From an uncultured Verrucomicrobiales bacterium (GTDB taxonomy: Bacteria; Verrucomicrobiota; Verrucomicrobiia; Verrucomicrobiales; Akkermansiaceae): DNA of 64,000 nucleotides. The stretch covers positions 1 to 64,000 of the forward strand of contig CASICJ010000002.1 in NCBI GenBank assembly GCA_949373085.1, in the 5' to 3' direction. The position numbers and the translations under genes are program-made. The notes beneath the pieces were generated by a model. That model was not told the DNA's origin, did no database searches, and was given only the letters and a program-made list of their open reading frames with translations. This document shows positions 1 to 64,000 of this stretch, in pieces. Position 1 is the first letter of the stretch; each line of letters begins with the position of its first letter.

Positions 1-611
1 CCATCACCGATTGTGATGAGGCCGCCACAGGTGAGCTAGTGATCCCTCAGACCATTGAAGGAAATCTTGTCACCAGTATCGGAGAACTGGCGTTCGGTAA
101 CTGCTTCACCCTCACCAATATCACGCTACCTGACAGCGTCGTCAGCATTGGGGATTCAGCCTTCTTATCCTGCTTTAGCCTTACGAGTATTAAGATAGGT
201 AGTGGCGTCACCAGCATTGGAGAATCGGCGTTTGTCGACTGCTTCAGCCTAACGGAAATCACATTTCAAGGAGCTGCTCCCACGGTTGGAGACGACACAT
301 TTTCAGGCGTAGCAGACGGGGCCGTTGCATATATTACAGCAGAGGCTCTTAGTTCTTTTGGTGACAGTGACGATGACTGGAATGGCCTCTCAATCCAGGT
401 AAGAGATGGCACGACAAACCCCGAGATAAGGACAGCGATCGAATTTTCTTTTAATACAGTGAATGGCGAAAGCTACCGCATCGAAGCCTCTACAGATCTT
501 ATCAACTGGGAAGTAATTGAAACTGCAATCATCGGAGAAGGTAGCCGAATTGATCGCTTTTACAGCACACGCAATCAGCCCAATCGGCACTTCCGTGTGA
601 AGACGAATTAA
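1..611 (+). CDS. BspA-type leucine-rich repeat surface protein (3' part)
   Basis: The frame is open to the left window edge, so the N-terminus is missing. At least three LRR_5/BspA-type repeats of about 23 residues are visible, with the pattern ITLPDSVVSIGDSAFxxCxSLT. These are followed by a short linker and a C-terminal module (about nt 440-608) with the pattern SFNTVNGESYRIEASTDL..W, which recurs at the ends of other large surface proteins in this window. BspA-like repeats generally serve in adhesion or recognition on the cell surface; the ligand cannot be told. The first in-frame ATG at 39 lies inside the repeat domain and is not the real start. Confidence 0.8.
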   Translation, partial: ITDCDEAATGELVIPQTIEGNLVTSIGELAFGNCFTLTNITLPDSVVSIGDSAFLSCFSLTSIKIGSGVTSIGESAFVDCFSLTEITFQGAAPTVGDDTFSGVADGAVAYITAEALSSFGDSDDDWNGLSIQVRDGTTNPEIRTAIEFSFNTVNGESYRIEASTDLINWEVIETAIIGEGSRIDRFYSTRNQPNRHFRVKTN

Positions 612-667
612 GGTCTAGCTTGAGAAGCTTAAGACCCTTCCTCGCTACTCTATGACTAGCCCAAAGA

Positions 668-705
668 AAACAACTTCACCATAATCAGTGAAGTTGTTGA
701 GGGAT
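668..705 (-). terminator. Rho-independent terminator
   Basis: Inverted repeat CAACTTCAC (671-679) / GTGAAGTTG (688-696) with an 8-nt loop. Read on the minus strand it is followed by a T-rich run (TTTTCTTT), so it terminates the gene at 732-1703. It lies between two convergent genes and may also stop the LRR gene, though no T-run follows on the plus strand. Confidence 0.75.
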
Positions 706-731
706 TAAAGTTGCTAGAACCGATTGAGTAA

Positions 732-1703
732 TTACTCGACTCTCTTAAGGATAATTACTGGCTCTTCAGGCTGAGCAACTCCATTTAGGGTGCGATCTAT
801 TATTTTATGCTTAAATACTCCCTCCTCAGATAAATCTAAAAGACATTTTTCGTAAACCAAACCATTTGGGGTATCGCCACTACGCTCCCAAAGAAACTTG
901 TTATCACTTGACGAAATGAGCGTCCCAGAAATTTGAACACCTGAAGAAGTATGATAGGTCTTAACAATCGCACCTTTAGTAGAATTGTAACTTTGCGCTC
1001 CGAAAACATCGAAGTTTTGCGACTGCCATTGCCAGATCATAATAGTTCCATTTTCATTAAGGGAGACGACGTGTTTTATTTTTTGTGTATGGGCAGGGAT
1101 TCCGTAGGCTTTGACTCCAACCTGTTCTACTGAACCTTCCCACTTCCCGAGCATTGGCTTAAGTATCGAAAGTTTACGCTTCGCTAATTCATGATAGGGT
1201 TGATCTTCAATACTACTAGTGACTCTTGAAAATCTCCTCTTTGTACTGTTATCAAGATCCTTCATAACTTCGTTCCAGTAGAATTCGTCAACCTGGAAAA
1301 GGTAATGAAATCCTGCCTCTTTCCAGTCATTCCATTTGGAATCCTTCATATTAAAGCCACGTCTTTTGATTGATGTGAATTTAAGTATCTTACCAGTAAC
1401 TGGTTCTACTTTGAAGAGGATTTCCCATTTTGATTTAACCTGATCCTTTTCAACCTTATTGAGAATTTCAGTTCCTTCTTCTGAGGTCGTTATTGTTTCA
1501 ATGAAGTGATTATCTTCCTCATCCGCCTTGATTACTTTAGTCATGGATACAGGATTTCCATCTGGTGAAATCCATGTGCGTTTCCAGGTACCCTGGATGT
1601 GTTCGGCATGTTTGACTTTTGCCTCTTCATGATCATCTGCGTAAGCATTAAAGGACGTTAGAATCGGCAGCACCGAGAGAATTAGTTTTTTCATATTGTT
1701 CAT
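732..1703 (-). CDS. secreted protein of unknown function (323 aa)
   Basis: Starts MNNMKKLILSVLPIL and has a typical signal peptide (about residues 1-22, cleavage near NAYA-DD). The mature part looks like two related halves: one opening HIQGTWKRTW (residues ~35-150) and one opening MLGKWEGSVEQ (~185-320). Each starts with a G-T/K-W motif as in lipocalin-like or DUF1579-like beta-barrels, but I do not recognise a specific family. The gene is AT-rich compared with its neighbours. Its upstream leader is homologous to that of the unrelated gene at 12462-13199, and the leader runs straight into repeat copy R1. Confidence 0.7.
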   Translation of the reverse strand: MNNMKKLILSVLPILTSFNAYADDHEEAKVKHAEHIQGTWKRTWISPDGNPVSMTKVIKADEEDNHFIETITTSEEGTEILNKVEKDQVKSKWEILFKVEPVTGKILKFTSIKRRGFNMKDSKWNDWKEAGFHYLFQVDEFYWNEVMKDLDNSTKRRFSRVTSSIEDQPYHELAKRKLSILKPMLGKWEGSVEQVGVKAYGIPAHTQKIKHVVSLNENGTIMIWQWQSQNFDVFGAQSYNSTKGAIVKTYHTSSGVQISGTLISSSDNKFLWERSGDTPNGLVYEKCLLDLSEEGVFKHKIIDRTLNGVAQPEEPVIILKRVE

Positions 1704-1835
1704 TACGTTTTACTTTTTGGGGAAAACCAAAAAATGACTCCATTTGGTTAGGCGCAATAACATCAAATTTTGTGCCATCAAAATGACTGATAACGAGAGA
1801 TCTTTTTTGATTTTGAGGTTTGCCCCAGATCATAA
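1698..1835 (-). promoter_or_regulatory. leader/promoter region shared with the gene at 13199
   Basis: From the first codons (ATGAACAATATGAAAAA) upstream for about 140 nt, this minus-strand leader aligns with 13186-13330, the leader of a protein with no sequence relation. By eye identity is high, with short indels, and it stops at the adjoining repeat in both cases. It probably carries the promoter. I infer a regulatory role from the conservation; no -35/-10 pair stands out clearly. Confidence 0.5.
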
Positions 1836-1837
1836 TT

Positions 1838-1905
1838 TTGTCTCTCCTTATCCGGTCTAAAAGCAGCTTCAAAGCCGTCCCACCAAAAGCAATTTCCTAG
1901 CAATT
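1838..1905 (+). repeat. cassette-boundary repeat R1 (type A, degenerate left end)
   Basis: Right part AAAAGCAATTTCCTAGCAA matches the common repeat end, and the centre (CCGGTCTAAAAGCAGCTTCAAAGCC) matches the type A copies at 5409 and 10376. The C-rich left end is not recognisable here. It lies between the leader of the gene at 732-1703 and the 3' end of the DUF5690 gene. Confidence 0.7.
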
Positions 1906-1999
1906 CAGTGAAAAAACAGCCAAGACCAAGTTTGCGTTACTGCGCCAGGCTCATTGGAAACTCGCCTGAGCGGTCATCTTTGGCCAGTGAGGCGCTGTT

Positions 2000-3302
2000 T
2001 CAGGTGGGTCGATTCCGGGTCCGGTCACTCCTTAGGATTAGGAAGGCACTGGCCAGAATGAGCCCGGCCGATCCGATCGAAAGGATATAGGTGAAGGAGC
2101 GGAAAAATTCCAGGCGAGTGGCCTCGCCTACGACTAGATCTTTGAACAAGAGAATCGCCACCGATCCGGTGTAGCCGAGGGCGTCGGCGACATAGATGGC
2201 AAAAACCGCTGTTCCGATCACATTAGCTTTGGCGATTATCCGATCAAACAGGATCGAGCCGTAAGGCACGTAAGCAAGGTAGGAGCCAATTCCGATGAGG
2301 ATCATCCAGGTGAGGCCGTTGATTGCGCCGCGGTCGAATAAAAGAGTGCTTACCCCCAGCGAAACGGCACCGAAGATCATCAGGGATAAAGCAGCGAGCA
2401 GGCCGAAAAAATTATCGCGGATACAGAAGAGGAGCGCGAGAGGGACGAGAACCCCAAAGGCCACCCAAGTCTCACTCTTGGAAAAAATACCCGGTTTCTC
2501 GCCGTAGCCCAGCTCGGAGAATATCTCGACTCCGTAGTTGTCTCTGTAATCGCGGAAGGCGGTGAGGAAAATGTAGGCAAAGAACAGCATCGTCAGCGGT
2601 AGGAAGAAACGTCTGAGGAAGCTGATACGGTGGGGCTCCGTCCATCGGCTCCCGGGGACTTCGCTCCTCCTCGTCGTCGGCGTCCGGGTCTGGGAGCTGA
2701 TCGAGTAGGAGCGTCGAGACAACAAAGGGTATGAGGAATATCAGACCGGTGGTAAACGGCATCCAGAACTCTGATACTCCATGGTGGTCCATGAGCCAGC
2801 GACCGACATCCTTCACGACACCGCTTGCGAGGATAAAGGAACAGGAGAGGCCCGCGAGAAGGAGCTCCGAGGTCCGGCGCCCCTCAAGGTACCAGACAAC
2901 CAAACCCCAGACCATTCCCAGGGGGAGACCGTTTGCAAAGAGGGCCAGGATCTTGAGTTGCGGGGATAGCACCGCGAAGAGCAACAGCGCGATTTCGGCG
3001 ACGGTCACCAGTCCGATGAGCATGGCGAGCCTCCTGCCGCGCGTCATCTCCGAGCAGAACTTGATGCCCAAATACTTGGACAAGGCGTATCCGATGACCT
3101 GGCTGATCACGAATGCCGTCTTCAGTTCAACCTGTGTCCCAAACAGTGCAAGTCCCTCGTACTGGGCAGCTGAGAACGGCTTGCGAAAGGCGTACATGCA
3201 GAAGTAGGTCGAGAAGGACGTGCCGATGGCAAACACCACCAGCACCCACGACGGAGCGCCAGTCAGCCACCGGGTCAAAGCTCCACGATCTCCGCGAAGC
3301 AC
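2000..3302 (-). pseudogene. DUF5690 family membrane protein, frameshifted
   Basis: Two overlapping frames together make one DUF5690/MFS-like multi-pass membrane protein of about 430 aa. The first frame (GTG start at 3302) carries the family's N-terminal signature STYFCMYAFRKPF and several transmembrane helices. It runs to PREPMDG near nt 2640 and then goes out of frame. The second frame continues with HRISFLRRFFLPL, then FRDYRDNYGVEIFSELGYG, and ends at 2000. A single-base indel near nt 2630-2640 explains the break. The start overlaps the methyltransferase stop (TAGTG), so the two form an operon. The family's function is unknown; a transporter role is only inferred from topology. It could be a real null mutation or a sequencing error. 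Confidence 0.75.
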
Positions 3303-4132
3303 TACGACAAAGGCTTCCTGCCAATGACGAAGGTTGCCTGTCCGTGCTGCCGGCGGCGTTCTTCTCGTTCGGCGAGGAACACGGGCAACGATTCATCCTC
3401 CCGCATGCGTTCGATTTCGGCATTCACGTTTTCCAATTCCTCCGGCTCGACGAGGGCCCAGCTGGAGTCACCATCACGCCACTCCTTCCGTGTCGGCCCG
3501 AGTGGATCGAGGTAGGTTTCTCCCTGCAGCACTTCGTCAAGGGAGACCAGGCGGCCACCCGGTTCCAGACCGGACTCGCTTATGCCCTGCTCTATAAGGT
3601 CTAGGGGAATGAACCGCTTGACCAGTCGGTCGATCGCATCGGGGATGAGTGCAGAATACCAATAGCCCTGACGGTATTGCTCGTGGTAGCAAGTTTGGAT
3701 CACCAAGGTCCCGCCCGGTGCAAGGACCCGTGAGAACTCGGCAACCGAGCTTCGTGTCGCGGCGAAGCTCTCATCAGATCCATCCTCCAGATGGTGGAGC
3801 ACATAGTTCACCACCACCCCATCGCAGGACCCTGATTCAATAGGTAGCTCGAGGACGGAACCCTGTTGCAGTGTCACCTCCTGATGATTCACCATCTTCG
3901 TCCGCGCGGTTTCCAGCATACCCGGGTTGAGTTCCACGCCTTCCACTCGTGCCACTTTGCTGGCGAGGGCAGGCAGGTAGTTGCCCGTCCCACATCCGGC
4001 GTCGAGGACGGTTTGCTCGCCGAGGGGCCTGGAACCGCAGGCCAAGGCTCCGAATATTAATTCCAAACCGACCGGTTGCCTGGTAAGATCATAGTTCTCG
4101 CTGGTGTTCGTGTAGTTTTCAAAAAGGGACAT
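3302..4132 (-). CDS. class I SAM-dependent methyltransferase
   Basis: 276 aa. SAM-binding motif I VLDAGCGTGNY is at residues ~42-52, the acidic end of strand 2 is at VEGVELNP, and the motif IV-like region is DGVVVNYVLHHLED. It is a Methyltransf_11/25-type small-molecule methyltransferase; the C-terminal half gives no clue to substrate. It is the first gene of an operon with the DUF5690 gene, whose GTG start overlaps this stop codon. There is no signal peptide, so it is cytoplasmic. Confidence 0.85.
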   Translation of the reverse strand: MSLFENYTNTSENYDLTRQPVGLELIFGALACGSRPLGEQTVLDAGCGTGNYLPALASKVARVEGVELNPGMLETARTKMVNHQEVTLQQGSVLELPIESGSCDGVVVNYVLHHLEDGSDESFAATRSSVAEFSRVLAPGGTLVIQTCYHEQYRQGYWYSALIPDAIDRLVKRFIPLDLIEQGISESGLEPGGRLVSLDEVLQGETYLDPLGPTRKEWRDGDSSWALVEPEELENVNAEIERMREDESLPVFLAEREERRRQHGQATFVIGRKPLS

Positions 4133-4267
4133 AATAGGACGTTGTTAATCCGTGGCAGGTTACTTACTCAAAGCAATGATGAACTTCTCTCCATTTCGCC
4201 GCACACAGGAATGAACAACGCAATACGGACATTTCATGGACACGGGCGTCTTTGCCAAGGATGAGTC

Positions 4268-4343
4268 ACCCCCCTTTTCACCCCCTCCGCTCCTGTCCAA
4301 GTGCGACTTCAACCCTTTCCCGCCAAAAGCAAATTCCTAGCAG
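4268..4343 (+). repeat. cassette-boundary repeat R2 (type A)
   Basis: C-rich left end (CCCCCCCTTTTCACCCCCTCC), a type A centre, and right end AAAAGCAAATTCCTAGCAG. The centre contains a small inverted repeat AAGT-GCG-ACTT. It sits upstream of the methyltransferase start and 114 bp before a 34-codon signal-peptide stub. Confidence 0.85.
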
Positions 4344-4457
4344 AAAAAAGCAGTCGGAAACAAAAATAAGTCCGAACAATTCCATGCAGGTGACGCCAAA
4401 TGGCGCGCCTGATGGGTGACGTTAGGCAGAGGAGAAGACACAGTAATTAGCCCAATC

Positions 4458-4562
4458 ATGAAACAAGCACGTCTCGTATCCAAGACACCACTACTTGCTT
4501 TTGCGCTTTTTGTCTCCCTATCGACTGCGTTCTCTAAACACAACCCCCTTTCTCCCCCATGA
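4458..4562 (+). pseudogene. signal-peptide stub of a truncated gene
   Basis: A 34-codon ORF starting MKQARLVSKTPLLAFALF, which reads as a clean signal peptide ending near STAFS. It then runs into the C-rich left end of repeat R3 and stops there at TGA. It looks like the 5' end of an exported-protein gene whose body was replaced by the repeat and the next cassette. The rest of 4344-4540 shows nothing else. Confidence 0.45.
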
Positions 4563-4617
4563 ACTCCACCCAATTCCGCTCTTCACGGCCTTTCCGCTAA
4601 AAGCAAATTCCTAGCAG
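4541..4617 (+). repeat. cassette-boundary repeat R3 (type B)
   Basis: Left end CAACCCCCTTTCTCCCCC, a centre unlike type A (ATGAACTCCACCCAATTCCG...), and the shared right end AAAAGCAAATTCCTAGCAG. It is nearly identical over ~75 bp to R5 at 10242; I see one mismatch in the common part. The DUF2459 gene starts 32 bp later. Confidence 0.9.
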
Positions 4618-4648
4618 TAGAGCCGTTGCTTCTCGCTCATATTTCGGA

Positions 4649-5296
4649 ATGCGTTACCTCTTTGCTCTTGGGCTTGCGGCTCTTCCGCTCACCTCGTGCT
4701 CCATTTCGACCGCGCCCCGCACCAACCCGCATCCTCCGTTCGCGATTTCGGAACACGCTGAGCGCACTCCCCTGCTGGTCTTTTCGCACGGGCAACACAC
4801 CGGCCTCGTCCTCCCTCGCAAGGCCCTGGAGAACGTGCTCCCCGAGATTACCACTCAGTTGACCGGAGATTGGCTTGAGTTTGGCTGGGGTGATGAGGGC
4901 TTCTATCGCAACGAGATCGTGACCTTTCCCCTCGCCTTCCGCGCCTTGGCCTACCCCACTCCCAGCGTGATGCATGTCGTCACAAGCAACCGTCCCCTTC
5001 ACCTCGACTACGCATATGCGCCCGCTCACCTCTTTCATCTCACGAACCAACAAAGGCAAATTCTCGTCCGGCGACTTTCGCTTCAATTTGCGCGTGATGG
5101 TAAGGGACGCCTCCTGCCTCTTGGTCCCGGACGTTACGGGGCGAGCCAATTCTACCGTGGTCGGGCACGCTTTTTCTTCCCCAATACTTGCAACGCTTGG
5201 ACCGCAAACCACCTCCGTGCGATTGGTTACAAGGCCAGAGCAGTCACTGCCCCTTGCTTATTTCGTGATCTCGACAGATTAGGGCCAGAAAAATAA
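4649..5296 (+). CDS. DUF2459 family lipoprotein (TIGR02117-like)
   Basis: 215 aa. The N-terminus MRYLFALGLAALPLTSCS is a lipoprotein signal peptide with Cys17 as the lipidated residue. The body carries the DUF2459 hallmarks: HGQHTGLVLP, EFGWGDEGFYR and FPNTCNAWTA. The conserved His, Cys and Trp residues have a cysteine-hydrolase look, but the family's function is not established. It is a single-gene segment between repeats R3 and R4, followed only by a short truncated ORF. Confidence 0.8.
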   Translation: MRYLFALGLAALPLTSCSISTAPRTNPHPPFAISEHAERTPLLVFSHGQHTGLVLPRKALENVLPEITTQLTGDWLEFGWGDEGFYRNEIVTFPLAFRALAYPTPSVMHVVTSNRPLHLDYAYAPAHLFHLTNQQRQILVRRLSLQFARDGKGRLLPLGPGRYGASQFYRGRARFFFPNTCNAWTANHLRAIGYKARAVTAPCLFRDLDRLGPEK

Positions 5297-5360
5297 AAAT
5301 AAAAGAATACGGGTCAAGGTGTAATGATTTGTGCTTTCCGCCACTAACTAGGAGAAGACA

Positions 5361-5480
5361 ATGAAAATACAAGAAGCCTATAAAATCTTCGAAGACCTCT
5401 TGGCCGACCAACCCCCTTTCACCCCCTCCGCTCCGGTCCAAATGCGCCTTCAAGCCCTCCCGCCAAAAGCAATTTCCTAG
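5361..5480 (+). pseudogene. truncated ORF fused into repeat R4
   Basis: A strong ribosome site (AGGAG, 5350-5354) precedes the ATG. The ORF begins MKIQEAYKIFEDLLADQ, then reads straight into R4, whose translation ends LPPKAIS, with the repeat's CCTAG giving the stop codon. So only about 17 residues are native. The N-terminus is too short to name. This is the clearest example of a gene cut off at a repeat boundary. Confidence 0.55.
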
Positions 5481-5483
5481 CAG
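5409..5483 (+). repeat. cassette-boundary repeat R4 (type A)
   Basis: Left end ACCCCCTTTCACCCCCTCCG, centre CTCCGGTCCAAATGCGCCTT, right end AAAAGCAATTTCCTAGCAGT. It serves as the best reference copy for type A. It supplies the last 22 codons and stop of the truncated ORF that starts at 5361. The PSD1 gene follows. Confidence 0.9.
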
Positions 5484-5604
5484 TAACAAACGCCTCACGA
5501 CCTTCCGATTGGATTTCGTGCTGCGACGCCCCTGAGTGCAGTTCCCCGAATCTCGACAAATATGATCGATCATGAGGAGGGCAGAGAGTATAGACCAAGA
5601 AACG

Positions 5605-8600
5605 ATGTGTCGTCTCCTTCTAGTCCCCTTCTTCAGCATCGTGGCAAGTGCGGCCTTCGCCAGCCAGAAATTCGACTTCGAGCAATTTCGCGACCGTCTG
5701 CCCTGGATCTGGCAATCGCCTCAAGCGGTCGAGCCGCCCAAAGTCCAGAATCTGGCATGGCCAACGGATCCGATCGATCGTTTTGTTCTCCAAAAGTTGG
5801 AAGGCGGGCAGCTACGCCCGGCTGAGCCCGCCAATGATCGGCGGTGGATGCGGCGCGCGCACTTTGCCATCACCGGTTTGCCGCCGAAGCCGGAGGACGT
5901 CCAGGCCTTCCTCAAAGACGCTTCCAAGGATCGAAAACGAACCCTTGTCGGCAATCTACTGGATTCCCCGCACTACGGGGAACGCTGGGCACGTCATTGG
6001 ATGGACCTCGTGCGCTACGCGGAATCGCGCGGGCATGAAGGGGATGCCATTCTGCCCAATGCCTACCGGTATCGTGACTATCTGGTTCGCGCCTTCAATG
6101 CGGATCTACCCTATGATGCTTTAGTCCAAGAGCACCTCGCCGGCGACCTCTTGGAAACCCCGCGGCGGCATCCGGAAACGGGTGCCAACGAATCGATCCT
6201 CGCCACTGCCTGGCCTTTCTTTGGCGAGGAAAACAGTACCGCGGTAGATCTTCGTCTGGACGAATGTGACCGCATCGACAACAAGGTCGATGTCTTGAGC
6301 AAGGCTTTCCTCGGTTTGACCGTGGCCTGTGCCCGCTGTCACGACCACAAGTTCGATGCGATCCGCCAAAGTGACTACTATGCCATGGCTGGATTCGTTC
6401 TCAGTTCCAGTTATCGCCAGGCACGGTTTGAGTCGATGGAGCAAAACAAAGCGGTCGTAGAGAAGCTGGCGCGCATGCGTCGCTTGCATATGCCGATGAT
6501 CACGAAAGCATTTGCCAAGGCAGCACGGCCCGTGGTCGATGCGCTGGGTGAGCACGCGGCGGTCGAGCTTAAGACCTCTTCCACGTTTCCCGTGGAAGGT
6601 GAGCATCAGGTCGTAGCGGACTATACCCACGGACCGACAGCCTGGCTGGTGGACGGTCCGACTTTTGGCTCGTCATCAATTCTACCGGGCCAGTTGATGT
6701 TAGTCACAAAGCAAACCTCCGTCCCTTTGCCTCACTGGACGCGTTTGATCGTGGCCGTTGATCCGGGTTCCCAGGGAGAGGCCTGGGCCAAGCCGACATT
6801 TGATCACGGCACGTGGAAAACGATGAAGCTTCCCGGTCATTTTGAAAACGCCGGGTTACCCGATTACGATGGCGTAGTCTGGTTTCGCAAAACCATCGAA
6901 CTGTCCGCCGGGCAGGCCGCGTCAAAAGCGATTTTGCACCTCGGTCAAATCGACGACATGGACGTCACATGGGTTAATGGCACGCGTGTGGGAGGCTACG
7001 AGAATCCCGGTCACCATTACACCTTACGGAAGTATCCAGTTCCTGCGGGTCTCCTGAAACCGGGTAAGAATACGATAGCGGTTCGGGTCATGGACCACGG
7101 TCATCCGGGAGGCATCGCAGGGAAACCCGACCAACTCTCTTTGCAGTTGGGGGAGAAAACCGTTTCCCTGGCCAATCTCTGGCATTTTGCCCCGGGGGCG
7201 AATTTGAAAGCGCTCAATACAAATGCCGCCCATTCCGCCCCCAAGCTTCACCTGGATCAACCACTCGCACTGTCTCGTCATGGCGGAGCGATCCGTGATG
7301 CCTTTTGGGACGGGCTCAAGAATGTAAATAGTGAAAACGATCCCGGAGCCTTGGATGGCTTGGCGCGTGCTGGTAAAACTATTCGCACCCCGACCGTTAC
7401 CCTGGCATCAGGTCAGGTTCATTACCTGATCAGGGGGAAGGCAAAGGTGTATGCCGCGGTCAGCCAGGCGTTGTTTACCGGTCCCCTGCACACAACCCTG
7501 ATGCGGACGGTGGAGGCAAACGGCGACACACCACGTTGGATTACGCACGATCTCAGGCACTATGCAGGCCAGCGCGTGCACTTCGAATTTTCTCCGATTG
7601 GGGATGCTCCCTTGGAAATACTCCAGGTCATTGATGGCGGAACACCCGGTCACCTTCCAGGAGAGAAGAAGCAGGTTCCGCGAGAGGAGCTATACCGGGC
7701 GCTCGATGATCTGATGGACGGCGAGTTAGAAGCCCGGCATGTGCCTCATGTCGCCTGGTTGGTCGAGTCGGGTAAAATAAAGCTTCCCGGCGAGTCGATC
7801 AAGAGCTGGCATTCGGCGCTCGATGGTCTGGAGAAAGAAGCGCGATGGGAATCACGGCTGGCCGTCGGCTGGTGGGCAGGCACCGGGGTGGATGAGCATT
7901 TGCTCGATCGGGGCCGTCCCGAATCGCCTGGAGAGCGCGTGGGTCGAAACCTGCCCGAACTTCTTGCGATGGCTCCGATGGACGGTCTGAGCCCCGGACG
8001 CCTGGAGCTCGCCCGACAGCTCACTGCCCCCGAACATCCGCTGACCTCTCGGGTCATGGTCAATCGCATCTGGCATCAGCTTTTCGGTCGCGGGATTGTC
8101 CCTACGCCGGATAACTTTGGCTGGCTGGGCGAGCGGCCAAGTCATCCGGAGTTGCTCGATTACTTGGCCGTTGAGTTCGCAGATACCCACGCGTATTCAA
8201 TCAAGTCGATCATCGAGCGAATCGTGCTGAGCCGGACCTTCGGCATGTCCAGTACGGCCGCAGATCCCGCGTATGCGGATCAGGATCCGGAGAATCGCTG
8301 GCTGCACCGCATGCCGGTAAGACGGCTCGAAGCGGAGGTCATTCGTGATTCGGCGCTCGCCATTTCCGGCCGGCTGGACAGGACGGTCGGGGGAGAGCCG
8401 GTTTTGGTGCACCTGACCGAATTCGTCATCGGCCGCGGCAGTCCGACACAGAGCGGGCCGCTGGATGGTGCCGGTCGGCGATCGATCTATACCGCGCTCC
8501 GGCGCAATTTTCTACCCACCTTCATGCTGGCCTTCGATTTCCCCAGCCCCTTCACCACCGTAGGCAAGCGGAATGTCACGAACGTGGCCGCCCAGTCACT

Positions 8601-8868
8601 GGCCTTGATGAACGATCCCTTTTTATACCAACAGAGCGGTATTTGGGCGAAACGGATAGTCCAAGAAAAACCCTCAGCCCCGAAACGCATTCACCAAATG
8701 TATGCCGAGGCCTTTACCCGCCCGCCGAGTGACCATGAGTTGGCCGCCTGCCTCGAAGCACTCACCGCGTTTGCCGGCTTGTATGGGGGCGATCCCAACA
8801 GCCACGAGGCTTGGCGAGACCTCTGCCATTCGTTTTACAGCATGACGGACTTTACCTACCTGAAATGA
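5605..8868 (+). CDS. PSD1 (DUF1549/DUF1553) cytochrome-like secreted protein
   Basis: About 1087 aa from the ATG at 5605, chosen because it gives a signal peptide (MCRLLLVPFFSIVASAAFA); an in-frame ATG at 5572 would put 11 polar residues before it. DUF1549 spans roughly residues 40-260 and includes a CARCH heme-binding-type motif at ~242. A galactose-binding-like jelly roll is inserted at ~390-520 (WFRKTIEL...VTWVNGTRVGG). DUF1553 fills ~805-1070 (VMVNRIWHQLFGRG). The usual N-terminal PSCyt1 c-type cytochrome domain is missing. These proteins are typical of Planctomycetes/Verrucomicrobia and may act in redox or polysaccharide use, but their activity is unknown. The stop overlaps the DUF1501 start (ATGA). 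Confidence 0.88.
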   Translation: MCRLLLVPFFSIVASAAFASQKFDFEQFRDRLPWIWQSPQAVEPPKVQNLAWPTDPIDRFVLQKLEGGQLRPAEPANDRRWMRRAHFAITGLPPKPEDVQAFLKDASKDRKRTLVGNLLDSPHYGERWARHWMDLVRYAESRGHEGDAILPNAYRYRDYLVRAFNADLPYDALVQEHLAGDLLETPRRHPETGANESILATAWPFFGEENSTAVDLRLDECDRIDNKVDVLSKAFLGLTVACARCHDHKFDAIRQSDYYAMAGFVLSSSYRQARFESMEQNKAVVEKLARMRRLHMPMITKAFAKAARPVVDALGEHAAVELKTSSTFPVEGEHQVVADYTHGPTAWLVDGPTFGSSSILPGQLMLVTKQTSVPLPHWTRLIVAVDPGSQGEAWAKPTFDHGTWKTMKLPGHFENAGLPDYDGVVWFRKTIELSAGQAASKAILHLGQIDDMDVTWVNGTRVGGYENPGHHYTLRKYPVPAGLLKPGKNTIAVRVMDHGHPGGIAGKPDQLSLQLGEKTVSLANLWHFAPGANLKALNTNAAHSAPKLHLDQPLALSRHGGAIRDAFWDGLKNVNSENDPGALDGLARAGKTIRTPTVTLASGQVHYLIRGKAKVYAAVSQALFTGPLHTTLMRTVEANGDTPRWITHDLRHYAGQRVHFEFSPIGDAPLEILQVIDGGTPGHLPGEKKQVPREELYRALDDLMDGELEARHVPHVAWLVESGKIKLPGESIKSWHSALDGLEKEARWESRLAVGWWAGTGVDEHLLDRGRPESPGERVGRNLPELLAMAPMDGLSPGRLELARQLTAPEHPLTSRVMVNRIWHQLFGRGIVPTPDNFGWLGERPSHPELLDYLAVEFADTHAYSIKSIIERIVLSRTFGMSSTAADPAYADQDPENRWLHRMPVRRLEAEVIRDSALAISGRLDRTVGGEPVLVHLTEFVIGRGSPTQSGPLDGAGRRSIYTALRRNFLPTFMLAFDFPSPFTTVGKRNVTNVAAQSLALMNDPFLYQQSGIWAKRIVQEKPSAPKRIHQMYAEAFTRPPSDHELAACLEALTAFAGLYGGDPNSHEAWRDLCHSFYSMTDFTYLK

Positions 8869-10240
8869 ACCATCCCCTCCTCACTCGCCGCGAACTCTTG
8901 CGGAATTCTTCGCTCGGTTTTGGCGGCCTGGCCCTGTCCGGCTTGTATGGCGCGCCCGTGAATCCACATTTCCCGGCACGCGCGAAGAACGTCATTTTCC
9001 TGTTCATGGAGGGCGGCGTTTCCCAGGTGGATTCGTTTGACTACAAGCCGCTTTTGGCCAAGCACCACGGCGAGGATCCTCGCAAGGCTATCGGTGAAAT
9101 CGAAGCTACCCAGTTCGGGAATGTCGGCAAAGTGATGAAGTCTCCCTGGGACGTTCAAACAGCGCGGACAATGCGGGGCCTGGATCAGTGATCTGTTTCC
9201 GCATGTGGCCGAACTGGCCGACGAGCTGGCGATCATTCGATCGATGACCTCCAACTTCCCCGAGCACACCAGTGCCTGTTACTATCTGCACAGCGGATTG
9301 GGCCTGCAAGGGACGGCCCAGCATGGGCGCATGGGCCTCCTACGGCCTGGGAAGCGAAAACGAAAATTTTCCGGGCTATGTCGTACTCAACGGCGGCCAG
9401 ATTCCCTCCGGCGGCCTCGATAATTTTTCCAATGGATTCCTGCCGGCGACGCACCGCGGAAATCTCTTGAACGCCATCGGCACCCCGCTCGCCAATGTGA
9501 AGCCAAATGAGAAAATCGCCCAGGCCCAGGAGATCAAACGTCGCCTGGCGCAGCAGCTGAACCGGGGCACCGCCGGGGGCGTTGAGGCTCTGGAATCGGC
9601 GATTGCCAATCATGAGCTGGCAGCCCGGATGCAACTGGCCATCCCGGAGGTGATGTCGCTGGACCGCGAAACCGAAGCCACGAAAAAGCTTTACGGCTTC
9701 GATGCCGAATACAAACACACCCAGACCTATGCGAGGGAGTGCCTGATCGCCCGGCGGCTGATCGAGCGGGGTGTTCGCTTCGTCGAACTGACCATCCCCA
9801 TGGTGAATGGCTACCAGCGCTGGGATGCCCACAACGACCTCGTGACGAATCACAGTACAAACGCGCGCGCGGTGGACCAGCCGATCGCCGGCTTGATTCG
9901 CGATTTAAAATCACGCGGTCTGCTCGATGAAACCCTAGTGGTTTGGACCGGGGAGTTCGGACGGACGCCCTTTGCCCAGGGTGGCAAAGGGCGGGACCAC
10001 AACGAATACGGATTCAGTCTTTGGATGGCCGGGGGAGGCGTGAAGCCCGGCGTTACATTTGGGGCTACCGACGAATGGGGCTACCGGGCGGTCGAAAATC
10101 CCCTGCAGATACACGATCTGCATGCAACCATCTTGCACCTGCTCGGGATCAACCACGAAAAGCTGACCTACCGCTTCAGTGGCCGGGACATCCGCCTGAC
10201 CGACGTCCACGGAAAAATCGTAAAGGAGATTTTGGCGTAG
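8865..10240 (+). pseudogene. DUF1501 (sulfatase-like) protein, two frameshifts
   Basis: DUF1501 partner of the PSD1 gene, which it overlaps by 4 nt. The start MNHPLLTRRELLRNSSLGFGG is Tat-like. Frame 1 holds NVIFLFMEGGVSQVDSFD and breaks near nt 9150-9160, where KQRGQCGAWISDLFPH continues in frame 2. A second indel near 9312-9318 moves the reading to frame 3, which carries SMGAWASYGLGSENENFPGY through VVWTGEFGRTPFAQGGKGRDHN to the stop at 10240. Restoring two single-base insertions gives a full-length protein of about 458 aa. The alkaline-phosphatase-fold signature (GEFGRTP) is present. It is either a young pseudogene or has two sequencing errors. Confidence 0.85.
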
Positions 10241-10241
10241 C

Positions 10242-10319
10242 CACCCCCCTTTCTCCCCCATGAACTCCACCCAATTCCGCTCTTCACGGCCTTTTCGCTA
10301 AAAGCAAATTCCTAGCAGT
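10242..10319 (+). repeat. cassette-boundary repeat R5 (type B)
   Basis: Starts one base after the DUF1501 stop codon. It matches R3 nearly base for base across ~75 bp, including the type B centre and right end AAAAGCAAATTCCTAGCAGT. Confidence 0.9.
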
Positions 10320-10375
10320 CGTTTGGTTCCTTGACGATCTCTCCATAGACCTTGGCGAAGAGAAGCCGGTTTTAA
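10320..10375. other. 56-bp interval between repeats R5 and R6
   Basis: No complete gene. On the minus strand the interval is open and reads LLFAKVYGEIVKEPND before stopping at TAG where it meets R5; this could be a gene scrap or chance. Together with R5 and R6 this makes a repeat-dense stretch (10242-10452). From 10453 to the ankyrin start at 10645 I see no gene. Confidence 0.4.
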
Positions 10376-10452
10376 CAACCCCCTTTCGCCCCCCTCTGCT
10401 CCGGTCCAAAGGCGCCTTCAAAGCCCTCCCGCCAAAAGCAATTTCCTAGCAA
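10376..10452 (+). repeat. cassette-boundary repeat R6 (type A)
   Basis: Left end CAACCCCCTTTCGCCCCCC, type A centre with a perfect 10-bp palindrome AAGGCGCCTT, right end AAAAGCAATTTCCTAGCAAT. It is followed 193 bp later by the ankyrin lipoprotein gene. Confidence 0.88.
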
Positions 10453-10644
10453 TCAGTCAGTCAGTGAGAAGAAGGACGTCTGGAAGCTTTTCCCTCTACA
10501 TAAGACTGTAAAGAGCGATCTGTCGGAAAAGAAATGGTCGAAACAGACAAATTTTTTTCCGTGCCACAAGCCTGAAGCAGGCAAAGGAATGCTACTCTGG
10601 CCAAGCCTTCATAAAACCAATCTTCCGAAGAAAAACACCCTCAA

Positions 10645-11334
10645 ATGAAAATAGAAAAAATCCTGCTCTCAATAATCACAACCTTTGCACTCGTCGGTTG
10701 CACTCCTAACCTTCACAAGGCGGCAAGGGAGGGTGATGCCGACAGGGTCAGGAATTTACTCGATGCCGGGACGGACGTTAACGTCAGGAATGCGGACAAG
10801 CAACGCCTGCAATACACCGCCTTGCATTGGGCCACTTATTATGGCCATCTGGAAATCGCTATAATCCTGATCTCCCGCGGGGCGGATCTGGATGCCGAGG
10901 ACCCAACTTACTCAACTCCCCTCTACCTTGCCGCAGAACAGGGCCATCCGAAAGTCGTCGAGTTCCTGATCTCCAAGGGAGCGGAGGTGAACGTGAAGAA
11001 TAATAAGTGGGGCTACACCCCCTTGCATCGAGCGGCATGGCAATCCGTGACCATGAGAAAACACCTTGGGGGAAGAACAGTTTCTGAGGCCGAGCTGAAT
11101 GAGAATTACTTGGAAATCGTCGGTATGCTTCTGGGAAAAGGCGCGAAGGTTAACGCCCAAGACAACGGTGGTAAAACACCACTGGACCAAGCCGTAAGGA
11201 ATAGCGAAAAGGAAATCGTCGCCCTCCTCCGCAAGCACGGAGGCAAGACGGCTGAAGAATTGAAAGCGGAAGCTGCCCCTCCGCTCCGGTCCAAATGGGG
11301 CTTCAAGGCCCTCCCGCTAAAAGAAAATTGCTAG
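10645..11334 (+). CDS. ankyrin-repeat lipoprotein, C-terminus from repeat R7
   Basis: 229 aa. Lipoprotein signal MKIEKILLSIITTFALVGC (lipobox LVGC, Cys19). Ankyrin repeats cover ~23-205; clear ones are ALHWATYYGHLEIAIILISRGADLD, then PLYLAAEQGHPKVVEFLISKGAEVN, then PLHRAAWQ...EIVGMLLGKGAKVN and PLDQAVRN...IVALLRKHGGKT. The native tail ends around KTAEELKAE. The last ~20 residues (APPLRSKWGFKALPLKENC) are encoded by repeat R7, which also gives the stop. Ankyrin repeats bind proteins; the partner is unknown. Confidence 0.82.
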   Translation: MKIEKILLSIITTFALVGCTPNLHKAAREGDADRVRNLLDAGTDVNVRNADKQRLQYTALHWATYYGHLEIAIILISRGADLDAEDPTYSTPLYLAAEQGHPKVVEFLISKGAEVNVKNNKWGYTPLHRAAWQSVTMRKHLGGRTVSEAELNENYLEIVGMLLGKGAKVNAQDNGGKTPLDQAVRNSEKEIVALLRKHGGKTAEELKAEAAPPLRSKWGFKALPLKENC

Positions 11335-11338
11335 TAGT
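11274..11338 (+). repeat. cassette-boundary repeat R7 (type A, diverged)
   Basis: Begins at CCCCTCCGCTCCGGTCC without the C-rich leftmost end. The right end AAAAGAAAATTGCTAGTAGT has changes at three otherwise fixed positions. It lies inside the 3' end of the ankyrin gene. Confidence 0.75.
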
Positions 11339-11373
11339 CAGTAAAGGAAAGGAGAGCATTCTTGTCACGCTAA

Positions 11374-11748
11374 CTAAGACTGTTCCCCATAAAGGATATC
11401 TTTACGCATATGTTCTTTAAGTAGCCGTCTTATCTTTTTCCTTTTACTCAGATTATTTAGGTAAACTCCGCACATAATCGAGATCCAAATTCCAATAACA
11501 ACGATCGGACGACTCCCGTCTTCGGATACAGGCATCACCCATATAACCATGACAGTTAAGACCACAAAGATGATCGGAGACGTTGTAATTTCAATATATC
11601 TATAAGCGTAGGACTTACAGATTTTGCATCTGTCATACCCCCTAGAAAGACCCGGCATCTTTTTTCTGATCGCGTCAACTCCAACCTTCCTGCATTTAAG
11701 GCAGCAAACTGCGTTTTTCAGATCCCCTGGCAGATCTCTTTCTTTCAT
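11374..11748 (-). CDS. small zinc-ribbon-like membrane protein
   Basis: 124 aa. Two CxxC pairs (CCLKC at ~15-19 and CKIC at ~41-44) suggest a small zinc ribbon. They are followed by two hydrophobic segments (~58-73 and ~82-97) and a Lys/Arg-rich tail (LSKRKKIRRLLKEHMRK). Family not recognised. It stands alone in its segment and is AT-rich. Confidence 0.55.
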   Translation of the reverse strand: MKERDLPGDLKNAVCCLKCRKVGVDAIRKKMPGLSRGYDRCKICKSYAYRYIEITTSPIIFVVLTVMVIWVMPVSEDGSRPIVVIGIWISIMCGVYLNNLSKRKKIRRLLKEHMRKDILYGEQS

Positions 11749-11844
11749 TACCTATCGAGAATGGCTAACACCTCGACTTTAACAAAGTAAAAAAATATTA
11801 CTCTCACCCAGTTCTAATTACGACTTCAAAGCAAACCACTTCTA

Positions 11845-11869
11845 GTGACACAAAGCCGGCCTCTAGCAC
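11845..11869 (+). repeat. 25-bp direct repeat C, copy 1
   Basis: Identical over 25 bases to 13360-13384; it begins GTGACACAAAGCCGGCC and ends CTCTAGCAC. The CTAGCA at the right edge echoes the CTAGCAG end of the R-type repeats. The two copies bracket a 1.5-kb block. Confidence 0.85.
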
Positions 11870-11963
11870 CCATGAAGGGGTAAGCCGTGTTCACTTCGTT
11901 ATAAAGTCCTCTTTGGATTGTAATGTCTCGCGGAAGTTTATCTCGTCACAATCAAACACGAAT

Positions 11964-12237
11964 ATGAAAACATCTCACCTTCTAGCAACTGCCGCTATAG
12001 TAATAGCTCCAGTCCTAATCTCCTGTAAGAAATCACAAGTAGTAGTAGAGGATAATACAATTGAAAGAGCAGGAATCCAACTGGAAAGATGGGCAGATGG
12101 ACGGAACATTGACTCTTTGGCATAAGAACGGAAAAAAGATGGCTCAAGGGACTGCGAAAGGTGGCAAATCTATCTCTCGCCAGTTTTGGAACAGCAAAGG
12201 TGAAGAGGTTGATTCGATGGAAAAGGCAAAACAATAA
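11964..12237 (+). pseudogene. MORN-like lipoprotein, frameshifted
   Basis: The 5' frame encodes a lipoprotein signal (MKTSHLLATAAIVIAPVLISC) and then leaves frame. The 3' frame, without a start, encodes NWKDGQMDGTLTLWHKNGKK and QFWNSKGEEVDSMEKAKQ. This matches the C-terminal half of the intact protein at 13418-13885 (KDGKWEGLWTGWHSENGQK...YWNIEGIEVENLDEAKG). One indel near nt 12045-12075 reconnects them. These are YwqK/MORN-type beta-hairpin repeats of unknown role. Confidence 0.65.
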
Positions 12238-12286
12238 GCCTTGCGCGTGTTAGGCTTTTTAGCGTCACTTCCTGAACGCTCCCACC

Positions 12287-12385
12287 ATGCGCACGCTACT
12301 GCTATTTCTAAGCCTCTTTATCCTCACGGGATGCAAAGACACCCCGTCGGCAAGCAAGCCGCCAGAGGCCCCTGCAAAACCCTAA
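12287..12385 (+). CDS. tiny lipoprotein (32 aa)
   Basis: MRTLLLFLSLFILTGC is a complete lipoprotein signal with lipobox LTGC, followed by a 16-residue Pro/Ala/Lys tail ending EAPAKP. It may be a real mini-lipoprotein or the stub of a longer gene. It is followed at once by a terminator that serves the opposite strand. Confidence 0.4.
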   Translation: MRTLLLFLSLFILTGCKDTPSASKPPEAPAKP

Positions 12386-12399
12386 TTGACCTTTGACAC

Positions 12400-12434
12400 A
12401 AAAAACCCGCAAAGCACTTAGCCAGCGGGTCTTT
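12400..12434 (-). terminator. Rho-independent terminator
   Basis: Stem ACCCGC (12405-12410) / GCGGGT (12425-12430). Read on the minus strand it ends in a run of T residues. It terminates the gene at 12462-13199. Confidence 0.75.
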
Positions 12435-12461
12435 GAAATTGGTTTATTAGCTAGTTAGTGT

Positions 12462-13199
12462 TTACCACTGTTTAATAATCTTAGTGACCTGGCTTCCAGC
12501 CGGAGTCGCTATCTCTTTTATTGTTTTGAAATGAACAGCCATAGCTTCTTTTTGGCTGTATGCTTCTAAACCTTTTTTGAGATCAGAATATGAGTTGAAT
12601 GAGTGAAGGATATAATGAGTTGATTTTCCTTTGCCAAATTGAAACATCCCCATACCTAAGATATGGTTGGTTCTAAGATCTTTTGTCGCTGATACCACGT
12701 TCTTAAAAGATTCAATAAATTGGGGAGCATCAGCGGCTTTTATTTCAATTTCCCAATGCCCAAAGTAACTGCCTGCTTTTTTGGCATCAGAACCCTTTTT
12801 GGGTATGTTTGTGGTGAAAGTCCTAACTCCAGTATATTTGGATTTAACTTCTGCCAACTGATAAAGATTTGCCATGAATTGCTCTCTGCCATCTTTAAAT
12901 TCATCAGACATCAATGCGCTAATTGCTTCGACATCAGCAGATGATACCGTGAGATTATGGGTCACATCATCGTCTGAGAATATTGTTTCACTCAAAGTTA
13001 CCTTAAATTGTTTATCTGGATCTGCAAAGGTTTCATCAAGTAAGGCTAAAAGTGGTCCAACATTTTTAGGCGATAACTTAAGGTCAAAACCGTTCCAATG
13101 AAATGGTTCTGCTTTCACCGTCTGACTTAAGCAACCCAGTGCGATAGCAAATACCAGTTTGCTCGTGATTTTTTTGAATAGATTTTTCATATTGTTCAT
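12462..13199 (-). CDS. secreted protein of unknown function (245 aa)
   Basis: Starts MNNMKNLFKKITSKLVFAIALG, a signal peptide with likely cleavage near VKA-EP. The C-terminal ~120 residues (HWEIEIKAADAPQFIESFKNVV and HYILHSFNSYSDLKKGLEAY) resemble a ferredoxin-like/dimeric alpha-beta barrel, the fold of NIPSNAP/ABM-type proteins, but I cannot assign a family. Its leader and first codons match those of the unrelated gene at 732-1703. It is AT-rich. Confidence 0.65.
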   Translation of the reverse strand: MNNMKNLFKKITSKLVFAIALGCLSQTVKAEPFHWNGFDLKLSPKNVGPLLALLDETFADPDKQFKVTLSETIFSDDDVTHNLTVSSADVEAISALMSDEFKDGREQFMANLYQLAEVKSKYTGVRTFTTNIPKKGSDAKKAGSYFGHWEIEIKAADAPQFIESFKNVVSATKDLRTNHILGMGMFQFGKGKSTHYILHSFNSYSDLKKGLEAYSQKEAMAVHFKTIKEIATPAGSQVTKIIKQW

Positions 13200-13330
13200 T
13201 ACGTTTTAATTTTTAGGGAATACCAAAAAGAAGGCTCCATGTGTTAATTGCGCGATAACGCCAAATTTTGTGTCATCAAAACGACTGATCACGAGAGATC
13301 TCTTTAGGTTTTCAGGTTTGTCCCAAGTCC
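13186..13330 (-). promoter_or_regulatory. leader/promoter region shared with the gene at 1703
   Basis: Homologous to 1698-1835 (for example CAAATTTTGTG.CATCAAAA.GACTGAT.ACGAGAGATCT). It ends before repeat C copy 2 and R8. It probably carries the promoter of the 12462-13199 gene. Confidence 0.5.
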
Positions 13331-13359
13331 TAACCTTGCCCTTCGCCCAGAGTTTCTAT

Positions 13360-13384
13360 GTGACACAAAGCCGGCCTCTAGCAC
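13360..13384 (+). repeat. 25-bp direct repeat C, copy 2
   Basis: Identical to 11845-11869. Here it is joined within 7 bp to the partial repeat R8. Confidence 0.85.
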
Positions 13385-13390
13385 TGATCT

Positions 13391-13416
13391 GACCTCCAAA
13401 AGCAAATTCCTAGCAG
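13391..13416 (+). repeat. cassette-boundary repeat R8 (right end only)
   Basis: Only the right end is kept: CCAAAAGCAAATTCCTAGCAGT. The next base starts the ATG of the MORN-like lipoprotein, so this copy forms that gene's whole upstream edge. Confidence 0.8.
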
Positions 13417-13417
13417 T

Positions 13418-13885
13418 ATGAAACCAAGGTATCTCGTAAGCGTATTTCTAATATCGGGCCTTGTGTCAGGCTGTGTCTATGACGGCCCGGGGGCCTTCCC
13501 TAGACCCTTTTGGCAAAAAAAGGGTATGTCTCACATGTATGGCATGCCATCTCTGCCTACCCCAAGGGCCTATTCGGGGTGGAGCGACCAGAAAAAGATG
13601 ACGTTTCAAAACCCCTGGAACTCCCGCGGCTATAGCGGCCCCCATAGTATTTCTTCCACTTATGGGGTTCCTGGTCCTTCAGGTCTTCATAGGACCCGAA
13701 AGGTGTTGGAAGGAACCTACAAGGACGGCAAATGGGAGGGCCTCTGGACGGGGTGGCACAGCGAGAACGGCCAGAAGATGTTTGAAGGAACCTACAAGAA
13801 GGGGAAAAAAGTTTCCGCGAAATACTGGAACATTGAAGGCATAGAGGTTGAGAATCTAGATGAGGCTAAGGGGATGTTTAGGTAA
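13418..13885 (+). CDS. MORN/YwqK-like lipoprotein
   Basis: 155 aa. Lipoprotein signal MKPRYLVSVFLISGLVSGC (lipobox VSGC). After a Gly/Pro/Ser-rich linker come two MORN-like hairpins (EGTYKDGKWEGLWTGWH and EGTYKKGKKVSAKYW) at ~95-145. It is related in its C-terminal half to the broken gene at 11964-12237. The ATG directly abuts repeat R8, with no obvious Shine-Dalgarno in the space available. Confidence 0.7.
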   Translation: MKPRYLVSVFLISGLVSGCVYDGPGAFPRPFWQKKGMSHMYGMPSLPTPRAYSGWSDQKKMTFQNPWNSRGYSGPHSISSTYGVPGPSGLHRTRKVLEGTYKDGKWEGLWTGWHSENGQKMFEGTYKKGKKVSAKYWNIEGIEVENLDEAKGMFR

Positions 13886-14040
13886 TCGAACTAACCGAAG
13901 GAAAAACCGCATCAAATTTCGTTCATTTACTTTACCGCTCCAAATCGTGGGTGGAAGAAGATGAGAAATTGGATAAAAAGAGAGCAGCCCAATAGAGAGA
14001 GCTGGAAAAGAAGGCAAAGGAAGACGAGAAGGATTTCTAG
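13882..14040 (+). pseudogene. remnant of a Lys/Glu-rich gene
   Basis: An open frame without a start reads VIELTEGKTASNFVHLLYRS, then WVEEDEKLDKKRAAQ, meets an in-frame TAG, and continues RELEKKAKEDEKDF to a second TAG at 14040. The charged heptad-like pattern looks like real coding sequence for a coiled coil. It suggests a decayed gene that has lost its start and gained a stop. Confidence 0.35.
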
Positions 14041-14041
14041 G

Positions 14042-14299
14042 ATGCCCCAACCACCCGTTCCAACCTACCGAGTCGAATACGAGCCTTCCCGTGGCTCATG
14101 GCTGCTGACTGGCCCGGTGGGTGCAAAAGGTTGCCTAAGATATACAACCGCCCGGGATGCCGCTGATTACGCCCGTTGGGATGCCCGTGATAGGGGTGGA
14201 AAAATTGAGGTGTTTGACCAACAGCGGAGGCTCTTTAGGAGCATCGTTATTGAGGCTGCTGAGCTAGCAGATTCGGGCTTTGTTTTGCCGTCTGTTTGA
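14042..14299 (+). CDS. small DUF2188-like protein
   Basis: 85 aa from the ATG at 14042; a longer in-frame start at 13961 would add a very basic, unlikely N-terminus that overlaps the remnant. The sequence YRVEYEPSRGSWLLTGP, then TTARDAADYARWDARDRGGKIEVFDQQ resembles DUF2188/YdhR-type small alpha-beta proteins, in which 'A..YAR..A...GG.i.v....G' is conserved. Function unknown. Confidence 0.5.
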   Translation: MPQPPVPTYRVEYEPSRGSWLLTGPVGAKGCLRYTTARDAADYARWDARDRGGKIEVFDQQRRLFRSIVIEAAELADSGFVLPSV

Positions 14300-14386
14300 T
14301 CTTGTAAACTAGAGTCATTGCCTACAGAGCCACCCGCCTAAACAGCAGGCTTCCGACGCTATCTTCAATCGGTCATGTATTAAATT

Positions 14387-14407
14387 ACCGTGCAACAAAC
14401 CGTGCAA
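14387..14407 (+). repeat. 9-bp direct repeats near the tRNA 3' end
   Basis: ACCGTGCAA occurs at 14387-14395 and again at 14399-14407 (12-bp period). It lies about 105 bp from the 3' end of tRNA-fMet. Such short direct repeats can be arm-type integrase sites, but no integrase is in view. The rest of 14300-14460 shows no gene. Confidence 0.4.
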
Positions 14408-14462
14408 TAGATACTGCTAAAACCTGCATTTTGGGACATTTTGACGGTATGTGATATGCTCC

Positions 14463-14512
14463 ACCCAAAAAAGGCGAAAGCCCCTAACTCGTTATGAGTG
14501 AGGGGCTTTCAT
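14463..14512 (-). terminator. terminator of the tRNA-fMet gene
   Basis: Near-perfect inverted repeat GAAAGCCCCTAACTC / GAGTGAGGGGCTTTC (14475-14510). On the minus strand it is followed by CGCCTTTTTTGG, a T-run, directly downstream of the tRNA. Confidence 0.85.
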
Positions 14513-14589
<77 letters not shown>

Positions 14590-14695
14590 ATTTTGTAACC
14601 ACCCCTTTCGAGGCGGGCGGAAGCTAGGTCGATCCGACGAAGACTTCAAGGATTATTTGGCAAAATTGTATTGATTCGCTAAGACAGCGTCGTCC

Positions 14696-15571
14696 ATGCC
14701 CATTCCGGTTCAATCCCCTGCCCCTCTCTCGCTCTCCCAGTGGCAAGAATCAGCAGAGCGCCACCGCCAAGAAGTGGAGCAGATCACAATCCCAATGCGT
14801 GCCCGAAAATCAAGAGGCGAAAAACACCCGGTCTACGACTTTTTACATACCTATTATTCATTCCCTTTGGGCCGGCTCGAAAGGTGGCATCCTGGATTTG
14901 CGGTTCCCCTCGAAATCAATCAAACGATCGACCTGCCAGAGAAACATTACCACCAAGAGGGCGGTATCGCGTGGATTGATTCAAAAAAACTCACCTCCAA
15001 AGCCCGGGAACGAATGCAGCGGATTCATCGCTTACTGGCTCTCACTCAGTCCCGCCCCCCTAACTTTTCATGCCACGGGCTCCACGAATGGGCCATGGTC
15101 TACTCCGGCTCCGACGTCCGGCATCGCGAGAGCGCTCCACTTCGACTGCCGCAATCTGAAATCGACGAGCTGGTTTCGGGTCGGCCCCTCTGCTGTTCAC
15201 ATTTTGATGCCTTTCGATTTTTTGCACCAGATACCGTTCCACTTAATCGATTCACTCCGACTCTCCTAACGCGGGAAGATCATGAACAGCCAGGCTGCAT
15301 CCACGCCAATATGGATCTTTATAAATGGGCCTACAAAAGCTCCCCTTGGATTTCGTCCGACCTCCTTCGTAAAACCCTCTTCTTTACGATCGAGGCCCGG
15401 AGCATCGATATGCGCGCCTCACCTTACGACCTTTCGGACTACGGCTACCCTCCGATTCCCATCGAAACTACGGAAGGCCGACGAGAATATGAGCGAGAAC
15501 AAACCAGCCTGTACCGAAAAGGATTAGCATTACGGTCAGAATTGATAGCCGCCCTTGATAAAATCCTTTGA
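14696..15571 (+). CDS. conserved protein, '3-methyladenine DNA glycosylase'-annotated family
   Basis: 291 aa, cytoplasmic, no signal peptide. Motifs EKHPVYDFLHTYYSF and LERWHPGF near residues 40-65, and HANMDLYKWAYK near 203-214, match a bacterial family often labelled 3-methyladenine DNA glycosylase. I know of no firm biochemical basis for that label, so treat function as unknown. It is divergent from tRNA-fMet and starts 107 bp away. Confidence 0.6.
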   Translation: MPIPVQSPAPLSLSQWQESAERHRQEVEQITIPMRARKSRGEKHPVYDFLHTYYSFPLGRLERWHPGFAVPLEINQTIDLPEKHYHQEGGIAWIDSKKLTSKARERMQRIHRLLALTQSRPPNFSCHGLHEWAMVYSGSDVRHRESAPLRLPQSEIDELVSGRPLCCSHFDAFRFFAPDTVPLNRFTPTLLTREDHEQPGCIHANMDLYKWAYKSSPWISSDLLRKTLFFTIEARSIDMRASPYDLSDYGYPPIPIETTEGRREYEREQTSLYRKGLALRSELIAALDKIL

Positions 15572-15739
15572 GCTTCACTAGTCGTGCATAATCCGACGCC
15601 GGAAAAGCGATTGCTCAAACCGAGAAAATGCCCAAGCTTTGGGCAATCAGCGAGTCAATGAGGTCGCTCAGATCGAGGACTTCTCTCGCTAAGGTTGATT
15701 TAGTGTTTCAAATTGAGTCATTTACGGCTTTCCTCGCGC

Positions 15740-17158
15740 ATGATCCCAAACGTCCTCGCCGAACGATATGCCGCAGCCAAAATCCGCGAAATCTGGTCAC
15801 CTGAAGGCAGGATCATTCTTGAGCGTGACTTCTGGATCGCGGTCATGAAGGGGCAGCAAAATCTCGGCCTCGATATTCCAGAAGAGGCCATTGCTGCCTA
15901 CGAATCAGTCAAGGATCAGATCAACCTAGCCTCCATCGACGAGCGGGAACGACTCACCCGTCACGATGTGAAGGCCCGAATCGAAGAATTCAACGACCTC
16001 GCAGGCCACGAGCATATCCACAAAGGGATGACCTCCCGAGATCTTACCGAGAATGTTGAACAGCTTCAGGTTTACCGGTCACTCGAGGCCATGCGTGATA
16101 AATCAGTGGCAGTTCTGGCCCGCCTTTCCAAGCGAGCTAATCAATGGTCCGAGCTCATGATTACGGCTCGCACCCACAATGTCGCAGCGCAGCCAACCAC
16201 CTTTGGCAAGCGAATCTCGATGTTCGGCGAGGAGGTTCTCAGTGCCTATCATAACCTTGATTTCATTCTCCAATCCTATCCAGTCCGGGGCCTAAAAGGT
16301 GCAGTGGGCACTCAGATGGATCAGGTTTCTCTTTTTAACGGAGATACTACTAAGGTCGCCGAATTAGACGAACAGGTCAGGGTCCACCTTGGCTTGCCAA
16401 AAGCCTGGACCAATGTCGGGCAAGTCTATCCGCGATCGCTCGATTTCCGGGTTATAAGTGCCTTGGTCGACCTGGCCTCGGGGCCATCCTCTTTCGCAAA
16501 AACTCTCCGCCTCATGGCAGGTCATGAAACCGCATCAGAAGGTTTCGCTAAGGGTCAGACCGGTTCATCTGCTATGCCACACAAGATGAATTCGCGGTCC
16601 TGCGAGCGAGTCAACGGCTTCCACACCATCCTCAAAGGCCATCTCACCATGGCCTCAAACCTCGCCGGCGATCAGTGGAACGAGGGAGATGTCTCATGCT
16701 CTGTCGTGCGACGGGTCATGCTTCCTGACGCCTTTTACGCGATTGACGGACTTTACGAAACCTTCCTCACCATCCTTGGTCAGATGGATGCCTACCCTGC
16801 CGTTATTGAAAAAGAAAACACCCATTACCTCCCCTTCCTTCTCACGACAACGATCATGATGGAAGCCGTGAAAGCGGGCGTAGGTCGCGAGACTGCGCAC
16901 GAAGCAATCAAGGAACACGCCGTCGCAACCGTTCACGATCTTAGAAATGGCAAGGCGAGCGAAAACAATCTTCTGAAACGACTCGAAGAAGACGCCCGAC
17001 TCCCACTGAATGCCGAATCTCTCTCTCAAATCCTCGCACAAGGCCGAGATAATGTCGGACAAGCTAAGGTTCAAATCGCCCATTTTGATGAGCAAATCAA
17101 CGCTCTAAAAGCGACTCACCCGGAAGCTTCCAACTACTCCCCTGGATCAATCCTCTAG
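15740..17158 (+). CDS. purB: adenylosuccinate lyase
   Basis: 472 aa from ATG 15740 (an upstream TTG at 15713 is less likely). It catalyses two fumarate-releasing steps in purine synthesis (SAICAR to AICAR; adenylosuccinate to AMP). The fumarase/aspartase superfamily signature GSSAMPHKMN is at ~275-284. The second conserved region is GMTSRDLTENVEQ and the third TARTHNVAAQPTTFGKR, with the catalytic His in ARTH. It is followed by ndk on the same strand. Confidence 0.95.
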   Translation: MIPNVLAERYAAAKIREIWSPEGRIILERDFWIAVMKGQQNLGLDIPEEAIAAYESVKDQINLASIDERERLTRHDVKARIEEFNDLAGHEHIHKGMTSRDLTENVEQLQVYRSLEAMRDKSVAVLARLSKRANQWSELMITARTHNVAAQPTTFGKRISMFGEEVLSAYHNLDFILQSYPVRGLKGAVGTQMDQVSLFNGDTTKVAELDEQVRVHLGLPKAWTNVGQVYPRSLDFRVISALVDLASGPSSFAKTLRLMAGHETASEGFAKGQTGSSAMPHKMNSRSCERVNGFHTILKGHLTMASNLAGDQWNEGDVSCSVVRRVMLPDAFYAIDGLYETFLTILGQMDAYPAVIEKENTHYLPFLLTTTIMMEAVKAGVGRETAHEAIKEHAVATVHDLRNGKASENNLLKRLEEDARLPLNAESLSQILAQGRDNVGQAKVQIAHFDEQINALKATHPEASNYSPGSIL

Positions 17159-17329
17159 ATTCACCCCTCCTACGCAGAGGACAAATAAAATCTAAGCTGC
17201 GAGACCTATTTTGAGAGAATGACAAAGTCAAAAATCTCAGCCTAGGATCTTTTATTTAGCGTTGATTTCGTCAACCAGTTCCACATCGGGTTTGACACCA
17301 ACCAACCAGTTGCGTAGTCCCGCAGCGAC

Positions 17330-17767
17330 ATGGCACAAGAAACGACATTGATTCTCTTCAAACCCGACGCGATTAAACAGGACCTCGTTGGCACTGTCCT
17401 CGCCCGCTACCAGGCCGAGGGATTCAAAATCCGCGGTATCAAAATGATGTCTCTTTCCGACGAGATTCTCGCCGAGCACTACGCCCACATTGCAGAAATG
17501 CCCTTCTTCCCATCCGTGCGCGGCTTTATGCAGGAAACTCCTGTCGTGGCTCTTGCCCTCAGCGGAGATAACGTTATTACCCGCGTCCGCGATCTCCTCG
17601 GACCAACCGATTCAAAAGAAGCCGCCGCCGGCACGATCCGCGGAGACTTTGGCGAGAAAGTCGAGGACTCTAAGATGCGCAACATTTGCCACGCTTCCGA
17701 CAGCACTGAAGCTGCTGAAGCAGAGCTCGAGCGCTTCTTCAATGAAGGCGAGATCGTCAGCTACTAA
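17330..17767 (+). CDS. ndk: nucleoside diphosphate kinase
   Basis: 145 aa, normal length. It balances NTP pools by phosphate transfer through a phospho-His. Active-site His121 sits in NICHASDS (usual form N..HGSDS, here Gly to Ala). LILFKPDA at the N-terminus and AAGTIRGDFG are also family marks. It converges on the cobA-hemD gene. Confidence 0.95.
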   Translation: MAQETTLILFKPDAIKQDLVGTVLARYQAEGFKIRGIKMMSLSDEILAEHYAHIAEMPFFPSVRGFMQETPVVALALSGDNVITRVRDLLGPTDSKEAAAGTIRGDFGEKVEDSKMRNICHASDSTEAAEAELERFFNEGEIVSY

Positions 17768-17830
17768 AAATCTGATCTCATTCTAATTTCAAGAATCCGC
17801 TTAAGTATGATCGGCTTTTTTGTCGAAGCC

Positions 17831-19348
17831 TCACTTGCCAAAATGGTTTAAGATCGCTTGAACAAGGCCATCAATATCGTGCTTTTCAGATTCAATTGAT
17901 GCCGCTTCGCAGTGAGATTTGAAGGTCTTGTGAGTCACTGGGCCAATACAGGCAGCTTCACATTGATCGGGCCAATCGATATCCATTTTGAAGAAGTTTG
18001 TAACCGTCGACCCACTTGTAAAGGTAATCATATCAGCACCTTCTTCACGTAACTGCTTGGCTGCCCCGGTGGGGTCGGAAGTTTCAGGAACAGTTCGATA
18101 AGCGAGACAGGAATCAACGATCGCTCCCTGATCCATCAATCCGTCATAGATGACATCACGAGTTTCCTCGGCTTTTACCCAGAGAACCTTTTGATGTTCG
18201 ATACTCTCATTCTTGAAGGCATCTAATAGCCCTTCCGCGACAAACCGCTCCGGCATGAGATCCACCGCAAAACGGTATTCACGGATTTTAGCCTCAGTGC
18301 TGGGTCCTATCGCGGCAATCCGGCAGCCCCCCAAACTCCGCGCATCCTGGTAAGTCGCGTAAAAGGCATCGAAGAATTTTTCCACTCCATTCGGACTCGT
18401 AAAGACAAGCCAATCGTATGTGTGAGATTCGGCCACCGACTCCGCGAAATCCTGCCGATCCTGTGGGTGTTCAATACGGATCGTAGGAAGTTCGATGACA
18501 TCTGCGCCAAGTTCACCCAATCGTTTACTCAAGCCCCCGGCTTGCTCGCGCGTGCGGGTCACCACGATTCTTTTCCCGAAGAGAGGCTTAGTTTCAAACC
18601 AGTTAATCTTCTCTCTTTCCTTGACCACATTACCAATCACAGCCACAGCCGGTGACTTAAAGTTCTTCTCCTCCACCACCTCCGCAATGGTCTCTAAAGT
18701 GCCCTGCACCGTCTGATGCTTTCCGGTGGTCGCCCAACGCGTCAGCGCAATCGGTGTCTCGGCTGCCGCTCCACCTTTGATAAACTCTGCACAGATTCCA
18801 CGGAGGCGAGAAACTCCCATGACAAAGACCTTTGTCCCAGGAGTTTTAGCCAAATGCTCAAAATCAAGCGAGGTCTCCCCTTTCGTGGGATCCTCGTGAC
18901 CAGTGAAAATTGTTAACTGTGAGCAATGATCCCGATGGGTCACAGGGATTCCCGCGTAGGCAGGGCCAGCAATGGTCGATGAAATTCCGGGAACAATTTC
19001 AAACTTCACTTCAGCCTCGGCTAACTCGGCAGCCTCCTCGCCACCCCGTCCAAAAATCATGGGATCACCACCTTTGAGACGGGTCACAATTTTACCCTGA
19101 AGAGTTTTCTCCACAATGATTGCGTTAATTTGATCCTGTGGAATGGCATGATCAGCAGCACGCTTCCCAGCAAAAATTAACTCACATCCTTTCTTAGCCC
19201 AGCCCACCAATTCGGCGCTGGAAAGAGCGTCGTAGACCAGCACATCGCACCTCTCGATACACTCTTTAGCCTTCAAGGTGACTAATCCTAAGTCTCCCGG
19301 GCCTGCGCCCACGAGATAACAAATTCCCTTCTCTTGTAATCCGCTCAT
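17831..19348 (-). CDS. cobA-hemD: uroporphyrinogen-III methyltransferase / uroporphyrinogen-III synthase fusion
   Basis: 505 aa. Residues 1-245 are SUMT/CobA: LVGAGPGDLGLVTLKA, VVxRLKGGDP-type motif VTRLKGGDPMIFGRGGEE, and VPGISS. Residues ~260-505 are HemD: KRIVVTRTREQAGGLSKRL, LVFTSPNGVEKFF, ITFTSGSTVTNFF. The enzyme closes hydroxymethylbilane into uroporphyrinogen III and can divert it to precorrin-2/siroheme. The ATG overlaps the hemC stop by 4 nt. Confidence 0.94.
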   Translation of the reverse strand: MSGLQEKGICYLVGAGPGDLGLVTLKAKECIERCDVLVYDALSSAELVGWAKKGCELIFAGKRAADHAIPQDQINAIIVEKTLQGKIVTRLKGGDPMIFGRGGEEAAELAEAEVKFEIVPGISSTIAGPAYAGIPVTHRDHCSQLTIFTGHEDPTKGETSLDFEHLAKTPGTKVFVMGVSRLRGICAEFIKGGAAAETPIALTRWATTGKHQTVQGTLETIAEVVEEKNFKSPAVAVIGNVVKEREKINWFETKPLFGKRIVVTRTREQAGGLSKRLGELGADVIELPTIRIEHPQDRQDFAESVAESHTYDWLVFTSPNGVEKFFDAFYATYQDARSLGGCRIAAIGPSTEAKIREYRFAVDLMPERFVAEGLLDAFKNESIEHQKVLWVKAEETRDVIYDGLMDQGAIVDSCLAYRTVPETSDPTGAAKQLREEGADMITFTSGSTVTNFFKMDIDWPDQCEAACIGPVTHKTFKSHCEAASIESEKHDIDGLVQAILNHFGK

Positions 19349-20265
19349 TTTAGATTTTCAAAAAGTTGATACGCCACTTCCATAGGCACTACGCCACTTG
19401 CACTCGTCTTTCGGGGCATCCCACTTCCCTCGGGGAAGACCCTTGCCGCCATTTCAAGATGCTCACCTTCCAAAGTTGACCATACGCCAATCGGAGTAGA
19501 ACAACCGGCGTCAAGCAACCTCAAAAACTCGCGCTCCGCGAAGACACGGTTCCAAGTTTCTTCGTGATTTAAAGCGTCGATGATGATACCAGTTTCTTCA
19601 TCGCCACTTCGAATCTCAAGCCCAACCGCACCCTGGCCAGCTGCTGGAAAAAAATCCTTCTCGGCTAGGCACTCCACAAAAAGTGGGTGACGCTCAATTT
19701 CAAACATTCCTTCGGTTGGGTAGCCCAAACGCTTCAGGCCGGCTTCCGCCAAAATAATCCCATCGTAATCTGTATCAAGCGCCGCTTTTTTTATGCGGGT
19801 TGGCACGTTCCCTCGAAGGTCGGCGACTTTTGCGCCCGGTTTAAGAAATTTCACCTGCCTTTCGCGTCGCACCGAACTGGTTCCAACACGCGATCCGTTT
19901 TTAACTTCACTCCAAGGGATTTTACCAATCCAGGCATCTGCGACCGGCGCTCTTTCGAGAACCGCACGCAGCTGGAATGGGTCTTCAAGAACCGTAGGGA
20001 GATCCTTCAGCGAATGAACCGCGACATCAATTTGCCCACTTTCAAGAGCGACCTCCAGCTCCTTTATAAAAACGCCTTTGTCCCAAATCCCCTCGGATTT
20101 CGCAACCTCCTTAAGGGCAACATCCGTCCTGCGGTCGCCGGTCGTTTTGATAATGATCCGCTCCACCTCTAGCTCCGGAAAAACCTCTGCCAGCACAGCC
20201 TCAGTCATTTCTGCCTGCTTTAGCGCAAGAGCACTTCCACGCGTTCCCAATTTTAGAATCTTCAT
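19345..20265 (-). CDS. hemC: porphobilinogen deaminase (hydroxymethylbilane synthase)
   Basis: 306 aa, standard length. N-terminal LGTRGSALALKQA, DLPT loop (HSLKDLPT) and RGNVPTRIKK are typical. The cofactor-binding Cys lies in LLDAGCSTPIGV. It polymerises four porphobilinogens. It starts 3 nt after the hemA stop and overlaps the cobA-hemD start, so it is part of one transcription unit. Confidence 0.95.
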   Translation of the reverse strand: MKILKLGTRGSALALKQAEMTEAVLAEVFPELEVERIIIKTTGDRRTDVALKEVAKSEGIWDKGVFIKELEVALESGQIDVAVHSLKDLPTVLEDPFQLRAVLERAPVADAWIGKIPWSEVKNGSRVGTSSVRRERQVKFLKPGAKVADLRGNVPTRIKKAALDTDYDGIILAEAGLKRLGYPTEGMFEIERHPLFVECLAEKDFFPAAGQGAVGLEIRSGDEETGIIIDALNHEETWNRVFAEREFLRLLDAGCSTPIGVWSTLEGEHLEMAARVFPEGSGMPRKTSASGVVPMEVAYQLFENLK

Positions 20266-20268
20266 TTT

Positions 20269-21282
20269 TTAATCGTTCACCGCTGGTAGGGAAGCCTTGT
20301 CAATCTCCTCACGAATGATCTCTTCGCAAAGACGGAGTTGTTCCTCACGACGTTTCCTCGCCTCATCTGCCATTTCTTGCAAGGTATCAATGTCGTAAAG
20401 ATAAACTTCCTCGATCTCCCCCACCTCCGGATCAATGTCACGAGGAACGGCAATGTCGACCATGATGAGTGGGCGGAATTTGCGCTTCCGTCGAACTGCT
20501 TCCACATGCTGGGGCTTCACGACAAAGTGTGGCGCGCCTGTCGCGGCGATCACTACATCCAAATGAGACAACTCCTCTTCCCATCCGCTAAATGGCACGG
20601 CACGCCCCCCGATCTCTTCGGCAAGATCCGCCGCTTTATCAAAAGATCGATTAGTCACCATCACAGAAGAAGCCCCACGCGACTGCAGAGCCCGCGCTGT
20701 TTTCCGGCTCATTTCACCAGCTCCGATTACCATTACAGAACTCCCCTGTAAGCGTCCAAAAACTTTTTCGGCTAGTTCTACCGCAGCCCCGGCAACCGAA
20801 GTTGCCCCCTCCTGAATGGCTGTGTGAGTCCGGACCTTTTTCCCAACTCCAAATGCGCGCTGGAAGAGCTTATTGAGCACCGACTTGGTTGCCCCACCTT
20901 CAAGGGAACGCTTATAAGCCTTCTTGACCTGTCCAAAGATCTCCGTCTCGCCAAGCACCATCGAGTTCATTCCGCTAGCAACTCGACAAAGATGCTCAGC
21001 AGCCTCCCTCGATTCGTAGTGATAAAAAAAACCTTCTCTTATGCCGGCATACTCTCGCCGTTCACAGACCCAATTCTCTAGCTCGGCGACCCCATTACCA
21101 CCATTAACCACTGCATAATACTCCGTCCGATTACAAGTTGAGAGCACGACGCCTTCGAGGACATCCTCGGTTGAGACCAAAGACTTGGTCTCCCGGTCAA
21201 GAGCTCCATCCGCGAGTGCAAATTTCTCCCGAACCTCAACAGGCGCGGTTTCGTGATTGAGTCCAAGACAAACAAGTTTCAT
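20269..21282 (-). CDS. hemA: glutamyl-tRNA reductase, short form
   Basis: 337 aa from the ATG at 21282; the frame is open further upstream but that part is the shadow of the overlapping membrane-protein gene. The first step of C5 heme synthesis: reduction of Glu-tRNA to glutamate semialdehyde. Catalytic Cys50 is in LSTCNRTEYY. The NADPH domain has VIGAGEMSRKTARAL and VIAATGAPH. It ends after the NADPH domain and linker helix (DTLQEMADEARKRREEQ), so most of the C-terminal dimerisation helix bundle found in ~420-aa forms is absent. The start overlaps the upstream stop (TGATG). Confidence 0.93.
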   Translation of the reverse strand: MKLVCLGLNHETAPVEVREKFALADGALDRETKSLVSTEDVLEGVVLSTCNRTEYYAVVNGGNGVAELENWVCERREYAGIREGFFYHYESREAAEHLCRVASGMNSMVLGETEIFGQVKKAYKRSLEGGATKSVLNKLFQRAFGVGKKVRTHTAIQEGATSVAGAAVELAEKVFGRLQGSSVMVIGAGEMSRKTARALQSRGASSVMVTNRSFDKAADLAEEIGGRAVPFSGWEEELSHLDVVIAATGAPHFVVKPQHVEAVRRKRKFRPLIMVDIAVPRDIDPEVGEIEEVYLYDIDTLQEMADEARKRREEQLRLCEEIIREEIDKASLPAVND

Positions 21283-22052
21283 CACAATTTTGCAAAGACC
21301 ACGAGTGACAGGACAAAAAGAACGGTCAAACCGGTGGCCAACTGCCGACCGGGAAGACCACGAACAAAGTAAACTCCGAGTAAAACCGCATAGAGCACCC
21401 AAGTGATGGTCGCTACCATCAAGTGAATCCCAAAATCTCCTTTTGGCATCAGTAGCCCTGCAACAATACCAGCGGTTAGGATCAACCAGCCAACGCCCGC
21501 GATACGAGCCATCGCCTGCACCAGGCGACTTATCGAAGGCATCCCTTGAACCAGTCCTCCGCCAAATTTGCGCGCCTTCAGTTGATAATCCAAAACGAAG
21601 AACATGACCCCAGCAACTGCGGCAAGGGCTAGTGCTCCGTAGGAAAGCACGGAAAGAGAAGTGTGAGCCTCGCGCCAAGCATCGATCGATTCAACGCTAA
21701 CCACATTTTTTTCAAAGGCCCCTGGAACAAGTGAAATTACCTGTAAAAGGAATACGAGAGGGGCCGTGAAAACGCCCAAGAGTGAAACTCGATATGTGGT
21801 CCCAGTCACGAGATAGAAGAAAGTTAACGACCAAGCCATAAAGAGGCAGATTTCGCCTAGGTCGCCCAGCGGACATTGACCTCTCAATTCACCACGCCAA
21901 CCAAGCGCCATGAGTTGAGCCCCAAAGGACAAGGCCATGCAGATTAAGGCTGACTGGCCCACCTTCTCCGAACGGAGTGCCAAGACCCCGACAACACCTC
22001 CTGCTGCCGCAAGAACTGTCGCGATGACCACCCAGCTGATTCCCATGACCAT
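21282..22052 (-). CDS. CcsA/HemX-like cytochrome c assembly membrane protein
   Basis: About 256 aa from ATG 22052 (MVMGISWVV); TTG at 22082 would add ten residues. Seven to eight hydrophobic segments span the protein. It has the CcsA/CcmC/HemX-type layout, including a GDLGEICLFMAWSLTFFYL segment comparable to the WWD-region environment and conserved His in EAHTSLSVLSYGAL. HemX-type proteins next to hemA can affect GluTR level; a heme-handling role is inferred from family and position. Confidence 0.8.
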   Translation of the reverse strand: MVMGISWVVIATVLAAAGGVVGVLALRSEKVGQSALICMALSFGAQLMALGWRGELRGQCPLGDLGEICLFMAWSLTFFYLVTGTTYRVSLLGVFTAPLVFLLQVISLVPGAFEKNVVSVESIDAWREAHTSLSVLSYGALALAAVAGVMFFVLDYQLKARKFGGGLVQGMPSISRLVQAMARIAGVGWLILTAGIVAGLLMPKGDFGIHLMVATITWVLYAVLLGVYFVRGLPGRQLATGLTVLFVLSLVVFAKL

Positions 22053-22199
22053 GTAACTGACCTTCCCCAGCCAACCTTTCAAGTGCAGATCGGCGGATTC
22101 TTTAAGACTTGGCTAAAAAAGACTGTTGAGGAAGAGCATCTCCGGACAAACAAGCCTCCCAGCCATCTGCGATGTTTAGCACAGATAAAAGAAGTCTCG

Positions 22200-22718
22200 C
22201 TATACCAGTCCAGCCTCAAAACCATCAGCGTCATTGTCGCTACTTTCAAAATCAACCTCACGAACCCGTTTCTTATCCCGAAGAATTTCAACTTGTTTGC
22301 GCAGTTTTTCGCGTATCTCGATCCCATTCCGAACGGCACGAATGTTAACCTCGGGAAGAGAGCGATCCGACGTCTGAAGAACGATGTTCGAAAGCCCGAA
22401 GGCTCGAAGCCATACAGGCTTAACGATGCGGGTGTCCTTAACGCGATAAAGCTCAACCTCATTAATTTGTTGGTTAAGGATTCCCTCTTAGATTCGGATC
22501 CGCTCGGTCGTGAATTCGAAAACCATCAGCTTGGTTCCTAGCCAGAGCCAACCAGAGTAAGAAAGAGGAATAACAGCCAAGAAGCCAAACCAGCCAGACC
22601 AAAAATAAGACGCTACGCAAATCAAAATGATAATTAAAAGCAAGCCAACCAGAGGGCAGAAATTGACGATCTGATGCGAGCGCCCTTTCCAAACAGTCTT
22701 CTCTTCCTCTGCGGACAT
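22200..22718 (-). pseudogene. bPH_2 (PH-domain) membrane protein with in-frame stop
   Basis: The protein opens MSAEEEKTVWKGRSHQIVNF, has two hydrophobic segments (GLLLIIILICVASYF, WFGFLAVIPLSYSG), then FEFTTERIRI and a TAA codon at 22490-22488. Reading through, the same frame continues EGILNQQINEVELYRVKDTR, the standard bPH_2/YdbS-YdbT continuation ('R.G.l....E.v.l.rI.D'), and ends at 22200. It would be 172 aa. So one nonsense codon truncates it to 76 aa. It could be real or an error in that codon. Confidence 0.7.
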
Positions 22719-22772
22719 AGCTTCAGATTGCCGTATTTATGATATCTTCGTAAGTGCATAAGATTACCAAAA

Positions 22773-23501
22773 TCACAAGAGACAATACCGAATCGACTCA
22801 CGAACCATCGCTTGATGGCAACCCACCCTCTTCTGAAATGGCATACTGCTAGGAGTCTCAAAAGTGAGCGAAATTGGGCAGCCCATTTTTGCTAAATAAA
22901 TTGCCTCAGGCCATCCCTCGGGCAGATCTGGATGCTCTGAGTGATGAATCCACCCCGGCTCGGTGACCTTATGATTATCAATTAAAGGTTCGGGCTCAGG
23001 GGGGAAATACGGCTTAGCTGCGGCAAGAAGATTTTTGTAGTCTGATACAGCGCCCCCGAGATTAATCTCGTAGTAATAAAACCCCGAGCTTTCCCAGTCC
23101 TCATGCAGGGAAAGAAAAAGCTGTGGAATTTCCTGCTTTTTTAACCAAGCAATATGCGAACAAACCTCCTCACTTTCACAAAGACAATAATCACGATTCA
23201 GATCAACCCCCCTCGAATTCTCCCGTATGCCAGCCTCAAGACCGGTGGGATTGAGAGTCGGACAAATCAACCAATGGAAACGATCATCGAAAAAACCCTC
23301 GTTCAGCAGACCCAACAGAGCCTGCGGTCCCGAAGGTTCGTCCCCGTGTATCCCCGATGAAAGATAGATGCACGGCTGAGACGGATCGCCCTTTGACGAG
23401 GCTAGCAAAGGAAAGCCCCCGACCCCGCCAAACGCCTCGCTTTCAAAGCCCCGTGAAGCCGAAGCGTGCGACCAATCACGAAGAAAAGTGTGGCAGTCCA
23501 T
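22773..23501 (-). CDS. M14-family zinc carboxypeptidase / amidase-like protein
   Basis: 242 aa. Zinc ligands are visible: HGDE (in SSGIHGDEPSG) and the later His in LSLHEDWESSGFYYYE; SRGVDLNRDY is the substrate-binding region of the M14 fold. No signal peptide, so cytoplasmic, as for MpaA-type murein peptide amidases. ATG 23501 overlaps the ThuA stop (TAATG), which suggests translational coupling. Confidence 0.82.
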   Translation of the reverse strand: MDCHTFLRDWSHASASRGFESEAFGGVGGFPLLASSKGDPSQPCIYLSSGIHGDEPSGPQALLGLLNEGFFDDRFHWLICPTLNPTGLEAGIRENSRGVDLNRDYCLCESEEVCSHIAWLKKQEIPQLFLSLHEDWESSGFYYYEINLGGAVSDYKNLLAAAKPYFPPEPEPLIDNHKVTEPGWIHHSEHPDLPEGWPEAIYLAKMGCPISLTFETPSSMPFQKRVGCHQAMVRESIRYCLL

Positions 23502-24553
23502 TATTTTTTGACGGGCATAAAGGGCCACTTCGGAGTGCCTTTCGGCTGAGGAGCGGTTGGAGTCTTAGCCAAACCAAAATCGTCAGCCTTTAGACCACGC
23601 TCTTTCCAGATTTCGGCGCTCTTACCACTCCAGAAACCATAAAAGCTCGGGTAGAACTCATCAACAAAATCCACGTTTGCCCTCTCAGGAACCTTAAGGT
23701 CGAGGAGATGAAAGCTGGCATTTACGATCAAACGACGAAGATCCTCACTCAGGAAGTCCACTGAAGCTCCCATCGTGGTGCAGAGCGAGCGACCAGTTGT
23801 TTTAGCATCAGGCGATTCGTATGTGTGCAACCAAGCAAGCGGCATCATGGGGCTATTCTTAGGCCCATCAATCGGCTTAGAAGCAGGATCCAGCGACTGA
23901 GTCACCGCCCCACGAAGCAGCACCGTGTCTTTGTCTGTGAGATGCCGAACTCCGTAAACATCACTAGGGCCAAAGACATCTTTCACCGAGTTAAGAACCG
24001 GATGTTCATCACAGCCTTCCGCAATCACTCCCCGAGCACCCTGAGTCTTATGACCGCCATGGTGATTCACCCAGCGCTCTCCAAGTACTTTCAACCCCCA
24101 CTCACCTGCGCCGATATTGCCCATGTTACCTCCACCCTTAAAGGCGTGAGTCGCCGTACGAAAACCAATCACCGGCTTACCAGCATTCAAAAATCCACCC
24201 AGGTGCTTGATCGTCTCAGGCGTGTAAGTCCTCATGCGAGTTCCGATGATCATGAGATCTGCTGAATCGAGCTTCTCCCAACCAGTTACGCCCTGAACGT
24301 TGTTTGGATCGATATACATTCCATCGGCACTCCACGAAAAAAGCACCGTAGTATCAAAGCCGTGTCTTTCAGAAAGAATCTTTGCTAACATTGGGGCACT
24401 CTCCTCGGAGCGATACTCTTCATCCCCGGACACTAAAACGATATGCTTTCCCTTCCCTGGCCCTTCCTTACCTTTAAAGCTGAGCCATTTTTCCTGTGCT
24501 AACCCTGTCATCGAGGTGAGACAGACCAACGCGAGTCCGAGTGTTTGTTTCAT
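23501..24553 (-). CDS. ThuA-domain secreted protein
   Basis: 350 aa from ATG 24553, with a signal peptide MKQTLGLALVCLTSMTGLAQ. The ThuA/class I glutamine-amidotransferase-like fold covers ~35-270 (HIVLVSGDEEYRSEESAP; DLMIIGTRMRTYTPE; GFRTATHAF). ThuA-type proteins are linked to trehalose or other sugar use; the substrate here is unknown. It heads a two-gene unit with the M14 peptidase. Confidence 0.85.
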   Translation of the reverse strand: MKQTLGLALVCLTSMTGLAQEKWLSFKGKEGPGKGKHIVLVSGDEEYRSEESAPMLAKILSERHGFDTTVLFSWSADGMYIDPNNVQGVTGWEKLDSADLMIIGTRMRTYTPETIKHLGGFLNAGKPVIGFRTATHAFKGGGNMGNIGAGEWGLKVLGERWVNHHGGHKTQGARGVIAEGCDEHPVLNSVKDVFGPSDVYGVRHLTDKDTVLLRGAVTQSLDPASKPIDGPKNSPMMPLAWLHTYESPDAKTTGRSLCTTMGASVDFLSEDLRRLIVNASFHLLDLKVPERANVDFVDEFYPSFYGFWSGKSAEIWKERGLKADDFGLAKTPTAPQPKGTPKWPFMPVKK

Positions 24554-24663
24554 CCCGATCACTAATAAAGGGATTCCGCGGCGTGGAAAGAACGAAAGCT
24601 CGAACCATCACTCCTTAATCAAAAGACTTTTTGATTCACGAATTAATGAACTATCCTACCTCC

Positions 24664-26040
24664 ATGAGACGAACAGCAATTTTAGCTCTAACGGCCTCCA
24701 TGCTATCCGCGGAAAACACCTTTCCGATGAAATTTCATAAGGCACCGAAGGCCTTGGCCAAAAACGCGGTGATAGAAGACTGGCCCCGCTTTTTTGGCCC
24801 ACGAGATAATTGCACTACAAAAGAGGGACCACTATTGAAGAAATTTCCTGAAGGTGGACTCACAAAGATCTTTGAATTAGCCCGCGGTGAATCTTATAGC
24901 TCCCCGATTATCGTTGATAGACAGCTCCTTCATTTTCACGCCATCGACTCGAAAGAAACCCTCGACTGTCACCACGCCGAAACCGGCAAGCGTCTATGGA
25001 CTTTTGAATATCCCATCGATTACCGAGATCGATATGGCTTCTCAAATGGCCCACGCTCCAGCCCGGTGGTCCATCAAAAACGAGTCTATCTAATCGGAGT
25101 CACGGCACAGCTCCACTGCCTCGATCTAAAAACCGGCAAAGTTTTATGGAAACGGGATCTTCAGGAGGAATTCAAAATTCCGCAGTATTTTTTCGGATAC
25201 GGGCCAAACCCTGCGGTTTATGGTAGTAACCTCATTATAAACGTTGGAGGGAAAGAGAAAAAAGCCAGTGGAACCTGCGTGGCAGCTCTAAATCTTGATG
25301 ACGGGAAAACAGTCTGGACCCACGAGGACAGCTGGGGAGCCTCATATGCCTCGCCCATTATTACAAAAATCCACGACCGGGACGTTGCTTTAGTTCTCGC
25401 TGCCGGAGAATCTAGACCCCCCCATGGAGGCCTCTTGGTATTAGATCCACAATCCGGAAAGCTTCTTTCACGCTTCCCATGGCGCGCTGACATTTATGAA
25501 TCAGTTCTTGCTTCAACCCCGCTATCCATATCTCACAATCAGGTTTTCATTTCAGATTGCTATGAATTAGGAGGGGTCCTTCTTAATTTTTCCAAAGACT
25601 TCACCATACAGCCGGCTTGGAAGAAACGCTTCTTTGGAATGCACATGATGACACCTCAAAAAATTGGGAACTATCTTTATGGTTTTGCCGGAAGAAACAT
25701 TCCCGACACCCAGCTGAAATGCCTAAATTTGGAGAATGGAGAAATATTAATCGAGGACGATGTAAGATGGAAAGAGGGTCAGCGCACTACGGGATTATTT
25801 CGGGGATCTTTCCTCCAAACTGAGGATCGCACTTTCTCTTTAGGCGAAGACGGGAGCTTTGTTGAACTCAAAATGACTCCGGAGAAAGTTGAAATTATCC
25901 AAAGAACCCGTTTATTTTTCGCAAAAGATTCGTGGACCCCCCCTGTTCTAAGCAACGGCCTTTTGTATACTGTTCAAAATCTGAAAGGATTCGATGGAAC
26001 TCCATCGCGATTGATTTGCTATGATTTTCGAGGAGAATAA
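24664..26040 (+). CDS. PQQ-like beta-propeller secreted protein
   Basis: 458 aa from ATG 24664, chosen because MRRTAILALTASMLSA is a signal peptide. Propeller blades with the PQQ_2 pattern are visible (LHFHAIDSKETLDCHHAETGKRLWTFEYP; LHCLDLKTGKVLWKRDL; ALNLDDGKTVWTHED). DWPRFFGPRDNCTTKEGP near the start is the usual N-terminal motif of planctomycete/verrucomicrobial members. Likely periplasmic; cofactor binding is not shown. Confidence 0.85.
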   Translation: MRRTAILALTASMLSAENTFPMKFHKAPKALAKNAVIEDWPRFFGPRDNCTTKEGPLLKKFPEGGLTKIFELARGESYSSPIIVDRQLLHFHAIDSKETLDCHHAETGKRLWTFEYPIDYRDRYGFSNGPRSSPVVHQKRVYLIGVTAQLHCLDLKTGKVLWKRDLQEEFKIPQYFFGYGPNPAVYGSNLIINVGGKEKKASGTCVAALNLDDGKTVWTHEDSWGASYASPIITKIHDRDVALVLAAGESRPPHGGLLVLDPQSGKLLSRFPWRADIYESVLASTPLSISHNQVFISDCYELGGVLLNFSKDFTIQPAWKKRFFGMHMMTPQKIGNYLYGFAGRNIPDTQLKCLNLENGEILIEDDVRWKEGQRTTGLFRGSFLQTEDRTFSLGEDGSFVELKMTPEKVEIIQRTRLFFAKDSWTPPVLSNGLLYTVQNLKGFDGTPSRLICYDFRGE

Positions 26041-26122
26041 GAAAAATCGTCAATCAAGTTTCCCTAACAATAACTTTATTATTTTTATTTGACACAACTC
26101 ATTGATGGATCACGCTTTAGTA

Positions 26123-26428
26123 ATGGCAAAAGGTAAGAAAAAGGTGAAGCGCTACAGCGCTTCTCAAAAAAAAGAGATACTTGACTTTATCACCAAGAAA
26201 GGTCGAGGAGGACAAACTAAGGCAGTTTCAAAATTTGGTGTAACAGCCGCAACTATTGCTTCATGGAGGCTCAAAGATGGCGGCTCGGGTGTGAAGACGA
26301 CAAAGGGTGCATCAAAGGAGCTGCGCGCGGTAGAGGAACTTGCTGGTCTGATCAAAGAAATCTCAACAGTTGAAGTTCGACTCGAGAAGCTCAAAAAATC
26401 TTACCAAAAGGCAAAGGCTAAACTCTAG
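26123..26428 (+). CDS. small helix-turn-helix protein
   Basis: 101 aa from ATG 26123 (an ATG at 26105 is possible). A very basic N-terminus (MAKGKKKVKRYSASQKKEIL) is followed by a homeodomain-like HTH (AVSKFGVTAATIASWRLKD), as in IS3/IS630 transposase N-termini. The rest (~55-101) is a predicted helical coiled coil (EELAGLIKEISTVEVRLEKLKKSYQKAKAKL). No transposase catalytic domain or inverted repeats are seen around it, so a stand-alone DNA-binding protein is more likely than an IS fragment. Confidence 0.65.
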   Translation: MAKGKKKVKRYSASQKKEILDFITKKGRGGQTKAVSKFGVTAATIASWRLKDGGSGVKTTKGASKELRAVEELAGLIKEISTVEVRLEKLKKSYQKAKAKL

Positions 26429-26556
26429 GTGACTAGCGAAAGATGTCGACAGATTTTCCTATCACGATCGCAGTTTCCAAAAATCCTTCCGCGGGAAGCC
26501 CAGTGCTGCGAATTTTTGTTAATCTCGGAGAAAAGCTGGCTTACTAGCCCCGGCAG

Positions 26557-27549
26557 TTAGCCACCAAGGTAGCTCATCTCAGCCTTGGGGCGTTTTACCT
26601 CTCCGCGCTCTTCGGAGTAGCGGTCGTGTCGTGTGCCCCACAAATTGTGAATGAACTCAGCGACATCCTCATCCGAAGTCGCTGACCGAAGACACTTCCG
26701 GAGATCCGCGCCCACACTCGCGAAAAGGCAGGTGAAAGCTTTGCCCTCCGCTGATACCCGTAAGCGCGAACAATCCCCACAGAAGGGTTGGCTCACCGAG
26801 GAAATGGTCCCGAACTCCCCCGCTCCATCGAGGAAACGCCATCGCTTTGCTACCTCCCCTGGATAAGCAGCAGAAACTTCCTCCACGGGGAATTGTTCAC
26901 TTACAAGTTCCAGAATTTCTTCAGCGGTCACGACCTGCCTGGTATCCCAACCATTGGTCTCACCTACGTCCATAAATTCGATAAATCGGAGAACGACTCC
27001 AGCATCATGGCTCCAGCGGATCATTGGAACAATTTCCTGCTCATTGACTCCACGTTGAACCACCATGTTGACCTTCACCGAAAGACCGGATTCCTGAGCC
27101 GAGCGAATCCCTAAAAGAACTCGATCAACTTTGGCCCCCACTCCATTCATTTTTGCAAAAGTCTCTTCATTCAAAGCATCGAGACTGACGGTCACCCGGT
27201 CCAGACCCGCTGCAACTAGGCTTTCAGCATGATGATTCAACAAGATGCCATTCGTCGTCATGGCCAAGTCCTCGACTCCCGGGACTGCTGCAATCATAGC
27301 AACCAGATCCTCAACTCCTCGGCGCAAAAGGGGTTCCCCACCTGTCAATCGAACTTTGCTCACGCCTAATCCAACACTAACCCTTACTGTTCTAACTATT
27401 TCATCGAAATTTAAAATCTCATCACGTGGCAAGAACTGGTAGCCAGGCCCAAAAACTTCGATCGGCATACAATAACGACACCGAAAATTACAACGGTCGG
27501 TCAAAGACAGCCTCAAATCACGCAAGGGTCTCTGCAGTTGATCTAGCAT
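26557..27549 (-). CDS. moaA: GTP 3',8-cyclase (molybdopterin synthesis)
   Basis: 330 aa. Radical SAM enzyme of molybdenum-cofactor synthesis. N-terminal cluster motif CNFRCRYC (with RLSLTDRCNF) binds the SAM-type [4Fe-4S]; C-terminal Cys residues CGDC...FTCLF bind the second cluster; the catalytic Gly-Gly tail (SYLGG) is intact. It lies 48 bp downstream of lpxK on the same strand. No other moa gene is in the window. Confidence 0.95.
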   Translation of the reverse strand: MLDQLQRPLRDLRLSLTDRCNFRCRYCMPIEVFGPGYQFLPRDEILNFDEIVRTVRVSVGLGVSKVRLTGGEPLLRRGVEDLVAMIAAVPGVEDLAMTTNGILLNHHAESLVAAGLDRVTVSLDALNEETFAKMNGVGAKVDRVLLGIRSAQESGLSVKVNMVVQRGVNEQEIVPMIRWSHDAGVVLRFIEFMDVGETNGWDTRQVVTAEEILELVSEQFPVEEVSAAYPGEVAKRWRFLDGAGEFGTISSVSQPFCGDCSRLRVSAEGKAFTCLFASVGADLRKCLRSATSDEDVAEFIHNLWGTRHDRYSEERGEVKRPKAEMSYLGG

Positions 27550-27597
27550 CCTATGACTTTCTCCCCTCCTCCAAAAATTGCGAGTGCAATTCTTCTT

Positions 27598-28815
27598 TTA
27601 GGCGGACTCAGGCCGACCCAAGCGCTCTTCGGCCCAGTCCTCAGGCTCCCGCGAAACGCGCTCACAAATTCTCTCTAGGCACTGCTCCCAAACCTCTTCT
27701 CCTTCGAGAATTCGCACTTCAATACGCAAGTAGTAAATTGGAACATCAACCTTGTGTGGTTTTGGAAATCGAACGGCGTCCTTTTCAGTCGTTACGATCA
27801 TGTCGACACCCCTGGTGATACATCGATCCATAAATGGCTCGATCTCATCGGAAGTAAAAGCGTGATGGTCGGAAAAGGTCGTGTGGAACATCACTTTCCC
27901 ACCCAATTGTTTGAGAAGACTATCGAAGCTTTCCGGCTGCGCGATACCCGAAATCGCTCCTATATACTTACCCTCCAGGGCGTCCAATGAAAGCACCTCA
28001 TCACTAAAAACTCCTTGGAGGTGCTTGGGCCCGTGAGTACACTGCAATATCTCGGCCTCTTTATTATATCTTCGAATCCGCTTGATCAAATCGCCCTGGG
28101 GCTTTCCGTCACACTTCGTGATGAAAATATAATCGGCCCGGCAAAGATTACGCGGAGGCTCCCGCATCGTTCCTCGGGGCAAGATATAACCATTTCCAAA
28201 CGGAGCGTTCTGGTCTACGAGAATCACATCAAGGGAATGGTCGAGATCAAGATACTGCAAACCATCATCCAATAACAAAGTATCTGCTCCCAATTCCTTT
28301 ACCGCAAAACGACCACCACGCACTCGGTCCCGATCGACCACTACGGAGACCCCAGATAGATTTGTAGCCAACATAAACGGTTCATCACCAGCATACTTCG
28401 CCCCAAGAAGAACTTCCCGACCGTCGCTCACAATTTTAGGCGGACTAGTGACAGTTTCTCCTGTTTCAGGATTGGTCCATCGCTGCTGTTTTTTAAGTTC
28501 AGAGCTTTTATATCCACGGCTTAATATCGCAACTTTCCGGCCCTTCGCCGTAAGCTCTTTCGCAAATCTTTCCACCACCGGAGTTTTCCCGGTTCCTCCA
28601 ACCGTGATATTTCCGATACTCACCACCATCGTACCTAAACTAGACCGATCCTTCCATCCACTGCGAAAAAAGCGGAGGCGCAAATTGACACCAAAACGGT
28701 AAACCCAAGAAAGCCCACGGAGGACAATTCGCACAAGAGAGGGGCCAAGCCCTCGGGCCCGGCCAAAAATGACATCAGTCGCCCACTTCTCGAGCTCATT
28801 ATTATCACTCGCCAT
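27598..28815 (-). CDS. lpxK: tetraacyldisaccharide 4'-kinase
   Basis: 405 aa from ATG 28815 (a GTG at 28854 is possible). It phosphorylates the lipid A precursor at the inner membrane. The Walker A motif is SIGNITVGGTGKTP (~75-88), with the further conserved regions AILSRGYK, GDEPFMLA, DDGLQYLDLDHSLDV and TTEKDAVRFP. It shows the organism makes lipid A, consistent with waaA at the other end of the window. Confidence 0.94.
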   Translation of the reverse strand: MASDNNELEKWATDVIFGRARGLGPSLVRIVLRGLSWVYRFGVNLRLRFFRSGWKDRSSLGTMVVSIGNITVGGTGKTPVVERFAKELTAKGRKVAILSRGYKSSELKKQQRWTNPETGETVTSPPKIVSDGREVLLGAKYAGDEPFMLATNLSGVSVVVDRDRVRGGRFAVKELGADTLLLDDGLQYLDLDHSLDVILVDQNAPFGNGYILPRGTMREPPRNLCRADYIFITKCDGKPQGDLIKRIRRYNKEAEILQCTHGPKHLQGVFSDEVLSLDALEGKYIGAISGIAQPESFDSLLKQLGGKVMFHTTFSDHHAFTSDEIEPFMDRCITRGVDMIVTTEKDAVRFPKPHKVDVPIYYLRIEVRILEGEEVWEQCLERICERVSREPEDWAEERLGRPESA

Positions 28816-29023
28816 CGGTGGTTGGTTATAGTCGCAATTCTTCCGACTTGCCACCTTCTTTATGAATTAGAGCTCTTCACAACAGCCAGAAGATGATTGA
28901 AAAATGAGAACCTTCTGATCAACAAAATCCTGAATGCTAAAAATAATGCATTTCTTCATGGCATTACCTGAAAAATAAGGCATCCTTCAATAAGCAAATT
29001 CTAACCCACGTTAAACGAACCAA

Positions 29024-29659
29024 ATGAAAACATACCAAACGCTTATGGTCGCGCTTACTGCCGGAACCCTTACTCTGGTTTCCTGCTCTCCCATCCAGCA
29101 ACAATATGGCCTCGGTGGATCCGCGGCAGGTGCAGCATTAGCAACTGTTACTGGTGGCAATAGGACAGATATCGCTCGATCTCCAGCTCTCGGTGGGGCA
29201 GCTGGAACAGGCTACGCAATCTATAAGGAGCGACAAAATGGAATTAATGGGTCCTATCCGACCGGAAGTTACACTGTCCAACCCCCCACAACAGCTCCAG
29301 CTCCCATAACAGCTCCAGCTCCCACAACAGCTCCAGCTCTCACAACAGCCCCAGCTCCCACAACAGCTCCAGCTCCCACAACAGCTCCAGCTCTCACAAC
29401 AGCCCCAGCTCCCACAACAGCTCCAGCTCCCACAACAGCTCCAGCTCCCACAACAGCTCCAGCTCCCACAACAGCTCCAGCTCCCACAACGGCTCCAGCC
29501 CCAATAAATCGGAATTATCCGACCGCACAGCCAACCGGAACTCCGGGTGTTGTTATCAGCCCCCACAAACCTTATAACAAAATTCGAACTACTGGATTGA
29601 AACCTGGACAGCTTGCAACTGATCCAACTACACAGAAAATCTTCGTCGTTCCCAATTAA
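29024..29659 (+). CDS. lipoprotein with 12 TTAPAP repeats
   Basis: 211 aa. Lipoprotein signal MKTYQTLMVALTAGTLTLVSC (lipobox LVSC). Residues ~25-70 are a Gly/Ala-rich glycine-zipper-like segment (GLGGSAAGAALATVTGG; GGAAGTGYAIYKE). Residues 89-160 are twelve 6-residue units, mostly TTAPAP, with ITAPAP once and TTAPAL twice. The C-terminal ~45 residues (NYPTAQPTGTPGVVISPHKP..., ending KIFVVPN) are unique. It may be an envelope spacer lipoprotein; function inferred only from composition. Confidence 0.75.
   Translation: MKTYQTLMVALTAGTLTLVSCSPIQQQYGLGGSAAGAALATVTGGNRTDIARSPALGGAAGTGYAIYKERQNGINGSYPTGSYTVQPPTTAPAPITAPAPTTAPALTTAPAPTTAPAPTTAPALTTAPAPTTAPAPTTAPAPTTAPAPTTAPAPTTAPAPINRNYPTAQPTGTPGVVISPHKPYNKIRTTGLKPGQLATDPTTQKIFVVPN
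29288..29503 (+). repeat. 18-bp tandem repeat, 12 copies
   Basis: Unit ACAACAGCTCCAGCTCCC, in frame, 12 copies. Variants (CTC for CCC, GCC for GCT) recur at a spacing of three units, so part of the array grew as a 54-bp block. Copy number is likely to vary between strains by slippage. Confidence 0.95.
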
Positions 29660-29677
29660 CAAGAAAGATTCTAAATG

Positions 29678-29719
29678 CAAAAAAAGAGCCGCTTCGAAAA
29701 ATTCGAAGCGGCTTTTTTT
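29678..29719. terminator. strong bidirectional terminator
   Basis: Stem AGCCGCTTCGAA (29687-29698) / TTCGAAGCGGCT (29702-29713), flanked by A-run on the left and T7 on the right. It sits between convergent genes (stop at 29659 plus, stop at 29738 minus) and works in both directions. Confidence 0.95.
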
Positions 29720-29737
29720 AGATCTCCTCTCTGATTT

Positions 29738-31093
29738 CTAGATTTTTTTAAGCGCGCCAGTCGAATCTCCGAAGCTCTTGGCATTGGAACCAAATTCGTT
29801 AAGCATCCGAACATAAAGGTTAGACAAAGGAACTTCCTCACCGAGATCAACGTGACGGCCGGTCTCGAAGGCACCTCCTCCGTTTCCAGCCAAGATAACC
29901 GGAAGATCGCTATGGCTATGGCGGTCGCCATCCGCAATTCCACTGCCGTAAACGATCATGGAGTTATGGAGCAATGACGTCCCATCAACATCCTCAGTCC
30001 CCTTCATTTTTTCCATAAAGTAGGCTAATTGTTCAATGTAGTATTGATCGATTTTTTGGATTTTGTCCAAATTTTCCTTACGGCGCTTATGGTGGGAAAT
30101 ATGGTGGTGCCCTTCAGAGACTCCGATCTCTTTAAAAGAACGATTACTGCCATCGTGAGCTAAGAGAAAGGTCGAAATACGGGTGCTATCAGTCTGGAAG
30201 GCTAAGACCATCATGTCCATAAGAAGGCGCATATGATCCCTGTAATTTTTCGGCTGACCTTCGGGCGCGCTCACGCCCGGGTCGAGTGATCTACCCAATG
30301 ATTCACTCTTTTGAATCTTGCGCTCAATTTCTCGCACTCCTGTGAGGTATTCCTCAAGCTTGTGCTGATCATTCCGGCCTAGTTGTTTGTGCATTGCTTT
30401 AGCATCATCCGAGATGAAATCTAGAATGGACTTCTGGGTCGCGCGGCGTTGAACGAGCCCTCTTGTTCGCTCTTCTGCCGAACCTGCCCCAAAAAGGCGT
30501 TCAAAAACGAGACGTGGATTAGCCTCTGGCGTGTTAGGCTGATTTTCCGATCTCCACGAAAGGTTGAATTGGTATGCACAAGAGTATCCTGAGTCACACC
30601 GTCCGGACTTCCTTACCCCATCACAGGTTAGCTCGAGCGAAGGCAAACGAGTCTTGTCACGGACGAGCTGCGCCGCAATCTGATCGACTGAAGTGCCCAC
30701 CTTGATATCAGAACCTGATGTCTTCTTGGCACGCTGGCCTGTGAGAAAAGTAGCACCACCCCGAGCATGATCTCCCCCGCCATCCTTTCCAGGGGTGGCG
30801 TTTTCATGCGATAATCCAGAGTAGATTTGCATATCCCCTTTCAGCCCCTCAAGCGCCTTCATACTCTTGCCTAGCTGGTAGTTACTCCCCTTTCCCGTCG
30901 GCTTCCAATGCTCAAGGTTCACTCCATTGGGAATATAAAGATAGGCCATACGCAGCGGACTGCCATTCGAAGTCGAAGCAATCCCCTTTGTACTAGCTGC
31001 CATAAGAGGAGTCATCGACTCCAAAGCAGGCAGCCCAACTGCTGCTCCGACCCCCCGGAGAAATCTCCGGCGATCTAATTTCGTCCGATTCAT
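29738..31093 (-). CDS. DUF1552 secreted protein
   Basis: 451 aa. Tat-type start MNRTKLDRRRFLRGVGAAVG. DUF1552 fills the rest: AYLYIPNGVNLEHW; YSGLSHENATPGKDGGGDHARGG; LLAHDGSNRSF; MIVYGSGIADGDRHSHSDLPVILAGNGGGAF. The family is related to DUF1501/alkaline-phosphatase-like proteins and usually paired with DUF1588/DUF1592 cytochrome-like genes; no such partner lies next to it here. Confidence 0.9.
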   Translation of the reverse strand: MNRTKLDRRRFLRGVGAAVGLPALESMTPLMAASTKGIASTSNGSPLRMAYLYIPNGVNLEHWKPTGKGSNYQLGKSMKALEGLKGDMQIYSGLSHENATPGKDGGGDHARGGATFLTGQRAKKTSGSDIKVGTSVDQIAAQLVRDKTRLPSLELTCDGVRKSGRCDSGYSCAYQFNLSWRSENQPNTPEANPRLVFERLFGAGSAEERTRGLVQRRATQKSILDFISDDAKAMHKQLGRNDQHKLEEYLTGVREIERKIQKSESLGRSLDPGVSAPEGQPKNYRDHMRLLMDMMVLAFQTDSTRISTFLLAHDGSNRSFKEIGVSEGHHHISHHKRRKENLDKIQKIDQYYIEQLAYFMEKMKGTEDVDGTSLLHNSMIVYGSGIADGDRHSHSDLPVILAGNGGGAFETGRHVDLGEEVPLSNLYVRMLNEFGSNAKSFGDSTGALKKI

Positions 31094-31405
31094 GCGCCTA
31101 CAATACCTTTTCTGGTCAATTTATCTCGCAGAATTTTCTCAAAATCCCCCGACCCCCCAATTCTAAGGGCATGAGTTCCTCAAAAAACCTAAATTGGCAT
31201 CAGCATAACAGGTGTTGATAGCCACGCGCTCATGACAATAAAACCGCTTCACAGCAGATCTAGCAAAAGCGCATAAACTTTTGACGGCTTCTATCCATAG
31301 TATGGCAAAAAGACCCCCTACTTTGAAGCGCAGTCAGGCCCATCAGCACCTCCGCTTTTGATTGATTATGGTTTTACTAACGCCGTTTCTACCTAGACTC
31401 CCGCC
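31094..31405. other. 312-bp intergenic region
   Basis: Lies between the divergent DUF1552 and apt genes and must hold both promoters. It is AT-rich near 31230-31300. I see no RNA gene, hairpin or long ORF, and no promoter pair clear enough to name. Confidence 0.5.
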
Positions 31406-31930
31406 ATGCCCACCGCAGCTGACCTTGATGCCGCCATTCGCGATGTTCCCGACTTCCCGAAACCTGGGATCCTCTTCAAAGATATCACTCCAATTCTAGG
31501 GGATCCGGAACTCTTCAGGGCTTCGCTTGAACTGTTGGCGGAAACCGCTGGAGACACCAAAATCGATAAAGTTGTCGGGATTGACGCCCGGGGATTTATC
31601 TTCGCAGCGGGAGTCGCTCATATTCTCGGAGCCGGATTTGTTCCCGTTCGCAAAAAAGGTAAACTTCCATGGACGACCCATCAAATGGCCTATAGTCTGG
31701 AATATGGAGAGGATATCGTTGAAATTCATACCGACGCCGTGAAACCAGGCGAAAAAATCCTTTTGATCGATGACCTTCTCGGAACCGGTGGCACCGCCGC
31801 GGCCGCAATTAAGCTTCTAAAAGCGCTTGATGCCGAAATTGTTGGAATTTCATTCCTGATCGAACTAGCAGCGTTGAATGGTCGTGACGTTCTCGGGCAT
31901 TCAGATATCCAATCACTTCTTCGCTACTAA
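31406..31930 (+). CDS. apt: adenine phosphoribosyltransferase
   Basis: 174 aa, usual length. Purine salvage: adenine + PRPP to AMP. FPKPGILFKDITP at the N-terminus, VVGIDARGFIFAAGVA, and the PRPP loop ILLIDDLLGTGGTA (~118-131) are diagnostic. It is followed by pgi after 3 nt, so the two are co-transcribed. Confidence 0.95.
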   Translation: MPTAADLDAAIRDVPDFPKPGILFKDITPILGDPELFRASLELLAETAGDTKIDKVVGIDARGFIFAAGVAHILGAGFVPVRKKGKLPWTTHQMAYSLEYGEDIVEIHTDAVKPGEKILLIDDLLGTGGTAAAAIKLLKALDAEIVGISFLIELAALNGRDVLGHSDIQSLLRY

Positions 31931-31933
31931 CTT

Positions 31934-33484
31934 ATGACCTTTAAAACATACGCCGATACCCTTCTGCGCTACCCAGATCTCGGGTTCAGCCTCGATCTCT
32001 CCCGAATGAATATCCCGGAGAGTCTCGAGAGTAATATGCAGCCCCAAATTCAGAAAGCGTTCTCCGATCTCAAAGCTCTTGAGGCAGGTGAAATTGCGAA
32101 CTCCGATGAGGGTCGTATGGTCGGGCACTATTGGCTCAGAGATCCTGACCTCGCTCCGAACGATGAGATTCGCAGCCAAATCACCGAGCCAATCAAGGCC
32201 ATCAAAGAATTTGCCTCGATGATCCCAACCGGGGAAATCGCTCCCCCTTCCGGCGGAGTCTTTAAGAACATCCTCATTATCGGAATTGGAGGCTCGGCCC
32301 TCGGCCCCCAACTCATCAACGATGCCCTCGGTCAGCTTGACGAAATCCGCCCCTTCTTTTTCGACAACACCGATCCGGATGGAATGGACCGCGACCTCAA
32401 GGAAATTGGCCGCGACTTGAACAAGACACTGGCCATTGTGATTTCAAAATCCGGCGGCACGCCCGAAACCCGCAACGGAATGCTTGAAGCGAAGCACGCT
32501 TACGAGGAGGCCGGGCTCGATTTTGCCAAGCATACTATCGCGGTCACTGGCGAAGGATCCAAGTTGGATCAATTCGCGCGCGAAGAAGGATTCATCACCA
32601 CTTTCCCCATGGAAGACTGGGTCGGCGGCCGGACTTCGGTTCTTTCGACGGTGGGCTTAGTCCCAATGGCAATTCAAGATATTGACTTCGAGGAAATGCT
32701 TGCCGGGGCAAAGGAGATGGACAAATTAACCCGCTCGACCGACGTGAAAAGTAATGCGGCGATGCGACTAGCCTTGGCTTGGCATCACGAAGGAAACGGA
32801 AAGGGCGAACGCGACATGGTCGTGCTTCCCTACAAGGATTCACTTGTTCTTTTCTCCAAGTATCTCCAGCAGTTGATTATGGAATCCCTTGGCAAAGCGG
32901 ACGATCTTGCGGGGAACTCCGTAAACCAAGGAATTGCGGTTTACGGCAATAAGGGATCGACCGATCAGCACGCCTATGTGCAACAGCTTCGCGACGGACT
33001 TCACAACTTTTTTGCAACCTTCATCGAGGTGCGTAAGGGGCGCTCGGGTCCTTCCATCACGATCGAAGGCGAGAACACCTCCGCTGATTACCTACAGGGT
33101 TTCCTCAGAGGCACCCGACGCGCCCTGTACGAAAACGGCCGTCACTCGGTGTTGATTTCAATCGAAGAAGTGAAACCCCGAACCCTCGGCCACCTCATCG
33201 CCCTGTTTGAGCGGACGGTAACCTTTTATGCCTCTCTCGTGAATATTAACGCCTACCACCAACCGGGTGTCGAAGCTGGTAAAGCAGCGGCAACCGAGTT
33301 CCTCGACATGCTCAATGAGGTCCGTGGGCACCTGACTGCCGACCGAAAAAGCGCGGAAGATGTCGCCACCGCGATCAGCTGCGACCCAGAAGAGGTCTTC
33401 CACGCCTTGGTTCATCTCGCATCTAATGGAGAAGCGACTCATTCGCGTGGAGAAAATCCCATAGACGACCGATTCTTTCTTTAG
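31934..33484 (+). CDS. pgi: glucose-6-phosphate isomerase
   Basis: 516 aa. Interconverts glucose-6-P and fructose-6-P. Two SIS regions: IGIGGSALGPQLI (~116-128) and ISKSGGTPETRN (~170-181). The C-terminal signature-like part is HQPGVEAGKAAATEFLDML, with the catalytic Lys in GVEAGK. The N-terminal ~90 residues differ from the E. coli type, as seen in the chlamydial/verrucomicrobial branch. Confidence 0.93.
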   Translation: MTFKTYADTLLRYPDLGFSLDLSRMNIPESLESNMQPQIQKAFSDLKALEAGEIANSDEGRMVGHYWLRDPDLAPNDEIRSQITEPIKAIKEFASMIPTGEIAPPSGGVFKNILIIGIGGSALGPQLINDALGQLDEIRPFFFDNTDPDGMDRDLKEIGRDLNKTLAIVISKSGGTPETRNGMLEAKHAYEEAGLDFAKHTIAVTGEGSKLDQFAREEGFITTFPMEDWVGGRTSVLSTVGLVPMAIQDIDFEEMLAGAKEMDKLTRSTDVKSNAAMRLALAWHHEGNGKGERDMVVLPYKDSLVLFSKYLQQLIMESLGKADDLAGNSVNQGIAVYGNKGSTDQHAYVQQLRDGLHNFFATFIEVRKGRSGPSITIEGENTSADYLQGFLRGTRRALYENGRHSVLISIEEVKPRTLGHLIALFERTVTFYASLVNINAYHQPGVEAGKAAATEFLDMLNEVRGHLTADRKSAEDVATAISCDPEEVFHALVHLASNGEATHSRGENPIDDRFFL

Positions 33485-33631
33485 GCAGTAAAAAGGTCAG
33501 GCTTCTCGCATGGTCCCAAACAAACAAAGACACTAGTGGCCATTTTTCTTTAGCGATAAATCTCTATTCAAAACTCCCTTCTGGTTAATTGGAGGTTTTC
33601 GAGAACTCTCATCCTGTTCATAGTCCCTCCC

Positions 33632-34999
33632 ATGCCAAATCCCTATGAAAGAACACCGGAGAAAATTGTAGCCCCTCCGATCGGATGGCTAAACACCGCG
33701 AAAAGGCTTGGCCCCGGATTTGTCCTTTCTGCTTCAATCGTCGGATCGGGAGAGTTGATCGCAACTACCATCTTTGGGGCGCAGGTTGGATTTATCTGCC
33801 TCTGGCTCATCCTCTTTTCCTGCCTTGTCAAAGTCGCCATTCAAATCGAGTTTGGACGCTTTACCATCTACTCTGGCAAAACCTCGATGCAGGCACTCGA
33901 TGAACTTCCTGGACCTCGATTTGGGAAGGCCAGCTGGGCAGTGTGGAGTTGGTTTGTGACCCATAGCCTAAAGAACCTTCAGGTCGGAGGAATCATCGGT
34001 GGCGTGGCCCTCGCCCTCTCAGCACTCTATGATCTTGGCGATTACAGCAACGTGATTTGGACTATTGTGGCCGCTTCTTTAACAATCCTCGTCGTTTCAA
34101 GAGGAATCTATGGCCCGATCGAGAAATGGTCCATTATCATGATCGGACTCTTCACCATTTTCACGGTCGTTTCTCTGGTCTCATTGCAATGGACTCCCTT
34201 CGCGATTTCTAGTAACGAAATCGCTTCAGGTTTTGGCTTCGAACTACCTGCCTCGGCCTTAATCCTTGTCGCTCTTGGGACCTTTAGCATTACGGGGGTC
34301 GGTGGTGATGAAGTCTTGGCCTACAACTACTGGCTGATCGAGAAAGGTTACGCCTCCTTTACCGGCCCCGAGCCCGAAACGCACTCGCCTGAATGGTTAG
34401 CACGCGCCAAGGGCTGGATCCGTGTCATGCAGCTCGATGCCGCGCTTTCGATGGTTTGCTACACTCTAGTGACCGCTCTTTTTTATCTTCTAGGAGCCGC
34501 CATCTTACATAGCCAAAAAATCGTCCCCGAAGGAAACGAGCTCATCACCGTTCTCTCGAAAATGTATACCGATAGCCTTGGCCCGTGGGCGGAGAACGCC
34601 TTCCTAATCGGAGCGGTTGTTGTCCTCTTTTCCACCCTTTTAGCGGCCCTCGCAGCTTGGACCCGCTTGTTTTCAGACGCCTTCGGACGCTTTGGTTGGA
34701 TGGATTTTAATGATGAGAAGCAGCGCCGAAAATCAATCGCGATTCTCTCGGTCATCTTCCCCATTATCTGGAGCATTCTCTACTTCCAGATCGGAAAGCC
34801 CGGCTTCATGGTGATCATCGGCGGCGCCCTCACCATGATCATTTTGTTAATTGTGGTCTTCGCCGCTATCATAATGCGGTACAAATGGCTTCCTCAGGAA
34901 CTCAAACCATCACGCGCCTTTGACCTTGCCCTCTGGCTAAGCATCGTAGCAATCGTGGCAGCAGGAGTTGTTTCGGCGACCAAGTATTTCGTCGCATAA
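33632..34999 (+). CDS. Nramp-like transporter with altered metal-site motif
   Basis: 455 aa, about 11 transmembrane helices. The LeuT-fold Nramp family is recognised from RLGPGFVLSASIVGSGELIATT, but TM1 has VGSGE (residues 37-41) where metal transporters carry DPGN. TM6 has SITGVGGDEVLAYNYW in place of the MPH motif. So the usual Mn/Fe ligands (Asp, Asn, Met) are absent. It belongs to an Nramp-related group whose substrate is not known to me. It stands alone, 147 bp after pgi. Confidence 0.8.
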   Translation: MPNPYERTPEKIVAPPIGWLNTAKRLGPGFVLSASIVGSGELIATTIFGAQVGFICLWLILFSCLVKVAIQIEFGRFTIYSGKTSMQALDELPGPRFGKASWAVWSWFVTHSLKNLQVGGIIGGVALALSALYDLGDYSNVIWTIVAASLTILVVSRGIYGPIEKWSIIMIGLFTIFTVVSLVSLQWTPFAISSNEIASGFGFELPASALILVALGTFSITGVGGDEVLAYNYWLIEKGYASFTGPEPETHSPEWLARAKGWIRVMQLDAALSMVCYTLVTALFYLLGAAILHSQKIVPEGNELITVLSKMYTDSLGPWAENAFLIGAVVVLFSTLLAALAAWTRLFSDAFGRFGWMDFNDEKQRRKSIAILSVIFPIIWSILYFQIGKPGFMVIIGGALTMIILLIVVFAAIIMRYKWLPQELKPSRAFDLALWLSIVAIVAAGVVSATKYFVA

Positions 35000-35008
35000 C
35001 CGAAACGA

Positions 35009-35947
35009 TCAAACTGGAACCGCAAGTTCCTCAATAATTTCCAACACCTCTGTCTGACCAGTGCGCCCGGCATATTGAGCATCAGGCTCGAGAACAAGAC
35101 GATGTCCAATCACTCCCGGGGCCAGTGATTGAATCGTTTCAGGAAGGACAAAATCGCGACCTTCCAAAAGACTAAGAGCCTGAGAGATTCTCAGTAGATT
35201 TAAGGAAGCCCTTGGACTTGCCGCCAGCTTCACCCCTGCCCGACCACGTGTTGCGGCTACCAAACGGACGAGGTATTCCTGTAAAGCAGGCGTAATAGAA
35301 ACCTCCATCACCGCTTCTTTCACTATAAGCAGATCATCACGAGTCACGACCTGCTCAACACGAGACAGAGGGTGCGCCTGCTCCTGCGCATTCAAGATTT
35401 CCATCTCCTGATCCACTGAGACATAGCCCAGTGAACATTGATAAGCGAAACGATCCATCTGTGCCTCGGGAAGCGGATACGTCCCCCGAAGTTCAACCGG
35501 GTTTTGAGTGGCAATCACAAAAAACAAATCTCCCAAATCATAGTGATTTCCCTCGATCGTCACCTGCTTCTCAGCCATCGCCTCTAGGAGAGCGCTCTGC
35601 GTCCTCGGCGAGGCTCGGTTCACCTCATCTACAAGAAGGATATCACTGAAAATCGGACCCTGGTGAAACTCAAAGGTAGCATTCCGAGAATCAAGTACGC
35701 TCACCCCAAGAATATCTGATGGCAAAAGGTCAGGCGTGAATTGGATTCGCTGGAAATTAACTCCGCCAATCGAAGCCGCAATCGCCTTCGCCAAAGTAGT
35801 TTTGCCAGTTCCTGGGACATCCTCGAGCAAAACGTGTCCGCCAGCGATCATTGTCGAGATAACCCGGCGCACCGTCTCTTCCTGACCCAGCATCACCGCC
35901 TTCACGGAGGATTCCAACTGGCTGACTATTTCGGCTACTCCGCTCAT
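35009..35947 (-). CDS. MoxR-family AAA+ ATPase
   Basis: 312 aa. Walker A VLLEDVPGTGKTTLAKA (~34-50), Walker B ILLVDEVNRASPRTQ (~107-121), sensor 1 FVIATQNPVE, and the C-terminal AAA lid. MoxR ATPases usually work with DUF58 and VWA proteins in metal insertion or envelope stress. None follows here; instead the ATG overlaps the stop of the 706-aa secreted protein (ATGA), so that protein is the likely partner. Confidence 0.92.
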   Translation of the reverse strand: MSGVAEIVSQLESSVKAVMLGQEETVRRVISTMIAGGHVLLEDVPGTGKTTLAKAIAASIGGVNFQRIQFTPDLLPSDILGVSVLDSRNATFEFHQGPIFSDILLVDEVNRASPRTQSALLEAMAEKQVTIEGNHYDLGDLFFVIATQNPVELRGTYPLPEAQMDRFAYQCSLGYVSVDQEMEILNAQEQAHPLSRVEQVVTRDDLLIVKEAVMEVSITPALQEYLVRLVAATRGRAGVKLAASPRASLNLLRISQALSLLEGRDFVLPETIQSLAPGVIGHRLVLEPDAQYAGRTGQTEVLEIIEELAVPV

Positions 35948-38064
35948 TCTTTATCGGTATGCTCGCTTTTCCATTCTTGCCAGACAGGGCGTGAAACCTT
36001 CTGATGCCATTCCCTCAATTCCTCAATAGCCGCGAGATCTTTTTTTGAGACTTCCTTAGCGAGACTATCTAGGCGCTCATCATTTAGGAGTCTAACCCCC
36101 TTATTGGTCTCGAGAGGAAGCTCGACATCGACCAAAACACGATGCCCGATCTCTGTCGGTACAACCAAAATCAATGGACAGGCTCGATCCAGTCCTCCCC
36201 CATGATCAATCATCATGGAAACGCCACGGAAACGACCCGAAAATTTTGACCCGATGATCTTGTCCTGCGATATTGCGGCCGCTGCTCCCTTCCGGACAAA
36301 TCCCAAATCGCGGAGCAAGTTGGTCGGTTTCGCCGGTAACTTTCTCACAGCCGAAATCCTGAGAAGAGCGACCATATCCTCTTCCTTGGCGATGCGGCGC
36401 CATTCCTTTACCAATGTCTCAGCTTCTACCTCAGATGCGGCTTTCCCCTCGGGATCTTCACGGCCAACGACCTTTAGAACATCAGCAAGGAATTCCTCTT
36501 CCATCTTCGCCTCATCCTTGACGAACTGTATTGACAACCCGCGCAAACCTTCTTCAGCCTCTTCAGGGTAAGTTCCTAGCATCGGGCCCACATCACCGGG
36601 TAGAATCATCCACCCCGAAATACCCTGCCTCATCCAAACCCGCTTATATTTCGGTTTCCAGTTCTCTCCAGAACCAGATAAAGAAAGGATCCCAAGCGCA
36701 ATTTTTTCATCCCGGTATAACTTGACGACCCCGGCCGAAACCGGATTGGCAGACTTCAGTGAAGCCCCCCACCATTTTACAGATTCAATATAGCGCCCCG
36801 AGCGGCGATCATCAAATGGGTTTCCCTTGCCAGCAATTCTCACCCCCTGAAGCAACAATCCCCCACCGCCATCGGCAGGCTTCTCTCCTTCCTTATCAGC
36901 TTTTTTTTCCTCTCGATAATGGCGTTGTAGAAAGGAATCGAGATCTTCCATCTCAAGATCTACGACGATTGATTCAAGCAATGATTCCGGAGTCTTGGCT
37001 CGTATCGTATCATTCATCTCCTCGAAGACCCCGAACATTTTCTTTACAGCTTCGCGGTCCTCCCAATCAAACTCATCGTTTCTTGCCGTTCGAAACGCGC
37101 GACTATCCTGATCGGCATACGCGAAAAAAGCCGGTAAAGAAACGCGCCATCCTCTATCCGTTTTATTGAGTTGGAACCGAACGGGGTTTAGACGCTCATC
37201 CATCGGAGCAGTCTCGTAACTCGAGAGAAAACCCACCAAAAAATCGGCTTTTTCTTGGTCACGGTTACCAGCACGAACCTCTCTTTTATTTGTTCCAGCA
37301 GAAATAATTACCTTCATCACTCTCTGAGAAGTGAGCAATCGCCAAACCCTCTGCTTGTCGCGGTTCACCATGCCCTTTCGAGTGGTTTTTAAATGCATTT
37401 CCCAATCCCTTTCTGGCAGAGAATCCCGTTCGAGAAATCCCTGCCAAACAATCATAGAATCGGTCTTGCCTGCTCCAGCCGCAGTCAGAAAATCCTGCAT
37501 AACCTGCTTAGCGTCATTCCCGGCAAGAACTTCAGGCGAAACCGCATCTTCTATTTTCTTCCGAAATTTTTCCATCTCAGAGCGAAGCAAATTAGTCATC
37601 TCAGAAGTCCGCTCAAGAGCCATCCAATTCTCCAAATCACGCACCCGAGTTTTCAAGTCCGCCTCAAAGCCGAGACCGGTATTTTCAAAACTTCCTTCCA
37701 CCGGCGCAACTTTCCACTTCCCTTCTTTCCTAATCACACCCAACGAAATAACCATACTCACATCCGGTCCATTTGGCGAAGTCGCCCCGATCAAAACCGC
37801 CGAGAGATCGCCATCCGTCTTCTCGCGAAGAGGCGCGAAGGAGTAATTCCCATTCTTTGCCCAAGACGCACGGAACTCCCAGAGCTCGATAATACGATTC
37901 TTCTTCTTAGGACCACAAAAAGATGAAATTGCTAGGCTAGAAGAAATTTCGGCCCCAGATAATTGACTGTCGAATCCACGTAAAAGTTCAAGAGTGACTT
38001 CGGACGGCTCACCCGAGAAAACCCTCAAGGAAGCCGCGAAGAAACATGTAATGAGCCGGCGCAT
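35944..38064 (-). CDS. large secreted protein of unknown function, MoxR-linked
   Basis: 706 aa from ATG 38064, chosen for the signal peptide MRRLITCFFAASLRVFSG; the upstream extension has no such feature. The mature part is mixed charge without long hydrophobic segments. Three stretches look like loosely related copies (W..hL...R..V..D..RvW and similar: EMHLKTTRKGMVNRDKQRVW, then WGASLKSANPVSAGVVKLYRDEKIALG), suggesting internal repeats. No family recognised. It overlaps moxR by 4 nt and follows the Wzz-like gene by 66 bp. Confidence 0.7.
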   Translation of the reverse strand: MRRLITCFFAASLRVFSGEPSEVTLELLRGFDSQLSGAEISSSLAISSFCGPKKKNRIIELWEFRASWAKNGNYSFAPLREKTDGDLSAVLIGATSPNGPDVSMVISLGVIRKEGKWKVAPVEGSFENTGLGFEADLKTRVRDLENWMALERTSEMTNLLRSEMEKFRKKIEDAVSPEVLAGNDAKQVMQDFLTAAGAGKTDSMIVWQGFLERDSLPERDWEMHLKTTRKGMVNRDKQRVWRLLTSQRVMKVIISAGTNKREVRAGNRDQEKADFLVGFLSSYETAPMDERLNPVRFQLNKTDRGWRVSLPAFFAYADQDSRAFRTARNDEFDWEDREAVKKMFGVFEEMNDTIRAKTPESLLESIVVDLEMEDLDSFLQRHYREEKKADKEGEKPADGGGGLLLQGVRIAGKGNPFDDRRSGRYIESVKWWGASLKSANPVSAGVVKLYRDEKIALGILSLSGSGENWKPKYKRVWMRQGISGWMILPGDVGPMLGTYPEEAEEGLRGLSIQFVKDEAKMEEEFLADVLKVVGREDPEGKAASEVEAETLVKEWRRIAKEEDMVALLRISAVRKLPAKPTNLLRDLGFVRKGAAAAISQDKIIGSKFSGRFRGVSMMIDHGGGLDRACPLILVVPTEIGHRVLVDVELPLETNKGVRLLNDERLDSLAKEVSKKDLAAIEELREWHQKVSRPVWQEWKSEHTDKE

Positions 38065-38130
38065 CACCTCAACTCTTGCACCGCAAGACCAGGGACACAA
38101 GCCCCGGTCTCCTTGAATTATCCCAGAAAG

Positions 38131-39033
38131 CTAGGGAAACAACTTCCAGCAAATGAGCATCAAAAGAGAACCCACGACCAGCCCCAATGTCATCCCATAA
38201 ACAGACCATCTGGCCTGAAAAGGCTGCAGATTCGGCCCCACAAAATTCGGTGGTGCAGTAGCCTTGGCGATCACAAACGATGGCCTAACCTTCTTTGACC
38301 AATAGTTACGATACTCAGACTGACTGTCATAAATCGCCTGTAAAGCATCACTGGTCGAATCCCACTCCAATTTGGCATCAAGAATCTCCGGTATGTAGAG
38401 GTAATCTCCGAGATCTACACCCGGTCCTGGTTCAAGCTTCACTCCCTTGGCTGCCAGCGACTCTTTCAACTTCTCTTTCGCCGTAATATTTTCATCAACG
38501 AAAGGTTGAGCATCTCGGGAAAACTGTTCCAAAGCCTCTTCTTTATTCTTCTCGTCAAGCTGTTTGATCAAATTCGGTATTTCGTCAGCAACAGCATTTG
38601 CGAAATCAGCGGTATTCTGAGAATCATTCAAACGCGCTTCCACCGCCAACTGGTCAGTGGTCTGATCCAAGTCCAAATCAAACCCTCCACGTAATTTTAT
38701 AACCGCTTCATTTTGGGTCACTCCCCACTGATTAGCGAAATCCAGATTAAGAGCGATTCCATTCAAAGATTTTTCCAATTTTGCATTTCGAAGTACCTCC
38801 GACTCATTTGCATCTAAAACCTCAGCAGATCCGACTTGAATTCCATCTTGAGCCGGTGAAAAAACATCACGGACATAAAATGAGACAGTCGAATAGGCCA
38901 CGTATTCCTTTGGAGCCTCATCCCACCTCTTCTTCCCGTAGAAAAAGCCACCGACAACCCCTCCAATCGTCAAAACGATCAGAAGCCAAGACCACCACCA
39001 AAATCCCCTGCGTCCTCGACGTTTCTTCATCAC
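38131..39033 (-). CDS. Wzz-like two-TM inner-membrane protein
   Basis: 300 aa. A basic N-terminus and TM1 (WWWSWLLIVLTIGGVVGGFFYG, ~12-33), a ~240-residue periplasmic part with VAYSTVSFYVRDVFSP, long helices (EKNKEEALEQFSRDAQPFVDENITAKEKLKESLAAKG) and a C-terminal TM2 (VYGMTLGLVVGSLLMLICW). That layout is that of polysaccharide co-polymerases (Wzz), but the proline-rich TM2 motif is only weakly met by the KATAPPNFVGPNLQPF stretch. No polysaccharide operon surrounds it. Confidence 0.6.
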   Translation of the reverse strand: MMKKRRGRRGFWWWSWLLIVLTIGGVVGGFFYGKKRWDEAPKEYVAYSTVSFYVRDVFSPAQDGIQVGSAEVLDANESEVLRNAKLEKSLNGIALNLDFANQWGVTQNEAVIKLRGGFDLDLDQTTDQLAVEARLNDSQNTADFANAVADEIPNLIKQLDEKNKEEALEQFSRDAQPFVDENITAKEKLKESLAAKGVKLEPGPGVDLGDYLYIPEILDAKLEWDSTSDALQAIYDSQSEYRNYWSKKVRPSFVIAKATAPPNFVGPNLQPFQARWSVYGMTLGLVVGSLLMLICWKLFP

Positions 39034-39078
39034 AGTTATTAGAACAGTTGGAGGCGATCAGTCACCCGAAAAATCGAT

Positions 39079-40158
39079 TCACTTCAAGGATTGATGAAAG
39101 CTCTCCCCTTTTCTAAGGCTCTCAACGAACCCCGTCATCAAATCTGTCGTTTCCTCCACATCCGAATAAGCCGCCATTTCGATTACCGAATGCATGCATC
39201 GCAGCGGTAACGAAACCAACGCACTAGGAACTCCATCCCGCGATTGAAAAATCGTGTCAGTATCTGTTCCCGTAAATCGGCTCGCTGCTTCATGCTGCAC
39301 CTCGATTTTCTTTTTCTTTGCCACCTTGAGCAGTCTATCAACCACCAGCGGATGACTCGCGGAACCATGAGTCACCGTCGGTCCTCCCCCTAGGTTAACC
39401 TTCCCATACATTGGAGCACTCAGGCCTGGAGTATCCGTCGCATGCGTCACATCTGTGCACAGACAAACATCCGGTTGGATCCGGTGGGTTGCCATCGCCG
39501 CGCCAAAGCCCCCAATTTCTTCCTGCACCGCATTCAGACAAACTACAGTGAAAGCCGGCTTCTTCTTTGCCGACGCCAACTTCTTCAACACCTGCGCAAT
39601 CATAAATCCACCAATTCGGTTATCGACCGCTCGGCTCACCACTCGGTTCTTGCCCAATTCGGTAGGCCCATCGGCATAAACAGCTGGATGTCCAACACGC
39701 AGGCCCAATTTGGAGACATCTTTTGATGAAGACGCGCCGACATCTACCCACAATTCGTGGATCTTGGGAGCCTTTTCGGACCCCAGCGAATCTCGACGCA
39801 GATGAATCGCAGTATTCCCAATGATGCCAGGGACGAGTCCCTTATCACCCATGATTTGGATTCTTCTCCCCCGGCCAGTTGCCGAGTCACTTCCACCCAC
39901 ACGGTCCAGGTAGAGAAAACCATCATTAGTGATATATTTGATCATATAGCCAATTTCATCCGCGTGAGCCTCCAACATCACTACCTCTTTGGAGGTTCCC
40001 TTTAGGGTAGCCCAAGTCGAGCCATAGGCATCACATTCTACAGAATCTGAAAATTTCCCGACATATTTAGCCCAAACCTTTTGGCCAAGCATTTCAAAAC
40101 CGGTCGGGCTTGGAGTTTCAAGAAGATCAAACAAGAAGGACTTTTCCGCTTTAGTCAT
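39079..40158 (-). CDS. M42 family metallopeptidase
   Basis: 359 aa from ATG 40158 (MTKAEKSFLFDLLETPSPTGFE). Co-catalytic metal motifs: EAHADEIGYM, VVSRAVDNRIGGFM, VQEEIGGFGA (catalytic Glu), and CTDVTHATDTP. M42 enzymes are cytoplasmic aminopeptidases that form large shells. It is the first gene of a minus-strand run with the Wzz-like gene 45 bp downstream. Confidence 0.92.
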   Translation of the reverse strand: MTKAEKSFLFDLLETPSPTGFEMLGQKVWAKYVGKFSDSVECDAYGSTWATLKGTSKEVVMLEAHADEIGYMIKYITNDGFLYLDRVGGSDSATGRGRRIQIMGDKGLVPGIIGNTAIHLRRDSLGSEKAPKIHELWVDVGASSSKDVSKLGLRVGHPAVYADGPTELGKNRVVSRAVDNRIGGFMIAQVLKKLASAKKKPAFTVVCLNAVQEEIGGFGAAMATHRIQPDVCLCTDVTHATDTPGLSAPMYGKVNLGGGPTVTHGSASHPLVVDRLLKVAKKKKIEVQHEAASRFTGTDTDTIFQSRDGVPSALVSLPLRCMHSVIEMAAYSDVEETTDLMTGFVESLRKGESFHQSLK

Positions 40159-40329
40159 GAGCCAAGAGTGCCTCCGCGATTCCCCAAAGTGAAGTGCCAA
40201 CTGGCCGAGCCAATGCAGGAATTATCATTTGGGTAAATCACTTAGGTAAGATTCGAGATAGATTTATCTTTTAAGTAGCAATAGTCTTCCATTGTCGTGT
40301 CACTTCATCGATCCGCTCTTCTAAGTTCA

Positions 40330-43300
40330 ATGATGATTTCAGGGTCCTTATTTTTTTGCGAAGGAGCCCGCATTTCGTGGGAGATTGAGTTTTCTAATGG
40401 TGCTAATGTTGTTCGTAATTCTGGTCGCTTAATCGAAGCCTGCAACTTTGGAAATGGGGCCGTCCAATCCCCAAGAATTAATGGTGTTCGATTTGCGCCC
40501 ATTGACTTTACCTCTAGTGAATCTCCCAATCACTTAGTGGGTCTGAATTATAACACAGGCGAGAGCGGAAAGCGGGCTGGAGCGGGCATCGACGAGCTGT
40601 TCGACACGATTGCCTACCGAAGCGGCGTCGATCCCCAGACCGCCAATTTGAATGCCCTTGTGACCGGGCAAAGTTATCAAGTCCAATTCTTTTACTACCA
40701 TAACTCGGTAAACCGAAGTCTGACCATTCGGGATGAACTAGGTGGCGAAGCAATTCTGAATGAGACGGGTGTGCCTCTTGTTGCAACGGGAACGTTTATT
40801 GCTGACTCAGCATTCCAAAAACTGACCTTTGACGCCAATACCGGCTCCCAGTTTATCAATGCCTATCAGATCAGAGAAGTCCCCGCTGCGCCTCCAGTGA
40901 TTTTGGGCGAAGTTCTTATTAGCGAATTTATGGCTTCAAATGAGAAGACTTTGATTGATGGCGGTGGAGCTTCACCTGATTGGATTGAGATTTGGAATCC
41001 AACCTCTGAAGTCGTAAATCTCTCCGGATGGGCACTCAGCTCATCTCCCGAGTATGAAGATCCTTGGGTCTTCCCTCGTGTTCTCCTTGGTGCCAATGAG
41101 TATCTTTTAATCTTTGCCACTGGTGACGAAAAAGGCACCGAAGGAGACCAACTTCATACCGATTTCACGATTCAAAAAAAAGGGGGGAGCTTGGCACTCT
41201 TGAAACCAAGAGGCGAAGAAGACTTCGAGATAGTGAGTGAATTTGTATCGTATCCACCGCAAAAAAAAGATGTCAGCTTTGGTTATGCTTCAGGAGAAGA
41301 AAAGGAGGAACCCAAATACCTTTTGGTTCCTACCCCTAGTCAGCGCAATCGCAGTGAGGTAGTCTTAGGTTTTGTGGATGACACCTCATTTCATCCAACC
41401 CGAGGATTCTATAACACTCCGATCGATGTGGTAATTGAAGCTCAAAAAGAAGCGATCATTCGCTACACCCTAGACGGATCTCAACCCACAGCGAATACAG
41501 GACTTCTTTATTCCACAGAAACTGGGATCAAAATCTCAGGAACTACCACTTTAAGGGCTGCTGCCTTTCGGGAAGGATATCTCTCAAGTGGCGTGGATAC
41601 GCACACCTACCTATTTTCAGCAGACATCGTGAATCAACCGTCGAATCCTTCAGGGTTTTCATCATCATGGGCGGGGGCTGACTACGGCATGGACCAAGAC
41701 CCCCATCATCTAGCTTTGATTGCTGGAGATCCTGATCTGGAGCCTACTAAAGCTCAGCAAGTTATACGAAACGCTCTCGGGGAACTTCCGGCTCTCTCTC
41801 TTGTCATGGATGTGAATGATTGGTTCGATCCAGCGAGAGGAATCTATTCCAATAGTACGGCCCGAGGGAGCGCTTGGGAAAAAGCGTGCTCAGCAGAGCT
41901 AATTTTCCCACTCGGACTGGAGGGAAGGCCTCTTCAGATTGATTGTGGTGTCAGGATTCAGGGCAACTCATCGCGTAATGCGACTGCTAATCCAAAACAT
42001 TCTCTGCGCCTTGCATTTCGCGAACAATATGGTGAGTCAAAATTACGCTACCCTTGGTTCGGTGAAGAAGGACCACAAGAATTTGATACGCTTGTTTTAC
42101 GCTCAAACTCCCAAGATGCTTGGGTTTACAGCTCGACCAAAAACCGGATGGGACAATTTGTCCGTGACGCTTGGGCTCGCGAAACTCATCGTCGTATGGG
42201 CCACGAATCTCCTGATGGGAACTGGGTGCATTTATTCATCAATGGTCTTTATTGGGGCGTCTATAACCCAACAGAAAGACCAGATAATTCTCATGGCAAA
42301 GCGAGATACGGTGGAGCGAAAGAAAATTGGGACATCATCAAAAATCACGAGGAAGTCCTTGATGGAAATCAGGCATCATACCGTGAACTTCTAGCAAAGA
42401 TTCAGGTAGACCCCCTGAATTGGAGTGCTGGTTATCGTGACCTCTCGGATTTTTCCGCGTTCCAAGAGCTCGCTGAGCTGATTGATCTGGAAATGATGAT
42501 CGATTACATGATCCACAACATGTATGCGGCGGCAGATGACTGGCCTGGCAATTTTTATATGGGTTATGACCGAACTGGGGCAAGTGGAGGATGGCGTTTC
42601 TTTGACTGGGATAACGAGCACGGGATGAAAAATTCTGTCAATTTAGATCGCACCCAAGTTAATCGCAGAGTCAATGATTCACCCACAAAGTTTCACTATG
42701 CCCTAAAATCGAATCCGGAATACCGCCTTCTCTTTGCCGACCGTCTCCACCGAGCATTTTTTAATGGTGGCCTCTTATATGTTAACCCTGACAACCCGAC
42801 TTGGGATCTTTCCCACCCTGAAAGAAACATCGCTGCAGATTTATGGATGAATTTAACCAGTGGGATCGAAACGGCATTGATTGCCGAGTCCGCTCGTTGG
42901 GGAGATTACCGAAGATCAACTCCCTATACCGTTTCTGAAGATTTTCAAATTGTTCGAAATGACCTAATCGAGAATTGGTTCCCGAGACGCTCTGCTATCG
43001 TTCTAGAACAATTTAGAGGTCAGGACCTCTATCCAAAATTTGGTGCTCCGGAGTTGAGCCAGTTTGGAGGACTAGTCCAGGAAGGTTTTTCTTTAAAGAT
43101 AAGTGGTCCAGACGAAGCCAAAATTTACTACACTCAAGACGGCAGCGACCCGCGGATCAGCGGGGGCAAATTTTCACAAAGTGTCTTACTAGATGAGTCA
43201 AACCCAACCAGGCTTGTGGTTTCTGAAACATCAATATTCGAAGATGACTGGCATCAGCTTAATTTTGATGACTCATCCTGGGTGGACGGCCGAGGCGGGG

Positions 43301-44684
43301 TCGGGTACGAATTAGCTCCTTCGGTTTACCATGATTTGATCGGTACGGCTGTGCCCGAAATGATGGGTGTCGGCAGATCGGCTCTTATTCGAATCCCTTT
43401 TGAGGTTACGCCAGATCAATTATCAGCTACCGGATCGCTCAATCTAAAAATGAGATATGATGATGGATTTGTAGCGTATCTTAATGGTGTTCGAATTGCT
43501 TCGGCGAATGCACCTTCAGACCTCAGCTGGAACTCCGGCGCGGTCCGCAGCCATCCAGACAATCTTGCGGTCGAGCAAGAATCATTTGATGTTTCATCCC
43601 ACCTTGATCAACTCAAAGTCGGCGGAAATCTTTTTTCGATCCACGGACTGAACGATGAGGTCAATAGCAGTGATTTCCTAATATCTCCTCAATTAATTGC
43701 CGGAGGAAGTGAATTTCTGGCCCCTTCAGCCCTGCTTTACAAAGATCAGGTTACGATTACATCCAGTGGACCACTCAAAGCACGCAGCCTCATTGGTGAT
43801 CAATGGTCGGCTCTGACCGAAACAGTTTTTGCGGTGGGGAGTTCCGGCCTCACCAGAGACTCTCGTGATTTCGGAGATCATGTATCATGCCGAGGAAGGA
43901 AGTGATTACGACTATATCGAGTTGATGAATATTTCATCAACTGAGCGACTGCACTTGGGTGGAATCAAATTTATCGAGGGGATTCAATTTGAGTTCCCTT
44001 ATGGGATCGATCTACCTCCTAAGGGGAACGCCTCCTGGTGGTGAAGCGACCTTGATGCCTTCCATCAAAAATACGGTGAGAGAAATGACGGTGGCAGGAG
44101 AATTTTCAGGCAACCTTAGCAATGGTGGTGAACGCCTGCTTCTCGTAGATCACTCGCGGACAGACCATCCGAGATTTTTCTTATCTTGACGATGCTGGCT
44201 GGCCTCATAGCGGCAGACGGTGAGGGGACCTTCACTGACTCTGAAATCTCCAGAATCGTTCGCCGGACCACAGCAAAGGGCAAAACTGGAGAAAGAGTAG
44301 GTTTCCAGGAGGCAGCCCGCGAGGGACACGGACGCAACTCGATTTACGGGGAACCCATTCAGAAGATTTTGATGGGGACCTCATCCCAGCACTTCTCGAA
44401 TATGCCATGGGCACCTCTGATCAAAAATCCAATCAATCCGAGCCTCTTCTTAGTGCACCGATCTGACGATCGCATAAGATTCTCATATCTTGAGAAGCTC
44501 CGCAGCCGAAGACGTAGCGCTAGTCGCAGAGATTTCAGAAGATCTTAGAAGCTGGGAACCACTATTAGCTGACGCTGCCAGAGTCTCGCGCGACGAGCAA
44601 CCTAATGGGGTAATACGAGTAAACGTTATGCTAAAAGACTCTACCGCCCCGCAATTTTTGAGATTGCGAGCGCTGGTTAAATAA
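40330..44684 (+). pseudogene. CotH/LTD surface protein with frameshifted 3' end
   Basis: Intact from ATG 40330 for ~1190 codons, then broken. Order: signal-like start (MMISGSLFFCEGA); N-terminal domain to ~185; lamin tail domain ~190-320 (LISEFMASNEKT...PDWIEIWNPT); chitobiase-C-type domain ~350-430 (YTLDGSQP); CotH kinase-like ~535-770 (RIQGNSS; GLYWGVYNPTERPD; WRFFDWDNEHGM); a second chitobiase-type piece ~925. After nt ~43855 a second LTD (LVISEIMYHAEEGSDYDYIEL) and the shared C-terminal module continue only by switching frame at about 43855, 44035, 44085, 44157, 44210, 44300 and 44400-44490. Probably a cell-surface protein; CotH folds can phosphorylate proteins. Confidence 0.8.
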
Positions 44685-44735
44685 AACCCCACACCTCGTT
44701 AAAGATGCAGGATTAAAATTGATTTTACCCTCTGA

Positions 44736-46811
44736 TCATTTCCGTATCCGGAAGAAGATCCGGGGCTCAATATCGGTGTCGAGGCCCGGCACGCCCGAAG
44801 GAAAAATATAAATCGTCTTCTCACCCTGAGACTGAACACCATCATCGATCTCAACCCAAGTCGCAAGATCGAGACTTGCCTCAAGAATGTAGGCCGTATT
44901 CGGGCGAGAGTTCCATGTCAGCGAAACATTACTATTTTCTTGGCGGTCTACAGAGGTGATCCCAAAAATAGTTCCTCCTCCGGTAACTTCTATTGGAGTA
45001 GCGCCGGAGGCTAATTCCGCAATTGTTGTTGCCGGGAGGACCGATGACCAAAGAGAGACCTCATCTACCAAGCCCTGCGCCCAGTGAGAAGGATTAGCTC
45101 TCAAAATTGCTCCAATCGTAGTATAATTGACATCAGGTGAGACGATATCTTTAAAAGTCCAATTATCTCGATCCAGAACCCCATCAACATACAGTTGAAT
45201 AGGTCATTGTGGCGTCATCATGAGTGTAGGCAATATGGTGCCAAGTATCATCGAAAGGCTCAGTAGTTGAGAACTGATGATTGGGGCTTCCCCCATCTCT
45301 TAAGTAAACATCAACTGTATTATCAGATCCATTATTGCGGGTTCCAATATTGAACAAAGGATCATTGCTAAATTCAGAGCTTTCCGAGAAAAACCGCCTA
45401 TCATTTTGATCAGCCCCGGCGGCTTTGATCCACATCGAAATCGTAAATGCCGCATTTTTGAAATCGGCAAGATGTCGTTGGCACTGCTCTTTCTTACCAG
45501 AAAATCTTCGATGCCATCGAAAGAGGCTACAGCCCGTCCCTCACTAGTGACGAAGTTCGTGGCGTCCATGTTGCGTAATTCGAGATCGTAGCCGTATGGC
45601 CCTAGATCAGGAGTGGTAGCTCCATCGGTCGAATCAAGGGGCCAGTAGGCCGCTAGGGTATCATCTTCAGAGGGAAAGCTATTAGGGTCTTTAGGATCTG
45701 TGCCAGCCAAGATTTCGCCGTTATCAGTGATGCCATCACCATCAGTGTCAGCTGCAAGGGGGTTGGTTCCTCGAGTCACCTCGTCTCCATCGAGCAGACC
45801 ATCACCGTCAGAATCGGGATCAAGAATGTCGGTCCCAAGTGCAATTTCTTGAGCATCTTTGACTTCGTCTGAATCGGTATCCGCATCGTTAGGATTGCTT
45901 CCGTTGGCAAATTCATCAGCGTTTGTAAGCTGATCATTGTCTGGATCGCCATTGGCACCATTCTTTGGATCAACGGAACCATTGTCGTTTGGATCTAGCC
46001 CGTTTTCTACTTCCCACTTGTTGGGAAGGCCATCATCATCGAGGTCCAGATTAGGCTTTACCCCAGTGAGTTCGTCCGCAGATGTCCCCTCAGCCAGTGA
46101 AGCAATATCGTCAGCGCTGAGAATAGAATCCCAGATAGCGACCTCGTCAATGTTACCAAAATAGTTACAGCAATCGCTTACTCGAAGGATCCCCCCAATT
46201 GTCGTTGTCGTCGGGATGAAATCATTAACGGTATTATAGTCAAATTGGCTATCGAAGACTCCATCTATATAAAGGTCCATGACCTTTCCTTGGGCAGTCC
46301 ACGCAACATGGTGCCAGGTATCATCAAAGGCGATTCCGATCGAGCGGGGATGGTTTAATGAAGCCCCGGCACGGATGTAAATGTCAACAGTCCCATTGTC
46401 GGCATTATTGGCTGTTCCGACATTAAATAGAGGATTATTGTCGGTGGACTGGGCTTCCGAAAATATTCTTTTGTCTCGGTTCTGGAGTCCGTCTGCTTTC
46501 ACCCACATTGAGACGCTGTGAAAGGGTTGGGCTGTGATCGCGAGACCTTCCTTCGGAGAAGGATTGATGGCCCCGTAGGTGCCAGGCTGACCGTCAAAAA
46601 GAATCGATTGTCCACCTCCTAGAACCGTTGGAGATTCAGGAACGTAGGAAGCTCCACCAAATAATTCTCCGGCATTTCCATTTCCGGAAGAATCATCGAA
46701 ATTTCCATCGAACTTATAGTAGCCGACGAGTTCGGATTGAGCGGAAAACGGCAGGAGAGCAAGAGATCCAGCGAGAATAGGTCTCCAGTAGGAGGGTGTT
46801 TGATAATTCAT
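44736..46811 (-). pseudogene. LamG / thrombospondin-type-3 surface protein, two frameshifts
   Basis: From ATG 46811 (MNYQTPSYWRPILAGSLALLPFSA, signal peptide): LamG domain 1 (~30-235), TSP3 calcium-type repeats (~250-375; DLDDDGLPNKWE, DPDSDGDGLLDGDE), then LamG domain 2. The frame breaks near nt 45470 in an A5 run (expected KNAAFTISMWIKA) and again near 45205 (expected QLYVDGVLDRDN). The last part holds LVDEVSLWSSVL and the shared C-terminal module (YILEASLDLATW...FFRIRK). Repairing two 1-nt indels gives a ~690-aa protein. LamG domain 1 is a close paralogue of the next gene upstream. Confidence 0.8.
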
Positions 46812-46835
46812 TATAATTTTATTAGGGGACAAAAA

Positions 46836-46863
46836 ATGAGCCGGCCCCTGGTTGCCGGCTCAT
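46836..46863 (-). terminator. terminator between tandem LamG genes
   Basis: Stem ATGAGCCGGC (46836-46845) / GCCGGCTCAT (46854-46863), 8-nt loop, T-run on the minus strand. It ends the transcript of the PEP-CTERM LamG gene just before the second LamG gene begins. Confidence 0.9.
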
Positions 46864-46910
46864 AAAAGATTAACTGAGGTTCTTGACGAATTCCCGAACC
46901 TTCAAAGAGC

Positions 46911-47699
46911 CTAGCGCCGGCGACGCAGAGCAAAAATGAGTCCAGTTAGGCACAAGACTGCCGAAGTAGGCTCAGGAATTCCGGAAAGCGAAGTCGCACT
47001 CGCACCACCTGCAAGAGATGTAATTTCTGCCGTACTCAGATCCGAATCCCAGAAGCTCACATCATCAATAGATCCATTAAAGTTACAGCAATCTGATCCT
47101 CTAAGTATACCACCAATTGTAGTAGTATTGAGCTCTTGGAATGCTGGAATGGCGGAGTAGTCAAAGGTCGTATCAAAGGCGCCGTCTATATATAGATCGA
47201 GCAGGCCGTCAGATCCACCACTGAATGCGACGTGATGCCAAGTGCCATCAAAAGCTTCTCCAGTAGAACGTGGGTGATTTAAGGAAGCCCCATTTCGAAT
47301 ATAGATATCAACAGTGCCATCATTGGCATTGTTGGCTGTTCCCACATTAAAAAGAGGATTATTATTTGTAGAGGTTCCCTCAGAAAAAATACGCTTATCA
47401 CGGTTGGCCGTGCCATCAGCATTGACCCACATTGCGACCGAGAAGGTTTCGTTTCTTACCAACTGCAATCCTCCTTCAATACTTCCATAGGTGCCTGCAG
47501 CACCGTCAAAGACAGCAGATTGTCCCCCGCCAATGGCACCTGCACCAGCGCCGTAGCTGACTCCACCAAGCATTACACCATCGTTTCCATTACCAGATGC
47601 ATCTGCGAAGTCCCCATCAAGTGGATAATATGCAATAAGAGAACCCGAGGCCGCAATTACGCCCGAAGCAAAGGCTAGTGTGGTAAGTTTGTACATCAT
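46911..47699 (-). CDS. LamG-domain PEP-CTERM protein
   Basis: 262 aa from the first of two adjacent ATGs (MMYKLTTLAFASGVIAASGS, signal peptide). One LamG/concanavalin-like domain (~25-230; LIAYYPLDGDFADASGNGNDG; GTWHHVAFSGG; LDLYIDGAFD). The C-terminus IPEPTSAVL + hydrophobic stretch + RRRR is a PEP-CTERM sorting signal read by exosortase. So it is exported and processed at the envelope, possibly into extracellular polysaccharide. Confidence 0.88.
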   Translation of the reverse strand: MMYKLTTLAFASGVIAASGSLIAYYPLDGDFADASGNGNDGVMLGGVSYGAGAGAIGGGQSAVFDGAAGTYGSIEGGLQLVRNETFSVAMWVNADGTANRDKRIFSEGTSTNNNPLFNVGTANNANDGTVDIYIRNGASLNHPRSTGEAFDGTWHHVAFSGGSDGLLDLYIDGAFDTTFDYSAIPAFQELNTTTIGGILRGSDCCNFNGSIDDVSFWDSDLSTAEITSLAGGASATSLSGIPEPTSAVLCLTGLIFALRRRR

Positions 47700-47843
47700 C
47701 TTTTTTGTTAGATCCTGTAGGTAAAACATGTGAAAAAAAATCAGGCAAGCCGTTTTTTCAAAAAATCGGCTATCAAAGGGACTCAGAGGGCTAATACTCT
47801 CCGGGACAATAAATTTTCTCAAGAACTTGCTTTTAGCCCTTAA

Positions 47844-48617
47844 TTAAAATTGGTCCTGAGAAGCCGCTGAGCTAGAGGTTTTAAACCGAGTAGAACGACC
47901 CCTGCCTTTGACTAGCTCAGAAAGCTGTTCCGGGCGTCGGCCATTGGCCACAACGACTCCGACTCCCGCTTGAGTGGCATAATCTACCGCTTGCAACTTT
48001 GAAGCCATCCCACCAATCGAAAATTTTCCACTCTCCGCTCTTACCAACGTGGCAACCTTGGAGAGATCTTCCACATTTTCAATGAGCTGGTTCTCCGCAT
48101 CAAGAAGTCCGTCCACCGTGGTCAAAAGAATCAATTGACGAGCATTTAAAAACTCCGCCACCCGCGCCGACAGCATATCATTATCCCCCACCCGAAGCTC
48201 CTCGATAGCCACGGAGTCATTTTCATTGACGATGGGAATAATATCACCCTCTTCAAGAAGACGATGCATCGTTGCAGAAATCCGATCACGATTCTCTTCT
48301 AGATCAGCACCTGTCAAAAGAAGCTGAGCCACGTCCAAATCGAATTGTTCAAAGACCGTTTGATATCGCTGCATGAGTCGGGCCTGGCCAATCGCGGCCG
48401 CTGCTTGACGAGTTTCGACATCATTAGGATAAGCCGTCAAATTGAGTGAGCTTACGCCCGCCCCAACGGCTCCGGATGAAACCATGACACAAGGATAACC
48501 CTGAGCCTTAATCTCGGCGACAGCTGTCACTAGACGAACTAAAGAAGAGCCATCTAGAGTCCCGTTTTGGCGAGTCAAAACACCCGTGCCGACTTTTATA
48601 ACGATTAAATCTTTCAT
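47844..48617 (-). CDS. proB: glutamate 5-kinase (no PUA domain)
   Basis: 257 aa. First step of proline synthesis. Amino-acid-kinase fold: IVIKVGTGVLT, VSSGAVGAGVSSL, VNENDSVAIEELRVGDNDMLSA, GTGGM-type loop SIGGMASKLQA. The C-terminal PUA domain of E. coli ProB is absent, as in many short forms. GTG at 48620 is also possible, but ATG 48617 fits better. It follows argS with at most 3 nt between. Confidence 0.93.
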   Translation of the reverse strand: MKDLIVIKVGTGVLTRQNGTLDGSSLVRLVTAVAEIKAQGYPCVMVSSGAVGAGVSSLNLTAYPNDVETRQAAAAIGQARLMQRYQTVFEQFDLDVAQLLLTGADLEENRDRISATMHRLLEEGDIIPIVNENDSVAIEELRVGDNDMLSARVAEFLNARQLILLTTVDGLLDAENQLIENVEDLSKVATLVRAESGKFSIGGMASKLQAVDYATQAGVGVVVANGRRPEQLSELVKGRGRSTRFKTSSSAASQDQF

Positions 48618-48620
48618 CAC

Positions 48621-50378
48621 TTACATCCGCTCGGGGACTGGAATCGCTAGCAAGTTTAAACCATCCTTAAGGACTCGCGAAGTCAGATCGCAAAGAATTA
48701 AACGGCTTTCGCGGGTTTGCCCTTCGGACTTTAGAACCGGACACGCCTCGAAGAAAGAATGGAAAGCTCGTGCTAGCTCCAAAAGATAAGTCGCCAGCAA
48801 GTTCGGGCGATAATCTTCAACAACTTGGTGCACTTGATCACTATAACGATTTAACATCCGAACCAGATGAATTTCGGATTTTTCAGTCAGCTGTAAATTG
48901 CCTCCCTTTAATTTAACTTTTTCGTTGAGCTTCCGGAAAATCGAACGTGACCGAACGTAACTGTAAAGGAGGTAAGGCGCGGTATCTCCTTCAAGCGCAA
49001 CCATCTTATCAAGATCGAAAACGTAGTCCGACATACGATGGTGAGAGAGCTCGGTAAACTTTACCGAATTCACGCCAATCAGTTCTGCAAGCGAGGCCTT
49101 CTCCTCAGCGGTTTCAAGATGGCTTTTTTGGTCCACCACGATTTGTGCGGCTTTCACAGCGTCATTTAAAACATCTTCGAGCTGCGGCAAATCACCAGCT
49201 CTGGTCTTCAACGGCTTACCATCTTTTCCTAAGATAGTGCCAAAAGCAACATGAACTAGATTGACCTCTTTGTGACCCAAGCGTTTTGAAGTATCAAATA
49301 GCTGAGAAAAGTGGCCTCCTTGCCGAAAGTCTACGACATACCAAATCTGATCAGCATTCCACTCCTTCACACGATGTTCGACGGTCGCGATATCGGTTGT
49401 CGCATAATTAAACGCTCCATCACTCTTTCTGATCATCATCGGAAAATCCTGCCACTCACCATCACGATTGATCTTGAAAGGATCATGCTTTGGCTTTCCC
49501 GCTTCATTAGAAAAGATGCAGATCGCTCCGTCACTTTCACGAGCCAAGTCATCACCAACGAGCTGCTCAACTAAGGGCGCCAAAGCATCATTGTAAGCAC
49601 TTTCGCCCATCCAATGATCAAAACTCACATCAAGCCGATCGTAGATCTGATTAAGCCCCTTCCGAGAAAGCGCCAGACAACGTTCCCAAATCGCCTTATT
49701 ATTAGGATCACCCTGCTGAAGCTTTACCAACTCGGCACGGCACTCTTCTTTCGTCCCCTCGTCTTCCTTTGAAGCATCCGACGCAGTCCGATAAAGCCGG
49801 AGCAATTCCTGCAATGGTTCGGTCTCCAACCTCTTTTCATCGACATCTTTTTTCCAAGCCCAAGTCACCATTCCAAACTGAGTCCCCCAGTCGCCAATGT
49901 GATTATCCTTAATAACCTTGTGACCAATCTTCGTGGCCACCCGCGAGAGACATTCACCAATAATGGTCGAGCGAATATGCCCAACGTGCATGGGCTTCGC
50001 AACATTGGGCGCCGAAAAATCGACGACAATAGTTTGCGGTGCTTTAACTTGCGAAACAGACAAATCGTCGGACTCCCACTGGGCTCGCGCCAAACCAGCC
50101 CACGCCTCTGCCTTTAGGGTGAAATTTAAAAAGCCCGGGCCAGCAATCGAAATCTCACAAAGATCCTCCGCCGCAATCCGGCCCGATAAGTCTTCGGCAA
50201 ACTCACGTGGATTCTTTCCAAGCCCCTTCGCCAACATCATAGCGATGTTACTCTGGAAGTCACCGAAACGAAGATCCGCCGCCTTGGTCACTTGGACCCG
50301 GGCAGGATCGGGAACCGCTATCTCGAGAGACTCGAGGGCGCTGAGAACTTTCTCACGAAGAATTTCGGGAATGGTCAT
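48621..50378 (-). CDS. argS: arginyl-tRNA synthetase
   Basis: 585 aa. Charges tRNA-Arg. N-terminal additional domain (to ~110), HIGH-type motif PMHVGHIRS near residue 130, a KMSKS-like loop degenerate as in many ArgRS (KPLKTRAGD), and the anticodon-binding DALR domain at the end (LARAFHSFFEACPVL). It sits between ptsN and proB in one operon. Confidence 0.96.
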   Translation of the reverse strand: MTIPEILREKVLSALESLEIAVPDPARVQVTKAADLRFGDFQSNIAMMLAKGLGKNPREFAEDLSGRIAAEDLCEISIAGPGFLNFTLKAEAWAGLARAQWESDDLSVSQVKAPQTIVVDFSAPNVAKPMHVGHIRSTIIGECLSRVATKIGHKVIKDNHIGDWGTQFGMVTWAWKKDVDEKRLETEPLQELLRLYRTASDASKEDEGTKEECRAELVKLQQGDPNNKAIWERCLALSRKGLNQIYDRLDVSFDHWMGESAYNDALAPLVEQLVGDDLARESDGAICIFSNEAGKPKHDPFKINRDGEWQDFPMMIRKSDGAFNYATTDIATVEHRVKEWNADQIWYVVDFRQGGHFSQLFDTSKRLGHKEVNLVHVAFGTILGKDGKPLKTRAGDLPQLEDVLNDAVKAAQIVVDQKSHLETAEEKASLAELIGVNSVKFTELSHHRMSDYVFDLDKMVALEGDTAPYLLYSYVRSRSIFRKLNEKVKLKGGNLQLTEKSEIHLVRMLNRYSDQVHQVVEDYRPNLLATYLLELARAFHSFFEACPVLKSEGQTRESRLILCDLTSRVLKDGLNLLAIPVPERM

Positions 50379-50389
50379 ATCTGAAAATT

Positions 50390-50857
50390 TTAAGCAGTGA
50401 CAGCCGAGTCAAAAATTTGGCAGATTTCCTCGGCAGTCGTTGCCTCCATTAGCGCCTTGCGCTGATCCGCCTTATGGAAAAATCGGGCTACCTCAGCGAG
50501 TAATTGGAGATGCCGGGCACCCTGATCCTCGGGAACCAACATTAGAAATATAAGATTAGAGGGGACATTGTCCGGGCAATCGAAATCAATCCCTTCCCGA
50601 GATCGCCCAAAGACGACAAGAGTCTCTTTCAGCCCCTTGACTTTGGCATGAGGAATAGCCACTCCAGAACCCTGTCCGGTACTTATATGCGACTCGCGCT
50701 CGAGAACCGCATTGCCCACGCAATAGCAATCACCAGAAGAAACCTTCCCAATTTTAGAGAGGTGACCGATCATCTCAAGTACTACCTCCTCGTGGTCAGT
50801 CTCGGCAAGTTCGAGAATGACCGACTCGGAAGTAAGCAATTTATGGAGTGCTGACAT
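50390..50857 (-). CDS. ptsN: PTS EIIA-type nitrogen-regulatory protein
   Basis: 155 aa, EIIA-Fru/Ntr fold. Phospho-acceptor His70 is in GVAIPHAKV. Other marks: LLERESHISTGQGSG and LIFLMLVPEDQGARHLQLLAEVARF. No EIIB/EIIC is fused, so a regulatory role is more likely than sugar uptake. First gene of the ptsN-argS-proB unit. Confidence 0.88.
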   Translation of the reverse strand: MSALHKLLTSESVILELAETDHEEVVLEMIGHLSKIGKVSSGDCYCVGNAVLERESHISTGQGSGVAIPHAKVKGLKETLVVFGRSREGIDFDCPDNVPSNLIFLMLVPEDQGARHLQLLAEVARFFHKADQRKALMEATTAEEICQIFDSAVTA

Positions 50858-51061
50858 AATAAAGATTCCTACGAAGACGGATCCCGCGGGAGGACCGTGC
50901 TAATAGAGCCGTCCTAAAGAAACAAGGGCAAATCCGATTGAGACCCGCCACAGGATCACGGATTTGGAGTCGCGAGGACTTCACAACCAGCCACACCTCG
51001 ACTATCTTTCCTTCGCAGTTCAATCCGCAAGAGCGTTTTGAGCCAACCTCACAGGTCACTT

Positions 51062-51808
51062 ATGCTCCTCAAACTCACCATTGCTTACGACGGCACCCGC
51101 TTTGGTGGGTGGCAAATTCAACCCAATGCCGACACCATTCAAGAGCGCATCGAAGGAGCTCTCGCGGACGTAGCCAAAGAAAAGATCCGCCTGCATGGAT
51201 CCGGCCGGACCGATGCCGGGGTTCACGCGCTTGGACAAGTCGCACATTTTGATGCGCCAGATCGCCTTACTATGAATCCCTTTAATTGGGTTCCCGCGCT
51301 CAACACAAAGCTTCCTCCCGAAATCCGAATCATGGAGTGCACCGAAGCTCCTGATGACTTCCATGCCCGTTTCTCGGCCCGCTTAAAGAGCTATACCTAT
51401 CGACTTTGCCTCTCTCCTATCCTTCCCCCTTTCCTCGCAAAGCGGGCCTGGCATCTCCCGAGACAACTCAATCCAGTCGATCTCGAGGAGGCCCTATCAT
51501 TTTACCGGGGAAACCACGATTTCCGTGCCTTCGCCGCAAACCGCGGCAACGAAACAGAAGAGACAGACTACGTCCGCGAAATTACTCGTGCTGATTTTAA
51601 ACAAGTCGATGAAGGTTACTTAATCACCTTTACCGGAAATGGCTTCCTTTATAAAATGGTCCGTCTTCTTACTGGAGGAGCAGTGCAAGCGGCGCAAGGC
51701 TACCTTCGACAAGATGATCTTTATAACCTTGTCAATTTGCCAAGTGGCAAAAAATCGCCCCTTTGCGCCCCACCTGACGGACTCACCCTACTCTCGGTTG
51801 ATTACTAG
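51062..51808 (+). CDS. truA: tRNA pseudouridine(38-40) synthase
   Basis: 248 aa from ATG 51062 (MLLKLTIAYDGTRFGGW); the ORF opens 8 codons earlier without support. Catalytic Asp51 in GSGRTDAGVHALGQ; FHARFSAR and the C-terminal GNGFLYKMVRLLTG are diagnostic. It modifies the anticodon arm of many tRNAs. Confidence 0.95.
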   Translation: MLLKLTIAYDGTRFGGWQIQPNADTIQERIEGALADVAKEKIRLHGSGRTDAGVHALGQVAHFDAPDRLTMNPFNWVPALNTKLPPEIRIMECTEAPDDFHARFSARLKSYTYRLCLSPILPPFLAKRAWHLPRQLNPVDLEEALSFYRGNHDFRAFAANRGNETEETDYVREITRADFKQVDEGYLITFTGNGFLYKMVRLLTGGAVQAAQGYLRQDDLYNLVNLPSGKKSPLCAPPDGLTLLSVDY

Positions 51809-51866
51809 CTTGTTACTGCAACGATAACCTTGCCAGCACTGGCACCATCAGCGAGATTAGCCCTGC

Positions 51867-52490
51867 GTGAAAGAAGCACCTGAAAAAACTTGGAAACAAG
51901 CGCTCGTTTCGGCAGCTCTTGTTCTCGCTGGTTCTTTTGCGATCCTTTTCCCAGCATGGTTGCCCGATAAACCAAATCTTCCCACTGAAGAAGGCATAGT
52001 CGAGGGCCTGCAACTTGTCTTACTCCTAACTACTTCCGCATTCTGGTTTGGAGCTGCTCATCCGGCAGGAAAAGTCGGACCGTTCTACCAAATCATGGGT
52101 GCCATCACACTGAGCTCCGCGCTTGGAGAAGGAGATGATTTAATTGAACGAACCACCCACTTTGCCGTCGAATGGTTTTTTATCCCGCTCGGGATTTACT
52201 CTCTTATCAAATTTAAAAATCATCGGAAACACCTCGGCGCGTTCATCAATGAATTCGTGTCACGGCCTGCTGCGGGGTTCTTCGCCTCTGCATTCATGCT
52301 CATCTTTGTTCTCGCTCGTTTTCTGGGCACCTCCCTGCTCTGGAAAGCATCCCTCGGGGAAAACTACCATCCTGATGTTCCCCAAACCGTTGAGGCTTAT
52401 CTTGAACTCCTCGCAAGCTACCTGCTCCTCATTGGAACTATCGGATTGTGCCTTGCTCCGCGATCGCACGACCCCACCGAGCTCGATTAG
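51867..52490 (+). CDS. multi-pass membrane protein of unknown function
   Basis: 207 aa with a GTG start. Five hydrophobic segments (~12-30, 45-62, 74-85/100-115, 135-155, 178-197). No motif I can assign. Its stop is followed directly by the ATG of the GT4 gene (0 nt), so the two are co-translated and may share a role in the cell envelope. Confidence 0.7.
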   Translation: MKEAPEKTWKQALVSAALVLAGSFAILFPAWLPDKPNLPTEEGIVEGLQLVLLLTTSAFWFGAAHPAGKVGPFYQIMGAITLSSALGEGDDLIERTTHFAVEWFFIPLGIYSLIKFKNHRKHLGAFINEFVSRPAAGFFASAFMLIFVLARFLGTSLLWKASLGENYHPDVPQTVEAYLELLASYLLLIGTIGLCLAPRSHDPTELD

Positions 52491-53528
52491 ATGGAAGTTC
52501 CTCGGCTCATTCTCGGAAACTCGAACAAGCGCTTTTCGGGCGTTACTTCGACGATGCTCCAGACGCTTCCAGAAGTCCAAAAAATCATGCCGCTTGCCGT
52601 CATGGGCCGCCACCACCTTCCATCCGGCACGCCGACCATCCGATTCTTGGATCTCATTTCTCTCAAGGACAAAACCCGGATTTTTCACGCTCGCCGAAAT
52701 AATGAAATGATTCAGGCTCTCGCCGTCCGCAAACTTGGCGCGAAAATTAAAATCATCTTCACCTCGACCGCTCAACGCCACCACACCCAATTTACCCGCT
52801 GGTTAATATCGCAAATGGACGGTATCATCACGACATGTTCGGCTGCAAATTCCTACCTTGAAACTCCCGCTAATATCGTGATCCCACATGGTATCGATCT
52901 AGAACGCTACCAACCTCCTGTCGACAAACAAAAAGCTTGGGACGCTCTTGGTTTCCCAGGGAAATTTGGAATTGGGATCTTTGGCCGCGTCCGGCCCTCT
53001 AAAGGAATCGATATCCTCGTCGATACAGCCATTCACGTCCTTAAAAATAATTCTGAACCCACGGTAATCATTGTTGGTGAGACTACCCCAAAGTTTCGTG
53101 ATTACCAAAATAGACTTCAGGCTAAAATTGAGAAAGCCGGACTTTCTAAGAGGATCATTTTTCATGGAAAACAGCCCAGCAACGCGCTGCCTGGTCTCTT
53201 TCAAGGGATGTCAATTGTAGCAGCTCTTTCTCGAACCGAAGGATTCGGCCTGACTATCCCAGAAGCCATGGCAAGCGGCTGCGCGGTCTTAGCATCATAC
53301 GCAGGAGCTTGGCAGGACATCATCACCGAAGGACTTCACGGCTTCACGGTTCCTATCGATGATCTCGAAGCAACTCAAACAAGCCTTGAAAAGCTCCTGG
53401 ATACAGATCTCGATGAAATGGGAAGCGCTGGACGGGAGCATGTGGAGAAGCACTATACGATTCAGCGCGAAGCTAAATCTCTAGTGAATTTTTATCAATC
53501 GATTCTCCACGAGGAAAGCGGCAACTAA
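52491..53528 (+). CDS. GT4 glycosyltransferase, LpcC-like
   Basis: 345 aa. GT-B fold: acceptor-side start NSNKRFSGVTSTMLQ, nucleotide-sugar site GIFGRVRPSKGIDIL and EGFGLTIPEAMASGCAV (EX7E motif). The N-terminal NS.kRfSGVTSt string is typical of LPS-core mannosyltransferases of the LpcC kind. So a lipopolysaccharide-core role is a reasonable inference, in line with lpxK and waaA. Confidence 0.85.
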   Translation: MEVPRLILGNSNKRFSGVTSTMLQTLPEVQKIMPLAVMGRHHLPSGTPTIRFLDLISLKDKTRIFHARRNNEMIQALAVRKLGAKIKIIFTSTAQRHHTQFTRWLISQMDGIITTCSAANSYLETPANIVIPHGIDLERYQPPVDKQKAWDALGFPGKFGIGIFGRVRPSKGIDILVDTAIHVLKNNSEPTVIIVGETTPKFRDYQNRLQAKIEKAGLSKRIIFHGKQPSNALPGLFQGMSIVAALSRTEGFGLTIPEAMASGCAVLASYAGAWQDIITEGLHGFTVPIDDLEATQTSLEKLLDTDLDEMGSAGREHVEKHYTIQREAKSLVNFYQSILHEESGN

Positions 53529-53821
53529 ATCATAGCTACTTTTCACAGGTTATTCGGGCGCCCCTTTAAGATCAACAGATCAGAATCCATCAGTTCTGGT
53601 TGCCAAAAAGGTAAGGCGCTCATCAAAAAGGATCCACACTAGGAATTTCCATGAATCGCTAATTTTTAAATAAGAACGATTCAATCCTGTTTGAATCTGG
53701 ATAAAGGTCGTCCTTTTATAAGAATACTTCGGAACAGCCTTTAGCCCTTGAAAAAATCAGTGAATGTGAACAATCACCCTTCCTGCCGGGGTTTCTGCGG
53801 CGGGCTTGCTCCAAACAACTT

Positions 53822-56800
53822 ATGAAGTCATCCAAGCAGATTTTCCTTAGCCTTTTCTTCTTTTCAGCGATGGCTCCCGCTGAACAAATTGTTTTTAGTG
53901 AGGTCATGTATCATCCTCCAGCTGGAGGTCATGAATTCATCGAGGTCCAGAATCTTACTGCCACCCCGTTTGACATCGCACAGTGGGAATTAACCGAAGG
54001 AGCCTCATTTACCTTTCCAGATTTCTCTTCGGGGCCCGCGCTTGATTCTTTTTTGAAAGCCTTTGAACGCATTATTCTCTGCGACACTGATCCCGCAACC
54101 TTCCGGGCTACCTACAATGTCCCCAATTCAATTCGCGTTTTCGGTCCTTGGTCCGGAAGGCTAAGCAATGGAGGCGAGCGCGTTACTCTCGCGGATAAAA
54201 ATGGAACTATTCGCTGCAGCTTCCGATATGAAGACCGGTATCCTTGGCCACTGGCACCCGATGGCGCGGGTCACAGCCTCATTCTTGCTGATGATAGCTT
54301 CGCTATCGACGACTCCCAAGTTTGGACTTCTGCGCCCCCAACTCCTGGATTCTCGACTCCACTGAGCGCCGAAGAGCCTTTCCCCAACCCTGAAGTTAAT
54401 CTCAGCATCGGAATCCCCTTCGTGAACTACGAAGACACATGGAATTTTAATGACCAAAATCTCGATCTTGGCACCGACTGGGACCTTCCCGGTTACACCT
54501 TCTCCCATGCCGGATGGACCCGCGAAAACGACGCAGGCAACGACGGCGGCCTTTATGGCTTTGAAAATTCAGCTCTGCCCGCGCCCGGAATTCAAACACC
54601 GCTCCTCAACAGCAGCGACGAAGACAATCACATCACCTATTATTTCAGAAAAGATTTTACCTACAACGGTCCCACCGCGGGGGCTAATATTACGATTGAT
54701 TCTATCACTGACGATGGCGTCTTTTTCTATTTAAATGGAGCTCCTCTTGGTGGAGTCGGAGCTACCGCAGATGCTGGATGGAAAACTACCGCAACCCGGA
54801 CTGTCGGAAATGCCTCTGAAGAACTTGCGGTTGTTACCAATAACGGCTCCGCGCTTGTTGATGGAACCAACATTCTCAGCGCCGAGGTCCATCAAACAAA
54901 TTCCGGAAGCTCCGATTGTGTTTTTGGTGCTCGATTGAGTATTTCCGCTCCCTCAAACCCTAGCCTACTCATCAACGAAGTCCTCCCGACTGCCGACGGC
55001 TTCGTGGAAATCTATAACCCAGGCGCTTCAGCCGTCAATCTCTCTGGATGGTATCTCAGCGACTCCCCGGGAAGCCTTACTCGGTATCAGATCCCTGCCG
55101 GACAAACTATTCCTCCTTCAGGGCTTGTCGCAATCAGCTACGCCACCACAGGACTCGCGGTTGGGGGAGATGCTGTAGTCTATCTTACCGAGCCTGATGG
55201 AACCACCATCGCAAATGCAATCGATGCCGCCATCCCCCTCGACGGCCGATCTCTCGGACGAAAAGGCGACGGATCATCCTCTTGGTTCCTCTTTTCACAA
55301 CCCAGCGAGAATGCACCCAATGCCAGTAGCTCGTCAGACTTCAGTTTGAAAATCAATGAAGTCGCTTTCGACCAAAATGGGACCACCACCTGGATTGAAC
55401 TCTACAACCCGGCTCCTGCTGCCATCAGCTCGGCAGGTCTTTTCCTCGCGAGCTCACCAGATTTTTCCGACAAGGTCTCTCTCTCCGGCGGTATTAGCGC
55501 AAGCGGATTTTTTTCAATCACCGAAGCATTTGCCGCAGATGGAGAGGAACTCACCTTATTCCTTCTTAGCGGGTCTGACACCATCATCGATGCGGTCGCC
55601 GTCCCGTTTAAATCGCCGCGTAACTATGCCACAGCTTACCCCGATGGCTCCGGCGAATACTACGCCAGCACAACCGGAACTAAAGGCTCAACTAACAATC
55701 CAAATCGGGTGGATTCGATCGTCATCAACGAACTCATGGTCGATCCACCTAGCGAGCATCGTGATGGCGAATTCATTGAACTCTTCAACAAATCAGGGTC
55801 AACCATCGACCTTTCCGGATGGCGTTTCACTGACGGCGTCGACTTCACCTTTCCAGTCGGAACCTCACTGCCTGCCAGAAGCTATCTCGTTATCCCTGCC
55901 AACGAGGACTACACCAACTACCCGAACAGCGCTGGTCAATTCTCTGGTTCACTCGCCAACAGCGGCGAACTTCTTCGTCTTGTGGATTCATGGAATAACC
56001 TAGTTGACGAAGTTTCCTACCATACCGGTGGCGATTGGCCCGAGCTGGCCGGAGGTCAGGGAAGTAGCCTCGAACTGCGCCATCCCGATATGGACAACTC
56101 AAAAGCAAGCGCCTGGACAGCTTCCGACGAAAGTGACAAATCAACTTTTGAAGAATTCACGATCGCCGAACAATACCAAGAAATCACTCGCCGCGGAGGA
56201 GCCTCAGACTATAAAGAACTGCACCTTCAAGCGGTTGGGGACACCCATATCGCGATGAGAGATCTTTCTCTCTCCCGAAATGGAAATGGTAACCTCCTTC
56301 CAGGAGGAGGTCTCGCCTTAGCAAGAAACGGGTCTGCCAATGACGGGTGGCTTTGCCAGGGAACCCACCACGCCAGTAAAATAACTAATGGCGAATTCCA
56401 CCTCATCTCAAGTGGTCACGGCGATGTAAAAGCAAACCGCTGTGAAATTGATGTCACTAGCATCCAGGACAACAACAACCTGAACTTCACCTTCGAGGCC
56501 CGCTGGATTTCAGGAAAGCCGACCTTGAATGTGCAAACTTGGGATCGTTCTTTCGGAGGAACCATTCACCTCAATGTTCCTAAAAATCTCGGAACTCCAG
56601 GCGCAGCCAATCCCGGAATATTAGACAACCCAGCCCCAACGATTTCAGGCCTCATTCACAGCCCTCCTATTCCAAGATCAAGTGACCCTGTTCGTATCAC
56701 CGTCGAGGCTCAGAATGCCAACACTGTGAATTTACGACACCGTCTTGATACCAACGCTGGAAACGGAACATGGAACAGCAGCCCGATGTTTGATGATGGT

Positions 56801-59800
56801 ATCAGCGGCGGTGACGAGATTGCAGATGATGGCATCTATACAATCACGCTGACCAATTATCAAAGCGACAACTCCATCGTGCAATTTTACGTGCAAGCTA
56901 CTTCAGCGGGCGGAACGTCTATTCAGCCCGCCCCCGCTCCCGAAAAGCCCGCAATGTGGGTCGTGGATAATTCCAATCACCCGACCGATCTTCGGCTCCA
57001 GCGCTTTATCATTTCGGCCCGCGACCGTTCTGCTTCCGGCGGCACAGGAGACTCCGCGACATTCGACTACGACTTCCCCAAACTTTCCAACCAATATTTC
57101 AACGCCACCTTCATCAGCAACGAAAAGGATATCATCTACAACTGTGAGATGCGTAAAAGCGGAAGTCCGTGGACGAGGTCCGGGAGCGCTGACTTCTCAC
57201 GTATGAAGTGGAAGCCACCAGGCGACAGAAAGTTCCGCGGCTACACAAAGCGGGCTGTCGACAACGATGCCGGCGGCAATCGAGCTTACCACAATCGTAT
57301 TATTCGATACTGGCTTTATCTCTTCGGTCACGCTGCCAACGAGAACGAATTTGTGCGCGTCATTATTAACGGTGGCAGTGCTTCACTCCGGGAAGACGTA
57401 GAACCCAACGCCAACGACTTCCTAAAACGTAATTGGGAAGATGGCCACAAAGGCGAACTCTATCGTATTGACGATGAATGGTGGTTTGACGACGGCTGGG
57501 GGCGCCAAAACCGTAACGCCACTTGGGAATATAAAAACACCACCGAACCAGAACGTTATTCCTCCGAGTGGATCAAGCGTTCTCGCGAAAGCGAACACGA
57601 TTACTCGTCCTTTACCAGCTGGACTCGAATGGTTGGTAGAAATGACTTCACTCGCGAAGAAATAGAAAGAACCGCCGATATCGATATGATGGCCGCCAAC
57701 GCGGTGGTTCGTGGTTGGTGTGACGACTGGGACACCCTCACCCGAAATCGAGGTAAAAACGGATACTTCCTCCGTCGGGCCACTGACGGAAAATGGATGT
57801 TAGTTCAGTGGGACTCCGACCTAACCTTCGGCAGCTCCAATGCGGACTTCATCGGCAACCTGTCCGGTGTTCGTAACTTTTTTGAAAAGCCCTACATCAA
57901 GCAGAGGGTGAATCATTACCTCAACGAAATGGTACAAAAATACACCGTGAACTCCACCCGGCTTGCCGCTTGGTTCCGTTGCGAGGAGGATGCTTCCCCC
58001 TCCTACTCGAGCAACGAATCAACCTATAATTCGTGGAATCGAAATCGCCTTTCCAAAGCTAATTCTACGATTGGTAGCGCTCTTAATTCCGACTTCAATG
58101 TCACCTCTGGAAACGGTTCCTCACTTTCCACCTCGTCCGATACCATCTCACTGCAAGGTAGAAGCGGCGCGGACGTTTTTGCAATCCGAGTGACTGGCCA
58201 ACCGTGGGCTGAGTATGAGTTCTCTAATACGACAGCTTGGACACTTAGCGGGATTCAACTGCGCCAGGGGACCAATATTCTTGAGGTCCAATCGGTCGAC
58301 CAAGAAGGCAACGTCACTAACACCGAAAAATTTACCGTAACCAAAAGTGGTAATGCCGCACCGGTTCTTGTTCTCGATGCCGACCCCGGATCGTTCCGAA
58401 TCCCAATCAATACCACTTTCGAGATTGATGGAGACGAGAGCTATGACCCCGAGGGAACCAGCCTCAATTTCTCATTCCAGCTCCCAGCAGGATTGAGCGT
58501 CGGCAGTCCAACTCCATCCAGCGCTTCCATGATTTTTCAGAAGCCTGGACATTATCCGTTAACAATTACGGCAACCGACCAAAACGGAAGAACGACCCAA
58601 GTAGTACGAGAGATTGTCGCATACGCCGATAGCGGATGGGACCCCTTCAACCAAGAGACTTTGCAAGGTCTGTGGACCACAGAAGATCTCATCTTAAAGG
58701 ATGGCACTACCCCTCCTTCTTCTTACAGCTTTGATGAAACACCAAATCGCCTAGCTGTAAAATTAGAAACAAACCCAGCTAAACCATTAACACTAAACTC
58801 GCCCAACCACCCTCGGATGTGGCGTGACACCCCGGCCGCCAATTGGTCTTTTACTTCAGAAGTAACTCTAACCTCCGTACAACAGGGTGACTTCTACACT
58901 GGGATCATCGTCGATGGAGAAGAAAACGGCTCACCTGTGCGTTTTACGGTCGGCATGGAAGATGGTGATTTGCTCCGTGCCAAAAAGATCACCACATCAG
59001 GCACAACGATTCTTGGATCAATCAGTTGGACCGAAAAAGACGCAGTCGTTCGGATCTTTAAAAAAACAACGGGAATCGAACTACAGTATCGCACCCAACC
59101 TGGTGTCTGGCAGACTCTCGGAAGCTCTTCTAGAGATATCACCACCTCGCAAGTCGGAATTTTTGCGTCCACCGATACCCCACAAGCCCTCCGTGTGGAA
59201 TTCGATGACGCTCTCATCGTAGATTCAAGTATTAGTAGCCCAACCCTCGATAATCTTAGAATTACCGAGATCATGTATCATCCGATTGGTGGATCATTCT
59301 ACGAATTTATCGAAATCCAAAATACCGGTTCGACACCGCTCGCTCTTGATGGAGCTTCCTTCGATGACACCCAACCTTTCGGCACCTTTACCTTTGCGAA
59401 CGTCACATTGGCCCCAGAGCAATATGCCGTAATCGTTTCTGCCGAATCAGCATTTCGTGCTCGCTACGGAAATAATATTCTCATCGCAGGAAACTGGACT
59501 GCTGGTTCGCTCTCCAACGGTGGCGAAAGCATCGAACTTCGCGACCCATTCCGCAACACCATTCACGATTTTTCATATGACGATAATGCCCCGTGGCCCC
59601 TTGCCGCCGATGGCGACGGTCCCTCCTTAGAAGTCATTGACACGGCGGGAGATTACAATGATCCCCTGAACTGGAGAGCCTCTGCATTTGCCGGGGGAAG
59701 CCCCGGGTTTTCCGAAGCCACCGACCTGGATGGTGACGGACTCAGTAACATTCGGGAAAACGTATTAGGAACCAATCCCAATTCATTTGACACCGATGGC

Positions 59801-60082
59801 GACGGATCTTCTGACGGCACAGAGACGATTGCAGGGACCAACCCTCTAGATACCTCAGATTACTTCCGTATTCTATCGGTCGGATCAACTGACACTCCGA
59901 ATGAAATCGAAATCACGTGGGCTTCCGTTACCGGTAAAACCTACGTTGTAGAATCGAGCAACGACCTAGTCGGCACCTGGAATCTCCACGATACCGTCAC
60001 GGCAGGTGGCTCAACGAGCATCACGACTGATCAAACATCTGGTGAAAGAAGATTCTACCGAGTTCGAGTCAGTAGACCCTAA
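53822..60082 (+). CDS. giant CotH / lamin-tail-domain surface protein (2086 aa)
   Basis: Signal peptide MKSSKQIFLSLFFFSAMAPA. Order (approx.): LTD1 20-140 (IVFSEVMYHPPAGGHEFIEV); jelly-roll-like 205-375 (ITDDGVFFYLNG); LTD2 380-475; LTD3 505-600; LTD4 630-740; CotH-like 1060-1345 (FNATFISNEKDIIYNCEMRK; KRAVDNDAGG; WMLVQWDSDLTFGS); PKD/cadherin-like 1515-1600; LTD5 1812-1930 (LRITEIMYHPIGG); TSP3 calcium repeats 1968-2010 (DLDGDGLSN; DTDGDGSSDG); C-terminal module 2015-2086 (YVVESSNDLVGTW). One intact frame over 6.2 kb. Surface attachment or scaffold role inferred; CotH part may be a protein kinase. Confidence 0.9.
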   Translation: MKSSKQIFLSLFFFSAMAPAEQIVFSEVMYHPPAGGHEFIEVQNLTATPFDIAQWELTEGASFTFPDFSSGPALDSFLKAFERIILCDTDPATFRATYNVPNSIRVFGPWSGRLSNGGERVTLADKNGTIRCSFRYEDRYPWPLAPDGAGHSLILADDSFAIDDSQVWTSAPPTPGFSTPLSAEEPFPNPEVNLSIGIPFVNYEDTWNFNDQNLDLGTDWDLPGYTFSHAGWTRENDAGNDGGLYGFENSALPAPGIQTPLLNSSDEDNHITYYFRKDFTYNGPTAGANITIDSITDDGVFFYLNGAPLGGVGATADAGWKTTATRTVGNASEELAVVTNNGSALVDGTNILSAEVHQTNSGSSDCVFGARLSISAPSNPSLLINEVLPTADGFVEIYNPGASAVNLSGWYLSDSPGSLTRYQIPAGQTIPPSGLVAISYATTGLAVGGDAVVYLTEPDGTTIANAIDAAIPLDGRSLGRKGDGSSSWFLFSQPSENAPNASSSSDFSLKINEVAFDQNGTTTWIELYNPAPAAISSAGLFLASSPDFSDKVSLSGGISASGFFSITEAFAADGEELTLFLLSGSDTIIDAVAVPFKSPRNYATAYPDGSGEYYASTTGTKGSTNNPNRVDSIVINELMVDPPSEHRDGEFIELFNKSGSTIDLSGWRFTDGVDFTFPVGTSLPARSYLVIPANEDYTNYPNSAGQFSGSLANSGELLRLVDSWNNLVDEVSYHTGGDWPELAGGQGSSLELRHPDMDNSKASAWTASDESDKSTFEEFTIAEQYQEITRRGGASDYKELHLQAVGDTHIAMRDLSLSRNGNGNLLPGGGLALARNGSANDGWLCQGTHHASKITNGEFHLISSGHGDVKANRCEIDVTSIQDNNNLNFTFEARWISGKPTLNVQTWDRSFGGTIHLNVPKNLGTPGAANPGILDNPAPTISGLIHSPPIPRSSDPVRITVEAQNANTVNLRHRLDTNAGNGTWNSSPMFDDGISGGDEIADDGIYTITLTNYQSDNSIVQFYVQATSAGGTSIQPAPAPEKPAMWVVDNSNHPTDLRLQRFIISARDRSASGGTGDSATFDYDFPKLSNQYFNATFISNEKDIIYNCEMRKSGSPWTRSGSADFSRMKWKPPGDRKFRGYTKRAVDNDAGGNRAYHNRIIRYWLYLFGHAANENEFVRVIINGGSASLREDVEPNANDFLKRNWEDGHKGELYRIDDEWWFDDGWGRQNRNATWEYKNTTEPERYSSEWIKRSRESEHDYSSFTSWTRMVGRNDFTREEIERTADIDMMAANAVVRGWCDDWDTLTRNRGKNGYFLRRATDGKWMLVQWDSDLTFGSSNADFIGNLSGVRNFFEKPYIKQRVNHYLNEMVQKYTVNSTRLAAWFRCEEDASPSYSSNESTYNSWNRNRLSKANSTIGSALNSDFNVTSGNGSSLSTSSDTISLQGRSGADVFAIRVTGQPWAEYEFSNTTAWTLSGIQLRQGTNILEVQSVDQEGNVTNTEKFTVTKSGNAAPVLVLDADPGSFRIPINTTFEIDGDESYDPEGTSLNFSFQLPAGLSVGSPTPSSASMIFQKPGHYPLTITATDQNGRTTQVVREIVAYADSGWDPFNQETLQGLWTTEDLILKDGTTPPSSYSFDETPNRLAVKLETNPAKPLTLNSPNHPRMWRDTPAANWSFTSEVTLTSVQQGDFYTGIIVDGEENGSPVRFTVGMEDGDLLRAKKITTSGTTILGSISWTEKDAVVRIFKKTTGIELQYRTQPGVWQTLGSSSRDITTSQVGIFASTDTPQALRVEFDDALIVDSSISSPTLDNLRITEIMYHPIGGSFYEFIEIQNTGSTPLALDGASFDDTQPFGTFTFANVTLAPEQYAVIVSAESAFRARYGNNILIAGNWTAGSLSNGGESIELRDPFRNTIHDFSYDDNAPWPLAADGDGPSLEVIDTAGDYNDPLNWRASAFAGGSPGFSEATDLDGDGLSNIRENVLGTNPNSFDTDGDGSSDGTETIAGTNPLDTSDYFRILSVGSTDTPNEIEITWASVTGKTYVVESSNDLVGTWNLHDTVTAGGSTSITTDQTSGERRFYRVRVSRP

Positions 60083-60320
60083 AGACCTCGCTCAACTCTA
60101 ACGACCTTAGCGTAGAGAAAACTTGCTCTACTTAATTACCATGAGCGCAGAAGTAAAATTACTGATTAGGTAGAGAATTATGCCGCCTCCCTTCGCTCTT
60201 CGCTACAACTTCAATTGATTTGAGCAATCACTAAAATCTTCAAAACCTAATCCATTGTCCTCGATGGCCTACAACAGGATTAGCCTAGCTTCAGTAGCGA
60301 ATCTTTGACACCGTCGCATC

Positions 60321-61127
60321 ATGCGAACTACCCTCCTGTTATTTATATCAGCTCTTCAAATTTGGGCCGCTCAGAGCGAATACAAAATAAAGAAAGACAT
60401 CCCTTATCGCGAAAACACCCAAGCCCTCGATGAGTATCAGCAAGAAAGATGTCTTCTAGATATCCATCACCCTTCATCAAAAGGATTTGCGACCATTATT
60501 TGGTTTCACGGAGGTGGTTTGACTTCGGGAGAGAAAAGTTTCCCAAAAGAGCTTCAGAACAAAGGACATGCTATCGTTGCAGTTAACTACCGACTAAGCC
60601 CAAAAGTCAAAGTTACTGAATGCCTTGATGACGCAGCTGCCGCGGTTGCTTGGGTTATGAAAAATATCGGGAAATTTGGTGGAGATAGGAAGCGTATCTT
60701 CGTTAGCGGACATTCTGCCGGAGGCTACCTCACGAGTATGATCGGGCTTGATTCATCCTGGCTTAAGCGCCACCAGGCAGACGCTAATGTTATTGCAGGT
60801 CTCATTCCATATAGCGGACACGCAATCACACATTTCACAGTTCGAAAGGAGCGTGGTATTGCTGCAACTCGCCCTATCGTTGACGAACTGGCTCCCCTCT
60901 TCCATGTGAGAAAAGATGCCCCACCCATTTTGCTAATCACCGGTGATCGCGAAAAAGAGCTTCTCGGTCGCTATGAGGAAAATGCCTATCTCTTCAGAAT
61001 GCTAAAAGTTTCAGGGCATCAGGACGTCACCTTGTTCGAAATTGATGGCTATGGTCATGGTATGACAGATCCGGCACATCCCCTGCTATTAAAATTCGTG
61101 CAGCGAATTAGATCCAAAAAGCGATAA
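60321..61127 (+). CDS. secreted alpha/beta-hydrolase (esterase)
   Basis: 268 aa with signal peptide MRTTLLLFISALQIWA. Oxyanion HGGG (63-66), nucleophile Ser132 in VSGHSAGGYL, acid Asp near ITGDREKE, and His in GYGHG complete the triad. It is a BD-FAE/carboxylesterase-type hydrolase; in this lineage often used on acylated polysaccharides. Stand-alone gene. Confidence 0.88.
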   Translation: MRTTLLLFISALQIWAAQSEYKIKKDIPYRENTQALDEYQQERCLLDIHHPSSKGFATIIWFHGGGLTSGEKSFPKELQNKGHAIVAVNYRLSPKVKVTECLDDAAAAVAWVMKNIGKFGGDRKRIFVSGHSAGGYLTSMIGLDSSWLKRHQADANVIAGLIPYSGHAITHFTVRKERGIAATRPIVDELAPLFHVRKDAPPILLITGDREKELLGRYEENAYLFRMLKVSGHQDVTLFEIDGYGHGMTDPAHPLLLKFVQRIRSKKR

Positions 61128-61131
61128 CTCC

Positions 61132-61160
61132 AAAGGGGGGGGGAAAGCCATCACCCCCAA
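61132..61160 (+). terminator. possible weak terminator with G9 tract
   Basis: A run of nine G lies just after the esterase stop and can pair with CCCCC at 61154-61158 across an A-rich loop. No good T-run follows, so termination is uncertain. Confidence 0.3.
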
Positions 61161-61174
61161 ACTTAAGAAAAATC

Positions 61175-61255
61175 ATGGAACAATCCAAAGAGGAATTCTC
61201 AGATGAACGAGTCGTGGGAGACTATCAGAAAATCTATAATGATCTCGTTACTTAG
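61175..61255 (+). pseudogene. 26-codon ORF, possible gene remnant
   Basis: Reads MEQSKEEFSDERVVGDYQKI and six more codons, then stops inside the 3' end of waaA. It has coding-like composition but no recognised family. It may be the 5' scrap of a lost gene. Confidence 0.2.
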
Positions 61256-62498
61256 TCACTACCGATTCACCTCTTAGGAAAAGAGCGATCGTCCGATCCA
61301 TCGCACCATTATGCTTTTCCAGCACAACACGCGCTTTTTTCGCTTGCTCCATCGGTATCGTTCGAAGCGCAGAAACTAACTCTTCGCGAGAAGAAACCAT
61401 ACAAATCCCCCCCGCTTCTTTAAGCTCGGTAACCAAAGGCTCGAAGTTCGACATATTTGGTCCACAGATCACTGGCACTTCGGCGAGAATTGCTTCGGAA
61501 GGATTCTGCCCGCCTTCTTCAAAGAAGCTCTTTCCGATGACCACAACATCCGCATGAGCTGTCCAGTCACGTAACTCTCCCGTGCTATCAATCACAAACG
61601 ATTCGCTACCTAGAGGCTGCTGAAATTGACTTCGTAAAATCACATTCCCATTTAAAGCTTCGGTGACTTCTGCTCGCCGCTCGGCATGCCGAGGCACAAT
61701 AACTGCTTGATAACCTCCCTCCCTAAAAACCTCGTCAAGATATTCCTCTTCGCCGGGAAAAGTTGAGATCGCCATCGCCACCGGCCTTTTGGGAAATTGA
61801 TCTAGCATTCTAGAGAATTCCGATCTCTTTTTTGGTACAGCCGAGCCGCACGGATCGAACTTTACATTTCCGGTTAACACCGCCGCTTTCTGGCGAACTC
61901 CAATTTTCTGCCATCGGATAAGGTCCTCTTTTTCGGGAACCCCGACATAGTCTAGCAATTCCAAAAAGGGGCTCACAAAAATTTGAAACCTTTCCATACG
62001 ACGACCGGACCGCGGCGAAAGCCGAGCATTCATCAAACCAATCGGAATTCCTAGGCGGTGAGTTTCATAGATGAGATTCGGCCAAATCTCTGACTCCACC
62101 ATCACAACTACACGAGGCTCTAATCGCTTCATAACACGGCGGATCAAGAAGCCCAAGTCAAGCGGCGCATAAATCACCCGCACATCTTCAGGTGCCTTAT
62201 CCCGAGCCACCGCCATTCCGGTCGCTGTGGTTGGGACTAGCACAAAATGATCGTCCGTTTCTTTCTGCCATTTCGCAATCACCTTTAGCGCGAGTAGCAC
62301 CTCTCCAACGCTCACCGCGTGAATATAAACTGCCCCAGTGCGTTCAAACTCCACTTCCCTCCGGTAGGTTCCTATTCGCTCAAGCAACCCACTCCCCCAA
62401 CCATCACGACGCAACATCTTCAACATCCAAAAAGGCGCAACAAAGATCGCTACCAGCGGATAGAAAATTCTCCAAATGAATATTACCAAAGTCCTCAT
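61248..62498 (-). CDS. waaA: 3-deoxy-D-manno-octulosonic acid transferase
   Basis: 416 aa from ATG 62498 (MRTLVIFIWRIFYP). An N-terminal membrane anchor, then the Kdo-transferase domain: IHAVSVGEVLLALKVI, TTATGMAVARDK, VVMVESEIWPNLI, LMNARLS, and C-terminal GKSFFEEGGQNPSEAI. It adds Kdo to lipid IVA at the inner membrane. It starts 1 nt after the rsmD stop. Confidence 0.94.
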   Translation of the reverse strand: MRTLVIFIWRIFYPLVAIFVAPFWMLKMLRRDGWGSGLLERIGTYRREVEFERTGAVYIHAVSVGEVLLALKVIAKWQKETDDHFVLVPTTATGMAVARDKAPEDVRVIYAPLDLGFLIRRVMKRLEPRVVVMVESEIWPNLIYETHRLGIPIGLMNARLSPRSGRRMERFQIFVSPFLELLDYVGVPEKEDLIRWQKIGVRQKAAVLTGNVKFDPCGSAVPKKRSEFSRMLDQFPKRPVAMAISTFPGEEEYLDEVFREGGYQAVIVPRHAERRAEVTEALNGNVILRSQFQQPLGSESFVIDSTGELRDWTAHADVVVIGKSFFEEGGQNPSEAILAEVPVICGPNMSNFEPLVTELKEAGGICMVSSREELVSALRTIPMEQAKKARVVLEKHNGAMDRTIALFLRGESVVTK

Positions 62499-62499
62499 T

Positions 62500-63042
62500 T
62501 CAAGATTCCAACTGATAAATTGCAATTCGGCTTCGGCCATAATCCCTGCTTTGAACGAGTACTAATTCTCTAGTATCAGGAAGTTCTCCCGCCGCTTCAT
62601 GCTCCAAGATCAAAAAACCATCCTTCGACAACCATTGCTCCCAGCCTTCGATCGTAATTAAATCACGTGCCAGATCACTCAACCCATCAGCGTAGGGAGG
62701 ATCAGCAAAAATCAAATCGTAACTCGTTCTTTCGCTACGTAGAAAAGCTCCTACATCGCGCTGAATGACTCTTCCGTCTTTTCCAGTCTTGTTCAAGTTC
62801 TCTGCGATAACCCGACATGCCCCGCGATTCTTTTCCACAAAAGTACACGAAGCCCCACCCCGGCTCAAAGCCTCTATCCCAAGAGCACCCGACCCCGCAT
62901 AAAGATCAAGAACTCGCGCGTTAGGAATCATAGCCGTAAGTATCCCGAACACCGACTCCCGGACGCGATCCGTAGTCGGACGCGAAACTTCACGCGGAAC
63001 CTTTAGGGGGTGCCCCTTTGCTGAACCGGCAATAATTCTCAT
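62500..63042 (-). CDS. rsmD: 16S rRNA (guanine966-N2)-methyltransferase
   Basis: 180 aa. MRIIAGSAKGHPLKVP and RPTTDRVRESVFGIL are the family's N-terminal marks; SAM site VLDLYAGSGALGIEALSRG; catalytic FADPPY. Its ATG overlaps the stop of the preceding gene by 4 nt and it is followed by waaA. Confidence 0.94.
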   Translation of the reverse strand: MRIIAGSAKGHPLKVPREVSRPTTDRVRESVFGILTAMIPNARVLDLYAGSGALGIEALSRGGASCTFVEKNRGACRVIAENLNKTGKDGRVIQRDVGAFLRSERTSYDLIFADPPYADGLSDLARDLITIEGWEQWLSKDGFLILEHEAAGELPDTRELVLVQSRDYGRSRIAIYQLES

Positions 63043-64000
63043 GGTAAGTTAGGAAGATCGGCATTCTGGCGACCTAGGACTTCTTCTGCAGTGTCAAAAA
63101 AAGGAACCCAGGAACGATCCTCGCCAAGGTCCATCATCAATGCCCCGTTACGAGCTTCAATCCGAATATCCCGAAATGCGCGATCTGGAGTAATTAACGG
63201 CTGAAAGTCCATAAGCAGGTTCCGAGAAGCCATCCTCACCCTTTTCGCATGGGATTGTGCCCTTTCGGGGCTCGAAACAACCCGCAACGTTGCTGACGCC
63301 TCTCCCGCAGCCGTTGCAAAACCATTCATTAGGATGGCGTCCTCATCACCAATAGCCCGCACATCTTTAGCCACTACTCCTGCGAATGTAGCAACGAAGC
63401 TGGCTGTTCCGCGATTAAATCTAACTTTACCTTCATCCCGCGGATCATTAATTACCATCTTTCCAAAGCGGGTGAAACTACTCCCGCTGAAGGTCGAAGG
63501 AAACAATAAGTAACCTCGCAATCGATTTTTTGAACTCAAATTAGACACTGAGAGCGGTGATTTCTGCTCTCGAAAAACCGAACTTAAATCAACCTGCTGA
63601 TCTGGAAGGCTAACCTGTAAACCGACGGGAAAACCAGCCGCTAGCTTCACGGCTGCCGACAGCTCAAAATTCAAGCCAAATACTTTAAGCGAATGCTCCA
63701 TGACCGCGAGCGAACGATCTCCCCAGACCACGGGGATCGTCAATCCCACTTCTGAAATTCCTTCTGCAATCCTAATTTCTCCACATGAAATCTCTCCCTC
63801 ACGAGTACTTCCCCAAAGAGGAATCTGTCCCTGGATTTGGTCTAAAGTTAGTGAAAGATCGGGAACTCGCTCCGAAAAGATCCTCAGTTTGGCATCAGAA
63901 AAAATAATCTCTCCCTCAAAATTCTCAACTGGTATTGGCCTTACGTTTGAACCATCCTCTTCGGCTGGCACGTCGCTCTGGACTAATGGCAATTCTTCGG
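63039..64000 (-). CDS. large exported/AsmA-like protein (C-terminal part)
   Basis: The frame is open to the right edge, so the N-terminus is missing. At least 319 residues are visible. Beta-rich sequence with alternating hydrophobics (FEGEIIFSDAKLRIFSERVPDLSLTLDQIQGQIPLWG; LKVFGLNFELSAAVKLAAGF) resembles AsmA/TamB-type repeats, but I do not find a diagnostic motif. Overlaps rsmD by 4 nt. Confidence 0.5.
   Translation of the reverse strand, partial: EELPLVQSDVPAEEDGSNVRPIPVENFEGEIIFSDAKLRIFSERVPDLSLTLDQIQGQIPLWGSTREGEISCGEIRIAEGISEVGLTIPVVWGDRSLAVMEHSLKVFGLNFELSAAVKLAAGFPVGLQVSLPDQQVDLSSVFREQKSPLSVSNLSSKNRLRGYLLFPSTFSGSSFTRFGKMVINDPRDEGKVRFNRGTASFVATFAGVVAKDVRAIGDEDAILMNGFATAAGEASATLRVVSSPERAQSHAKRVRMASRNLLMDFQPLITPDRAFRDIRIEARNGALMMDLGEDRSWVPFFDTAEEVLGRQNADLPNLP

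Follow-up and report, generated by a model that had tools for sequence, protein, structure and literature searches.

The systems closest to the locus described here are the IS91 and ISCR elements. For ISCR1, one account gives a 232-bp region that contains oriIS and states, as of 2018, that ISCR transposition had not yet been demonstrated experimentally (PMC6218425). Another deals with the mobilisation of neighbouring genes by ISCR (PMC13393415), and according to a third two successive oriIS capture what lies between them (PMC12772301). The parts of these sources that deal with IS91/ISCR capture treat it mainly for resistance genes (PMC6218425, PMC13393415, PMC12772301). Open-access titles and abstract openings on IS91 in Verrucomicrobia, on cassette arrays and on Rubritalea transposases, describe no arrays of the kind found here.

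The window, that is the whole stretch of 64,000 nucleotides analysed, comes from an uncultured Verrucomicrobiales bacterium. It probably carries an array of gene blocks that end in the right-hand (oriIS-type) ends of an IS91-family rolling-circle transposon, with a 25-bp sequence, hereafter the 25-mer, as a separate leader edge. Across the Verrucomicrobiales the best reading is an ISCR-like one-ended rolling-circle capture that leaves mostly orphan ends. The main repeat has the core AAAAGCAAATTCCTAGCAG, which is found on the forward strand of the window at 1885..1903 (two mismatches), 4325..4343, 4599..4617, 5465..5483 (one mismatch), 10300..10318, 10434..10452 (two mismatches), 11319..11337 (three mismatches) and 13398..13416, the eighth core being bare and the last of the window's array. 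The genome (3.41 Mb in 72 contigs, 81% complete) holds the core at 76 places with up to three mismatches, against one for the control. In a logo of 67 sites, from which two duplicate C40 sites were dropped, about 60 bp of pyrimidine-rich sequence on the left precede a core of some 24 bp, which stops abruptly, conservation being gone within three bases past the 3' edge. The core is widespread in the order, the matches listed including Akkermansiaceae, other Verrucomicrobiales and the isolate Rubritalea profundi, and it also occurs in one stretch of a viral collection. The matches listed further include cores from records under the names Halobacteroidaceae, Deltaproteobacteria and Bacteroidetes (L152, L184, L214 and L250), perhaps misbinned contigs or cases of transfer. 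The core was also considered as an RNA element and rejected as such, since no Rfam family reached its gathering score in five core-bearing stretches; over positions 1-16000 of the window Rfam returned one tRNA and two sub-threshold matches. A tandem repeat with an 18-bp period lies further along the window, at 29233-29553.

The core is the 3' end of elements that encode an IS91-type transposase in this order. When 1297 open frames taken from 172 stretches were clustered, an IS91-like protein emerged in four stretches; the L206 copy, a full-length frame in Rubritalea profundi and the one to which Pfam was applied, contains the domains Y2_Tnp (5e-23) and Zn_Tnp_IS91 (3.3e-17). Matches to the transposase at 1e-30 are present in 72 of 386 genomes of the order, in a search that scored at most four candidates per genome, and its best 30 matches were taken as the loci for analysis. 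Five of these (L296, L298, L309, L314 and L323) have less than 300 bp downstream and were left out. Of the other 25 loci, 23 carry a core (up to four mismatches) downstream of the transposase on the same strand and none does so on the opposite strand, which identifies the core as the right-hand end of this IS91 element; of the remaining two, L301 has a core with five mismatches at +265 and L312 has none. The distance from protein match to core is 242-535 bp in the 23 loci and 249-307 bp in the 18 full-length ones, the raw distances being overstated in L306, L311, L315, L318 and L321, where the protein match stops short of the end. As a control, a core lies 220-355 bp downstream of 6 of 169 open reading frames of at least 200 aa from core-rich stretches of the own genome. 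By analogy with the IS91/ISCR literature the core may serve as an origin of replication. An ISCR origin sequence may resemble it, a likeness given no weight here. Additional bare ends follow in tandem past the transposase copy in seven loci (L304, L311, L313, L315, L317, L320 and L324). The HUH motif (HPHLH or HPHIH) is present in 29 of the 30 loci. IS91 has two catalytic tyrosines and ISCR one; here the tyrosine motif reads YLLRYP in one locus (L295, which looks like the same locus as L206) and YLLRHP in 19, with the pattern unmatched in 10. Upstream of the transposase copies, where the left end (terIS) was sought, homology fades without a common edge. In the family search the one transposase of the own genome is truncated and fused to a core, and G006 has no more than a fragment, while G004 has no IS91 gene at this search and a fragment in a further one. 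Recent movement in these genomes would therefore need an enzyme that acts in trans, has been lost or is missing from the assemblies. Core counts and IS91 matches do not vary together across the genus.

Wherever sequences can be compared, the junctions are exact at the 3' edge of the core, some units begin inside genes, and the cores stand head to tail. Thus C16:39864-43681 and C40:1-3816 are 99.6% alike and diverge at the last base of a core, a fork that is possibly a population variant and could be an assembly artefact. Among 41 alignment ends, a set without 15 ends at sequence edges and without alignments below 250 bp or 72%, seven lie no more than 12 bp away from a core edge in one or the other partner, as against 0.6% for random positions. 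Neighbouring cores up to 6 kb apart share their orientation in 37 cases versus 1 in the own genome, 35 versus 6 in three relatives and 66 versus 9 in the order set. Where the core ends in CAG, the next bases are TCAG in 7 of 42 cases in the own genome and in 10 of 78 and 16 of 161 in the other sets, with a background of about 0.4%; for orientation and TCAG alike, the sets overlap in part through order-set loci shared with G004, G006 and G342 and are thus not independent. At the transposase loci TCAG is not among the nine of ten that were listed, and TCAT follows three of ten CAT ends; no fixed short target stands out next to the origin end. The predicted genes between cores face either direction.

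The right side of the core leads into sequence that elsewhere has other company. A search with 400 core right flanks kept 143 matches, 77 of which, at 69-99% identity, have another left neighbour and no core, 24 of the 77 being a single locus (L257) matched against IS91 genes. In L257 the core leads straight into the middle of an IS91 transposase, and at the core edge at C16:38848 a fragment begins that is 94% alike to an internal part of the gene at C16:27333-28778, which by eye looks DUF1501-like. The clearest case is the pair L216 and C21, in which one site occurs both occupied and empty between orthologous flanks (83% and 90%). In C21 the site retains nothing but an old, decayed core; in L216 the counterpart of this core is followed by a 2.5-kb block that contains two sizeable frames, of 213 and 342 aa, and ends precisely at a fresh core. 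The pair fits either an insertion in L216 or a loss in C21 by recombination between cores, and in both cases the core edge is the joint. G004 and G006, 99% identical at one place, differ there by 15 bp; this was set aside as a candidate tiny unit, as a slippage duplication fits it equally.

The blocks are proposed to arise through one-ended rolling-circle transposition: copying would start at the origin end, run leftwards through the neighbouring gene and stop anywhere. New blocks would enter beside an existing core, so that arrays would grow in one direction. The 25-mer would form the constant left edge of a block plus leader, often placed before small lipoprotein-like or other genes, and this block and its leader would travel inside the core-ended units.

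The two 25-mers of the window, at 11845..11869 and 13360..13384 on the forward strand, both read GTGACACAAAGCCGGCCTCTAGCAC, are identical at 25 of 25 positions, as originally predicted, and lie 1515 bp apart. With up to three mismatches the window contains just these two, and 100 dinucleotide shuffles give none. Both match the family consensus exactly, and copies in other genomes (L245, L261 and L265) do so too, so their identity is no evidence of recent duplication and does not date them. The genome search that the original prediction had called for found nine copies in the own genome with up to three mismatches, where the backwards control gave none. Extended by two bases, the family was found in nine of the 27 genomes of the genus and in eight of the 386 of the order, the latter within 2 of 50 genera. 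Across genomes 28 distinct loci were gathered, and their logo is sharp from the first base and fades by about +50. The conserved block thus extends some 25 bp to the right of the 25-mer (about 50 bp in total) and in many loci is followed by a leader. The 25-mer is a genuine junction, at which differing left flanks combine with differing right modules. L144 and L265 share the right side and not the left, whereas L262 and L268 have 606 bp in common on the left and diverge 28 bp to the right. A hairpin in the consensus of the block was dropped, as single RNA folds share no stem.

The sharp left edge also suggests that the 25-mer could be the left, terIS-like end of units that the main core closes on the right. 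In L277 it starts 2 bp past the preceding core, and in L245, which matches like L263, an unrelated repeat stops at the same edge. However, in five further copies that have a core less than 1.5 kb upstream the distance varies from 33 to 1337 bp, and in a sixth it is 1535 bp. Ahead of 13 IS91 transposase copies the 25-mer does not appear within 330 bp, and it was found in 8 of the 386 order genomes, whereas the core is widespread in the order. A terIS-like role is on this evidence unlikely.

A further explanation, rather improbable, is the one closest to the original prediction, which saw in the 25-mers a second, related boundary family: they would be the right-hand ends of a sister IS91-like family and hence a true second boundary. 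The resemblance between the end of the 25-mer and the edge of the main repeats is real, in that both have the spacing AAAGC-N6-CTAGCA. Several left flanks carry the subterminal sequence of the main family, CGACTTCAAAGCC, and these flanks fall into types, one of which bears that sequence, much as in the main family. Against this, the sharp edge is at the left and conservation goes on to the right of CTAGCAC, the mirror image of the main repeat, which is not how a second right-hand boundary behaves. An exact CTAGCAC edge with unrelated right flanks was sought and not found over the 28 loci, where conservation runs to about +50 with the copy at 13360 as an exception, and the right-hand ends of pairwise alignments between the loci are scattered. 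Moreover, no IS91-like transposase was found in three fully listed 3-kb loci or among the downstream frames. What stands of the predicted boundary family is a repeated family that joins differing left and right sequences; its reading as a right-hand boundary does not fit a conservation that is sharp on the left and fades to the right.

The preferred reading, in which the 25-mer is a leader edge separate from the cores, draws on what lies downstream. The 25-mers probably mark the start of a leader that is common to small surface-protein genes. In 14 of 27 loci (L267 was dropped from the 28) an ATG that opens a frame of at least 30 aa lies between +105 and +140, compared with 523 of 3000 random positions; among the 14 are a spurious frame in L271, whose true ATG lies at +58, and one in L276 that is partly masked. 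The other 13 have no start codon at the usual place. By eye, 8 of the 27 loci have lipoprotein-like starts, some of them cut short. An automatic lipobox pattern, by which some of the by-eye cases were excluded, gave no enrichment, matching 2 of the 14 starts and 39 of 523 controls.

In the window both 25-mers stand upstream of lipoprotein-like genes that are related to each other. Copy 1 is embedded in a leader module (11821..11963, forward strand) that consists of a left flank like the subterminal part of the main family, the 25-mer and a promoter-like stretch up to the ATG at 11964. It would belong to the broken lipoprotein-like gene at 11964..12237 (forward strand; labelled MORN in the original prediction), which is split into two frames (11964 and 12061) and the second part of which is 46% identical over 57 aa (E 2e-14) to the protein encoded by the intact lipoprotein-like gene at 13418..13885 (forward strand). 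The latter protein has no Pfam match at E 0.1, and its gene begins one base after core 8. Behind the broken gene lies a separately repeated piece (12182..12371, forward strand) with a 32-aa lipoprotein-like start (ATG at 12287); the piece recurs elsewhere, and in L224 this start directly follows a core. The next gene, 12462..13199 on the reverse strand, encodes a probable secreted protein of 245 aa with no Pfam family above its cut-off. The 5' region of this gene (13179..13359 on the forward strand) is 92% alike in G016 (C46), where it abuts a diverged 25-mer with a leader. Positions 1683-1733 and 13179-13229 of the window, the 5' regions of two different minus-strand genes, are 92% identical, with a third related copy at C8:102180. 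A stretch at 14037-14123, part of a small gene at 13961-14299, has fragments on C8 and in L245 ends a few bases before the 25-mer.

Copy 2 has no leader, being cut exactly after CTAGCAC, and the bare core at 13398-13416 sits 13 bp past it, so that the half copy of the main family to which the original prediction had it fused amounts to these 13 bp plus a core. In G016 a sequence 92% like 13183-13383 leads into a diverged 25-mer (five mismatches), a leader, a short frame of less than 60 aa and a core. As the leader is kept there behind the same left flank, copy 2 of the window probably once had a leader that has since been lost. A later event would have joined the bare core right after its CTAGCAC and just before the ATG of the gene at 13418.

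The idea that the 25-mers bracket a 1.5-kb unit is not supported. Judged by the main repeats, the unit that holds both would run from the edge of core 7 to the end of core 8 (11338..13416, forward strand). A search with 11338-14040 in 27 genus genomes, in which at most 11 candidates were scored per genome, retrieved the span whole from the own genome and from none of the other 26. Pieces of it (about 11811-11997, 12182-12371 and 13179-13383) recur in other genomes in other arrangements. The leader piece and the 12182-12371 piece, about 0.4 kb apart in the window, lie on one contig and in the same order some 1.4 kb apart in G038 (C92) and G019 (C67), so the span is not a wholly private mosaic. 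The 1.5-kb span as such is not conserved and not shown to be a mobile unit, and its excision through the 25-mers is neither shown nor needed.

The arrangement of the cores also recalls an integron, and an integron-like cassette array worked by a tyrosine recombinase would account for head-to-tail sites with genes between them and a boundary at one edge, as well as for the tyrosine recombinase matches near cores on C8, C14 and C71. This is very unlikely, as the integron integrase (TIGR02249) has no match over its cut-off in the own genome and exceeds the curated cut-off in just 7 of the 27 genus genomes (G001, G003, G010, G013, G018, G021 and G040), where it does not follow the core counts in the six that were counted; on these grounds an integron array was rejected as the main reading. 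That the core is the end of IS91 elements also speaks against an integron. The C8 recombinase was likewise rejected as the enzyme of the array because it has no match in the core-rich G004 and G006. The integrase-bearing genomes mostly have few cores, with G003 as the exception and G040 outside the count. The recombinase itself, of 405 aa, is encoded at L053:8846-10063 (C8 of the own genome), with decayed copies near C8:98733 and C8:82435. Behind two of the three copies lies a third repeated element, containing CTATATAATA(C/A)GGTG, that is also found after the 25-mer block of L245. Finally, although several cores in relatives lie within 60 bp of a contig end, the notion that the cores are MITE- or REP-like repeats dispersed between genes and their junctions assembly noise is hardly credible, given flanks that switch at the core edge, units that start inside genes and an orientation of 37:1.

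A wider proposal is put forward tentatively: Verrucomicrobiales would run a gene-capture system, integron-like but built on orphan rolling-circle ends, in which bare origin ends, worked in trans by a rare IS91-family transposase, would add operon-sized blocks next to ends already present and the 25-mer leader would give promoters to captured surface-protein genes. In these environmental Verrucomicrobiales a single genome seems to record dozens of steps of the capture process, among them one site in both its occupied and its empty form, which makes target choice, direction of growth and length of the captured blocks measurable from sequence. This also suggests a route by which these bacteria may shuffle secreted and surface proteins. 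The captured genes are presumably sulfatases, cytochrome/DUF1501-type pairs and lipoproteins, as judged by eye.

As far as the sources cited above describe ISCR, the locus shares with it a gene for an HUH transposase, an origin end 3' of this gene (a 232-bp region in ISCR1, 249-307 bp here), the mobilisation of neighbouring genes and successive oriIS that enclose captured DNA. It differs in its many bare ends without a transposase, which are assembled into multi-unit arrays, and in that no terIS was found. With IS91 it has in common the Y2_Tnp and Zn_Tnp_IS91 domains and the HUH motif, whereas 19 of 30 copies have YLLRHP where L295 has YLLRYP, and the bases after the end lean to TCAG, from which the targets of IS91 itself differ. 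Eukaryotic Helitrons capture neighbouring genes by a rolling-circle process and are in this respect alike, although the system here is bacterial and uses a different enzyme. Integrons and CALINs share the head-to-tail gene units, each closing in a conserved site with one exact edge, but here there is no linked integron integrase, the left edges are variable and the units reach operon size. The array resembles an integron but was seemingly built by a different machine.
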